NCBI RefSeq assembly: GCF_964355755.1
Contig: NC_092679.1
Coordinates: 15,612,932 to 15,676,931, forward strand
Length of the DNA: 64,000 nucleotides
From: Antedon mediterranea
Lineage: Eukaryota; Echinodermata; Crinoidea; Comatulida; Antedonidae
Direction of reading: 5' to 3'
Shown here: in pieces, positions 1 to 64,000 of the stretch
Layout of the letters: the number at the start of each line of letters is the position of its first letter
Position numbering within the stretch: position 1 is the first letter of the stretch
The notes under the pieces: model-generated
Databases searched by the model: none
What the model saw: the letters and a program-made list of their open reading frames with translations, nothing else
What the model was told of the DNA's origin: nothing
Made by a program: the position numbers and the translations under genes

Positions 1-3000
1 ACATTAATTGCATTTATTTTAATAGCCTCCTATATTTGGAATGTATTTTGCAAAAATTATAGCACCCATGTGTTATTACTGTTCTCCACTTTGATAAAGT
101 AATACTCTAAATATTTTTTTTTTTTTTTACTTCTTGTACAGTATTACAAAAAGTCCAACAAAAATGTTAGTATTATTATAATGAAAGTGGTTACAGTATA
201 CACACAGTAATGTACAGTGTACAGTATACTTCTACCTGTATACATTACTAATACTATATTCATTATGGGTAATTTTTATCTGAAATCAATTAATTATACA
301 GTATACCTCGCCAGTATTTAACTGACCAATTAAATTGATTCCTGCCTTTAATGTGCAGTGAGTGACAAGTCAGTCTAATGCAACTCTATCATACTGTACT
401 GTTTAATGTTTCTGTTTATAATGAATATAATTTAAATGAATCAAATGGGAACACTTCCTGTTACTGCAGTTATTACGCTAATTGATGTTTCTTCAGTAAC
501 GATACCAAAACGGTAACTCAGTAACTGAACACTGTACTATCCTAAGTACCATATTTGATGTAACAATTAATATTAATGGCTCAATGAAACAATAATATTA
601 AGACTGAAACTAATTGATCGTACTGCATTATTTAAAATAAACAAGGAAGAAAACGATTAATTGAAGAATAAACAATAATAAATTACACAATCAAGATTGC
701 CTAATGAAGAAATTTGAGAATTCAACAGGAAAAATAGGGATTGGGTTAGGAAGGAAACTAAACGCAGAGTTGGCATATTTCCATTTCAATTTGTATGTGT
801 CAGAAATTGTTACTGTTCTAAGTAAGGACATGACAGTGTTGCAGGAAGAGATACAAGCTGTAGGCCAACATGTCTTGTATCTTTAGGCATTACTAATCTA
901 CACAAAGGCTGGGTATGCGTACCCTGGGGACAGAACTTAAAGGTTATCAAATTTAGGCCGATAGTTACTGTATGGTATCAATCTGTACTACTGTACAAGT
1001 GTACAGTAGTCAACCTAATACAACACAGATAGAAATGTCAAATGCACAGTAAAAACTAGTGTTTAGATACAAATATGTTTTGTAATTGCTGCCTTCTTAG
1101 CATACTGAAAAGGTATTTGCTTTTACCCTCCAACTACAGTACCTCAATCCTTTGTTTGGTATGGCATGCACCCTTACATTTCTGAGATACAGTATTGATA
1201 CTCGTGCTTCCTGCACTTTTCTTTGCAAGCTTGTTTTAGAACATTGCTGCAACCATTGTATGGTTCTCAAATCTAATCTACAGTAATCAACAGTTAGTAT
1301 TTAATTCTGTAAAAAACTTTCCCAGAGTCATCAAATTATCATTTTCTTCATATAAGAAGTGTACAACACTTTTCAACATACAGTACACCAGGTACAGAAA
1401 TCTAGAGTCCAGAAATGCTAATGAAGACCCTAAAAAATGTCAGTAAAAAAAAATTTACACAAACAAGTGGTACTGTAACAGTTGAAATCCAATCTCTGTA
1501 ACAGTACATTATCACAAACAACATGAAATATTCATGTTCTTTAAGTATTAAAGGTAATGATATTCACATAATAAATAATCCAATATGGCTAACATTTTCA
1601 GCCATATTGACTGTACATTAATTTGTCTGCTATGCAAAATTATGTATAGTGTGAACTGAGAAAGATATGCTGCAGTGTACTATAATGTATTACTATATTT
1701 CATTAAAAACATATTTTGATTAACGGAAAACGAACACCAATATTGTCAATTACTGATACAAAAAATTTTTTCATATTCACAATTCTACTGTACTGTAGAC
1801 CTTTTTTTTTTAAATTTTGTTTAAAGAAAATCAATTAGTTAGAATTAAAATTTAACAATTACTTTACTGTACTGTACATTTGTTTTTATAGTAATAGTAC
1901 TGTATACTGTAGGGACAGTACCCTGTGCTTTAGTGTACTTTTGCTAAGTAATGTACTGTAGTATACAATTGGACATGATCAGAATTGTTACCGACTTGGC
2001 TCTGTAATATTTATTGTATTTATCACTCACTACTGGATTAATATACAATATCAAGTGATTCACAACCACTCACTTGAATGCAGGGATGGAATGAATGATA
2101 AGGTCAGTCCCGTCTCTTTTAAATCAGGCTTAATACAAGTGCCTTTCTTCCACCAAGAAAATATTCTTTTTGCCTTGGAACTACTGTATGTAAATAACTA
2201 AAAATAAAATACAGGTAACTAGAATCTTTCAGTTAACCTGTTGTATACTACTGTACAGTAAGTACAGAACTTCAAAATCTTATCTTCCACATTACAGGTA
2301 CACTGTAAAGTACTGTACTGTACAGTATGATGTAAAGTACTGCATGATGTACAGTACAGTACAGTATCTTCGCTAAAGTACGCCCTTGCATTTACTGTGA
2401 CATGTAGCAGTACAGTACAGTACTACTCTAATTATAACTAAGCATGTTTTAATTTAGGCAAAAATGAATTTCATGATAACAACGTGACATGAACGAGTGG
2501 AATTAATGTTGGTTAAGGCTTCAATAAGCTAAACAAAAGACTGACAAAAAGCATGTCTTAAAAAAACCTAAGGCCAAATAAAACAAATTGATGTCAACAT
2601 TTGAAAACTAACCAGATTATTCATATTTGAAAAGGTTAAATCTGTTACTTGAAATATGCACAAACAGCATACATTAAAAGTAACACTAACAGTAATTGTA
2701 TAAAAATTTGAATAAAATAAAAAACATTTCAGCTGCTACCCAATTTGACCGACGGTTATATAACTAAATTCATACTGTACAGTATAATAATTGACTCAAC
2801 ATCATCAATATACAAGTACCACCATTACATACATAGAGTAGAGGGATTGTTTTAGGATGGCTGCCAAACTGCACTGCGACTAGGCCTACTGTGCAGTATG
2901 CTATATAAAAAGCACTGACATCACTGAACCTCATCATTTGGCCGCAATCGCATTAAAGTTTTGGGGTTTTTTTTTTTTTTTAATTACAGTAAGACTAAAT

Positions 3001-3186
3001 GGGCTATAATAAACCATAGACCAGCACTGTACTATAGTTACTGTAGGAAGATTCAAAGCTTGCGTACATCAATCTGCTTACAGATGTTACCCTTTTTCAC
3101 TCTGTCCTAATTGAATTAATTTTTCAGTAAATACAAATGTAAAATACAAATTTGCCAAGTATACAGTTTTTTTTTTATACACTCAC
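1..3186. other. Intronic or non-coding left flank, no exon found
   Basis: No coding exon could be supported here. The stretch follows the donor of the B56-epsilon-like first exon on the minus strand, so it is probably that gene's first intron, with the remaining exons beyond the left edge. It is AT-rich and unusually full of the palindromic word TACTGTAC/GTACAGTA, densest around 1860-1960 and 2240-2425. The 60-residue open frame at 704-886 has no recognisable domain and no splice context, and I regard it as chance. Confidence 0.5.
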
Positions 3187-3349
3187 CTTTGAGAAGGGGC
3201 AGAGGGGTCAATTCCACATTGTTTTTTGTCCTGTATTTTGAAGATCCTTGAGACTTTTTCTGTTTCCCTTTGCGCATTGACTTTTTAGTGAAAGGATCTA
3301 TCTTGTCAGAAGCTGGTAGAGTCGTCGTTGCTACTGGAAGCTGACTCAT
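3187..3349 (-). CDS. PPP2R5E: PP2A B56-epsilon-like regulatory subunit, first coding exon (partial gene)
   Basis: This exon encodes the N-terminus of a B56 (B-prime) regulatory subunit, which targets the protein phosphatase 2A catalytic core to substrates. It starts at the ATG complementary to 3347-3349 and ends at a clean donor (AAAG/gtgagt). The 54 residues include a basic stretch (KKSMRKGKQKKSQGSSKYR) followed by ELTPLPLLK. That order and wording is characteristic of the epsilon paralogue, in which the same position leads straight into the HEAT-like repeat core. The remaining exons should lie at lower coordinates and are not in this window. The epsilon assignment rests only on this N-terminal segment. 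Gamma, delta or a single ancestral B56 gene would be the alternatives. Confidence 0.8.
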
Positions 3350-3948
3350 TTTTCTTCAAAAAACAAAGTTTCGTTAAATTTTCACTAATTAAAAAAAAGC
3401 ACTTATATTAAAACATGATTATTGAATTTTTATTAAAAATATCAAGAAACATTCATGGAATCTAGGCCTACTACACAACAATACACCGAGTACGGTTAGA
3501 TCCAGTTTTTGCGGAAAAAATGTACAGTACAAACATTACTGCCGACAGGAATCAATGGGTTTGTCGCCTAATTACCTTACTCCATCGTTATGCCAAGCAT
3601 TGATTATTGCTACAGGTTCAAACAAAATGACATGCAAGGTTGCCTGTGTATCAGCCTATATATAGCCGGCCCTAACGAAAATATTACTTGCAGTTACCAT
3701 GTTGTTTTATCGCAAAATTAACATTACTATCACCCTCATTTCCAGGGATTGCCTTGCCTGAGGTATGCATTCACTTAAATTTAGCATACTGTAGGCCTAG
3801 AGAGTCTCAACAAGTCATTCTTGCTCTCCAGAGCACAAACTCACTCTGCTCTGACTGAACAGAATATACTTTAATATTAGGCCTAGCCTAGGCCTACCTA
3901 CTGTATGTAGATAGCCTATTTAGTTAGTAGATGATAAATAAGGGCGCG

Positions 3949-4701
3949 TTTATACAACACGCTATTACACGCATATTCTACACGCCTACGAAAAGTGTGT
4001 TGTATAACAACAAAGAGATTCCGTGTAATGAGATTTTAATTGCAAAAAAGGCTACTTGGCTGAATCCTAAAATTTGGTGGATTCCCGGTCGCCGTTACCG
4101 TGTTGGAAGTGTCCTCAGGGTATATTTTGACCTCTCGTTAAAACAGGTCGTAATATCAATCATGTCATGCGACATTGCTAACAAGATTGGGCCCATTTAT
4201 TGCTGCTTCGCTGCCAGCAATCATCCTCCTACCACGTCTTACGCCTAGCCTAGTGGGGCCAACTCGTAGTGGTAGTAGGCCTCTATCGTTTCCCACTCCA
4301 AACAGAATAAAAAAAATAACATCGCAAAAATGGCATCTTCTTCCATAGTGTATAGATGAAACAAAGAAACCCTTAAAATAACTTTTATTAATTTAAATGA
4401 ACCGAGAACAAAATAAACAACAATGCAAACGTGAACGAATACAATATAATGAAAATGGTAAAAACCGCGCGAATACATCAGACAGCGAGGAGGCAACGAT
4501 GATTGTTGACAACTCAGCCAATTCAAGCGCGATCAACGATTTGACCTTTTATCCTAGCATGCTCTGCGTGTTGATGAAACTTCCGGTATAACACGGTATC
4601 GTGATTTCTAGTATAACAGCAAACGTTAAGGTGGGTTGACCTCGGTCCGAACAACACGCTAAAAATTAAAGCCGTGTTCAAATTTAGGGTGTTGTATAAA
4701 C
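3949..4701. mobile_element. Putative non-autonomous DNA element with inverted ends
   Basis: The left end reads GTTTATACAACACGCTA and the right end is its approximate reverse complement (GGGTGTTGTATAAACC near 4690-4703). The ends are about 750 bp apart, and the interior has no transposase coding. It is probably a MITE-like element, but no target-site duplication could be fixed with confidence. It lies immediately upstream of the B56-epsilon-like first exon. Confidence 0.45.
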
Positions 4702-5634
4702 CAATAGGCCTGAAAACCACAATTTGTTAAATTTTATATAGGACCTAGGCTAGGCCTAGGCCCTAGCCTAGGGCTAGTATTATTCTAGTATTAATATTCA
4801 TTTTCTTACTATTAATTTTGTATACAGCTTTCCTGAGTAAATTTAATTAACGATAAATTCCAAGATCATGAGCATCTACTTCGGATGCAATATTAATCCT
4901 AGCTTGTTCCCTGGAAGTGAATTGTGGCTGGCCCGAGAGGCTACGCTGGGGACCTTTTCAGTCAGCGACTGCTTCTTGATCGCTTTGCAATAACTTAGCC
5001 GGCCTCGAAAAATTCCCTTCAGCTCCTCAAAATATATCCGTTTAGTAAACACAGAGTTTCAAATTGTAGGCATTTATATTAGGAATATTCCATATCAAAC
5101 CTTTACACAATTCAGCTCGTAAATAATGCGTTTAGTTCCAAATTTAATCGTTAATCCATTACTTTCTTTTACCGTCAGGGTTTTGCTTGTGTTGCTACCC
5201 TAAGGTGACCCAAAGTAGCATGTGACCTTTTCCTGACGATTTCATTGGATTTTCAAAATGACAACCCGGATATTCTGACCTTCCAAAATAAATGGCGCCC
5301 TCTTCAGTATAGAAAGATTAATTTATAGACTTTTAGTCCAGACGCGCGCGCACAGGCAAGATAATTTTCTTTTTTAAAAAAAATTATTTATATAAAAACT
5401 ATTGCTTTTATTGAATTGTGAGTAATAAAAAAGTTGAATTTGTTTTTAAACATATAAATATAAGAAAAAGAAAGAAAAACACAAAGAATAAATATGTAAA
5501 AATTTAAAAAAAACATATCTGCTATCTTTCCCTAATCAAACACATAATATAAATCAATCAAGACAAAATACAATAAAGCCTCACATCTAGCCTAGTAACA
5601 ATTGTACTTGCAAATCTTCAAAAACTGCAAATCT

Positions 5635-5738
5635 AAAGCTCTATCTACACTTTTTTACCTCCATGATATGTCATATCACTACCATTTAGGCACAACACTT
5701 GTTTTTTCAAACTAGTTTGATAGTGTAAACAGAGCTTT
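5635..5738. mobile_element. MITE family A, copy 1
   Basis: This is a short foldback element. It begins AAAGCTCTATCTACAC and ends with its imperfect complement GTGTAAACAGAGCTTT. The core contains GATATGTCATATCACTACC, which is shared with the copies at 6505, 6988, 7449, 14130 and 16312. It has no coding capacity. Confidence 0.65.
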
Positions 5739-6266
5739 AGCTGGTAGAGCCTTTCTACAGTAATGGTAAATTTGTCGTAAGTAGGATTATGTGAACCAAA
5801 AGAAACACCAACATCAATTGGAAGTTGCCATTATTTATTAGTTCAATTAAAATAATTGTCACATTTCTTTACAATTTATAACTATTACTTTCACAAATAT
5901 AATTTCACTATTTCGTACAATTAAGCTTTTTAAATGTGTGTAGTTATCATGTACAATTGTTATGGTAGAATTTTACAAATTCAGAACAAAAATACAAAAA
6001 CAAGAATGCCTTTTAATAATTATTTTAAGTTAAAAACTGTTAAATATGTAATAATATATTATTACAGAATTATTGTATTTTATGATGGGTAAAAACTTGT
6101 TTTAAATTAAAAGTCTGACAACTCTATAAAGTATGTTCCTATAAGAATGTGATTTCTTTTATAATTGAGGATAAATATATAATTACAACATACAATACTT
6201 TAAAAATAAAGCTTTCATGCACTGGAAGGCAAGACTTTGGTTAAACAACAATAAAATACTTCCTAG

Positions 6267-6272
6267 TTTATT
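6267..6272 (-). terminator. Candidate TOMM20 poly(A) signal
   Basis: An AATAAA hexamer on the minus strand lies about 100 nt beyond the TOMM20 stop codon. It is the nearest plausible signal. Other AT-rich matches exist nearby, so this is tentative. Confidence 0.3.
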
Positions 6273-6371
6273 TAACCAATACAATTCTTTTTCTAGGAAT
6301 TTGTAAAAAGGAAATCAATTCTTTTTTTTGTCAGTTACAAAAAAACCAGTTGTTGATAAAACTGGATTTCA

Positions 6372-9300
6372 TTACTCCAGTTCATCATCTTCAGCCAATG
6401 AGGGTGCTATTGTTGATGAACCTGAAGCTGATGCTGCTGCAGAAGCTGCTGCTAATCTCTGTAGAAAGAAATGAACAGAAATTAGTAATGTATATCTTTG
6501 TTAATCTCTGTCTACACTATCAAACTCGTTTGACAAAAAAAGTGTGATGTGCCCAAATATGGTAGTGATATGCCCAAATATGGTAGCGATATGACATCAT
6601 CATGTTCATATATGGGCTCATCACATTTTTTGTCACATAAAGTTTGATAGAAGACAGAGCTTTAAGACACTAAGAAAAATAGATTTGGTCCTTGTAAGAA
6701 CCAACAACCACCAATTAAGAAACTTGGTACCATGCCATTAAACCAGTAATTTGAATTTATTAAGGTTGAAATACCTGACTAGTTCCTGGAAGTTTCTGTA
6801 TCAGCATCTGGAATACTTGAGGTGGAAGTGTTTGTTGTAGAACTTGTAAAAGTTGCTGTGGCTGTCCACATACTGCAACAGCATTACTCAAATGGTCTAC
6901 ACCATTATCAAAATCGCCTGCAAAAAAATTAAAAACAAGATAAACCTTATTGTTATGCTTGCTTACACTTACAGCTGAGTGTATATTAAGCTCTGTTTAC
7001 ACTATCTAACTAGTTTGAAAAAAAAATTTGATGTGCCCAAATATGGTAGTGATATGACATCATCATGTCCATCTATGGCCACATCACATTTTTTTTCACA
7101 TAAAGTTTGACATTGCAAGTCTACAGAGCTTTACACAGGATTCTCTGTGCTGCATCTCCACACATGGCATTATTTGCATCATATTACAGACAAATTCTGT
7201 AAGTGTCACACTGTATCACATGTAGCACCTTATGGCCTATGATGACCGGGGTAACATGTGATACATATGTGATACAGTATTACAAAATATGCCTATGATA
7301 CTGGAAAATGATAGATACAGTACTGAGAAGTTGACGCATAACATGAATAAAAAGAACACAGTAAATATTATAAAAAATTATTATAAGGTTAAATGGGTGT
7401 TTTTGTGCTATAATGGTAATCTAAAATAGCAATAGCCCATTAATCTACAAAGCTCTGTCTATAATATCAAACTTTATGTGACAAAAAAATTATGTTCCCT
7501 TATATGGACATGATGATGTTAAGTCATTACTATATTTGGACACTTAATGGATGTAGTGGAGGTGTAGCTTGGTGGTTAATGTGCTTGCCTCCCAATCCCA
7601 AGGTCCTGGGTTCAATCCTGACCTGGTTTCAGGGTTGTAACTCATGACTCTTACAACTCCACTCCCTAAGCCTCAAATGAGACTTAGTTTATAAGCACGA
7701 TAAATTATTAAATAGTTTCTATCCTGTAATTGGCGAGTTACGCTGTTGGATGAGTATGAACAAAAAAAAATCACACTATTTTTGTCAAACTAGTTTGATA
7801 TTGTAGACAGAGCTTTATGAATAAATATATTCATGTGCTGAAAGGTATATTTTAACGAGGCAGAACCGAGTTTTAGATTGATGGTTTCAATGCTCGCCTA
7901 CGGAGGTTCTGGGTTCAAATCATTTCAGATGTCACAATTTTTTCTTCACAACATGTTTAACTTCATCCTAGAGATTGTTTCAAAACTTTTTGTAGAGCAT
8001 CTTGTGTTTCCGTGAATCACAGACCATGCAGCGCAAGAAAACCATATCATCGATTGGGAAAAAATTCTTGACAGACTCTAACCCATTCAAGCGTAGAATC
8101 AGAGAGGCAATCCAAATCAGAAAGAGAGGGACTAACGCAATCAACCGCGACGAAGGGGCTGTATATCTCGATCACGTATACACATCACTGCTACGAAAAA
8201 GTATGACGTCACCTAGAAACAATAACAACAGATTTCCAGGAAGTAGTAGTGGACCGGATCACTTGTGATCAAGCCATCAGCCAAGATGGCGAAAGCTAAA
8301 GAATGTGAGTAATTTCTTTTGGATTTGTCAAGCAAAATGATTTATTTATATGCATCTTGTGTTTGTTTGCCTCTGTTATGGTGACTTTAACCCCTGCCAA
8401 TCCTTGACTGTGCCTGAGAGAAAAATAATAAAGTAGACCGGTAAATCTATATTACCTTGTGCAAGAAGTTCTTCTCCTAACTGTACCTCATCAAGGAAAA
8501 ACTTCTGGACTGCCTCAGGATTTTGCAAGTCTGGTAACTAGAAATAAATAAGAAAATGCAGTGAATAAAATGAAGCGGAGTTGCGCAATTGATGTTTCAT
8601 GGATATTTGTAGGGAATCATTTGAGAAGCCAACTAATTTAGATTGATGAAATGTTTTATTATATAGGATAGGAATAATGTTGATTGTAATGCAATGAATT
8701 TGTTTTTTGTCATGCCGTTGAAATTATCTAGAAACTTTTTACCGCAATTCAGTTTGTAACTGCAAGAAAAATAGTTTTGACTTTCTTTTTATTTAATGGA
8801 ATATAAAGATAACTTGATATATTTGACTCAGCATCAACTAGGCCTACTACTAAGTTCAATCACTGTATAAAATAATTTGTAACTTCACTGTTGTGAATTA
8901 TCATCCTATTGAATGCTTTTTATAAAACAAAAGCAAACTTGTTTAATTTAACAATTTTCTTTAAAAAAATGATACAAAGTTTGATTTAACTTTAACTTCC
9001 GAAAAACTTACCTCACTTTGCTGACTGGCCTTTGAAGTGGGCTTGGTTTTTGCTTTCTGAGCTCTTTCTATGTAAAGAGAAAATTATTAAACTTGTTTTT
9101 ATAAATAACAACGCTAGCATTGAGAATTACTAGCCTACCTTGGTTACTGCTACTTACTAGGCCTAGTACACTATAGTCTTTCCTAACTAGCTAGCTAGAG
9201 AGGTAGGTAATTAACTAACTAATAAAAGTAAAACCTTTCTTTTTTTTTATTATTATTTTACAAATATAAATACGCATAACTTAAGAAAATCATTGTGTAA

Positions 9301-9624
9301 TTGGAATTTTTTAAATTGAATCTTTTTGCAAATAAAACATAACTAGGCTAGTCTAGCCTAACGGAAATAGGCCTACAGTAGGCTAGTAGGCTAGGCCTAA
9401 CTCAATTAATTTCTTCAAGCTGACACCACCATCACCGCCTCCTGCACTGCATCATCATCACCAGGCAGCACCCACAATCTTTCGTTTGGCTCACACTTAC
9501 TTTCTTTCAACTTTTGGCGAAAATCTGGGGCACTTCGCCTTTTCCTATCGAAATAAACACAGTATCCCAGAAATATAGAACCTGCTATTCCAGCTATAAG
9601 GCCTACAGCAGCTTTAGAATTCAT
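6372..9624 (-). CDS. TOMM20: TOMM20, mitochondrial import receptor subunit
   Basis: Tom20 is an outer-membrane receptor of the TOM complex that recognises the presequences of imported mitochondrial proteins. The five coding exons, in transcript order, are 9501-9624, 9012-9067, 8456-8537, 6775-6917 and 6372-6458. All junctions are GT/AG and keep frame, giving 163 residues. The N-terminus has a single membrane anchor (AAVGLIAGIAGSIFLGYCVYF) followed by DRKRRS. The cytosolic domain carries PEAVQKFF, LGEELLAQG and the TPR-like VCGQPQQLLQVLQQTLPPQ, and the acidic tail ends SLAEDDELE. Vertebrate TOMM20 is about 145 residues; the extra length is a lysine-rich linker (exon 2) and an alanine/serine-rich stretch before the tail. 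An in-frame ATG three codons upstream (9631-9633) could also be the start; I chose the one that gives MNSKAAV because it fits the family. Introns 3 and 4 are full of MITE and SINE insertions. Confidence 0.95.
6505..6663. mobile_element. MITE family A, copy 2 (TOMM20 intron 4)
   Basis: The ends are CTCTGTCTACACTATCAAAC and the complement GTTTGATAGAAGACAGAG. The interior carries an extra direct repeat of GATATGCCCAAATATGGTAG, so it is longer than the other copies. It lies between TOMM20 exons 4 and 5. Confidence 0.7.
6988..7132. mobile_element. MITE family A, copy 3 (TOMM20 intron 3)
   Basis: The left end is AAGCTCTGTTTACACTATC. The right end is AAGTTTGACATTGCAAGTC followed by TACAGAGCTT. The core GTGCCCAAATATGGTAGTGA is shared with copy 2. 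It is palindromic over most of its length. Confidence 0.7.
7190..7320. repeat. Dispersed repeat around ATCACATGT, copy 1
   Basis: The segment contains a palindrome-rich core (ACATGTGATACATATGTGAT) followed by CAGTATTACAAAATATGCCT and ATGATACTGG. Related segments occur at about 43137-43275 and about 59580-59645. It is probably another short inverted-repeat element, with ends not well defined. Confidence 0.4.
7449..7816. mobile_element. MITE family A, copy 4, split by a SINE insertion
   Basis: The left half (7449 to about 7550) starts AAAGCTCTGTCTATAATATC. The right half (about 7778-7816) reads TTTGTCAAACTAGTTTGATA and ends ACAGAGCTTT. The two halves are separated by a tRNA-derived SINE, so the SINE inserted after the MITE. 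Confidence 0.65.
7552..7775 (+). mobile_element. tRNA-derived SINE, nested in MITE copy 4
   Basis: The head resembles a tRNA. An A-box-like GTAGCTTGGTGGTTAATG is followed about 35 nt later by a B-box-like GGGTTCAATCCTGACC. A body containing GTTGTAACTCATGACTCTTA follows, ending in an A-rich run. It does not fold into a canonical tRNA, so it is a retroposon rather than a tRNA gene. Confidence 0.6.
7840..7965 (+). mobile_element. SINE-like fragment with tRNA B box
   Basis: The segment holds GAGGTTCTGGGTTCAAATC, a B-box-like match, preceded by a degraded tRNA-like head (TTAGATTGATGGTTTCAATG). It lies in TOMM20 intron 3, next to the retroelement fragment at 7975-8268. Confidence 0.45.
7975..8268 (+). 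pseudogene. Broken retroelement end, GIY-YIG/Penelope-like C-terminus
   Basis: Two reading frames together resemble the C-terminal region of Penelope-like and related retroelement proteins. One frame gives DHAAQENHIIDWEKILDRL (about 8022-8078) and then stops. From about 8089 another frame continues as PFKRRIREAIQIRKRG, followed by NAINRDEGAVYLDHVYTSLL. The pattern H-x-IDW, then KEA-IR, then NRDEG is what I recognise. A frameshift near 8080 separates the parts, so the copy is dead. It lies in TOMM20 intron 3 on the opposite strand. The family name is inferred from motif memory, and LTR or DIRS elements with similar tails are possible. Confidence 0.5.
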
Positions 9625-9799
9625 TATTAACATTTTTATTTTTCTTAGGCCCAACACATGGGCAGTCTTCCGAAAAGTTTTACAGGTACTAACTAAATTT
9701 CGCCTAAAACATTTTTGTATAAGAGAAACAGTACTACGTAACCATGGTGGACCGCAAAATATACGTGTTTTAGTTGGTGCGTTGTTTAATAAGCACATG

Positions 9800-10454
9800 C
9801 TTTATTATGCTAATTTAAAGGTCAAAGTTGGTTATACTTAGCAACATCCCAAACTCATTATAAACAGGCAATGGATAGATCAGATTCAGGTGTTGTTTTT
9901 GCCTAAAATAAAATCAAAATTCCTGTGATACGTATGTAAATATATTCCACTTGTCGAAAATACAAAATGTAAGAATTTTTAGTCGAATTCGAATATCAAG
10001 TGATGAGCTAGGATAGTAGTAGCTAGGCCAGGTAGTTTTTAGTTAGAAAAAGGCCACCACCACCAGACCAGTTCTTATAGTACTGTAGCTAGAAGATAGA
10101 TAGTCTTGTAGGCCAGGCTATGCATAATTTTTTTTAAGACAGGGCTTTGTCTTTTTAGTAGCCTACTTGAAGAGGTTAACGGCATGTGCATGTAATTTAT
10201 GGTTATTAAACTTCTTATTATAAACTAAATCTTGACAGGCCTACCGCAATTAATGACATAATCAAAATTCAAGATATAAATGTTCCTTTTTTTACACTAT
10301 ACCATGACTATACGTACAACATCGACCACCATGCTGATACAAAAATAATAAAATGCACGTTAAACCAAGAAGTTAGGTTTCTTTTTACTAACAAAATACT
10401 CAAATGAATAATGTGATCATTGATTTTTATTCAGTAAATTATTAGAGGGCATCA
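9800..10454. promoter_or_regulatory. Shared upstream region of the divergent TOMM20 and SPRY-TIR genes
   Basis: The two genes point away from each other, with about 830 bp between start codons. The interval should hold both promoters and 5' UTRs. I see no TATA box that I would defend and no clear CpG island. An in-frame TAG lies four codons upstream of the SPRY-TIR ATG, which supports that start. Confidence 0.4.
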
Positions 10455-12857
10455 ATGGACGGTTTTCACTACTCGGAGAATATCCAACAAGGAGAGGGAG
10501 ATGGTGATGTTGTCATCGTTCCTGATCTTTCAGACAAATCCCAGCATTGGGTTTACGCCCAGTCTACCACGGAATGCCTGTCAGAAGAAAAACCATATTT
10601 TATGGTGACAATTGTTGAATTAGGTATCAGTGGTATTATCATAGTAGTGGTACTGTAGCTTGGAGGCTGAAATTGAAATAATCCAAGGTCCTAAGTTCAA
10701 ATTCTGCCCCAGTACCATGATTTTTCTTATGATCAAAACAACACCACTACCTACTGTAAAACCTTGCACATGATATTTTAGCTCTAAAAAATTATTGATG
10801 GATATTGCTTGTCCTGGTGGTTAACACATTGACTGCCAAGCCATTTTCCGTAATTTCTGTCCCAGTGCCAAGTCCCGTTTACATATTAAATTACAGTTTG
10901 AAAGTGTAACATCTGGTCATATATCTGACCCCCATCCTCTGACCCACCCTATCATCGAGAGATAAAAACAGTAAACCACACTGAATCATTTCATCCTTTA
11001 TTATTTTTATTTACTATTAGCGCAATTTATGACATGTTTGAGATGATTATATTGAGTGTGAGGGCGCCATCGTATCAACCATATTCAATGCATGAGGGAA
11101 TAAACACAAACAAACATATGACATTTATTTTTAGATTATCGTTTACGTACATCATTCATAAACTGCCATGCTATAATTCCTGTTCCAATCACCACTGCCA
11201 GCGATTCTACATACAATACAAAAGTGCTACGATTTTGACGTAGTATTACGTCTTGGCAAGTAGCGACACGCAATTTTTTACGTATAAATACGCCGTGGCA
11301 GTGAACGTGTTAAATAATAGTATAGAGAAGAATGCATGATTTTTTATAAATTTTTTTATATAATTATAAAAATGTATATCCATTATTTTCAGCAAAAGAT
11401 GCCACTGTTGCTCTTGGAATCGGTAGCGAGACATACCTAGATACCGACGATAAAGATGACGAAGAAACACCGCAAACGATAAAGAAGAAGTTTTCAATGG
11501 CATATTTTAGCGATGATGGCAGTATAGCAAATCCAGCGAGATCAAGTGTATCGGAAATGGCTCCTACTTACAAAAAAGGTAAAAAAGACAGAACCCATAT
11601 CAACAGTGTCCAGTTAATACGACATAATATATAGGCCTACAGTATTATAAGATGACAGCAATTTTAACATGGTATCATTATTATTCATATCATATTCATA
11701 TTTGCTTTATTTTAGGGGATAATGTGGCTTTGTTGTTGGACTATCTTGACAACAAGCGAGCATTAGTTTCGTTTTTGAAAAATGAAGAAGTTGTTTTTCG
11801 ACAGTGGATGAAAAAGGAGATTTTACTACCCACCATCAATGTCTGGTGGGGGTCGGCAGAACTCGGTGTCACATGGTCTTCTGATTTAGCAGCCATACCT
11901 CAGTTTGATTGTGTAAGCTATGACAATAGATAAAACTGAAATACTGAATCATGATATTATTCAGTTATGCAATAGTTAATATACATCTATCCTTATCACT
12001 AATAATAGGTTGTTTTATTAGGCATATCGGATTGATCTATTTTGAGGTCACGACCTAGCTTTTTGATCTACTGTTTCTATCTGAGCTGTGCTAGTAGATC
12101 TTTTGTGAGCAATTTAAAAAAGTCGAGTGAATAGAGGGGTTTCGCAATCTTACGAATACGATAACGAAAACAGATACGTCACGCACACGTATTCGTTTTC
12201 GTAAGCCATAAAAAAATCTGTTTCGCATGGCAACGAAATATTGAGGCGCGTCCAAAATATGACTGCGGTAAATTTGAGCAAAGCGCATGTACGTGTTGCT
12301 TGACTGCCTAGGCCTAGCGTAACATCAAAGCGAGTGAGGACTTTAAAAACTGCTATTTATCAAAATTTACTTGGCATTTTAGTAAATTACTTTAGTAAAT
12401 TACTTTCAATAAATCTATAATTATATTATAATCATGAATCATTCCTGATTCAAATGCAAAATGTGCAAATAGATAAAAAACTATACTCGTTTTGTAGTTA
12501 CGAATATGACTGGTGATATTCGTCAACACGAATACGCTTTACGAATATGAAATGGGGATCAGCTCAAAAGTTTCACAAATGTATGACGTATCCGTTATCG
12601 TATTCGTAAGGTTGCGAAACCTCCCTATTTAAGAAAGTCGAGTCATTTACACCTATTGACTCAAAGCAAATTTTAAACCATCATCAATCAAATTGTGTTT
12701 AAAATTACAAACAATAATGCTTTTTTTCTTAATTTTTTTCAGGAAAATCTTTCCCAGTGGTCAATGCCAGACTTTGTGAGTGTAGATGACGATACATTCC
12801 ACATGAAGTCTGCCTCTGGACCTGCTGCTCTCCAGTCCCCATGCCCATTCGTAGAAG
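10455..12857 (+). CDS. SPRY-TIR gene exons 1-4: first SPRY-like module and linker
   Basis: Exons 1-3 encode SPRY-like module 1, with a strand ending FMVTIVELG, then ALGIGS, AYFSDDGS, GDNVALLLDYL, VSFLKNEEVVFRQ and LPTINVW. It is the most divergent of the four: the usual GGFYP element has been replaced. Exon 4 begins a linker (ENLSQWSMPDFVSVDDDTF) that leads into module 2. Intron phases are 1, 1, 0 and 1. The same phase run recurs in exons 8-11. Confidence 0.75.
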
Positions 12858-15800
12858 GTAACTAATTTACATTTTACCTTGGTTACCACAAAATTCAAAC
12901 CGTTGCTTTCACGATGTGCTGATATAGCTTCCTCTACACTAGACATACGACATCAACAGTGCCGATAAAAAAAAAACCAAATGCATGTTTCATTCCAATG
13001 AAGTCAAGAATTGAAAATTCTTCTACAGGAATAGGTGTCGCCTAAATAGGGGTTTGCCATAATGATATAGATATTGACTTTTCATTGCACAGGAAAATGT
13101 TCCCTGAACAGGCTGTCCCAAAGGAGGGAATCTAATGATGCTTAACTCGTTTTCCCTCATTTTGGTATATCAAATAATAATTCTACTTTTTGTCACTACA
13201 GATACCTACTATGAGATTACACTATGTAACATGGGAGAAGGTGTTAAGCTTGGACCTGTGATAGGCCTAACATCTGCTTACATTGAAGAGGACGAGTTGC
13301 CAGGAAATACGACTGGAGCTATCGGATATAGCGCCGTAGATGGTGCAATTATGTGTGAAACAATGTTTAAAGGTAAGCACAAAAGAGACGGGAATCGTCG
13401 AAAAGGTTGGCCCATGGTTAGAGGCGCAATTAAACAAGTTGAAATTGTTTACATTATGTATGGCAACTTCTTTACAATGTAAAAAATGTAGCTACTAGGG
13501 AGTTTTCGCAACCTTACGAATACGATAACGAAAACGGATACGTCACACATTTGTGAAACTTCTGAGCTGATCCCTATTTCATATTCGTAAGGCGTATTCG
13601 TGTTGATGAATATCACCAGTCATTAACTAAGTCAGTAACAAAAAAACGAGTATAGTTTTTGATCTGTTTTGCACATTTTGCATTTGAATCAGGAATGATT
13701 CATGATTATAATATAATTATACTTTTATTGAAAGTAATTTACCAAAGTAATTTACTAAAATGCCAGGTCAATTTTGATAAATAGCAGTTTATAAAGTCCT
13801 CACTCGCTTTGATGTTACGCTAAGCCTAGGCAGCCGAACACCAAGCAACACGTACCTGCGCTTCGCTTAAATTTACCGCAGTCATATTTTGGACGGCGCC
13901 CTCAATATTTCGTTGCCATGCGAAAAACGAATACGTGTGCGTGACGTTTTCGTTATCGTATTCGTAATATTGCGAAAACTCCCGATTATTTATCTGTCCT
14001 CAACAATCGTAAAAATGTATCATCATATACAATTCACTGTAGAATGCATTCAGAGAGCCTTCATGTGCAACGAGGAGATCGAGGAGGAGACAATTATTGT
14101 TGATAGAAATAAAGTCAAAATATGCATTTAAAACTACGTGACAAAAAAATGCGATGTGCCCATATATGGACATGATGATGTCATATCACTACCATATTTG
14201 GGAACATCAAACTTTTTTTGTCAAACTAGTTTGATAGTGTAAACAGAGCTTTATACATGTTCAGTTTATCATTTCTTATTATGTCATTATCGATAGTCAA
14301 CTCTCCCAATATCGGACACTCTGAAAACTGTAAACTTCTCAAAACCAGACTTTCCATTTTACCATTAAAAACACATTTCAAATACCCGACTTTCTGGAAA
14401 ACCAGACATATTTGGAGAGTTGACCGTATACAGTATAATCACTCTCACTGGTGACCAGGATAACAACCAATAATATTATGTAATAAAACTATCTCTTCTC
14501 ATTGTAGTTCAAACACTTGGGAATGAAGCAAAATGTAAACAAGGTGATGTCATCGGATTAGGCTTGCTATTTGCCGACAAGAACATCACTGGAAGACGTT
14601 TAGAGCAGCCAGTGGTTGTGTACTTTACTCGCAATGGGGAGGTACTATTTCATCAATGCATTGATCAGCCTTCTGGTGGATTCTATCCAACTATTGGACT
14701 AGCTGCTCCAGGTATTTAAAACATTTAAATCATCTTTATCAATATTGTGATGTCATCATTGCTGTTATGATTATTATAATTATTGTATTCAGTTACTTTT
14801 GCAATTGAGTAAGGGCCACTTAGTGTTACTATTTTCCAGATATTGAAGTTTCTTATCTTTTTTATGTCATACCATGAATCTTTGTTTTACACTTATACAG
14901 AGTCTGTGGTGCGAGTAAATATGAAGGCAACATCACCAGATATACCTGAAGAGGAGGCATGGATAAAAGAGGCAATGAAACCAAAACCATTAACGTTTAT
15001 GGGTAAGTCATTTGTCAGGCATGTGCAGCAAGTAAAGTAGCAAGTTGGTGATATAGCATGATGGTAGTACGGTGGCATGATGTAGTGCTATCACATAATG
15101 TTAGTGCTTATAGTGTTTTGGCAGCCATGTGCCATGAAGGTGATGCTATAGCATGATGGTACTATAGCACTGTAGCATGATGTAGTGCTATTGCATAATG
15201 GTAGTGCTTATAGCATGATGGCAGCCATGTGGCATGCTATATAACATGATGTTGGTGCTATCACATTATAGTAGCACTGTGGCATAATGGTAGTGCTATT
15301 GCATGATGGAAGTGCTAATAGCATGATAGTAGCACTGTGGTACAAGGGTAGCACTGTAGCATGCTATAACATTATATATTTTAATTATTGTGTATTTAGG
15401 GTTTATTTTCCATTCACAGTTCTTGAGATGCCTAAACCTCACGATGTGACCCATGAAGAAGGTGAAACTACAGGCCTGTTCCGCTATCATGAACAAATTG
15501 GACCACCAACTGGGCAAGATTCAAGTACAATTAGACCCGTGGCTAATGTTGTAAGCGGGAAATTAATTCAGTTACAAAGGACGTTGACCCCAGAGGAACC
15601 TAGTTTTACAATCGAAATTACTGATGCAGGTGGGTTTGTGTGAAACAATGTTTAAACCTTGCTTGCCTACCCAAAGTTCTGGGTTCGAATCCTACATGAC
15701 AATGTTTCTTCTCAAATTTGAAGGGTTAAATTGTTTCTAACGAAAAATTTATCAAATACAATGTTATTTCTTTTTAGGGGAAAAAAGTATCATCAGTATG

Positions 15801-18800
15801 GGTGTTAGCAGAAGCAGGCAATCAGTTGGTTCAATGCCTGGCAAATTAACAGGAACTGCTGGCTACTATTCAGAAGGACAAATTGTACAAAATGGAGTTG
15901 GAAGCTCTAAAGCTGTGAAATATACTACAGGTAAAATGAATTATTCAAAGGATCTGACAGATCTGACTCCTTTTTCTAAAGTGTTGTATTCAGTATTTAA
16001 CTAGAGACTAGCAGCAGAAGTGATGGTAAATAGGCCTAACTTATTTGGCCTAGCTAATGACAATAGCCCCCAACAGGATTGGAAAAATTAAATATAATAT
16101 CTTAAATTTGAATAAACAAATGAGAAAAAGAGTAAAAAAAAAATTGTCCATACCGTATATTGGGATGCTGAATAGGGCCCATACAGTCTTCGTCTGGCTG
16201 TTAAATTTAATTAAAATTGTATGTCATAAGAAATGTTTTTGCAAGCCCAAGTATAAATTAATCTGAAAGTATAGTAGTAGTATTCGATAACTAAAAAATC
16301 CAACTTTGTTTAAAGCTCTGTCTGCACTAGTAGTAGTACTGTACTGTAGTTTGACAAAAAAATGTGTGGTGTGACATCATGTCCATATATGGTCACATCG
16401 CATTTTTTTGTCACATAACGTTTAATAGTGCAGAGAGAGAATGTAACATTCATTAAATTACTATTAATCATTACAGGTGATATAATTGGATGTTGCGTTG
16501 AATACTTCAGTAGTAAACAGGTTCTACGATTTACTAACAATGGTCAGCTTGTTGGAAAAGCAATCATAAGTGGCACAGAAACTGACCTTTTTCCATGTCT
16601 TGGATTCCGTGGTGAACAAAGTACGGTTAATGTGGTATGGCCGGAAAATAAACCAAATATCCCTTCTTTCAATCAGGTATGCATTGGTCAGATGTTTGCT
16701 TTACTCAGTACATTGAGAACTATTTGCAAATAAAACTCCTGAATGGGATTCGAACCCACAACCTCCAGATCACATAGCCTGGTATCTATTTTAAATTTAC
16801 ATAAAGAAGTTAGATATCAAAGGTTAACATTATAGATCAGACAAATAGATTGTAATTTTTTGTTTCTGTATCCACCATTTATACCTACGTGAATTGCTGC
16901 CATATTTAAAGTATGACAATCCTTATCCTGCATATTTCTAGAAGAAGAGGGAATAATTTTATTGACTGTGTTCACAAATCATACTTTGGCTAAGGGTAAC
17001 ATTTCACTGAATACCATTATGGCAATCTAACAACATGAAACTGAGCTCGCCTTGCCAAGATAGAAACTTGTAACGGTCCTTTCATCTTATGTCTGGCTGC
17101 AACAAATACCAAAAGTACTGTACTATGTTCATATTCTCCTTGATGTGCGATGTCCGCTAAGGAGCGTGGAAGTGACCATGTTGCAGCCACAGATAAACCC
17201 TTTGATCTCTGAAGCTCAGCATCCTGTTTTTAGATTGCCTTAATACCACTAACAGAAATTCTTATATATTTATTGCCAATACCTTGTGAAGTAATATCTC
17301 ACTTACTGTAAGTGTGATTGGTGGAACAGATGTCATTTATAATTTCCCCTCTTCTTTTGTAGGCAAGCCTTTCAAATTGGGTGATGTCACCAAAGCTGTC
17401 TATCAATGGTTTTTCAATATTTGTTGAGAATAAAACGAGAAAGTTAAAACCTTTGGTTTTAAGATCTCCTATACCACTATCAAAAGGTACAGTATTCATA
17501 GTGACATAGCCTTGCAACATGTACGTTTCACAATCTATATGTCCTATGTAATTGCATATTGTAACCTCATGCTGACTGCAGCCCTGACAGAATCTAGAGC
17601 ATGTCAAATATTTCAGATACACTAACATTTTTAAATATAACAGTAGATATTAATTTTAGAACATTTTCTCTATTAAATCTAGATTGGAAATATTTTGAGG
17701 TCAAAGTTGACAGTGGTGCTCTTCCATCCTTTGATCAAGAGCTAAGCAAAGCTCCAGCTGTAGCTCTGACTAACGACATGTCCAATCGCATTCACAAACA
17801 CCTCGCACACGACAAAGAATCGCGATACGTACGTTTAGGCTTCCGAAAGAAATCCTTCTACTGGCGAAACGATGTAGAACTTCTTACAAAAGAATCAAAC
17901 AAAGATATGATGACCGAGTTGCAGTCATATGTTAAGGTCGGGGACACAATAGGGTTTGGGGTGTTGTATTCAGGTGCAATAAAAGCAGCAGACGATCGGG
18001 CTGAACAGGCTGTGATGGTTTATTGTTGTATCAATGGGCGTGTTGTGTTTCACAAACCAGTAATGCAGCCTGTAGGAGGGTTCTATCCTTCTATTACGCT
18101 ATATAAAAAAGGTGAATATAAAATATTAAATAAGATTCAGAATATCATTGTTTATTATTCATGAATATGCATAAACATCGTCACTATTTGTGCATTCATT
18201 AAAATGCATAAACATCATCACTGGGTATGCATTCACGAATATGCATGAACATCATCACTATTTATTTATAATCATAACTTTACTTAAATTTACAGGTGAC
18301 AGAATGACAATAAATCACATGAGTGAACCACCTGTAGATCAGCTTTCATCTGATTGGTCAACTGAATTAATATCATGGACTGAGCAACTTATGGCTATTA
18401 AAAAATCACAAGGTAAGGACCACTTTTTTCTTGTGCATTTTACAAACTCCTACCATAGAGGTATAAAATCTCCGTCTCCATGCTCCGACTGTTCATACAT
18501 TGTAAATATAAATTTTGTTATGTTTTCAGAACCGAAATTGACAAATGATGACAGAAGACGAAGGGTAGCAGAATCAGTGACCCGACCTGAGAATCATTTA
18601 AATAAAGTTCATGTGTATGTACATTGTGATGAACCTCGTTACACAGAAACGACACACATACAAGCAGGGTGAGGCTGTCATTTAACATGTTGTGCTTTAG
18701 TGTTTTAGGATAGAAATTGTCCAAACCTAAAGCTTGTTTGTGTATGATAATTTGTTTTACATTTCTCCCAGGCTGGATACTCTAGGATTCCAAACCTCCA

Positions 18801-20930
18801 TGCTTGAAAAATCTGTTGCGACCAAACATTCAAATATCACAGAAGCGTTGCAGTCCTCAAATTGTGTGGTTTTATGTCTCGGTCCAGAGATTATCAAATC
18901 ACCGGCGGCTTCGTTTCTACTTCAACAAGCTAAAGAGGGTGGTAAACCTGTTATTCCTGTTTGTCTTAACAACATAGCTTGGCCACCAGAGGGCGATGTT
19001 GGCAATCGTTTAAAGCAGTTGACAGCTCATAAGATTGGTAAGATAATTTAATTAAAATTATGATGTTATAATGTTTCTGGCAATCATATCTATGTGGAAA
19101 CCAGGAGCTAGAAGAAACGATGAAATAAATTAAATAAATGAAGGCTAAGCAAAATGTAGAGAACATGCTGTTTAATATTTCAGCCCATATTGATGATACA
19201 GATATCTCAAAATTTAGGAAAATAATTTGAAAAGTATGGACGTTATCGTTTGAATCAAATTGTATGAACGCTAGTGTTAATTCTTTGATCATGGCCATTA
19301 ATCGCCATGTTCTTGATGTGTCAAGAATGCATACAGTGGAATTATTTCTTGCATTGACTTTACATACATATTTTGTCTGTTACCCTTTACAATGATTTCT
19401 TGGATTAATCTTCTTTCTTTCGATATGGATATATTACGTAACATCATGGTATTCAGAAATAAAAAGATGAATGACTGAGTAATGAATAAACAAGCAAGTA
19501 ATATACTATTCAACAAGAGGTACCTACTCCTGTGTTGAGTCATTGGTTTTCTCTTAGGCTATTTGCCAAATTTGTAATAAATAGATAAATAAAGTTGAAA
19601 TAAAAATATTTTGATGAATAGATAATGTAATTAGCTAATAATCAACGTTAATGTCAACAAAATACATCAACTATTTATTAAGTTATGAACAATAAAGTGC
19701 ATCACTATAAAATGGCGGCCATTTTTGCCGCCATCTTGGATTTCAAGGTGGCCGCAGTAAATTTGCAACGGCACACCTCGTGATTATTGAATTTGTGTCT
19801 AAGGATATTAGCTAACAAAAAAAGTTGGTGTGCTGAGTGTGTAGAAACATGGCAATGGGAGCTCTCTAAACAAGCTATTGGACCTCCGCTTATTCTTTGC
19901 ATATTATAATACTGTCACATCTATAAAATAGAGAAACTGGTCAGAGGAAGAAGAATTCAGAAAAACAGCAACAGGGGATTGAAAAACTGGGTCAAGAGAG
20001 ATGGAAAGAAACCATAATGAATTTTTGCATTTTCTTTTTTTAATTTACAGATATTTCAGAAGAGCATTATGAGTGGAGTATTGAACAAATTGGTAAATTA
20101 GCTGAAAATCTTAATGGCAAGGGGTTCAATGGGCAAGAGATAGTTGTTAAAGAGGGAGAAGCAGCAAAGATATTTTACACAGATGCACAGGTTAGTAACT
20201 AGCAACATGAGTCATAGTGCATAAAATACTTCTCAATTATCAACATTCTATTGACCAGGTGTCATAAGAAATGCCGATTGGTTTGTGAGATAACACACTT
20301 GATCACATGCTCATAGATATGAGCATGTGATCATTATGCTGTGTTGCTCTACTAGTCTTTTGATGATAATTGCTGTACTGCATATTCCTGAAATGTACAA
20401 TGATTTGGTACAATTTAGAACACCTCTCTACTTTTGTAGAATCAAGTAATGCACAAGACTGTAGCCATGAGTCATTTTTCTTTTTAAAAAAGGGGCAAGT
20501 GCAAGCGTAAGCAACAAAAAATAAATGTAGGTCTAGTCTAGTAGAAGGAAGTAATTTGTCTGCTGGATAAGTATAGTATATATAGTATATATAAAAGTTA
20601 GTAATTAGCACTCTCACTGATGGTCTCTGTTTGAAAAGGGCACTTTCGAGGCCTACGAATCCCCTAGCTACAGACAGCTACAGCACAGACAAGTGTTGAA
20701 CCCATGCTTTACACATGTTAGTTAATAGGTTATTGAATGATTTCTTTTAATTCTAGACGGGTGATGAAACTGAAAACAAACCCAGTGACCCTCAAGCTTT
20801 TAAACGAGCAGTAGAAGAAGCAGATCGAATGAACAATTCATTTGGAAATTCAAAGGCAATGGATGAACCACCAATTGCATACGAAAGGAGGCAAGGAAAA
20901 CCAAAATCAAAGGCATGTTGTATATTGTGA
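10455..20930 (+). CDS. Four-SPRY, TIR-like, CaaX-terminated protein (novel architecture)
   Basis: Seventeen exons join in one frame: 10455-10623, 11393-11578, 11716-11912, 12743-12857, 13202-13372, 14508-14711, 14901-15002, 15420-15629, 15778-15930, 16477-16676, 17363-17486, 17683-18111, 18296-18412, 18530-18668, 18772-19037, 20051-20190 and 20757-20930. The product is 1031 residues. SPRY-like modules lie at about 15-170, 190-360, 410-560 and 580-770. Hallmarks are GDVIGLG, VVVYFTRNGEVLF and PSGGFYPTIGL in module 2, and GDTIGFG and PVGGFYPSITL in module 4. A TIR-like fold spans about 815-965, and the chain ends in a basic stretch plus CCIL, a prenylation (CaaX) box. SPRY domains usually bind protein partners, TIR domains signal or cleave NAD, and the CaaX box suggests attachment to the inner face of a membrane. 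I know no characterised protein with this order; function is therefore open. The start is supported by an upstream in-frame TAG. Confidence 0.85.
10640..10730 (+). mobile_element. SINE-like fragment in SPRY-TIR intron 1
   Basis: The stretch GGTACTGTAGCTTGGAGGC followed by CAAGGTCCTAAGTTCAAATT resembles the A-box and B-box spacing of the SINE at 7552. It is decayed and has no clear ends. Confidence 0.35.
12134..12627. mobile_element. MITE family B, copy 1 (intron 3 of SPRY-TIR gene)
   Basis: This is an approximately 490-bp element with inverted ends. The left end is AGGGGTTTCGCAATCTTACG followed by AATACGATAACG. The right end is TTATCGTATTCGTAAGGTTG followed by CGAAACCTCCCT. It has no coding capacity. 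The copy at 13496-13983 is the same element in the opposite orientation. Confidence 0.75.
13202..15002 (+). CDS. SPRY-TIR gene exons 5-7: second SPRY-like module
   Basis: This is the best-preserved SPRY module. Exon 5 gives YYEITLCNMGEG, IGLTSAY and GYSAVDGAIM. Exon 6 (14508-14711) gives GDVIGLGLLF, VVVYFTRNGEVLF and PSGGFYPTIGL, the classic SPRY core in the expected order. Exon 7 (14901-15002) continues the last strand (SVVRVNM) and an acidic linker. The intron between exons 5 and 6 falls just before the GDVIGLG strand, as the exon 2/3 intron does in module 1. Confidence 0.85.
13496..13983. mobile_element. MITE family B, copy 2, inverted relative to copy 1 (intron 5)
   Basis: It starts AGGGAGTTTTCGCAACCTTA and ends ATTCGTAATATTGCGAAAAC followed by TCCC. 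Shared internal landmarks with copy 1 in reverse complement include GAATCAGGAATGATTCATGA and CAAAGCGAGTGAGG. Length and content match copy 1 closely. Confidence 0.75.
14130..14252. mobile_element. MITE family A, copy 5 (intron 5 of SPRY-TIR gene)
   Basis: It contains CGATGTGCCCATATATGGAC, then GATGATGTCATATCACTACC, and ends TTTGATAGTGTAAACAGAGC. The left inverted end is truncated. Confidence 0.65.
14290..14433. mobile_element. pogo/Tigger-like MITE (intron 5 of SPRY-TIR gene)
   Basis: The left end is ATAGTCAACTCTCCCAATAT and then CGGACACTCTGAAAAC. The right end is AAACCAGACATATTTGGAGA followed by GTTGACCGTAT, its approximate inverse. The GTCAACTCTC...CGGACA style of terminus is typical of pogo-like elements of the Tc1/mariner superfamily. 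A related half copy lies at about 22205-22330. Confidence 0.5.
15040..15365. repeat. Degenerate minisatellite GCATGATGGTAGTGCTAT (intron 7)
   Basis: Units of about 18-22 bp (GCATGATGGTAGTGCTATAG and variants) repeat irregularly through this part of SPRY-TIR intron 7. Open frames crossing it are repeat artefacts. Confidence 0.6.
15420..16676 (+). CDS. SPRY-TIR gene exons 8-10: third SPRY-like module
   Basis: Exon 8 supplies a linker (VLEMPKPHDVTHEEG) and the first strands (SFTIEITDAG). Exon 9 gives SIISMGVSRSRQ and GYYSEGQIVQ. Exon 10 gives GDIIGCCVEYF, VLRFTNNGQLVGKAI and LFPCLGF. Its splice junctions fall at the same places as in module 1 (after DAG/ELG, before GDII/GDNV and after PSFNQ/PQFDC), so it is the duplicated partner of module 1. 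The GGFYP motif is weakened to TDLFP. Confidence 0.8.
15640..15745 (+). mobile_element. SINE-like fragment in intron 8
   Basis: It contains CAAAGTTCTGGGTTCGAATC, with a near-perfect B box (GGTTCGAATC), followed by a T-rich tail with GTTTCTTCTCAAATTTGAAG. It resembles the fragment at 7840-7965. Confidence 0.45.
16312..16439. mobile_element. MITE family A, copy 6 (intron 9 of SPRY-TIR gene)
   Basis: It begins AAAGCTCTGTCTGCACTAGT. The interior has TTTGACAAAAAAATGTGTGG and CATGTCCATATATGGTCACA, and it ends GTTTAATAGTGCAGAGAGAG. The palindromic layout is as in the other copies. Confidence 0.65.
16735..16800 (-). mobile_element. SINE-like fragment in intron 10, minus strand
   Basis: CCTGAATGGGATTCGAACCC is the reverse complement of a tRNA B box (GGGTTCGAATCCC). 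Only the head part is recognisable, and there is no complete tRNA. Confidence 0.4.
17363..18412 (+). CDS. SPRY-TIR gene exons 11-13: fourth SPRY-like module
   Basis: Exon 11 (17363-17486) is a linker plus first strand, ASLSNWVMSPKLSINGF, homologous to exon 4. Exon 12 (17683-18111) encodes nearly the whole module: WKYFEVKVDSG, GDTIGFGVLY, VMVYCCINGRVVFH and PVGGFYPSITL. Exon 13 (18296-18412) has RMTINHM and a linker ending KKSQ. Exon 12 corresponds to exons 5 plus 6 of module 2 without an intron between them. Including exon 11 is necessary because exon 10 ends in phase 0 and exon 12 needs phase 1. Confidence 0.85.
18530..20190 (+). CDS. SPRY-TIR gene exons 14-16: TIR-like domain
   Basis: Exon 14 has a basic RRRRVAESVTRPENHL stretch and the first strand KVHVYVHCDEP. 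Exon 15 continues with LDTLGFQTSMLEKSVA, then SNITEALQSSNCVVLCLGPE and then GGKPVIPVCLNNIAWPP. This is the helix-strand order and wording of TIR domains: I-x-AL-x-SxxVVxxLxP, then GKPVIPV. Exon 16 gives the last helix and a linker. The position where NAD-cleaving TIRs carry a glutamate (the C-x-x-E region) reads SFLLQQA here, so the catalytic Glu appears to be missing. The assignment is by eye, so a related flavodoxin-like fold cannot be excluded. Confidence 0.7.
20301..20332. repeat. Perfect 14-bp hairpin
   Basis: GATCACATGCTCAT and its exact complement flank the four-base loop AGAT, within intron 16 of the SPRY-TIR gene. It may be the relic of a small inverted-repeat element, and no function is implied. 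Confidence 0.7.
20757..20930 (+). CDS. SPRY-TIR gene last exon: tail with CaaX box
   Basis: The final exon encodes 57 residues that are polar and probably disordered. It ends with a basic run (YERRQGKPKSKA) followed by CCIL and a TGA. C-C-I-L fits the CaaX consensus, and leucine at the last position favours geranylgeranyl transfer. The preceding lysines and arginines would reinforce membrane binding, as in small GTPases. The exon is in phase with exon 16 (phase 0), and the acceptor (TTAATTCTAG) is strong. Confidence 0.85.
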   Translation, partial: TGDETENKPSDPQAFKRAVEEADRMNNSFGNSKAMDEPPIAYERRQGKPKSKACCIL

Positions 20931-20989
20931 TGTCTGTACCACACTCTTCCACCTTGTTTAAGTACTGTATTAGAAATATTGTTTGTAAG

Positions 20990-21156
20990 AAGAGTGGTAA
21001 CGGTAATCGGAAAACTGCATAGCTTGTCCCACATAGAATTTGTATCTGTTTTGAGTGGAAATCGCCCGTCCGCTCCGTGCTTTGTGTAAATGGTCATAAG
21101 GAATAGAATAGATTCTATAATTTTATTACTGTTACCGCTCGCCTGTGTAAATAAGA
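20990..21156. mobile_element. MITE family E, short copy 1
   Basis: It starts with GGTAACGGTAATCGGAAAAC and ends TTACTGTTACCGCTCGCCTG followed by TGTAAATAAG. Both match the ends of the longer element at 42271-42892. The interior CGTCCGCTCCGTGCTTTGTG is also shared. Confidence 0.6.
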
Positions 21157-22204
21157 ATTACTAACATTTTGCAATGTGGTTGAATCAAGATAATAGTGTA
21201 GCATTTTTTTACCATTAGTTAGTATACAAAAAATGGATATTTATGAGTGAAATGGTACAAATAATTTCATGAGGTGAAAGATGAAATTCCATTTCCACGT
21301 GATGACAGCAAAAAGTACTATTAAACGATGTGACCAACAATCATTCAACAAAATGACAGGAATTTATTTAGGTGTTATATAATATGACTTGGTTATTATT
21401 GCATAATTCAGAAATAAAATAATTAATGTTTATGACTTGAATCATGGAGAAAGAATGAAGAGAATATTTTCATAAGTTGAAAGATTGACTGTACTATTCA
21501 ATGAGGGATATAGGATAGTTAATCTTTTAACTAATGCAATATTCTTTCCATTCATTCTTTATTTGCTACACAAAATTCGCAAAATGTTTAGAAAAAGCTG
21601 GATGTGCAATAGAGCCTTTAAATAGAATGCGGTAGAACGGATAAATTGGGTACACTGTGTATTTTATTATATAATATAAACTGAAAATATAAAGAAATAT
21701 ATCAAATGTGTGTAATTTCTGTATATATTAATTTATAATTACCTTATGATCACCGCTATCTTTCTTACGTTAAACAGTAGTTCTTCCAAAAGAAGTCTCA
21801 AAATAGATTTTACAATGTAGTAATAAATTTTGATCATAAAGACACTATCATGAATAGATTATACGCTATACATAAATAATGTTTAGTTCATTTAATCTTC
21901 ATTAATTATGAAATTGCAAAAAAAGGGAAAGAGAATACTAACCACAACATGTAAAATGAATCTTGGTCATCATTTCATAAATAATTTTACTCTATGTGTA
22001 GCAGTCTACCATAGAGTTACTATTAAACAAAGAGAGTCAACTAAACGATAATGAGATGATGCAAACAAGGCAAGAGATCATTTCGTTTATTTCGTCTTTT
22101 ATAAATAATAAAAAATCACAAGGTACAGAGCACTTTAGGGGGTAGACGGGATTGTCAAAAAGTGAAACAAAACACTATCGAGTGACTCTCCTCAAAGGGA
22201 TGGG

Positions 22205-22330
22205 CATATATCTATGTATACCGGACACCTTTTGGCTGGTCTAACATGTCTGGTTTTCCAGAAAGTCTGGTATTCGGAATGTGTTTTTAATGGTAAAAAT
22301 GAATTTAAGAAAAGTCTGGTTTTAGATGAG
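22205..22330. mobile_element. pogo-like MITE fragment, copy 2
   Basis: GTCTGGTTTTCCAGAAAGTC, TGTGTTTTTAATGGTAAAAA and TACCGGACACC match the element at 14290-14433 in reverse complement. One end is incomplete. Confidence 0.45.
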
Positions 22331-25300
22331 TTTCTGTATATAATATTTAATTTAAAGAAAACACAAATCATAACACATTTTTCCAATCCAATTTGGTCAA
22401 TCAAATCCTCATCATTCATACTATCATAAATGTAAACAGATTTCCCAAACAATGTTTATAACATATAACAAAAAAGTGCCGTAATGAGTTCTATATTCAT
22501 GCACCATAATTACAAATATCGAATATGAATTTGTACCAGCTGCTAAATTGAATTAATTTTGAGTACAGTTAATTGACTTGAATAGACTACTTACGGCAAC
22601 ACTTTAGCCTGCTTTCAGACAGTAGTGTAGACATAAGAAAACAAAGTCCAAATTGTATGAGAAAATTGCAACATAGAATTTATGGCTTGTGTTATCAAAT
22701 ATTATTTTGAAAGGAGTTGTATCTTGTTTTTATTGATCATTATATCTATTAAACTATTTATAATGTTCAAATGTGATTTATTCTGAATGTAATCACTAAT
22801 TTGTTATTATGAGAGTGTAGATATTGCAGTACTAAGAGAAAGTGGGCCTAGAATTAATTTACAGACACAGGCACATAGGCACCAGTTTTTGGCAGGACAC
22901 TGAATAATACTATAGGATCTTTCTAGCACACCAATTAATACTACTGTATAACATGCCTCAACAAGAATATTATTTACAAAATATCTAAAAACTGCCATAT
23001 TAGTATTTATTTAGGAGAGGGTTCATGGACTATATTATCATTATATGCAGTAGTATTAGTAATAATATTACTAGTTAAAATCAATATTTTATTAATTAAA
23101 TATTTTTTGTAATTAATACAAAGTTAAATTATGAAAAAAGGGTAATTTTAATATAGAAAAGTGATGTAACTTAACATTTTCGTGTAAATATTATTTCTTA
23201 TGTGACTGAGTGTGTTGTTTGTATTGTATTTCTACCTCAATTAAGTTAGTTTTTTTTTTTTTAAATGTCTTTCATTTATTAGTTATTTACTAGATTGTAA
23301 TATAATACGATAAATCATTATAATCGTCAAACAAATTCTATAGCAGTGAGTTAAAATCGAAATGCTGCAAATATATACTGTTCAAAATTGTACCAATTAT
23401 ATTTATGTGTGATGTTCTTATTGATCCAATTATATTTTTTACTTTTTTCTTTATTTTTTATCAAATCAGGAAAAAAGAACATCACCTATTAATACATTAT
23501 TATTATAAATAAATTTTTAATATTAATTAACATTTCTGTTCATTTTAAGTTGATAACTTTCATTAGTTTTGTTTTATAAACAATTATAATCATTTGTTAA
23601 ATATTTTATTTTAAACCCAAATTAGTTTACAATCCAAGAAATGAAGTAGTATGAACGGTATTTTTGTTCAATGTGCATTACATGTGAACAATCTAAATTC
23701 ATGTACCTCGTAGTTGTTTTTCTTTTTTAATGTTCATTTTCTTCTTTTATAGTATTTATATTGTGTATGCATGTTTCATATTGGAGCAGATTAGAGCAAA
23801 GGCTGCTACACACTTAGCACAATAACAATCGACGATAAAATAGATAAACGTACATTTTTCTTACAGAAATTAGAACAGTTTACATTCTAAAGAACACAAC
23901 ACATTTTTTTTTCAAAATTCAATAAATGACGTCATAATAAATACATCGTATCGTCACGTTCTTACTGATCAACTAATCATGTCAATTCAAGTTTTTTTTA
24001 GATAGTAAATAATATTGTATATATTATTTCTAATGCGTGCAGTTGGTACCTTGTTGATAATATTGAAAACAATACTGTTGTTTATTATATAATTATTTGT
24101 ATAAATAAAAATAAATGGATACATAGGGATAGGGATTTTAATTGTTAACTAAAATTGTTCAAGAAACATATCAACATGTAATGTTCGACGGGAATTGGAT
24201 AAATCAATCATTATTATAATATAACTAATAACGATTTGACGATGGTTATTCATGAATTTGTAAAATAAGCCTTAAAAATGATAATTATTGTTGCGCTCGA
24301 CGTGAATTGGATAAACCAATCATATTAGACCATAATCTTGTAATGAATTTGAATGAATAGCTATTCATGAATTTGTAAAAATATAGGCCTACTATCGAGA
24401 ACGAAATTAAACGTGTGCATAAATAATGCGTTGTAGTCTGCTATACTGTATTTAGTTAGTCCGAGTGTTGGATATAGAAGAAAAAATAATTTATACATCA
24501 TTAGTTCATGGATAAAGTTTTATTTTATTGTAATTTTGGACCAGGTTCCGACATACTGTTTTATAACTCGCACATCACAAAATGTTTTTCTTCATCTTTC
24601 GGGCATCTGCCTTCATTCTCCGACCTTATGATTATATTTTTTAATTCGTTTACATATTTGTATTTTCTTATCATTTTTTGTCAGAGTTTGTAAATTAAAT
24701 TGTATGAAATGAAGGGGAAGAAACATTAATGGGACAATAGAGTAGCCCTATCGAGCCTACTTTAGATAAAATATCATTCAGGTCAATCATCAAATTTGTT
24801 TCTGCAAAACAATGGTGATGAGTAAAGCGTAAATACTATATTTATTTTATGTGTTTTAACTAATTGATATATTGTATTGTAGGCCTATGCCTATTTCGAT
24901 CGAACGAATCCGTCATCAAACTAATGTAGGCCTACGATTAGTATTATTCGTCAGGGATCTACCGTAACATCTTTAAACACGTATTTTAACTCGCTTTAAA
25001 GATATCTTGACTGTAATTAATTCATATTGGTTTGAAGGTACGATTACCCTGAGCCAGGCAGCCTTATGTCATCTGATCTGATTTAATTAATGACTTTTAC
25101 TATATCAATTTCAGTGAATTAATTTACTTCTAAATAGTATTACGGATTCGGCATTAAATGTCGCGGTTGATTGCAATTTTAACTATCGTACGTATAATTA
25201 AACTGCACTACATTGTCACGTCCTTGCCGGGTTAACGCGATTTGTTTTGTGTTGTTAAGTTTAGTGTCAACATAAGGTTGTTTGATACAACAAATAGACT

Positions 25301-25633
25301 CACCGCAGCCGTGCAATATTTACCAAGTTATTGATTGTTATGATTCCGACTGGAATAGACGTGATTTTCAGATTGTATTAACCGGTAGAAACCGTATAAG
25401 TACAATCAATTACGCGGTTAAAGTTAGTTGTCAAGAGAGGGATGCATTTAGGCATTTATTACCTCTTTACTCATTCCTATCATAATTAGACCTCATAAGT
25501 ACCGTAATTAAAATGATTATTAATTCGTGTTTTTCTATTTTAACTATATTTAAAAGTAAAAATAGAATTCTTTGGAAAGTTGTTCAAATTTACTACCGGT
25601 AGGCCAAGCATCGGTTGTCCTGTTACAGCACGT

Positions 25634-25754
25634 TTAGTCACATTCACTGTTTACTAAATCAAACGTCTTCATTTACCCCTAACACCCGGGGGGTAAACTT
25701 TAAATTGTGGTTGGTTTGTTAATAGGTTTTAAATAAACACAGTGAATGTGAAGA
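25634..25754. repeat. Small foldback element
   Basis: TCACATTCACTGTTTACT at the left and TAAACACAGTGAATGTGA at the right are near-perfect inverses about 120 bp apart. The centre is GC-rich (ACACCCGGGGGGTAAAC). It is MITE-like. Confidence 0.5.
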
Positions 25755-25904
25755 TCGATGGTCTATGACAAGAGGTAAATAACACCTAGATGACAATGTG
25801 TTCTCACATTTTGTTATATTGTCACCATATTTATTTACTGTTAGTAACATATCCAGGGTATCAAACAACGGGTGGAAGTTCAGAAAACAACACTCAAGTT
25901 AAGA

Positions 25905-26292
25905 CCGGGAGAAGCGGGATTAATGGACGGAGTATAGGAGGGATTGGAATAATTGACGGATCGAGAGGAGGGCTGGAATGGTGGAGATGAGGGGTTGGAA
26001 TGGTGGACAGGGAGGGGTTGAAATGGTGGACAGGGAGGGTTGAAATGGTGGACAGGGAGGGTTGGAATAGTGGAGGAGCCAGAATAATGGGAGTAGCGGG
26101 GAGAGGATGGAATAATGGACAGATCGAGAGGAGGGTTGGAATGGTGGAGATGAAGGGTTGGAACGGTGGAAAGGAGGGATTGGAATGGTGGAGAGGGAGG
26201 AGCGGGCATGGTGGAAGGGGCGGGCACGGTGGAAGGGAGGAGCGGGAATGTTGGACAGAGAGGAACGTGAATGGTGGAAGGGAGGAGCGGTT
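25905..26292. repeat. Polypurine minisatellite (GGTTGGAATGGTGGA family)
   Basis: A strongly strand-biased G/A/T-rich array uses units of about 24-27 bp built on GGGTTGGAATGGTGGACAGG and GAGGAGGGTTGGAATGG. Both strands give long overlapping open frames; the minus-strand ones are proline/serine/histidine-rich. These follow from the repeat and are not genes. Confidence 0.75.
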
Positions 26293-27329
26293 TGACTGAA
26301 TCGCCAAGGTATGATAATTTGATAAATGAATTCAATCAAGCTAAAATTATTTTTATTCATTTGTTAAAACATTCTACAAAGTTCGAGCGACCTTTATCTC
26401 TCAATAAATGTAAGCCTACAGAAAATACACATTTCCAACTAATTATTTACGTAACAAAAAACCCTCGCCGGCATTGACCAAAGTAAACTATCCATACAAA
26501 AAAGAATGTATTAGGCCTAATTTCAGCCATTGTGGCAATTTCAAAAGCTTCACTGAATTGTTTGCCGTGTGGTTTCCGAAATGTATTGTTTCGCAAATAT
26601 CTGTGTATATACATGACGTTGTCGCATTCCTATTTTTACGTTTTCTGCGACACTGCATTTATATTAGGCTGGGTTTTTGTAATCTCAACGTAGGCTATAG
26701 ACTGTCTATGACGAATATCCACAACGATTCCATAGACCTAACTCGTCATCTTTGCACAATCTGGGATTCATGCCCGGTGTTTACGCTTCCTGATTATTGG
26801 ATCCAAGCTTAATATATGAAACATTGGTATTATAAATAAAATCATAACTAACCTTGTCGTATTAACTTTTACTACCCTGTGTGTATGTCGAAAGTTATTA
26901 TTTATACCTTTGTTTCTTTTTCTTGTCTTTCTGTTAGAACTGCGGATATTCAATCCATTTAAAATGCACACCTGTAACAGTCTAATTTGAATAAAACGCA
27001 AGTGAACGTTACAGCATTGAAAACGTACCCAACAAAAAAACGCACCATTTTGTTAAACAGTTCGTATAATTTTAGGTAGTACTGTATTTTAAAAATAAAT
27101 TACCGAGTCTAGGATGCTGTAATTAATAAACAAAATTCACAACATATTTTCTAGAGCATAGTGTCATTTCATAAACATTTACAAACTGACGTCAAAGGGA
27201 CATAACGTAGAATACGAACTTTAGACAATGATTGTTGAGGAACGATGAGAAACCCGTATGCTATCTCTTCCACGTCCGTATATATCTGACGGACTGATAC
27301 CATAATTACGGCAACCGACGTAACAAACG

Positions 27330-30300
27330 TTATCGACGTGTGGCCGCTTGTGCTAAATTTCGAAACATACTATTACGCCGCCGTACAGGAGCGGCGCGTG
27401 ATCTTGGCGAGATAGAGTCGCTCTTTTCTAAACTTCGTCTTGGCTTTAGCGTCACCTTCATCTTTGGTCGTGGGTTTAGTCGAGCTGGAATAAAACAATT
27501 GATTTGTTTACTTTTTTGTAAAGAATAAAGTATAGGCCTAAACAACATTATATATGTATGTGAGGACCTCTTCAAGTCAGCTGTACTGCCGCAGTGCATC
27601 AAGCTTGCAAAACAACAAAGTTGAATGAATAAATAAATAAATACATTTAATAATTCCGGACAGGATCACATCATTACCTAGATACGCAGCGTCGTTTTTC
27701 TTATCTTGTAAATCAGGAACGTACACTGTCCGTTGTTCGTCTCCATTTCCAAATGTCTCTTCTAAAAAAAACATCATACAAATAAAAAATCATTCTAAGC
27801 TGGATATATTTATAAATATCATATATATTTTACACGCGATTCCTTTGTGATAAATCTTATTTTGGCTGGTGCAAAAATGAAATGGTTAAAAAATTTTACT
27901 GTAGACTTTTACACACTTTGTAGGCCTATTGTATTAAAATGTTTACTTTTAATTCCGACGACGACGTTAATCTTATTTTCCCCCATGTTTAAATTTACAA
28001 TAAAAGTAGTTGGTTACAAAACAAATAGGCCTAAAGTAAAACACTTTAATAAAACAAATACTACCATTCCGACCACTTAAGTAGCACTCTAACAAAGCAT
28101 ACAGTCTGCTAGTTCAGACGACACGCACTTAACTCCAATACTCTTAACTTGTGGGATAAACGTCATACTACAACGTTCATAATTAATTCGAATAATATGC
28201 TTTTGGCGTTTCATAATTCGTTGGTTGCTTCAAGAATTAATTATGGCCAATTTTAAAAGACACCTTGCATGGCGCAGCAACAATCCCACAGGGAAACGAA
28301 CACTGCGCAAGCCAATACACCAATATTGGTGATAGTTTGTGCGACTGCTCCAAACTCTGAAATTGAGGTAAAGGAAGCACGGCATGTCTTTAGTGCCGCT
28401 TCGTTCATCAACTCAAACATTTCTTATTTTTCGGGGAAAACTCCATCTTTTTAGGAGAAGGGAACAAGTTTAGTACTTACTTTCCATTTTGACAAGTATA
28501 AATGAGGTTCTCTCGGTTAGGTAAGACTTTCCATATTCATACGGGTGTTTCGGTAAGTTTATAACCGTCCCTGTTTCGTCCGATAAATCGATATTATCTG
28601 ATAATGCAAATGACAAATGATGCATGTTTATCTAGGCAAGAATACGACAACGCAAGGAAATAATAACGTGTTTATGTAGCATACATTCAGTGTATTTCTA
28701 TAATAGCAATAATCGGGTAAACTCAATACAGGTAGGTGAAATCTGTCCATTATAGGTGCTTAATTGTTGTCAATTATAGGGGTTTTCTGTCCACAATATA
28801 GGAGATTTCCATTTTAAAATACGTCCCAACATACAGAGAATTTTGTCCAAAATAGGAGCAGAAATCCCATCCATCCATTTAGGTTTAGTTCCTACTCTAG
28901 AACGCAACACAAGGACGTAGACGAAACGCAAGCGAGTTGACCAGTCACACGCGACTGTTCGAATAATCCATCTCTTGAGATTGGTCAAATGATTTTGCGT
29001 TGCGTTACATCCTTGCGTTACGTTCTAGTGGGAACCAAGCCTTAGAGTTACGGTACTATCGCTTGGAGGTAGTAATTATTATTTGCGCATGGTCTCCGAG
29101 TCTATTTCAGCGTTGCATCTTACCGTCATTTTGACAGGAACATCTTTGTTTAATGTTGTGTAGCAGAATATGAATCTTACAATTTGGGTTAAACAATTCA
29201 CTCTTGTCTTCTGTTTTAAAGAAAAAGAGAATCACTGGTTAAAGACCCTGCAGATTGTAGGCCTAAATTAAACTGCCTATGCTATGTTTATATAGACCTA
29301 TTGATTTAAACATTACTGTACTTTTTAAAACTAAAATTCCATATCATGATTAGATGATTAGTGTGTAGCCTGTGATAATCATTCATATTATAAGTTGTTA
29401 ATCGGGAACCTTTTGATCTAAATATTCGATTAAGAATGGAAATGAGAATGATAAAGATAATGAGGCGAGTGTTGTATACAAATTACTACGAATTAGCACA
29501 CAGATTGAATTTGACATAACTCATTTGATGCGTGTATTTAACGGATGATTACAGTAAGGTACATGAGAATAATTTGTTTAAGCAAGGATGATTTCCTCCG
29601 TTTAGCGGTTAATGCTCAGTATTATACGGACTCTAAATTAGGCTACATAAACTGGGGCATCCGAGAAACTTTCTTGAGGGAAGGGTCTCACATGATGTTC
29701 TTAATCTTTAATGAAAATGCAAAGTGAACCACGATTAGTTCTTCCTACTTCCCCATTACCAATTTGAAATATTCAATAATCTTGATTTTGACTCTTTTTA
29801 ACAACCAATAAGTTTTCCATGGCCTTATGTTACTTTGAGCAATCGTCTAGTTTAGACCAAGCCTTTGGTCCATGTTTATTACAGACCTTTTTAATTAGGC
29901 TTTACTACACTATCTTATGGTCATTTAAAGTTTAGTTATCAATGTTACTTTTTTGTGGTTAAATTGTGATGTTTGTCTACTGAAATCTTGAGGTAGCACT
30001 ATTTGCAGTAGCGTAGCAACGATAATCAAATCTTTTAGAATGTGTTGGTTAACCTCAATATATATACTGTAATATGAAAAAAAACAATTATATCGAGCCA
30101 ATTATTATTTACTGTACTTTATTTTGCGAACGTTAATATAAAATGGACTGATTATCAATTTTGTTGATTATATACTGTAGGCCTATCGTTCAATGTAAAC
30201 GCTTTCATTAGCTACTGAGATTGCCTAGATATAATAGCGCAAGCATGATGTTTGTAACGAATAACGTTCCCGCTTTCTATGAAGATTGGAGGAACTCTAT

Positions 30301-31232
30301 ACATAGGCCTAGTTTTAAGAACAGAATTCAAGACAGTTGCAATTGTCTAATTCAAACCATAGTTAACGCACTTCCACAAAACCTACATCAGCGTTGGTGC
30401 AAATTGGTATTCTAGGGCATTGTAGGTTGGTTTTGTGGAAGTTTATGTATAGGAGCTTATATTGTTAATTTCCTGGGAAAATTGTTTCTCTTTTTGTTTT
30501 TTGTTCATTGACTTGTATGGATGCACTATCCGAAATAAAGAAAATGAATGAATGAATCATGACTAATAATATTTGCATTGGTTTATCAGAATCAGAAGAT
30601 GCATAATTGAACAGTGTGAAATTTAATAGCATTCGAAAACTAATAATGATCGGATTAGGTATAGGAATTATTCAAGGAATTACGATATTGCATTTTGTCT
30701 AAATCAACAAGACTGCAAAGTTATCAACTTGTTCCAACACAGGTGTCAATGGGTCACAACATCTACACTGTGAAGGGGATTTATGATAATAAATCGATGA
30801 TAAATTGTGGTTAAATATTTACTGTACAATAGTAGTCCTACGCATAAGTGTTGATGGTTTATATTATGGTTGTACGCCTATATACATCTACAATGTGCGT
30901 ACTTATTTTAGGCCTACATTGTCGTTTACCACCACCAATACTGGCTTATTATGGACCGAAATAGAGTCCAATAACTAAGGCTCAACTGATTTATTCAAAT
31001 ATTTTCTATATGCCTAAATACGAACTATTTCTATCGACAGGGACAATTTTACTGCCGTAATGTAAATTTGAGTATTTTGGCGTTTACTGAACTAAGTGCA
31101 GTAAAAGTACGGCCCAGTAAAATCGAAACTACTTACTGATATAATATAATAAATAATCTGAGATTAAAATAGAATCTAGTAATAGTAAAAACGCACAGTG
31201 TACTTACCACCAAATCGAACAATAATGAACAT
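27330..31232 (-). CDS. CXorf65/C22orf15-like protein
   Basis: The five coding exons, in transcript order, are 31208-31232, 29124-29210, 28481-28597, 27678-27761 and 27330-27484. All junctions are GT/AG and in phase, giving 155 residues. It opens MFIIVRFGEDKSELFNPNCK, then has ILLHNIKQRC and the signature IDLSDETGTVINLPKHPYEY, followed by YLTERTSFILVKME. This matches the N-terminal domain of human CXorf65, which has FIFIKHGD, then IDLCDETG, then YLTARS. The C-terminal exon is very basic (KVTLKPRRS, RAAPVRRRN) and ends ATRR. No biochemical role is established that I can cite. Compared with human CXorf65 the central segment is shorter. The next minus-strand gene upstream is Dicer. Confidence 0.85.
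28880..29044. mobile_element. MITE family D, copy 1 (intron 2 of CXorf65-like gene)
   Basis: The left end is TTCCTACTCTAGAACGCAAC followed by ACAAGGACGTAG. The right end is CCTTGCGTTACGTTCTAGTG followed by GGAACCAAGC. They are imperfect inverses around GAGTTGACCAGTCACACGCG. Copies recur at 37389 and 59688. Confidence 0.65.
30475..30558 (+). mobile_element. LINE-like 3' tail
   Basis: TTGTATGGATGCACTATCCG, then AAATAAAG, then AAAATGAATGAATGAATC is the short tandem tail usual for many non-LTR retrotransposons. A near-identical ending lies at 48225-48300. No reverse transcriptase frame is recognisable upstream, so the copy is heavily 5'-truncated. Confidence 0.4.
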
Positions 31233-32763
31233 CTTGTGGGGAAAAAAAATTACGCTAAAAATTGGTTGTAAATAACACGTGACGTTGTTTTGGTTTGAGC
31301 ACCTACAAGTCCGATGGCTTAATCTAAATCTGGTAAAAAGTTTTCAATATGGTAGGCCTATCAACATACATTGCACACAAGTAATACATGCAGCCGTAAA
31401 ATCCTTTGATTTTCGCTCAAAATAAAATCGAACGTTGCGCACTGTATAGTTTCCGCGATAAACCGTCGATAGGCTCCTTACTTGCAGTCACAATTAACAC
31501 ACGAACAAATAGTACACACACGATGATTGCTACCCATTGATATACAATATTTGCTAACGACCACTGTCTGCGCAGTAGGCCTACCGAAGCTGCGCAGTAG
31601 AAATTTATTACAAGTACAGTCGATGACGTGTTATGATCCTAGAACCGGCGGTGGGGAACATTGGTCTGCAATACTTTCGGAAAAACTTAATAAATGATGT
31701 ATCATAAGTCTTGGGAAAAATTGTATTTGCTTATTAAATAGTTTTCTTTAAAAAAACATAATAAATGTATATACAAAAAAGATACGGTAACAAAATAATA
31801 CAACGATGCCTTTTCAATAAATTAATCAATCAATCAGACTGTTATAATAGTAATGTTCAGAGGCAAAGTTAAACAGTGTCAAAAAAGTTGTTACATAATG
31901 TGTCAATATCGAAATATTGGTGCACTTTAATGAAAGAAGGTGTGATATTAATTTAACAAACGAGTTAAGCTACAGTCACACTGGGCCGTATTCCCGTCCG
32001 GTGCCGGGAAAATATCGTCAAAATGAAATAGGCCTCTGTACATTTTTAGAAACAGTTCATACCAATAACCTACCAAATACGGCTATATGGTACCATCTTC
32101 GAGACGTCATATAGCTGCATCTGGTTTGAAATTAAAAAATCTGGCTCTATAGATTTGAGGACATATCCCTGTAATATATTCATGCCAAATCCCAGCTCAA
32201 TACTACAACTAATAAGGGAGGAGTAGAACTTTAAAAATCGCACTTTTTACTCAATAGTGTCCAGATGGAGGAGGAGGAGGAGAAAATGAGTAAGTCCTAG
32301 ACTCGGGTACCCCGAGTAAAAACGTAACGTACTATACTAGACCAGAGTATTTTTTTTCGCCCACAGAATCCGGGCTGCAATCCAAACTCAGTATGAACAG
32401 GGAGAATTCTCCATCGTGTGAACGTAACTTTAAGGAATTAAGTGAAGTAAATTAGTAAGTAAACACAAAGTGATTGAGGTAATTTGACTACTCACCCGAA
32501 CAATTTCACAACGTATCAAGTTGGTATTAAAAGTAAAAACAAATAAATGGCCTGATCACGAGATGCATGCAAGGTGACTTTGACTTAGTTTTTGAGTGTT
32601 TTCTTTTTACATAGTATTACAGTATATTAAATGCATGATTTTCTCTTTCATTCCTAAATTCAAGGGAAAAAATATAAATAAACTTATAAGAGCAATATAA
32701 AAAAATATCGTTTAAAAAAAAAACTAAATTGAGAAGTTACTGTAGTAGATCTAAATTTAGAAA

Positions 32764-32856
32764 TTATACCACTTTCACATGGCTTTCGGAGAGTTGGGTA
32801 TAATGTGCATTCTGTGTCCAGAGTTTTGACTAGACCCTGTGAAAGGGGTAATATAG
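32764..32856. mobile_element. Small MITE with TTATACCACTTTCACA ends
   Basis: The left end TTATACCACTTTCACATGG and the right end CCCTGTGAAAGGGGTAATA are approximate inverses 90 bp apart. It is non-coding. Confidence 0.45.
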
Positions 32857-32873
32857 TTTTGAGGGTAGATATT

Positions 32874-33009
32874 AGAGAGTTTTCGCACGTAAACGTAAAC
32901 TTTAACGTTATTTCCCAACATGCAACACGCAAGCTCCGCCCAATTTGAAAAAGTTGACTGTCGTCATCCGTAAAAGTTAACGTTTACGTGCTCTTGTGAA
33001 AGTTCCCTA
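32874..33009. mobile_element. MITE family C, copy 1
   Basis: It begins AGAGAGTTTTCGCACGTAAA and ends AACGTTTACGTGCTCTTGTG followed by AAAGTTCCCT. The GGGAGTTTTCGC type of terminus is shared with family B, suggesting the same mobilising transposase. A partial copy lies at about 36940-37041. Confidence 0.6.
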
Positions 33010-33406
33010 TTTAATTATAGCTTCAATAAAACAAAAAATAAATTCAAATGATTCTTCTCCTTGAGATGTATTCTTGCAGAAAGCATAAATAAGACAATAA
33101 GCCTCTTACATAACACCATACTTTACATAATAAAATCAACTAAAAGGCTAATTTTATGAATGATAAATTAATTCCTAATAATTCAAGATATTACTTATCC
33201 AGAATTTAAATCGCTGTACCAGCATATTCTAATTTTTCTACATCCAAAATTGTGGGTCAAAATTTGCCACGTCTAAAATTCTAATGCATATTCCGAGAGA
33301 GTAATCCGAATGATTGGTAAAGAATTTTTAACTTGTCTTATTACAACGATCATATACGAATTTGGTTATCCCACTTGTTCATCTCTTGTTTTTCTCTTTC
33401 AGTTAA

Positions 33407-33662
33407 AGTTTAATCTTGATCGAAGCCACATTTTTCAATCTCGCAGATGTTCTCATCGCTACCACTCACACGTTATTCATTGTCATCATTACTGTTGGGC
33501 GATTTAAAGTTCCCGTCGTTCCAGTAAAACGTATTACATAAGTTTTAGATGGAAAGACTGATGCTCTAAACCGCCCAGCGATAATGCTGAAATAAAGAAT
33601 GTGTGAAAAGATAGCGATGAGAAAATCTGCGAGATTGAAAAAAGTTACATCAACCAAGATTA
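33407..33662. repeat. Inverted pair of SINE-body segments
   Basis: The left arm TTTTTCAATCTCGCAGATGT followed by TCTCATCGCTACC and the right arm GATAGCGATGAGAAAATCTG followed by CGAGATTGAAAAAAG are inverses. The same body (GAGGAAATCTGCGAGAGTGA) is attached to a tRNA-like head at 41700-41835, so these are SINE remnants. The right arm runs into the tandem array that follows. Confidence 0.5.
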
Positions 33663-34450
33663 GAACTCTGACTCAACTAGAATCATAAATATTTAAAAAA
33701 AAGTTACATCAACCAAGATTAGAACTCTGACTCAACTAGAATTATAAAGATTGAAAAAAGTTGCAACATCCAAAATTAGAATGAAATGTTTCGAAATTGA
33801 AAAAATGTTGATCATTGACTCAACTTGTCTCTAGATTGGAAAAATTTGCATCAACCAATTTTAGAACTCTGACTCAACTAGAATCATAAACATTGAGAAA
33901 GATTGCATCAACCAAGAGTTGAAGTGTGACTCAACTAGAATTATAAAGATTAAAAAAAAGTTGCATCAACAAAAATTAGAATGACATTTTACGAGAATGA
34001 AAATTTTTTATCATTAACTCAACTTGTCTCTAGATTGGAAAAAGTTCCATCAACCAATATTAGAACTGTACTCAATTAGAATTATAAAAATTGGAAAAAG
34101 TTGCATCAACCAAAATTAGAACTGTGACTCAACTGGAATTATCTCCAGATTGAAAAAAGTTGCATCAACCAAGATTATTATTAGAATGAAATTTTTTTTA
34201 GATTGAAAAATCATTGGATCAACTCCTAGTATTGTCTCAAGATTGGAAAAAAGTTGCTATTTGACTCAACATGGAATATCTAGATATGGCAAAAAGTTGA
34301 ATCAACTAAGATTAGAAATCCAACTCACTTGAAACTATTTAGAGATTGGAAAAGGTTAGAAAAGACTATAACTTTGCCCCAACTAGAATTATTCCAAGAT
34401 TGAAGAAAGAGTTACATCAACCAAGATTAGACCCTGACTCAACTAGAATG
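33575..34450. repeat. Degenerate ~57-bp minisatellite
   Basis: Units contain AAAGTTGCATCAACCAAGAT followed by TAGAACTCTGACTCAACTAG and an AATTATAAAGATTG spacer. About 14 diverged copies are present. The unit begins in the SINE-derived arm at 33630, so the array probably grew from that end. Its final units fade out near 34450. Confidence 0.65.
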
Positions 34451-34950
34451 GTCTCAGACGACTACGTGATAACATGTAGAAATGTTACAATGTCAACAAA
34501 GCATTAAAAACATTATAAAAATACTAGAAAATGGACTTGACTGAACCTTATTTGTGTATAAAAATAATTTAAAGAAAACGTAACCAATAGAAATATATAA
34601 ATCCAAAGGCAAATTACTGAAAAAAATGACAATGCTGTGGGTAATAGAAATATATATATATACCTTCAAACAATATAATAAATATTTTGTTGTATAATAA
34701 AAATATTTAACTAGACCAAGATGTTGACATACACATGTATACACATATGAAAGATAGATGTGCTTTGGATAGCCATTGAAAATGTCCAAAATTAAGTTAA
34801 ACAAATTTACAATACAGTACTTCTGAACTTATTTTTGCAGATATTCATCTATCTTTAAATTAATAGTTATTAATAATACACACTTTCTCCTCTAGGCAAT
34901 TATATAATATTTTATGATATACTGTAGATATATTTCTAGTATATTATTGC

Positions 34951-34956
34951 TTTATT
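34951..34956 (-). terminator. AATAAA overlapping the Dicer stop codon
   Basis: The minus strand reads AAG AAA TAA AGC, so the canonical poly(A) hexamer overlaps the TAA. If used, the 3' UTR would be only about 10-30 nt. Other signals further left may be used instead. Confidence 0.3.
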
Positions 34957-37900
34957 TCTTGGAATTTTTCAAGTGTCGTAGTGCCCTTCTAGCTGCTGTG
35001 GCCTTGGCTATACGATAATTTCTTCCAACACCTTTCCATTCAACTTTGCCATTTTTGCTGGCAACACACACAGTTACTCTTGTCTTTCCGTCAACAGTTC
35101 GCACAGGTTTGCTAAAATTAGAGAGACACAAAGTTTAAATGTGTAGATAAAAATTCTAGTCGATGTTGAGTTGCAGCGAGATGCATTGAATTACATTGAG
35201 TGTACCAAATTCAACAAGAAAAGAGGTAATGAGGCTTTACCTTGATGAGTCCAGATTGACAGATTCAACTTTAACAATAAGACTGTTAAAATTGCCCAAT
35301 CAAATGGATCACAAATTATGGGATCGTAGTTTGTAAACAAAATATGTGAATTCTCAAATCCATATAAACAGTTTTACAATTTTAAGTTGTGGAATGGGAT
35401 CCTTTAATATAATTAAACAGGGATATACAGGATTTTAATATATGTTTTATTGTATTACCAGTAATAGTAGTAAAAATTAAAATTAATTACTAATAATGTT
35501 CTTGTGTTGTAGTATGTTTTAAGGTATTGTACATCAGTTGCATTAATTGTTTGTGTTTAAATAGTGTTTCTAGGGGTTTTTAATGCTCTCCTTAAACATG
35601 TTTAAACACTGTTTTAATCATGTTTAGATAGTGTTTCTGACATGTTTAAACATAGTGTTATATAATATTTAAATAGCGTGTTTATTTTGGTTTTTTTAAG
35701 GACAATATCTATACAAAATGTATTTAAAGATCATGTTTTTTATAATAGAGCAAAGATTAACGAAATATTATTTTTTTAGACATTAGCAGTGAGTGTTAAA
35801 GTTTCTAACACTGAGGTCAAACATCTGACCTCTAGTCTGTTTGTATTTACTAAGCCATACAAAGAAACTTGTAGGTTACAACGCAGCCACTTTAGCTGTA
35901 AGGTAAATGGGTCAACTTTGGTTTTACTGATGCCATGTTTTATGTACAGCTTTTTGGTCCAATATCATACATATTCCATAATATGTAGGTCTAATCACTT
36001 TATATGAAAACTAACATTTGTTATAAATATTACTTTTAATTATTGGATATTATATTTTTACAAAAATTAAACTTTTGCTAAAATACACAATTTATAATTT
36101 TCCATAGGTAAACAAACGGAAAAATACATTCTTTCATGCATAGAAATACATTTGCGCAGAAATGGCACTAAACATTAATTGGCTGGATGGGTGATTTAAC
36201 ATCCTCTTTGGTTATCAAATTGTATAATAAAATCATACCCAAACTTTGCTGTTTCTGGCTCCATTTCAAGCAATTCACGAACAGGTGAGATGGGTAATTC
36301 AGATGCAAACATCTCTGCATTTAGGAAAAAACAGATTCAAAATCAAAATTAAACTTGTTAAAATGTTTTAGAATGTTAAAAAAGGGTATGCAATAGAACA
36401 GACAATCTGTGGATTTTATTTAATCACTTACCTTACAGAAAAATGAAGGGTTTTTAAAAACTTCATGGGCCGGGTTGAGAAGGGGTTGCGTTTAATTATA
36501 TAGGTAATACAATCTACCAAAACGAAACTTTTCTTCAGGGCCAAAAGGTCTCAAATTCCTTTTATTTGCTATAAAAAATACATTTTACATCGACTGATGG
36601 AATCCATCATGGGCACCAATGAATTTTTTTTCTAGTACAAATATCTTGTACATCCTGATACCACATATTACATACCACATACAAAAAAGAATTGCTATCT
36701 ACCTATTTGTGGCCTCATCATAGTGTAGTAGACATCCCAGACTGCCTTTAGCGACATACCACTGTCAAGATAGATAGCGCCAGCTACCGATTCAAAGATA
36801 TCGCCAAGAGCTTTCGGTACTTCAATGTCTTCACCCTCCTCTTCGTCGCCTTCATCCATTGTCAGCTAACAAAGAGTAAAAGAATCCATTAGCATGTTGT
36901 CCAGTATGCAAATACATAACTAAAGTTTTTCGTAATGTTTGCACATGCCCAGAACGATTTGTTTACAAAGTAGTTGGAGTTTGTGCATTGCATGTTGGGA
37001 AATAGTGTTAAAGTTAACATGCTCTTGTGAAAACTCCCTATTGTCAAAGAATAATCCAATAAAATTTTACCTGTGAATCCATTCCTTGTATTTCTTGCTT
37101 CTTGTGTAGAAACTCAACAAACTTGTCAACGATACTGAACAATTCTGGACTGAAAGCCTTGAAATACTTATGGTATTCAAACTTGACTGCCAACGATGCA
37201 AAGATGTTGTTATTGACAAGAGCTGACCTCATGTCAGTGAGTGCTCCTGGTGATAGCTGCTGATGGTTGTTGTACAGATGACATGTGATCAGGTAATCTA
37301 AGATGGCATCTCCTAGAAATTCAAGTCTGTAAAATTCAAAGATAAAACGTAGGCTGGTTTCAAAAATTGTAACAGATAGGTGTACCATATTAAGCTAGGT
37401 TCCCAATAAGGACACAACGCAAGGACGTAGATGCAGGTGAGTTGACCAATGACATTGGATATTACTATATCAGTGCTCTGTAGTTTGTGTCGAACAAGAT
37501 TTTTTTCAATATCAATCATATGGAATGCCAAGTGTGAATTATAGAAAAGTAAATACAAACCTTTGATAACAGTCTGTAATCATATTCTTGTGGTAAGAAG
37601 CATGTGTAAATGCTTGTAGTAAGTACGACTTGTCTTTAAATGTGTAATTGATATTCTCTTCAAACTGATCAAATCCATTCAACAGAAATACCAACTTGTC
37701 ATTTGCATGTGGTACTTGACCCAAGAAAGGGGATGGCGGCTGTTCTATTGTACCAAACAGCTTGTTGATAGGTACACCAGTATCTCCATTTGGTTCGTCA
37801 ATGGGTGGCAGAACCTTTAAACCTAACCATGACATAAAGAGGAGAGTGTTCCTTGATCCACATGACACAAGGTAGCAACCTATCAATGCTTCAATACAAT

Positions 37901-40900
37901 CTGCAATGCTCTTGTCAGACAAACCTTGCTGAGTGTGGATCTCATAAGGAAGATCTGGTGCCGGGGTCTTTGGCTTCGTTCTTGAGTATGTCAATTTTGG
38001 AATGTCATCTGGATCCTGTAAAGTGAAAGAAGACTTGATGACTGAACCAGAGGTGTTACCATTAAATACTGGCATCTGATAAGTACTGGAATATAAGTCA
38101 TCATCATCGCTAAGGTCACTTAAGGAGTCATCATAGTCGTATGTGTCAGTATTAACTTCATTTGGATCCCATTGACTAATTGGAAAACTTGGTTCTTCCT
38201 CTGATATTAGCATCTCTGGATCTACAGCTGCGATTTCTTCTACCATGAAACCTGGAGGAAGCCAATTTGAAGCTGGATCAAACAAAGTCATGATCATTTT
38301 CAGTGGCAGGTCTTTTTTCTTTCCAAGACAGTATAAGTTAAAGTTGCTAACTTGCTTGCTTCTCATAAAAGAGAGCTTTCCTTCATGACGTTTTGGATAC
38401 ATGCAGTAAAGATAAATGGTGACAGCCTGCTTGAGGAAAGAGTCACCTAACATTTCCAGACGCTCCAGGTTAAAGCCATCATTTGCATTTGACATTGTCA
38501 AAGCTTGTAATATTGTTGCAGGACTTGCACCAATACAAGAGGAAGAATCACATTCATGATCTTCTAATGAGGCCTTTAGAAAATCTCTTTCTACATCAGG
38601 TGTGCATACACCATTCATCTCCTCTAGAGGGTTAATTTCCCCTTCTTCAAGGTGTTTTGTGTGATTTTCTTGGTTGTCTGGTTCCTCATTGTAATCTGTG
38701 CTAGTTGGACCATCCATATTTAGACCTTCCCAGCCAAATGTCAAATTTGGGAAGGGATACTCTCCTTCAAATGTTCTTACTCCGATTCCAGCTTCGTCAG
38801 AAACCTGCAATCGTAATTCTTCAGCAATCAACAAGGAGTTCATTCGGTACAAGATGCTCGGAAGACAAATGCATTTCCGCCAAAGAGATGCATTTATTGG
38901 ATAAACATAGCAAAATTCTGGTACTAACAGCTGTTGCTTCTGAGATGCTGCCTTTTTCTCTCCAGTACTAATTGGCAACGCTTTTCCTTTATGGTTAAGG
39001 TATCTGGGTGTTAGAAGATTTAGTCTTGATGCCATTGAATCAACATCCAGCAATGGCTGCTTAAAGTTTGTGACTTGAATGTCATATTGCTCAAAGTAGT
39101 AATCAGCAAATGTTCTAAATTTTTCCGATGGAAACTCACTGGAAACTGTTCGAGTCTTAGAAATTTCAGCGACATAAAATCTTTGAGGTTGGTCAACGTT
39201 ACGATAGATGGGTGCTACTACAGCTTTCTCAAATTTTTCTGGTACAAAATCAAATTGCACGGTACCAAAATCTGGTAAATCCGAAGGCATGTCGAGAGCA
39301 CCAGAATGTCTGCTCATTTCTTTAAGAAATGCTAAATCTATCTTTACAGTTTTGTTATCTCCAACACCTTCTGATATCAAAGGCACAATGAGGTATGCAG
39401 ATGGAGCTGATTGTGGCTCAAACTTCAAATTTCCTTTTTTAAGACGAAGCACCTCAGAGAACATACAACAATGGAATTTCTTGCAGTTTATCTCCATTTC
39501 TTTTGTGATCTGCATGTCTTCATCAATGGCACTAATGGTGACAGCAATCTGACCACTTCTGGTGTAGATTGGAAAGCCAGGTATCTGCAACCAAAGTAAA
39601 TACCAGAGTAAAATTCTAACTTATTTTGATTTATCTATTGTTGCATTAAAATATGTGATCTACGAAATCAGTATTTCTCACCTATTACTAACTTTTTAAA
39701 TGGTAATTAGAGAATTAGTAAGAATTTACCCTTGGAATCGGTTTACTAGTCAAGATCCCGAAGCATTGAGGCGAATCTTCTGGCCTGTGTAGTTTGCGCC
39801 CTCTTGTGTTGAGTACATTAGGTAATAACTCTTTGGTTTTCATTGTTATTGCATATAAGTAACAGCGTTTCTCCGAATCGGGCTGACAGGCTTGTAGACA
39901 TACTGCTACCTAAAACAAAACAAATGTGGTATATGTAGTATAAACCAAGCAGTTATGGCAGAGGTACTGCAAATGATAATCATAAAAATTGGCACAGGTT
40001 CAAGGCAATCCTTGACCATAGTTCCAGTTCAAGTTAAGAACTTTAAACTGGAGCTCCAGTATGCTCATGTGGTTTATTTGCATATGCATATTTTTGAAGA
40101 GCAGCAGGTTACCCTGGTCTACTGGTCCATCTTATCGCCATTAATTGTGGACAGATAAGTGAGCATCGTTTGTATGGCTTTTCATGATTCCCAAAAAGAA
40201 TCCTGTCCTTGCAAACACCTTAGGTTCATTCTAGGCCACTAATTGTCTAAAAAAAAATCACATTCTAACAATGCCTGTTTTCTACAAAACTGACCTGCTT
40301 GTTGTAATACTGTCTTCGTTTGGTCGTTCCTGGCCTAGCTTGCCCTTCCACAAACTCTTCTTCAAACCCTTGATATCCATAGTTCTCAGATTCTAGGAAT
40401 GCATTCTTTTCAATTGGCAACAACCGATCACTGAGCTCTCCTGTGGTGAATAATTTGAAATGTATATTTTGAATTCCTTGGACCGTCGGGAATATTGTGT
40501 CAGGTGCTGAACTGGAGAGTGATTGGCAATTGGACTAGCATGTGATAGGCCTTGGTTCGATTGGTTTTCGGATAGGACGTAAAGCCATTGGTCCCGTGTG
40601 CATATAGTGCATGTTGTAGAACTTGGTACACTTTTCGAAAAGAGTATGGGTTTGTTACTGGGTGTGCTGATCTGTGTAGGCCATGCACTGCTGGCTGTCA
40701 TGACGTAGAGGGCCTAATCCATTATTTCCGCAGTTAAGTTTGAGGATGATATTAAATACCTTTTTAATTCAGATTCAGATAGAAAATAGATATTTACCAT
40801 GTTGATGCAGAAGTTCAATTGTCTTAAGGGCTACAGCCATTTCAGCATATTTCTTACGATTCATTATCGCACCCTTAAATAAATAAAATGAGAAAAACAA

Positions 40901-43900
40901 CACATATTAAATTAATTATGCTCGAACACTTCAATTAAAATCCATCCAACAAATTCTAAACACATGAAGACTCATCTGTGTTGGTAAATTGTGTTGAGAT
41001 CAAAAGTTTAATTGTAAATACACATAAATAAAGTACAATATCCTGAACCTGAATTGCCCGACAATTCAAGATTCACATGTGGCCTAAGAGAAAAATCCTT
41101 AAAATAACAACTATATCTAAGTGAATAGCAATTAAAGGGAAATTCATAAATATCTACAGTATTTACTTAAATGAAATACCAGGCCAAAATAAATGCGTAG
41201 CTTGTCCCACATAGAATCAGTATATATCCTGAGCGGAAACTACCAATCCGCTCTGCATTGTGTGTAAATGGTTACAAGGAATAACTTAGATTCTATATTT
41301 TTATTACCGTTACTGCTCATCTGTAAATTGGGCTTAAAGCAAAAAAATCTTGTAAGTGTAATTGGTGAATACTGTCACAACAATACAACTACCCTGTTAA
41401 ATTTACTTTCTTTGTATAAATGTACTCACTGTAATTGGTTCCCTATGAGGTGCGTTGATTGGTAGACGCAAGGTGGCTTGATAGCCAGGTGGGATACCTG
41501 ACCTCACCTGGACTACCTTACATTGGGGTGTCAGGTGAGTAAAGCTATCTCCAGGTAACTTGGCACAATACCTAAGATAATACATTATTATTATTATTAT
41601 ACATTTATAATTAGTCAAAGACGGTAGTTACAACTTTAACATTTTAATGGACTAACTTGACCAGCATGAGATATTCTAAGCAAACCAGTACTTATATAAT
41701 TTATGAATGGTAAAGATGAGGAAATCTGCGAGAGTGAGAAAAGCTTAAACAACTGTGATGCAAACCCAGAATCTTCTGTTTGATATGAAGACATCCAACC
41801 ATTAGACCACTAGGGCTTTTTATGGTATGATTCAAATCCAATATGGATAGCAACTCTTTTACACTATTGGCGTAGTACAGAAGTACAGAACTACTTCTCG
41901 ATTGTACACACGCACAACATAAATAAAATTGATACATCCCCCAATAATAATAATAATAAGATTAGGGAAAAATAAGAAATCAGTAAAGATGCGAACTTTG
42001 AAATAGAAAATGGTTTTATTACCTGTTTACTAATGGTATTGCAGATGTCATTGACACACGTGGGGCACCTTCTTCTTTGTGAGGCATATAAGGTGGTAGT
42101 AATTGGTCTGTAATATGTGCATCCAAAAGTTCTTCAGAATGTGGTTCTCGATTGTGGCACCGTCTTTGCAGTATCTATAAGACAATGTATTGATGTCAGA
42201 TGTCGTGCTTCAAATCTTTTAACTGCATGAGGCATATTAGATTACATTGCAAGACACAGATGGTAGGCGTTAAGGCCAATTTACACAGACGAGCGGTAAC
42301 GGTAAGCGGTAAAGTTGAGCGGAAAACGCAAAAATAGAATCTATGTTATTTCTTATGACCATTTACACAGAACGCGGAGCGGACGAGCGGAAATCTGCTC
42401 AGGATCGAAACAGATTCGATTTTGTGAAAATACCACGCGGTAATTATAGATTCTGGCCAACCAACGACATGATTGAAATGACGTCATCTATCAACAACTT
42501 TTTTTTGCGTCCGTCGAGTGAAAGACGACAATAAATACGAGTGCCGTAGTAGGCCTAGCCTAGTTTGCAACTTCTTTTTATTTAGAAATACAAACACCTA
42601 GGACGTGACTAATGTTCGTATAAGGATAGTGAAAAGAAAATACACATTTTAGTACGTTATTAGGCAACAATTCCCTCTAAAACTTAGGCCTGTGTGTGCT
42701 AGGCCTACTGACAGTCAGTCACATCCAGGCCAGCAGTGACTGTAACATGCATTAGCCTCGAGGCCTACACGCACCTACTTTCCACCACTCCGTTCGCGAA
42801 CTCCGCGCGCTGTGTAAATGGGAAAAGCCACACGGTTTTTCGCTTACAATTACCGCTTACCGTTACCGCTCGTCTGTGTAAATTAGCCTTTAAAGGAAGA
42901 TTAGGACTTTAGAACCGAGATAATTTGTCCTTTGACAACTGCAAATTTAGATATGGACGAAACTTAAGATAGTCAGACCATGTTTAATGCACACTTGACA
43001 ACATCTGTACAGTATATATGCATTTCTTTACTAGGCTTTTAATGGAATGGCTTCAATCTAAATTTCTATTTTACAACAATTTGACTTGAAATTAATTATA
43101 CGATTCTCAGTACTGTATTTTTACATACTAATATTTGCCCAGTATCATAGGAATATTTGGTAATACAGCATGTCAGTTGTATCACATGTGGTGCCTGTAT
43201 CATGTAAGATTAGGTTAAGGGTTAGGTTATGGTATGTATGTGAAACACATGTGATGTATACCAAATATTCCTTATACAATACTAAGATTCGGGTGATTTG
43301 ATAAACTAGTTTCTGCCTCAGCTACCTTGTCAATTTCTCTAAACTGATGAAGCATCTCCTGGAAGTCCTCGCTTTCTGAATCATTGGTTAGCATAATGTA
43401 ATACGAGGTTGCTGCCCTCGCTCGTCCTTTTGACTGAGTGTATGAACGATAGTGTTGAGGTAGATCAAACCGTACAACTACATTACAACGTGGGACGTCA
43501 ACACCTGTAACAAAATTAAAATGATAACATGACTTTAGAATTGTGTTGGCAGAGTTGATTGATTGTAAAGTGTATAATGTGTAACAGGATCTCTAACAAC
43601 CAAATCTCTGCCAGATACAAGTACAGTATCATGTCTAGCCACAATAAACAGTCTACAGTATCATGTCATCTCCTACAGCAACCTTTATCACATATGGGAT
43701 AGTGTATAGCATCTCCCGACATTATACTGTACTGTATGTTCCTTTTAGTCAGTACTGTATGAGGTTAGGTGTAAGTTAATATAGGTGCGTTGGTTGGGCC
43801 TGTTGCCATCAACAGACATCATACTGCAGACGGTTTTTATTTTATTCAACTATTATGTGACATTAAATCAATTTCAAAAGATTTTTTCACAGGGATAATT

Positions 43901-46900
43901 ATTTTAAATTTTAAAGAGAAAATTATCACTTTAGAATGATGAGGAAAATGAATTGAAGAAAGGGTCAATGTACCTTCTTCGATGACACTGGTTGCAAACA
44001 GTAGATTGGTCTCATGACGTCTAAATCTTCGTAAAATCTCTTCCTGTTTTTTAGATTGGGATTCAGTTTGAACGCTACGGTTTGCCAAGGTAGCGCGCCC
44101 TTGACCCGTTATGTAATCGCTTTTTACATGTTGTAAGGTGGGATCTAATTTCTGAAAGTGTCTTAATAACTTGTTTAACACTGCAGCTGTATAACGCTTT
44201 TCAACGAACACAACCCCGCAAAGATCACCCTCAACAAATGAGGGCGCCATTGGCGGCTCATAATCCTCATCAGCGCTATCTTCATCTTGATCATCAATAA
44301 CCATTGAATTTGCAAGCCCATTAACATGTTCTTTGTGCGAGTCACAAGAAGATGGTCCATTAACCTCCATGTGTTCAGTTGGACGGAACTCTCTTAGTAC
44401 TTCCAATAGTCGAACCACTTTATGTGGGACATATTCTAAACTTGTTTGGTCCTTTTTATTTATTTTTTGATCACAGATTGCCTTAACCCATCTCAAAGTT
44501 GTAAGAGCTAACTGCAGAAAAACGCGATGCATTTCCATATACTCATGTTTCTCTAATTTTTCGAGCTCATTCACAAGCATCGGTACAACTATCTTAACGC
44601 CTAATGGACCAATCGTATTGAGCGTACTGAAGCACTCGGATAATGCTTGTTTGGGTTGTAATCTTGGATCTCGATCATCAGTTTCTCCAGCATAGTCAGA
44701 AATAAAATGTAATGCCTGTGTAAGGATGTTACTGATGTCTTTGAACAAACCGCTTTCATCTTTGTAATCGCCACAATGTATGATGTACTCCTTTGGTCTG
44801 GTTCCATAACGACTCATTCCTGCAACATCGTTCGCCGTCTCAGCTGTACTCCGCAGAGTCAACTCAAGGTCACACAACCTGTCTTCAAGTTGCTCTGGCA
44901 CACACTTTCCATTCAGGATGGCCGCAGTGAGTCCCATCACTCTCGGGTAATCAGTTTTAGGGCATGTATCGAAAAAACGCATGACCTCTCGGTAGGGGTG
45001 ATTCTTGGTGGCATGGTGGCATTCATCAAAGACTATCAGGTTGACCTTTGACAGACCCATGAACCCATGCTGGAGGATGTCTTTAAATATCTGGCAGGTC
45101 ATAACAAGGACTTGATACTTTTCAAATTCTTCTAACCATTTGTCTTTCTGCCACAGATCTACATTCATCGCACCAATATATTTTCCCACCTCTAGGTTGG
45201 TGTGCTTTCGTATGACCTCAGCTTGCTGGTTCACCAATGGAACTGTGAAATAGAAACAAAAAACAAATAATTTCAAAACATCAGTACATTTTACTAGATA
45301 AAGAAATAATAAATTATACTGTATTCACCTGACTAATAAATTTAAAATTTCTAATGATACAGTATTGTATTTTCCAATTGATAAGATGATAGCAAAGGTT
45401 AGGCGAGTCACTGAGTAAAGGCACTAAACACAGGACAGTGATTGAGTGCCCAAGCGGTTAAGAAAAAGTAATCCATAGCCATAATATCGGCAAGGGTTCA
45501 AGGTTCATGCACACCATGGTTATGGAGACTCCTCGGATAAGGACTATAAACCATAGGCTCAATGTACATACAATATTTGTGTGCACTTAAAAGAACCTAG
45601 TACATCTTTTGTGATGAGTAGGGCATTACTCTCTTGTGTTAGTTCAAACACAGCTCCTGCCATGGATAGAGGAGAGAGCACTGTTGTTAGCTGCACTGAC
45701 ATGACATGACACAAAATGGAGAAGCATGTAGTCATCTAAGTCCACGTATGTAAGAAATCATTCATTAAGGTAAAGCGCTTTTGAACATGTTTATTCATAA
45801 AAGGGCGCTATATACAGTAAATGTGGAATTAGAGCAGCCATAATGGGGACAAACATACACACTTCTAATCTTTGCTTAGGTTGCTGTAGCCCAACAACTC
45901 TACATAGATTGTAACTTTACATACCTGTATTAACCAGGAACAATGTACGCTTACCGCCCACATTATACGGTTTGCGTATCTGATGAGCTAATTCTTTTAT
46001 TAGCATAACAGCAATGAACGTTTTACCAGTCCCGGTCTGAAGACACACAATGGTGTTCTGTTTGAGGGCAGCCTCCAAAAGTTCCACCTGACAAAATTTA
46101 AAATATACAATAAAGAAATTAAATCGAGTTGTTTAATGGTGATAAGTGATCTCAGTCCTAATTATGAGAAGTACCCATGCTTTCTAAACATTTGCTCTAT
46201 TCTAAAGATAATCTTATGTCTGTGAGTAAAGGGTCTTTCACATCTGTTCCGACACGGTTCTGGTCTGGTGCTTGCAAATCAAGTGCCAATGTTTTGTTTT
46301 CACAACACTCCACGTGGCAATGCACCAATCAATATGCACATAACGAAAACGAAACATTGATGTTCGATTTGACGGCGCAGGAAAAGTCTGCATTATGCAT
46401 ACTTTAACAGTAACACTTGATTCACTCAATTTATTGGGCATGTAACATTTTACAAGGTGAACCAATATTACAAATCTACTTAATTTATAAAATACTGACG
46501 AGGTAAGAATTACCGGAGCCTGGTGGTGGCAACTGGTTACGTTACTAGTATACACTAGCCCAGTAGGCTCAAGGGAAGAAAAGTTGGCTAGCCCTGAATG
46601 TTAGGCTAGTACTAGTATTGAGCTCTGATTTTACCTGATAAGTCCTTGGGGTAAATGTTGTATCTCCAACATTGGTATCCTTTGGATTGCGGCAAATGTT
46701 TGGTGATTCATTTTTAGCCAAGGGTATCACTGGTTCCATTTTTGGCTTCTTGTTTTTAACTAAATAAAAAAAAAGGAATTTTTATTTATAATTTTTAAAA
46801 ACTAAAATAAACATCACTGCTTTTTTGGCAAAACAAATAAATTACTACCAGAAATATATCCCAATTTTGAGTATTGAACAATTGTTTTGAGCATGTGTTA

Positions 46901-47549
46901 ATATTTAGCAACCATTTATTTTTCACACTCTACAATACAGAATTTATAGTACTGATTCCTTCTACCTGTGTAGTGTATAGGCAGAGGCAAACCACAAGCC
47001 ACTCCCATCCCCTACAGCAGATGCTGTGGCAAACCGAACTAAACAATTCAAGGTATAGTGGAATGGATACAAATAAACTACTTCTTCTGATGTACTTAAT
47101 TTATAAATGTATAGATGACGAGAAGATACACTAGAAGCAAAGCTTGTGTATTTATTTCTTTTTCCACACAATACCTATCTATCGAGGTAAAGTTACACAC
47201 ATGCAGATATACATATAATATACATGTTAATTTAACCTATTTAACCAAATAGAGTACCATTCATTTATTATACTACAACTCTGAACTTTTAAAAAAAAGC
47301 TTGCCTCAAGGGCTCTATGTACCAGTTATGCTACTGCAGTTAGAAGACAATTACTGCTTTAGAAATACACCGACCTACAAATAACGTATACGTACTGGTA
47401 TATCTATAGTAACTCTAATTTGCTATAACCCTCCAACAAGATGACCATAGTTAAAAATCTAACTTAATTTATTGATTTAATGTAAAATTTGTTGCTCCAT
47501 GATACTCACCAAACCATTCCGTGTAGTTTGAAAACAGTGCCCGTTTCAT
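34952..47549 (-). CDS. DICER1: Dicer, RNase III endoribonuclease
   Basis: Dicer cuts double-stranded RNA and pre-miRNA hairpins into ~22-nt small RNAs. The coding exons in transcript order are 47510-47549, 46635-46759, 45925-46087, 43974-45242, 43326-43504, 42023-42174, 41430-41571, 40798-40873, 40295-40440, 39730-39909, 37561-39584, 37071-37326, 36703-36865, 36239-36314 and 34952-35111. The exons join without frame breaks into 1716 residues, against about 1920 in human. Order: DExD/H helicase with Walker A TGTGKT (73-78) and DECH (182-185), helicase C ([13 protein letters not shown]), DUF283 dimerisation domain, platform/PAZ (about 825-1100), RNase IIIa ([10 protein letters not shown] at about 1198; ADCIEALIG), RNase IIIb ([12 protein letters not shown] at about 1499; [15 protein letters not shown]) and a C-terminal dsRNA-binding domain. 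All catalytic acidic motifs look intact, so it should be functional. The intact Walker A sets it apart from fly Dcr-1. Confidence 0.97.
36703..37326 (-). CDS. DICER1: Dicer exons 12-13: RNase IIIb catalytic core
   Basis: Exon 12 (37071-37326) carries the RNase III signature [18 protein letters not shown] completed by an arginine codon split across the intron, then [19 protein letters not shown]. Exon 13 (36703-36865) opens with an acidic insert ([19 protein letters not shown]) and then has [15 protein letters not shown], with the second pair of metal-binding acidic residues. RNase IIIb cuts the 5' arm of a pre-miRNA. Confidence 0.95.
36930..37041. mobile_element. MITE family C, partial copy 2 (Dicer intron 12)
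   Basis: GCATTGCATGTTGGGAAATA, then GTTAAAGTTAACATGCTCTT, then GTGAAAACTCCCTA match the right half of the element at 32874-33009. The left end is degraded. The copy stops only about 30 bp from the exon 12 donor. Confidence 0.5.
37389..37506. mobile_element. MITE family D, partial copy 2 (Dicer intron 11)
   Basis: TAAGCTAGGTTCCCAATAAG, then GACACAACGCAAGGACGTAG, then GAGTTGACCAATGACATTGG match family D. The right terminus is missing. It sits in the short intron between exons 11 and 12. Confidence 0.55.
37561..39584 (-). CDS. DICER1: Dicer exon 11: PAZ, RNase IIIa and start of RNase IIIb
   Basis: This is a single 2024-bp exon encoding 674 residues. It runs from the platform through PAZ ([48 protein letters not shown]). 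RNase IIIa follows ([37 protein letters not shown]). Between the two RNase IIIa halves is a long acidic, low-complexity insert ([19 protein letters not shown]). It ends in the first RNase IIIb strand ([20 protein letters not shown]). The PAZ 3'-end-binding pocket residues are in recognisable context. Confidence 0.97.
41191..41336. mobile_element. MITE family E, short copy 2 (Dicer intron 7)
   Basis: GCGTAGCTTGTCCCACATAG, then GAGCGGAAACTACCAATCCG, then TTACCGTTACTGCTCATCTG match the copy at 20990-21156 over nearly the full length. Confidence 0.55.
41700..41835 (-). mobile_element. tRNA-derived SINE in Dicer intron 6
   Basis: Read on the minus strand, AGCCCTAGTGGTCTAATGGT (A-box region) is followed by TTCTGGGTTTGCATCACAG (B-box region), and then a body TTTTCTCACTCTCGCAGATT. 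The head resembles the tRNA-Asp/Glu class, but the cloverleaf is broken. Confidence 0.55.
42271..42892. mobile_element. MITE family E, full-length copy with ~41-bp inverted ends (Dicer intron 5)
   Basis: The left end begins AAGGCCAATTTACACAGACG and runs on through AGCGGTAACGGTAAGCGGTA. The right end is the near-perfect inverse, ending CGTCTGTGTAAATTAGCCTT. A TTA on each side fits a 3-bp target-site duplication, as made by PIF/Harbinger-type transposases. The ~620-bp element has no transposase frame. Confidence 0.7.
43137..43275. repeat. Dispersed repeat around ATCACATGT, copy 2 (Dicer intron 5)
   Basis: GTATCATAGGAATATTTGGT and the inverse ATACCAAATATTCCTTATAC bracket a segment containing GTTGTATCACATGTGGTGCC and a GTTAGGTTATGG tract. 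This suggests a ~135-bp foldback element related to 7190-7320. Confidence 0.5.
43974..45242 (-). CDS. DICER1: Dicer exon 4: helicase domain bulk
   Basis: This 1269-bp exon encodes helicase motifs from the first RecA-like lobe ([58 protein letters not shown]). It continues through the clamp-like insert that precedes the second lobe (SVIEEG). An acidic run ([20 protein letters not shown]) lies in the loop before the second lobe. Motif II is DECH, typical of Dicer and RIG-I-like helicases. The exon begins in phase 1 and ends in phase 1, consistent with its neighbours. Confidence 0.97.
45430..45835 (+). mobile_element. tRNA-derived SINE, ~400 bp (Dicer intron 3)
   Basis: The head GATTGAGTGCCCAAGCGGTT looks like a tRNA A-box region and AGGGTTCAAGGTTCATGC is a B-box-like match. 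The 3' part ends AAGCGCTTTTGAACATGTTT followed by an AAAAGGGCGCTATATAC motif, a style of tail I associate with long deuterostome SINEs. Confidence 0.55.
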
Positions 47550-48087
47550 ATTAACAATATTTGTTAATTTATAAATGTTTTATAAACTGTGTACTATACC
47601 TATTCACATCAATGAAAACTCAATCGATGCTACCAACTGATTGAATGTAAATAATTGTACGGACTACTACATTACTACTAGCACTAGCAGGAAAGGAACC
47701 TGTTTTGATTATCATACAGATTGCGCAAGGTTTCCGCTGGAAATTCCCATTCGATGTCATCAATTAATTTGACCTTTTACATTTACTTTTATCCTATCTT
47801 GTAATCTGTGGTTTTTTCTTTATTTTTTGATTAGCAATTAAATGAAATTTCCATTTTAATTGTATCATCCTTTTAAAGTCATATAGCGAGATCTGGAAAA
47901 TCCCAGATATTAATAAAAATAAAAAAAGTTGGAATATTGCCAATATTTTTGATAGAAAAAACAATATAAAATGTATTATCTTTTAATTATTATATTCAGT
48001 TACAGTAAAATTAGTTAGTATTAATTTATCATTTATCAATTCATTAATCCAAAAAATTCCTGTTTCTTATACAGAATAACAAATACA

Positions 48088-48205
48088 TTACTACATGTCT
48101 CAATGGAGATACAAAAAAAAAAGCGAAAAGCTAAATCAAAACGATAAAGTAAAACAGCCAGAAAAGTTAGCTGAGCTTTCGGGCAACACTAGCCCTTCAT
48201 CAGTT
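48088..48205 (-). repeat. 115-bp repeat with hammerhead-like core, inverted copy 1
   Basis: Read on the minus strand it carries CTGATGA (48197-48203), a possible GGGC/GCCC stem with loop TAGTGTT, then GAAA (48177-48180). GCTCAGCTAACTTTTCTGGC and an A/T-rich tail follow. CTGATGA-stem-GAAA is the core of hammerhead ribozymes. Stems I and III are not convincing here. Confidence 0.55.
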
Positions 48206-48224
48206 TATATTTATATATATATAT

Positions 48225-48302
48225 ATTTTTGTTTCCTTTGTTCGTGAGCTATGGAGAATTAATTTTTTTTTCCGAAATAAAAGATGAATGAATGAATTAA
48301 TA
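48225..48302 (+). mobile_element. LINE-like 3' tail, copy 2
   Basis: CCGAAATAAAAGATGAATGAATGAAT matches the tail at 30530-30558. It is likely the 3' end of a truncated non-LTR retrotransposon. Confidence 0.35.
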
Positions 48303-50015
48303 CAGACCCTTACAGTTCAAAGTATGTGTAAAATTATTAAACTTAAACTGGAGAAAAATTTTTGAATATAGAAAAAAAAGACAATCACCAGTAAACTAAA
48401 ATATCTCAACTCACCAACTCCTGAATATCTTGCCCTTTGTATGATACAGTATTATTGTTATTAACAAAATATTCTAATAAAACTGACCGTTTTTAAAACA
48501 AACATTGGTAATTGGCTAATGCGCAATAAATTTCATACATCTTACGCAAGTTCGTGATGAATAATCAAATTTACATAATATTGCATATCATTAGCCTTCC
48601 AGTTTGGAAAATCCCAGAATGACGAAGTTTAAATTACTGGATAAATGCCAATTACTTTCTCCAAAAAAAATTCATACCTGTACAAATTGGTAACAGATTG
48701 TCCGAAAAAAAATTGTTTAAAAACAAAAAGTTCAAATGCATCTTTAAAAAAATGTTTGTAGGATTCTAGAAATGCACAAATTTTTTTTTTAAGTTGCGAG
48801 AAAATTTTACTAATTAAATTGATGGGCAGTAGGAATGACTTAGAGTTCTTAACCGACAGAAAAAAAATTACAGAAAAAACTAAATTTTCTGAAGTAGACA
48901 AAATGACAATGATTATCAAAAGGTAAATCATTGCTGAACAAGACATTTCAGAATTACAAAACTTAAAAATAATTAATTAATGCAGAAAAAAAAATTGGAT
49001 TAAAAATTTCAAAATATAAATTAAAACAAGTATGAAAACAATTAATTACTGGATGACAAACAGCATAGAAATAAATAAATAATTCAACAATATTTGCAAA
49101 TGTGTATTCTAATATATGAACGATTTATTCTGGAAATTCCTGAATTCATATTGACTATATATAGAAATGTCAATCAATGAAATGTTAGGTCATGTGAACT
49201 TGAACACCTGTAATCTATATGCAAATATAAAAAAAATGCAATATAATAGAATAATTTTATATTTTTATGCAAAATGTATGTTTAAACCCTATTATTAAAG
49301 AACCTGATTCATGTTTTATTATAGTTGTAACATTAGGCCTGGCTAGGAAGGCCTGTTTATGGCCTGATACTACTAGCTAGGCCCTCCTACATTCATAATC
49401 ATACAGCTTCATCAGACAGGTGACTGAAAAATCATCTCTTTTAATTTTTCTAGCCTCTACTCTCTGGTACTGGTAAAAATAAAATTACTTTAGTTAAAAT
49501 ACCTATTTATGACATATGTGAACTGTTGAACACATCTTGAGCGTGTAGAAATTCAACAATAAACGTGCCTAGTTAGAGATGCTAGGCCTAGTAGGTAGGC
49601 CTCGTGAGTCGTTCAAATACGTCTGTTGGCATGGTGTGTGTAAGCAGCCAGGTTGAGCCGCAAGACGAAAAATGAAATGCGAGTGGGGAAAGTCCCACAT
49701 TCAGGCTCCAGGTATATAAAATATACCAAATTGGCTAGTTGAGAATTCTCAACTATTACCACAGTACGCCTGTAACGACGAAGCCTACCGGTATAATGGG
49801 ATAGGCTGATTTCCTTGTTAACTTAAGGGGTCATTTAATTACTGAATTATGATTGGTAGTAAAGGAAATTTACTGGAATCCTATTGGATGGTAAGGTGGT
49901 AGTAGGACCATGTCCATCCCATTGCAGTAATAAAGTTGAGCCACCTGCGACCATTACAATGTCCTACCATGCTAATGTAGGAGTGGGGAAATGTTATGCT
50001 TACTACTGTTTCTTT

Positions 50016-52860
50016 TAATAATTTAGTACAATTAATAAGAATAAAGAATACACTTAACAATATACAACAAATAACATTAATGTACGATGTAGTTTAACAC
50101 TGTTCTCAACTATAGTCATTTTGGTATACTTGAGCACATTGATAAAGAATAGGATAAACTTAACAATATACAACAAATAACATTAATGTACGATCCCGTT
50201 TAACACTGTTCTCAACTATAGTCATTTTGGTATACTTGAGCACAGTGATAAAGAATAGGATAAACTTACAAATATACAACAACAATGTACGATCCCGTTT
50301 AACACTGTTCTCAACTATAGTCATTTTGGTATACTTGAGCACAGTGATAAAGAATAGGATAAACTTAACAATATACAACAAAAAACATTAATGTACGATC
50401 CAGTTTAACACTGTTCTCAACTATAGTCATTTTGGTATACTTGAGAACAGTTATAAAAAATAGGATAAACTTAACAATATACAACAAAAAACATTAATGT
50501 ACGATCCCGTTTAACACTGTTCTCAACTATAGTCAATTTGGTATACTTGAGCACAGTGATAAAGAATAGGATAAACTTAATAATATACAACAAATAACAT
50601 TAATGTATGATCCAGTTTACAACTGTTCTCAACTATAGTCATTTTGGTATACTTGAGCACAGTGATAAAGAATAGGATAAACTTAAAAATATACAACAAA
50701 AAACATTAATGTACGATCCAGTTTAACACTGTTCTCAACTATAGTCATTTTGGTATACTTGAGCACAGTGATAAAGAATAGGATAAACTTAAAAATATAC
50801 AACAAAAAACATTAATGTACGATCCAGTTTAACACTGTTCTCAACTATAGTTATTTTGGTATACTTGAGAACAGTGATAAAGAATAGGATAAACTTAATA
50901 ATATACAACAAATAACATTAATGTACGATCCAGTTTACCACTGTTCTCAACTATAGTCATTTTGGTATACTTGAGCACAGTGATAAAGAATAGGATAAAC
51001 TTAAAAATATACAACAAAAAACATTAATGTACGATCCAGTTTAACACTGTTCTCAACTATAGTCATTTTGGTATACTTGAGCACAGTGATAAAGAATAGG
51101 ATAAACTTAAAAATATACAAACAAAAAACATTAATGTACGATCCAGTTTAACACTGTTCTCAACTATAGTTATTTTGGTATACTTGAGAACAGTGATAAA
51201 GAATAGGATAAACTTAACAATATACAACAAAAAACATTAATGTACGATCCAGTTTAACTCTGTTCTCAACTATAGTCATTTTGGTATACTTGAGAACAGT
51301 TATAAAGAATAGGATAAACTTAACAATATACAACAAAAAACATTAATGTACGATCCCGTTTAACAATGTTCTCAACTATAGTCATTTTGGTATACTTGAG
51401 CACAGTGATAAAGAATAGGATAAACTTAACAATATACAACAAAAAACATTAATGTACGATCCAGTTTAACACTGTTCTCAACTATAGTCATTTTGGTATA
51501 CTTGAGAACAGTTATAAAGAATAGGATAAACTTAACAATATACAACAAAAAACATTAATGTACGATCCCGTTTAACACTGTTCTCAACTATAGTCATTTT
51601 GGTATACTTGAGCACAGTGATAAAGAATAGGATAAACTTAACAATATACAACAACAATGTACGATCCCGTTTAACACTGATCTCAACTATAGTCATTTTG
51701 GTATACTTGAGCACAGTGATAAAGAATAGGATAAACTTAATAATATACAACAAATAACATTAATGTACGATCCAGTTTACCACTGTTCTCAACTATAGTC
51801 ATTTTGGTATACTTGAGCACAGTGATAAAGAATAGGATAAACTTAAAAATATACAACAAAAAACATTAATGTACGATCCAGTTTAACACTGTTCTCAACT
51901 ATAGTCATTTTGGTATACTTGAGCACAGTGATAAAGAATAGGATAAACTTAAAAATATACAACAAAAAACATTAATGTACGATCCAGTTTAACACTGTTC
52001 TCAACTATAGTTATTTTGGTATACTTGAGAACAGTGATAAAGAATAGGATAAACTTAACAATATACAACAAAAAACATTAATGTACGATCCAGTTTAACT
52101 CTGTTCTCAACTATAGTCATTTTGGTATACTTGAGAACAGTGATAAAGAATAGGATAAACTTAACAATATACAACAAAAAACATTAATGTACGATCCAGT
52201 TTAACACTGTTCTCAACTATAGTTATTTTGGTATACTTGAGAACAGTGATAAAGAATAGGATAAACTTAACAATATACAACAAAAAACATTAATGTACGA
52301 TCCAGTTTAACTCTGTTCTCAACTATAGTCATTTTGGTATACTTGAGAACAGTGATAAAGAATAGGATAAACTTAACAATATACAACAAAAAACGTACAT
52401 TAATGTACGATCCCGTTTAACACTGTTCTCGACTATAGTCATTTTGGTATACTTGAGCACAGTGATAAAGAATAGGATAAACTTAACAATATACAACAAA
52501 AAACATTAATGTACGATCCCGTTTAACACTGTTCTCAACTATAGTCATTTTGGTATACTTGAGCACAGTGATAAAGAATAGGATAAACTTAATAATATAC
52601 AACAAATAACATTAATGTACGATCCAGTTTACCACTGTTCTCAACTATAGTCATTTTGGTATACTTGAGCACAGTGATAAAGAATAGGATAAACTTAACA
52701 ATATACAACAAAAAACATTAATGTACGATCCCGTTTACCACTGTTCTCAACTATAGTCATTTTGGTATACTTGAGCACAATATACAACAAATAACATTAA
52801 TGTACACGATTCTGTTTAACACTGTTCTCAACTAGTCATTTTCATATACTTGAGCACAGT
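50016..52860. repeat. ~106-bp satellite, about 27 copies
   Basis: The monomer includes GATAAAGAATAGGATAAACT, ATATACAACAAATAACATTA, ATGTACGATCCCGTTTAACA and CTGTTCTCAACTATAGTCAT followed by TTTGGTATACTTGAGCACAG. Variants (CCAGTTTACCACTG; ACTCTGTTCTC; a shortened ~95-bp unit lacking ACATTA) recur in a regular order. One variant returns every ~845 bp, a higher-order period of eight monomers. Open frames across it are artefacts. Confidence 0.9.
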
Positions 52861-52861
52861 G

Positions 52862-53800
52862 ATAATATGAAAAACATAATAACACTATAATATTTGTAGA
52901 TGAATGACGCGGACACGTACATATGTTCATAAGTAATTGATATAAATTGACTTTTAAAAGTGGAATTAACACAAATGATTGTAGATAAATATGACGTGAA
53001 TTGCACGTACATAATGTTGATGAGTAGTATATTTATATAAATCGACTTTGAAAAGTGAAATAACACTAATATTTGTAGATGAATATGACGTGGACACGTA
53101 CATATATTGATTAGTATATTGATATAAATCGACTTTTAAAAGTCAAATTAACACTAATATTTGTAGATGAATATGACTTGGACACGATTTACATGTTGAT
53201 GAATATATTGATATAAATCGACTTTTTAAAATGAAATAACACTAATATTTGTAGATGAATATGACGTGGACACGTACGGTACATAATGTTGATGAGTATA
53301 TTGATATAAATCGATTTTTAAAAGTGAAATAACACTATTGATTGTAGATGAATATGACGTGGACAAGTACATTTATTGATGAGTATATTGATATAAATCG
53401 ACTTTTAAAAGTGAAATAACACTATTAGTTGTACACTATTGATCATATATGAATATGACGTGAATTGCACGTAGGCCTACATATGTTGATGAGTAGGCCT
53501 ATATTGATATAATTGACTTCGAAAAGTGAAATAACACTGATTTGTAAATGAATATGACGTGGACAAGTACATTTATTGATGAGTATATTGATAAATCGAC
53601 TTTTAAAAATGAAATAACACTAATATTTATAGATGAATATGACGTGGACACGTACATATGTTGATGAGTATATGATATAAATCGACTTTTAAAAGAGGAA
53701 TTAACACTATTGATTGTAGACGTGAATTGCACGTACATATGTTGATGAGTGTATTGATATAAATCGACTAAACGTTAAATAACACTATCTTGTACAAGTA
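52862..53800. repeat. ~88-bp tandem repeat between the satellite arms
   Basis: The unit contains GTAGATGAATATGACGTGGA, CACGTACATATGTTGATGAG, TATATTGATATAAATCGACT and TTTAAAAGTGAAATAACACT. About ten copies are present at spacings of 85-101 bp, unrelated to the 106-bp satellite. More diverged units persist to about 54090. Confidence 0.8.
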
Positions 53801-53805
53801 CCCTC

Positions 53806-53920
53806 ACTTGCACTGATGAAGGGCTAGTGTTGCCCGAAAACTCTGCTAACTTTTCTGGCTGTTTTACTTTATCATTTTGATTTAGCTTTTCGCTTCTTTT
53901 TTTGTATCTCCATTGAGACC
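53806..53920 (+). repeat. 115-bp repeat with hammerhead-like core, copy 2
   Basis: CTGATGA (53813-53819), a GGGC/GCCC stem, then GAAA (53836-53839) precede CTCTGCTAACTTTTCTGGC, TGTTTTACTTTATCATTTTG and a TTTGTATCTCCATTGAGAC end. It is nearly identical, in inverse orientation, to 48088-48205. Confidence 0.6.
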
Positions 53921-54099
53921 ACAGCATTGTTATTATTTCAGTATTTTGCCTTTAATATTAAAAGTGAAATAAAACTAATGACTGTAGATGATATGACATT
54001 TATGTTGATGTATATAGTTTTGTATATATAATATAGATTTTTAAAAGTACGGTAATAGACACTTTATTTGTAGATGAATACGACATGGACAAGTTGCAA

Positions 54100-55233
54100 T
54101 AAATTCACTGTGCTCAAATATACCAAAATGACTATAGTTGAGTACAGTGTTAAACTGGATCGTACATTAATGTTATTTGTTGTATATTGTTAAGTTTATC
54201 CTATTCTTTATCACTGTGCTCAAGTATACCAAAATGACTATAGTTGAGAACAGTGTTAAACTGGATCGTACATTAATGTTTTTTGTTGTATATTGTTAAG
54301 TTTATCCTATTCTTTATCACTGTTCTCAAGTATACCAAAATGACTATAGTTGAGAACAGTGTTAAACTGGATCGTACATTAATGTTTTTTGTTGTATATT
54401 TTTAAGTTTATCCTATTCTTTATCACTGTGCTCAAGTATACCAAAATGACTATAGTTGAGAACAGTGGTAAACTGGATCGTACATTAATGTTATTTGTTG
54501 TATATTATTAAGTTTATCCTATTCTTTATCACTGTGCTCAAGTATACCAAAATGACTATAGTTGAGAACAGTGTTAAACGGGATCGTACATTAATGTTAT
54601 TTGTTGTATATTGTTAAGTTTATCCTATTCTTTATCACTGTGCTCAAGTATACCAAAATGACTATAGTTGAGAACAGTGTTAAACGGGATCGTACATTAA
54701 TGCTATTTGTTATATATTATTAAGTTTATCCTATTCTTTATCACTGTGCTCAAGTATACCAAAATGACTATAGTCGAGAACAGTGTTAAACGGGATCATA
54801 CCTTAATGCTATTTGTTGTATATTATTAAGTTTATCCTATTCTTTATCACTGTGCTTAAGTATACCAAAATGACTATAGTTGAGAACAGTGTTAAACTAC
54901 ATCGTACATTAATGTTATTTGTTGTATATTGTTAAGTTTATCCTATTCTTTATCACTGTGCTCAAGTATACCAAAATGACTATAGTTGAGAACAGTGTTA
55001 AACGGGATCATACATTAATGTTATTTGTTGTATAATGTTAAGTTTATCCTATTCTTTATCACTGTTCTCAAGTATACCAAAATGACTATAGTTGAGAACA
55101 GTGTTAAACTGGATCGTACATTAATGTTTTTTTTGTATATTGTTAAGTTTATCCTATTCTTTATCACTGTGCTCAAGTATACCAAAATGACTATAGTTGA
55201 GAACAGTGTTAAACGGGATCGTACATTAATTTT
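54100..55233. repeat. ~106-bp satellite, inverted arm, about 11 copies
   Basis: This is the reverse complement of the 50016-52860 monomer (CACTGTGCTCAAGTATACCA, AAATGACTATAGTTGAGAAC, AGTGTTAAACTGGATCGTAC). Transcription or replication through both arms could form a long hairpin. The small open frames here are again repeat artefacts. Confidence 0.9.
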
Positions 55234-55812
55234 ATCCTTTGCTTTACTGTGCTTTGATTTGATAAGCAAGTTTGGTTGCCCCGCCCCCATATGCTGCCTA
55301 CTAAATTAGGATTCCCTAGCTTTTCTATAAAAATTGAAGTACCCACAATGCACGTTATACGGAAGTCATAGTCTTGTAAAATACAGACACAATAGTTTTT
55401 ATCGTATTGTTTTCATTTAAATATCACTAAGATTGTCTTAAACTACAAACAACTAAAATTAGTGAAGGTATGCAAGTGATTCTAAATATTTATTACTGGT
55501 AGTATTAATACAATTTGGATTATATCATTTTCCAGAAAGGTAGAAAAAAACATAAAATAGTTGAGAATTCTCAACTAGCCAGGATGGTATAGGAAATATA
55601 GCTCCCACATTATAGCAATGTTCCTGCAGTAGATCCGAATTTTACAATTTAGATATTGTATCCAGACGTTAAATTGGCTAGCGCGCATGTTAAAAGTATA
55701 CTTTATTTTAAAACGTATGGATTGTTAATCGGATAAAATGGATTGGATATGATCAGTGCTGTAGGAGTGCGTTTTTGTAAACAAAACATTTAAATTGTCT
55801 TTTTATTTCATA

Positions 55813-58800
55813 ATGTCTACCGAAGTCGAGAAAAAAATTACATACAATGACATTGAACAATTCTGCATTCAAGGGGTGTGTATTTACTGGTGCATGATTG
55901 CATTCATGCATAATAGTTACGAGGAAGGACTTTAGCTAAAATTAAAAAAAAGTATAAGTAGGGCCTAGGCCTAATATATTACTAGTTAAGCTGTAGGGGA
56001 TAATATAAATATAATACAATATTAGTATTAGGCCTACCCTATCTACCAACTACTAGGCTCCTAAGCAGTATAGTTAGCCAGCTAGTATAACCCTCCAAAA
56101 ATTCATTATGACTGTCATCTATACTGATCCTCAGAATTTGGTTACAAAATAAACCTTTATTTTAAAAGAAATTTGTTTCTATTTTAAAACGTTGCTCTAT
56201 CTCTTCGCATTCGACATGGTCAACCGGTTGGCCTGTCACGATAAATATTGTCCGGGGCCAAAATCGGTCCGGCAGGACCAGTTTTGGCTCTAAAATTGTG
56301 GCCAAAAGCAGTCTGCCACTGCCAAAATCGGTCCGGGTTTTTCTTCTGTCGATTTTAATTGAATTACTAGGCCTATGATGCTGTTTTAAGTTGTTTATGG
56401 CTAGAAAAATATCCCATGATATATATTAGTAAGTTATCTTGTCGGATAAATACTATAAATAAATGTATTTTATCTAAAAACATGACTTAGGTGTTCACTC
56501 ATATTTCGGCCTGCCACACACTCACACGAACGGGTATGAGACGCTGATATTGCCAGCTAGATTTTATTTATGATTGAGGCCTGTTTCCTTCCTCAGCCTA
56601 ATCAATATTGGATAATTGTTTTATAATAATTGTATTGAATTGATATATTGATTGATTAACCATAAATAATTAATAAATTAAATTGTTTTTAACATCATGG
56701 GGAAACGAAGATGTTAAAAAAGAACAAAATGGATTAAAAACAGGCAGATACATATTGTATACAAAAGCCTAACAATTAGTACTAATTATTGATGAGTTAC
56801 TACTAATAATAATTAAAAAAACAGGCTTAATTTATAATATTAAAATAACAAATAAAACCCTGTAGTTTTCAATATAATGACTAATCATGGCATTTTTTTA
56901 ATGATATATACATTATGACTCATTTTGCGCACCATATATTTGTAAGACCGGACCAGTTTTGGCGGCCAAAATTGGTCCGGCCGGACAGGTTTTGGCAGCC
57001 ATAAATGGTCCCCCGGACTGATTTTGGCAGCCAAAACTGGTCCGCCGGACCAATTTTGGCCCGGACTGATTTTGGTGTGACAGGCCGTTAAAAAAGTAAA
57101 CAAAAATTAGACGCATGATAACCATGCTGATCAGAAAAAAAATTGGTTCGACATATGGTACAGTTTCGACATGCTCATAGCCTCCATGTAAAAAATATTA
57201 ACTATACGCACAGTAAACAGTGCTGAAAATAAGCAAATAATACATTTTTGTTTTCAGGTACCTTCAAAAGCATTCTATATTCCAAACTTTATTACTCCAG
57301 AGGAAGAAAAATATATGCAACATCAGGTATTATTTTCAACTTCATAAATCAAATCACCTCAGCACTCACTCAGTAACGCCGATCAAAATCTTCTCTCCAA
57401 TCCAGATGCGAACCAGATCACCTTTTAATAGCTAAAATGCTGTACTAATTTTTATGGACTATTCATATGTTAGAATCAAACCATTAATTACCCCCATCCC
57501 CCCTCCATCCCATGGTATTAAACAATTTTCCCTGTCTAATATTTATTAAGCTACTTACAGTTTCTATAACAGATGACATTGTAAGCTGGTCTATTGCACA
57601 AAAATTCTTATACATAACTCATCATGATTTATATGTACCTTGCTAAAAAAATGTCAAATGTGGACAGTGTTCCCAAAACAGCATGGAAGGCAGAATCCTA
57701 ATCTCATTGTGTTCTGAAGAGATCAGTACAAGTTTACTAATAAATTTGCAATTCAACAAATTGTAAACTGTATTGCTTTATTTACTTACTGAATAGGTAT
57801 ATTATGGAACTCCAAAACCACAGTGGACAACTCTTTTGAACCGAAGACTTCAGCAATGGGGTAAATGTTTATATTAATTACCAAAACTGATATTAAACAA
57901 ATCAGTACAGATACAATGTGATATAATTAACTACCATATTAAAATGTTTCCTTCGTTTTTCCTAGGAGGAAACCCACACCCCAAAGGAATGGTGCGAGAA
58001 AAAATACCACAGGTACTTTGTACATGCTAAATTATATATTGGCACGGTCAACTGTTCCAATGGCGTGCATGCATATACTTTATTTTCTATTTGAACAGTC
58101 AACCCTGCATTTTATGTAAAAAAGTTTTTTATCATGCGCCTCATTCCCTGTGCCGACTAAATTAAAGCAGCAAAATCCAAGTCAACAAAGGCATGGTCGA
58201 CTGTGCCAATAGCCAACACACAATATATTGTTTGTCTGCATGGTCGACTGTACCAATAGCCAACACACAATATATTGTTTGTCTGCATGGTCCACTGTGC
58301 CAATAGCCAACACACAATATATTGTTTGTCTGCATGGTCCACTGTGCCAATAGCCAACACACAAGATATTGTTTGTCTGCATGGTCCTCTGTGCCAATAG
58401 CCACCACACAATAAATTCTTTGTCTGCATGGTCCACTGTGCCAATAGAAAATTAAGTAATATGTACAATTGGCCTCATCCATAAAGTAGAGTATGCCCAA
58501 ATTAGATCAGCTCAGCTATTATTGAAGCTTTGATTGTGTGAATACTACCATAAGCCTAATCTCAATTTAGGAAGGTTGAAACTTAATTTAGGATGAAAAA
58601 CAAAACAGTATTGCTAAAGACAAATAATATTAAATCTTTCCCAGTTTGCATTCATGTTTGAGGGATAAAGGGTAAAATGAACTTAAATTTTTTTTTCAAT
58701 TTTTTTCTTAGTGGTTGGATACAATAATTAAGAAAATTGTTGCACTTGGCGTTTTTGGAAAGGCACCAAATCATGTGTTAATAAATGAATATGAGCCAGG

Positions 58801-60130
58801 ACAAGGTATTATGGTAAGAAACACAATTTACTTTTTAATTTAGGGGTAAATGAAGAATCTTTATTTCTCTCTCTCTCTCTCTCTCTCAAATATTTGCATT
58901 ATAGGGAGAAGTATAAAGAGACAAACGTTATTGAATATTGAAGATACATATAATTTAATAAAAACAGAATGATACACACACATGTGTGTTTGCAATTACC
59001 TATAAACAAAATAATACTGTAATAGGAATAGGCCACTTGGCACTACCAAATTCTTGCAGGCAGGGTAACCTATGGAAAACAAGTGAAAATGAATGTTTAC
59101 TGCATATGAAACTGAATGAAGTACAAGATGGACCTCTGTTCCATCCAGTCATACTGCATGTTAACCTTGGTCCACACATAGTGGTTTTATTTTTTGTAGC
59201 CACACCCAGTTGGAACTCCGTTCTAACCAGTCATATCAACTGTTAACCTGTATTCACACAGTGGTTTTATTTTTTGCAGCCACATGAAGATGGACCTCTT
59301 TTCCATCCAGTCATATCAACTGTTAACCTGGGTTCACACACATTGTTAGATTTCTATCCTCATCAAGATACACAAGTAGATAATAAGAACCAAAACCAAA
59401 CCATGGTAATTATTAGACACCGGTATAAACCCACCCTTTGTGTCGAGTTTGGACGGGCTTTTATATGACCCTAACCCTAACCTAATTAGTAGATTTTGCT
59501 ATACACACAACCACATGTTTATAACTGGGTCGACGCCAACACTTACCCAGTGGTCAGTGCTGGGAAGTTTAGGTTAAGGATTATGTTTATGATACTAGGT
59601 GATAACATGTGATGCTGTATTACAGAATTTTCCTATGATAATGGAAAAAGTAACGAGAATCGGTTGCTACACCAGTACTATAATATTAAGCATGCAAATC
59701 TAACGTAACGCAACACAAGTGATTTGACCAGTCACAATCAATGGATTATTCGTACAGTGGCTTATCGTTGGTCAACTCACTTGGGTCGCGCGTATGTCCT
59801 TGCGTCTCTAGTGTGGGAACCACGCTTAATGATATATAACTAAAATCAAATCTGCCTGTTAATATTTTACAGACAACACCAGCAAAACAACCAGTTTTTT
59901 CTCTACTACTTGAACCAAGAAGTTTATTACTTCTCACAGAAGATATGTATAAATTATATTTACATGGAATTGACGAGAGATTGCAAGATACATTGACTGA
60001 GAATGTTAAAAATTTGGAAGAGTGCGGCAAAAAATCAGGAGACATTTTAGAGCGGGGAAGAAGAATTTCACTTACTATAAGAAATGTTCCAAAAGTTCTT
60101 CCAGTTCAAATACGTCTTGGAAAGCGGTGA
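55813..60130 (+). CDS. ALKBH6: ALKBH6, AlkB-family Fe(II)/2-oxoglutarate dioxygenase
   Basis: The coding exons are 55813-55875, 57258-57326, 57797-57860, 57966-58012, 58712-58813, 59280-59405 and 59873-60130. All are in phase, giving 242 residues (human about 238). The sequence includes FYIPNFITPEEEKYM, GTPKPQWTTLLNRRLQQWGG, NPHPKGMVREKIPQWL, HVLINEYEPGQGIM, PHEDGPLFHPVISTVNLGSH and LLLEPRSLLLLTEDMY. The iron-binding H-x-D is in PHEDG, the distal histidine is in LYLHGID, and the 2-oxoglutarate-binding arginines are in RRISLTIRNVP. AlkB enzymes oxidatively remove alkyl groups from nucleic acids or proteins. The physiological substrate of ALKBH6 remains poorly settled to my knowledge. Confidence 0.96.
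56229..57092. mobile_element. DNA element with GGCCTGTCAC ends (ALKBH6 intron 1)
   Basis: GTTGGCCTGTCACGATAAAT at the left and GGTGTGACAGGCCGTT at the right are inverse termini. Both subterminal zones are built of repeated short inverses (GGTCCGGCCGGACAG, TTTTGGCAGCCAAAACTGG). The middle is AT-rich. There is no transposase frame. Confidence 0.6.
58191..58447. repeat. 47-bp minisatellite (ALKBH6 intron 4)
   Basis: The unit GCATGGTCCACTGTGCCAAT, then AGCCAACACACAATATATTG, then TTTGTCT is repeated about 5.5 times with few changes. All three minus-strand frames stay open across it, which explains the spurious W/C/H-rich frames. Confidence 0.85.
58868..58888. repeat. (CT)n microsatellite
   Basis: A short CTCTCT run of about ten units in ALKBH6 intron 5. 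Confidence 0.9.
59126..59340 (+). repeat. 80-bp tandem duplication including ALKBH6 exon 6 start
   Basis: Two decayed copies (59126-59180 partial; 59181-59260) precede the true segment (59261-59340). Each full unit holds GTGGTTTTATTTTTTG, an AG acceptor (TAG in the first, CAG in the real one), then a version of CCACATGAAGATGGACCTC. The decayed copies have lost the iron-binding HED context. Confidence 0.85.
59580..59645. repeat. Dispersed repeat around ATCACATGT, partial copy 3
   Basis: GATACTAGGTGATAACATGT, GATGCTGTATTACAGAATTT and TCCTATGATAATGG match part of the 7190-7320 and 43137-43275 segments. It lies in ALKBH6 intron 6. Confidence 0.35.
59688..59829. mobile_element. MITE family D, copy 3 (ALKBH6 intron 6)
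   Basis: AACGTAACGCAACACAAGTG, then ATTTGACCAGTCACAATCAA, then GTCCTTGCGTCTCTAGTGTG followed by GGAACCACGC match the two other family D copies. It ends about 40 bp before the exon 7 acceptor. Confidence 0.6.
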
Positions 60131-60171
60131 CACCTACTATAATATTTTGACACTTAAAAAAAGTTATTGGT

Positions 60172-60177
60172 AATAAA
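60172..60177 (+). terminator. ALKBH6: ALKBH6 poly(A) signal
   Basis: The hexamer AATAAA lies about 42 nt after the TGA and is the first canonical one, which would give a very short 3' UTR. Confidence 0.55.
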
Positions 60178-60479
60178 GATATACATAATTACAAGCATAC
60201 GTTGGAATGTGCATTTTACTTTGTATTTGCTTACACAGTGGCGTAACAGCTATGAGCGCTCATTGGCTAAACCCAGGGGCCCAAGAGCAGTGTCCAAAAG
60301 AAAAACCGGCATTAAAATATGTCGCAAAGAGCTAAACATGCCCGAGTTGGAGGGCCTCCGAGTTACGCAATTGTGCTTACATTTTTTGAAATTGAATTAC
60401 ACAAAAATCTATTAAATGATCAAAATTGCTTGTTAAAATTATATTATAAAATTACATTAAACCACACAACAAGGTTCTC

Positions 60480-60740
60480 ACAAGATTGACATAGCGCAGT
60501 CAGCTAAATTGATAGTGACAGTGTTGGGCGCTGAACCGTTAAAGACCACTGCTCTCCATGTGTTCTAACTTGCGGGTTGAAATATATGTAGATATCACAC
60601 CATCTTTTGGATGAGATATTAAGTTGTTGGTCCATGTGCAATATTATGTGCGTATTAACCGTAAGGGATCGTCTCTCGGTTTACTGCCCAATTCACCACC
60701 AGAAGGACGCCACCAAGGCTACGTACTTAGCGAGCATACT
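60480..60740 (+). mobile_element. tRNA-derived SINE downstream of ALKBH6
   Basis: TAGCGCAGTCAGCTAAATTG (A-box region) is followed by ACTTGCGGGTTGAAATA (decayed B box), and then CCATCTTTTGGATGAGATAT followed by TAAGTTGTTGGTCCATGTGC. The GGATGAGA-TTAA segment is typical of conserved central domains in metazoan SINEs. The exact family is not determined. Confidence 0.5.
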
Positions 60741-62313
60741 TTGTGTATAACACCAACTAGTAACTCAATTGCCGAGCCTTGCAAAGATGTTCTGCTGAGA
60801 CAGTAACCCTTTGGCTAAAGAAAGACTACAACATTTCTAGTATAATTTCTGAGAATACTTTTATTCTGAACAATTTTTTCTTCAAATTATAATTTGATTA
60901 CAAAAAAATAAAGCAGTTTGATAAACATATCTGTATGCTTGTGTGTATAAACCATAAAGCATAGAAGTTGATCATCGGGTTATTTTTTATCTCAACAAAA
61001 ATAAAGCGCAATGCACTGCAGGTAAAAGTCTATTGTAAAAATGTAATTGGGTCTATGTAGTAAATTTAAACAATCACAAAAAAGTACAGAATCATGGTTT
61101 CATTAAATTCAAATAAACAGGTGTAGCTGATTTGTAATTTGAATAATATATTCAATAATTTACATATTATAGGAAGTATTGTAGACATTACTATAATTGG
61201 TAAAATTAACATTTTAGGATTCCATTTGATAATACACTTTTCAACAACACTGCATAGCAGAGTCGAAAATTGCATAAAGTGTATGGGAGAGGTAGCCTGC
61301 TGGGTAACTTAAACAAAAATCTTAGTGCCAATCGACACTACAGGAAGAATTTGCAACTGCTAAAATTCTCTATCCAGTTTGAAAGATTTCAAATAACATT
61401 AACATTCAACTCTTCACTACATACAGTACAACTATATACATCTTCATCTAACTATATATTCGGTCAACATATTTTACAATTACTTTCAGCCAAGGACGTT
61501 TAGGCTAACGAATCATTTTAGCAATTAGTTGCAAAGAACAATTTTACTGTAATGTTATCATATCAATAAACCATTTCAATATTAAATGATTACTGCAGTA
61601 ATTCTACTATGCACTGTTTCATTATTACTGCAGTAAAAATCACAATACTGTAACAATAACATGTAGAAATAATAAATTTACTGCAGTAAATGCATGCATT
61701 GTCCTATAACCATTGAGTATTCAAATTTTACTTTTACAAAAACAATCACTATTAATATCTAATAATCAATTCTTATCAGTAGTGACATAAATTGTTTAGT
61801 TAGGTAGCTTAACATTCTCGCATGATGGAATTTATGGGCGTTTAAAAAGGGGGAGTTCATGAAAGTCTGGCAATACAAATACTGTAGCCAAATCCACTAA
61901 ATACATGACCATCACGACGATTGGGTCTCTTCCTGGAGAAAACATTGGTAACCTTTTGTTTTCATGACACACCACGCGAATACGAGTTAATAATCTTTTT
62001 TACCTAATAGTTGCTTTGCCACATGTCGTAAGAATGAAAATATTTATGAACATTTCTGTACATATCCACTAAAGGCACTACTGCATTGTGTATAAAACAC
62101 TGTACTTAAAAGAGTTATCTACACAACACAATTACAAATAAACTGCATTGCATAACCATATTATACCTTTTACCACAAATTCAACATTACCTACCATGTT
62201 ACCATCCCATGATGATGTACCATGATTCAACATCATGGTATTGTTTTACAATGCCATGATGATGTTACCAATCACAATGAATATTAGAACCTTTACCAAC
62301 CATTAATATTATT

Positions 62314-63140
62314 CAACATCAAGGTATCATACCAAGGACATACCAACAGACAATGTACCACATGTTACAGGGTACCATAGCATGTTACCATACCATGGTT
62401 AAACATCATGTTACCATACCCGATGATGTACGGTAGTACTGTACCATGATCAACATCACGGTATCATACCAAGGACATACCAACAGACAATGTACCACAT
62501 GTTACAGGGTACCATAGCATGTTACCATACCATGGTTAAACATCATGTTACCATACCCGATGATGTACGGTAGTACTGTACCATGATCAACATCAAGGTA
62601 TCATACTAAGGACATACCAACAGACAATGTACCATATGTTACAGTGTACCATAGCATGTTATCATACCATGGTTAAACATCATGTTACCATACCCGATGA
62701 TGTACGGTAGTACTGTACCATGATCAACATCAAGGTATCATACTAAGGACATACCAACAGACAATGTACCATATGTTACAGTGTACCATAGCATGTTATC
62801 ATACCATGGTTAAACATCATGTTACCATACCCGATGATGTACGGTAGTACTGTACCATGATCAACATCAAGGTATCATACCAAGGACATACCAACAGACA
62901 ATGTACCACATGTTACAGGGTACCATAGCATGTTACCATACCATGGTTAAACATCATGTTACCATACCCGATGATGTACGGTAGTACTGTACCATGATCA
63001 ACATCACGGTATCATACCAAGGACATACCAACAGACAATGTACCACATGTTACAGGGTACCATAGCATGTTACCATACCATGATAAACATCATGTTACCA
63101 TGGTACATCATGTTACCATACCATAACATGCTAATGCACA
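62314..63140. repeat. 137-bp tandem repeat, six copies
   Basis: The exact period is 137 bp, with unit starts at 62314, 62451, 62588, 62725, 62862 and 62999. The unit holds CAACATCAAGGTATCATACC, AAGGACATACCAACAGACAA, TGTACCACATGTTACAGGGT and ACCATGGTTAAACATCATGT. It is made largely of shorter ACCAT/CATGTTACCAT words that also litter 62195-62310, suggesting growth from a simpler repeat. Confidence 0.9.
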
Positions 63141-64000
63141 GGAAGGTACATACCATATCGATATTTAGTTTGGTACAGTATTATTAGTATTACTATTTCA
63201 TTGTTCCAATCACAAACATTATTTCACTCATTTCACAATTTATCTCTTTTCTATTTATTCCTCTGAGCTTTCAATACCTGAATATTTCTTTATTATTCAT
63301 CGTAGCGTTACTCCTTCATTCGTCCCAAAAACAGAAGCTACCATTAGCACCAGTTCACACACTGCCAACACTAAGCTAACTCATTGGTCCCATTTACCAC
63401 TAAAAAAATACTCATTAATGTATATCAATTAAATGGAGGAAAATATACAAAGAAATACTAAAGTAGTGTGCTTCACATGTTAATTTGTTGTACAACAAAT
63501 TAGAGTTCATTATAGCTATTTACAAATGTATCAATAAAATTTACTTTTTAAAGATAAAAGATACTGTAAAACCTTGCAATGGTAAAAGCCCTTAGGGCAC
63601 AATATTTTTGAAAACCAGAGCATTATAGTATTTATTGCAGGAACATTGTGGGGTATTATGTTGCGTCTAGCGTGTGCGGGTCTAGCAAAATATTAGCAAT
63701 TTGAAATGTGGTAATAAATGATGTCATTGAAACTAGTTACAGTAACCAACAATACGCCCCTCTGTTTCGTCATAGTGGTATTGCGCATATTGCGAGAACG
63801 AGACTGCAATAAAATACAGCATTTATACAATTGGGGGATGGGGAAGGATGAATGATTTATTGTCTATGTACTACTATATAGTTTCTATATTGATTTAGAA
63901 TATTTCATTTAAGAACTCATCAGTCTGATTGGAGGTTATGGCATAACAATATGCCTCATAACTGTCAAAATCTCTAATTGATTTTTAGTGTTTATCACTC

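Follow-up and report, generated by a model that had tools for sequence, protein, structure and literature searches.

The window analysed here is a 64,000-nt stretch of the Antedon mediterranea genome (GCF_964355755.1, NC_092679.1 positions 15,612,932-15,676,931, forward strand), and coordinates without another label are counted from its first letter. Splicing of 17 plus-strand exons at GT-AG borders between 10455 and 20930 gives a single frame of 1031 residues, with an in-frame TAG ahead of the ATG. This confirms the exon count, frame and length of the original prediction and supports one protein: a single gene encodes four SPRY modules, which arose from tandem duplication of a two-SPRY unit, a TIR fold that lacks the NADase Glu, a conserved segment after the TIR and a C-terminus of the CaaX type. 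Its neighbours in the window, both on the minus strand, are TOM20 upstream (start frame 9418-9801, MAS20 E 1.3e-12) and Dicer downstream, the latter seen as pieces at 37047-45324 that carry helicase, partner-binding, platform, PAZ and RNase III domains; they give no hint about the function of the four-SPRY TIR gene. With its ATG near 9624, TOM20 starts some 830 bases away from the ATG of that gene, in divergent orientation. A weak plus-strand match to 2OG-Fe(II) oxygenases at 59840-60127 (E 9.9e-5, under the cut-off) is possibly an ALKBH-type exon. Introns 3 and 5 hold two copies of a MITE-like element of about 0.5 kb (12130-12629 and 13493-13988) in opposite orientation, with 42-44-base terminal inverted repeats whose arms are 86-100% complementary, and intron 7 holds an irregular array (15042-15363) of related units around TAGTGCTAT and CATGATGG.

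SPRY1, or module A, starts in exon 1 (10455..10623, residues 1-56), continues in exon 2 (11393..11578, residues 57-118, assigned by the hhalign match of SPRY1 to SPRY3, E 2.6e-14) and ends in exon 3 (11716..11912, residues 119-184, from profile comparison). Exon 4 (12743..12857, residues 185-222) carries an LSxW linker motif and the start of SPRY2, or module B, as placed by alignment of the halves; SPRY2 runs on through exon 5 (13202..13372, residues 223-279) and exon 6 (14508..14711, residues 280-347, structure-model match) and ends, together with a linker, in exon 7 (14901..15002, residues 348-381). SPRY3, or module A', starts in exon 8 (15420..15629, residues 382-451), the counterpart of exon 1 when the halves are aligned. 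It continues in exon 9 (15778..15930, residues 452-502, within the best Pfam SPRY stretch at 444-554), the counterpart of exon 2, and ends in exon 10 (16477..16676, residues 503-569), the counterpart of exon 3. SPRY4, or module B', begins after a second LSxW linker motif in exon 11 (17363..17486, residues 570-610), the counterpart of exon 4; it fills exon 12 (17683..18111, residues 611-753), the counterpart of exons 5 and 6 as judged by the SPRY2-SPRY4 match (E 1.5e-24), and ends in exon 13 (18296..18412, residues 754-792), where the structure model places a helical linker.

Searching with this protein, the best match among 5.8 billion proteins was P0001 (A. mediterranea, uncharacterized, 1047 residues), which becomes identical to the spliced protein once 16 residues at the start of exon 10 are removed. 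The NCBI model starts this exon at 16429; since none of the eight other orthologues carries the extra residues, the acceptor at 16477 is probably the main one, and 16429-16476 is probably intron sequence. The added residues form the sole strongly hydrophobic stretch of the NCBI model (19-residue mean 2.13). Three protein searches, each with seven matches (among 7,988, 7,996 and 7,528 candidates), yielded nine full-length orthologues from all five living echinoderm classes: the crinoids P0001 and P0002 (Anneissia), the starfish P0003-P0005 (Patiria, Acanthaster, Asterias), the brittle star P0006 (Amphiura), the sea urchins P0009 (Lytechinus) and P0010 (Diadema) and the sea cucumber P0011 (Apostichopus), where one species per class was looked up. 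Identity to P0001 is 38-76% for the other eight, and the database names are "uncharacterized", "hypothetical" or just "SPRY domain-containing". The sole further matches were P0007 and P0008, for which no domain but SPRY is listed. Neither crinoid orthologue was recovered by the third search, which used a starfish query; since such a search can overlook relatives at or below about 43% identity, we do not claim that the protein is restricted to echinoderms. The two sea urchin proteins share an insert of about 21-23 residues before the TIR, hydrophobic and then basic, which is absent from the other seven.

That the protein holds four SPRY modules was borne out by Pfam, profile-profile comparison and the structure model. 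Pfam SPRY (PF00622) finds three stretches in the full protein (E 5.3e-19), with a profile score above the cut-off and a beta-sandwich fold, and the SPRY and TIR_2 families both match 9/9 orthologues at E <= 0.1. Profiles built from the nine proteins also match between SPRY2 and SPRY3 (E 2.5e-13) and between SPRY1 and SPRY2 (E 1e-8); between SPRY4 and either SPRY1 or SPRY3 there was no long match. The two halves of the array, residues 1-381 and 382-792, match in global alignment with E 1.2e-52, and five of the six introns within the first half recur at the identical residue and phase in the second: the ends of exons 1, 2, 3, 4 and 6 correspond to those of exons 8, 9, 10, 11 and 12. The remaining intron, which separates exons 5 and 6, is without an equivalent in the second half, where exon 12 runs through uninterrupted, and the unit ends (exons 7 and 13) agree in phase and lie six residues apart in the alignment. 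The SPRY2-SPRY4 match, the alignment of the halves and the intron positions together give an A-B-A'-B' pattern, and the matching halves with their shared introns indicate that duplication of a seven-exon unit with two SPRY modules took place before the classes had diverged. The TIR and tail are encoded beyond these units, by exons 14-17, and the exact agreement in intron positions between the halves makes the origin of the gene readable. Mean pairwise identity among the nine orthologues is about 0.44-0.51 for the modules (0.44-0.50 when the SPRY modules are set against the TIR) and 0.485 for the TIR; the SPRY modules are thus about as conserved as the TIR, and none evolves markedly faster.

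The TIR begins after a linker in exon 14 (18530..18668, residues 793-838), where the structure model places its first strand and helix; its core lies in exon 15 (18772..19037, residues 839-927), and its last helix in exon 16 (20051..20190, residues 928-974). The TIR_2 family (PF13676) scores 25.0 bits on the whole protein and 27.9 on the domain alone, just under the curated cut-off of 28, and against the PDB neither a single-sequence search (best E 0.27) nor a profile (best E 0.097, to 6wt6) gave a significant match. Structure prediction finds the TIR-like fold that had been proposed, with SARM1 TIR as the best fold match over 818-946, in a model of low overall pLDDT (57.8) whose ten-residue blocks over 831-970 reach 64-86. 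The 50 Foldseek matches listed for this first model held no TIR, and the match came in a second look; for a second, better model the 50 matches listed all fell within 141-569, testing SPRY2 and SPRY3 only. The most likely place of the NADase catalytic Glu is residue 888 (codon 18917..18919, Leu here), on which three alignments agree: ungapped HMMER to 8wcf, MAFFT with six other TIRs of the Antedon genome and ungapped BLAST with a double-TIR gene. This column reads L/L/V/T/V/V/V/V/A in the nine orthologues. Alignments to 6wt6 and RPV1, which open a four-residue gap, point instead to residue 884, which reads A/S/R/R/L/H/H/Q/R, so that none of the nine has Glu at either position. To judge by these columns, the TIR has probably lost enzyme activity, and the suggestion that it acts on NAD is weakened. 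The loss of this Glu is evidence against cleavage of NAD; it neither proves a scaffold function nor demonstrates binding between TIR domains, and the role of the domain could be purely structural.

Exon 16 also carries the start of a conserved post-TIR segment (GKGYNG...YTDAQ...SDP), which is conserved to the same degree as the TIR (0.66 vs 0.63) and is covered by no Pfam family. Its SDP part lies in exon 17 (20757..20930, residues 975-1031 and stop), followed, in the orthologue alignment, by a variable linker and the terminal CCIL (20916..20927). The last seven columns read S, K, variable, C, variable, I/L, L, so that SK.C..L, with Cys four from the C-terminus and aliphatic neighbours, occurs in 9/9 orthologues. 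Mean majority conservation is 0.81 in these seven columns vs 0.22 in the 60 before them; a CaaX-type end kept in every class while the rest of the tail varies is good evidence that it is used. Conservation thus backs the CaaX part of the original "membrane-tethered receptor-like" description. The "receptor-like" part and pathogen sensing fared worse: the protein has no membrane-span-like hydrophobic stretch (highest 19-residue mean 1.52), its SPRY modules are about as conserved as its TIR, and no second copy of the gene was found in the 354-Mb genome. Of the 18 matches of the protein there, 17 are the exons of its own gene and one is a weak match on C11 (24% identity, E 8.6e-5).

The weak match falls on an end exon within a family of at least four double-TIR genes arrayed in tandem at C11:5.616-5.664 Mb. 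TIR_2 matches two TIRs in all four copies examined (L014, 1057-3557; L021, 3837-5577; L022, 1849-4182; L023, 2320-4396), and their end exons close in CCVL, CCVS, CCVL and CCVL, respectively. L014, the one copy scanned, has a Death domain (E 4.2e-11) and a stretch resembling a coiled coil ahead of its TIRs, and we infer that these exons form one gene. The double-TIR genes resemble the four-SPRY protein in a WPPEG-type TIR and a nearly identical tail (BLAST E 3.6e-11 in a set of four sequences, with the filter off and the low-complexity tail included). They differ in having two TIRs, of which the second keeps the Glu, in the Death domain of L014 and in showing no SPRY. Genome-wide, TIR_2 gave at least 69 matches at E <= 0.001, exon pieces included; since the SPRY and TIR_2 searches missed the present gene, whose domains are split over exons, these counts are lower bounds.

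We give about even credence to the reading that the protein is a conserved echinoderm cytosolic scaffold held on a membrane, being prenylated and combining a partner-binding SPRY array with an enzyme-dead TIR that binds other TIRs. The CaaX cysteine would be prenylated, with X = Leu pointing to geranylgeranyl, and would thereby tether the C-terminal side of the protein to the membrane. The SPRY array may bind one or more conserved endogenous proteins, and the TIR, by binding other TIR domains, could bring this cargo to a TIR-based complex or keep it from one. A conserved endogenous partner suits better than a diversifying ligand, as no second copy was found and SPRY conservation is close to that of the TIR; this even conservation speaks for endogenous partners over a fast-evolving pathogen sensor and is still compatible with an immune role. 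To speak of a new signalling system, as was done at the outset, is to interpret the results and not to report one.

A clearly less probable alternative is an immune sensor or adaptor that recognises ligands from microbes or damage through its SPRY array and feeds into the TLR-MyD88 pathway through its TIR. Both domains are frequent in immunity, with SPRY parallels discussed in PMC8195603, and the genome is rich in TIRs, including double-TIR genes with CaaX-type tails, one of them with a Death domain. Many diversifying sensors are multi-copy and/or fast-evolving, unlike this protein, for which no second copy was found and no SPRY module markedly outpaces the TIR. Pfam finds no LRR or Death module. 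Somewhat more doubtful is a non-immune substrate receptor of the ubiquitin type, in which a doubled SPRYD3-like module delivers substrates to an E3 ligase and the TIR serves for dimerisation or is a structural left-over. Against this, RING, F-box and SOCS box are all absent from the Pfam matches, and the TIR is conserved as much as the SPRY modules. We regard as speculative an extension of the scaffold reading, in which an ancient echinoderm TIR branch works on prenylated membranes, the four-SPRY enzyme-dead scaffold pairs with the CaaX-ended double-TIR (Death) proteins, and the lipid tail common to both brings sensor and MyD88-like adaptor together on one membrane. It is very improbable that the TIR is an NADase or ADPR-signal maker under the control of SPRY binding, as in SARM1. 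SARM1 is its best fold match, and some orthologues have an acidic residue close to where the Glu would be (at 890, D or E in 5/9; at 894, E in 6/9), but neither is present in all nine, all six other aligned Antedon TIRs have Glu at the aligned position, and in SARM1, according to PMC8635717, mutation of this single Glu abolishes activity; we rejected this reading on the absent Glu. That two separate genes were mistakenly joined into one model has a negligible chance and was ruled out, the same fused full-length protein being predicted in nine species of five classes.

The searches made of CC-licensed PMC full text turned up no described protein with the four-SPRY/TIR/CaaX order, in keeping with the original claim that none is characterised, although this does not prove absence from print. 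About six TIR domain combinations are reported for the sea urchin, and the word SPRY is absent from the main text of that article (PMC2575513); PMC8195603, which touches on SPRY, TIR domains and echinoderms, deals with other systems. Sea stars and sea urchins are models of immunity and development, and in none of the five living classes is this gene named for a function. Human SPRYD3 (PDB 2yyo) has two SPRY modules and is not known to carry a TIR, and thus differs from the four modules, TIR and CaaX-type end found here. SPRY3 resembles the SPRY of RanBP9/RanBP10 in profile (E 1.5e-8), but Pfam finds none of their other domains. Toll-like receptors combine an LRR ectodomain with a TIR, whereas Pfam gives only SPRY and TIR_2 at E <= 1 here, with no span-like stretch; at the same threshold there is no Death, ARM or SAM match that would place the protein with the MyD88/SARM1 adaptors. 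It differs from SARM1 and C. elegans TIR-1 in lacking the catalytic Glu and, by Pfam, the ARM and SAM domains. A metazoan TIR-STING fusion (PDB 6wt6) is the best, though not significant, PDB profile match of the TIR (E 0.097), and no STING module was found here. By analogy, the working mode may be like that of TIRAP and TRAM, which are membrane-tethered TIR adaptors, and not like that of SARM1: a TIR held at the membrane without a membrane span, even though the sequence match to TIRAP is not significant (E 0.87). The anchor here would be a C-terminal CaaX, with a SPRY array in place of the short N-terminal region of those adaptors; if this is true, a lipid-tailed form is added to the ways in which TIR domains are known to be kept at membranes, and the gene offers a defined target for knock-down.
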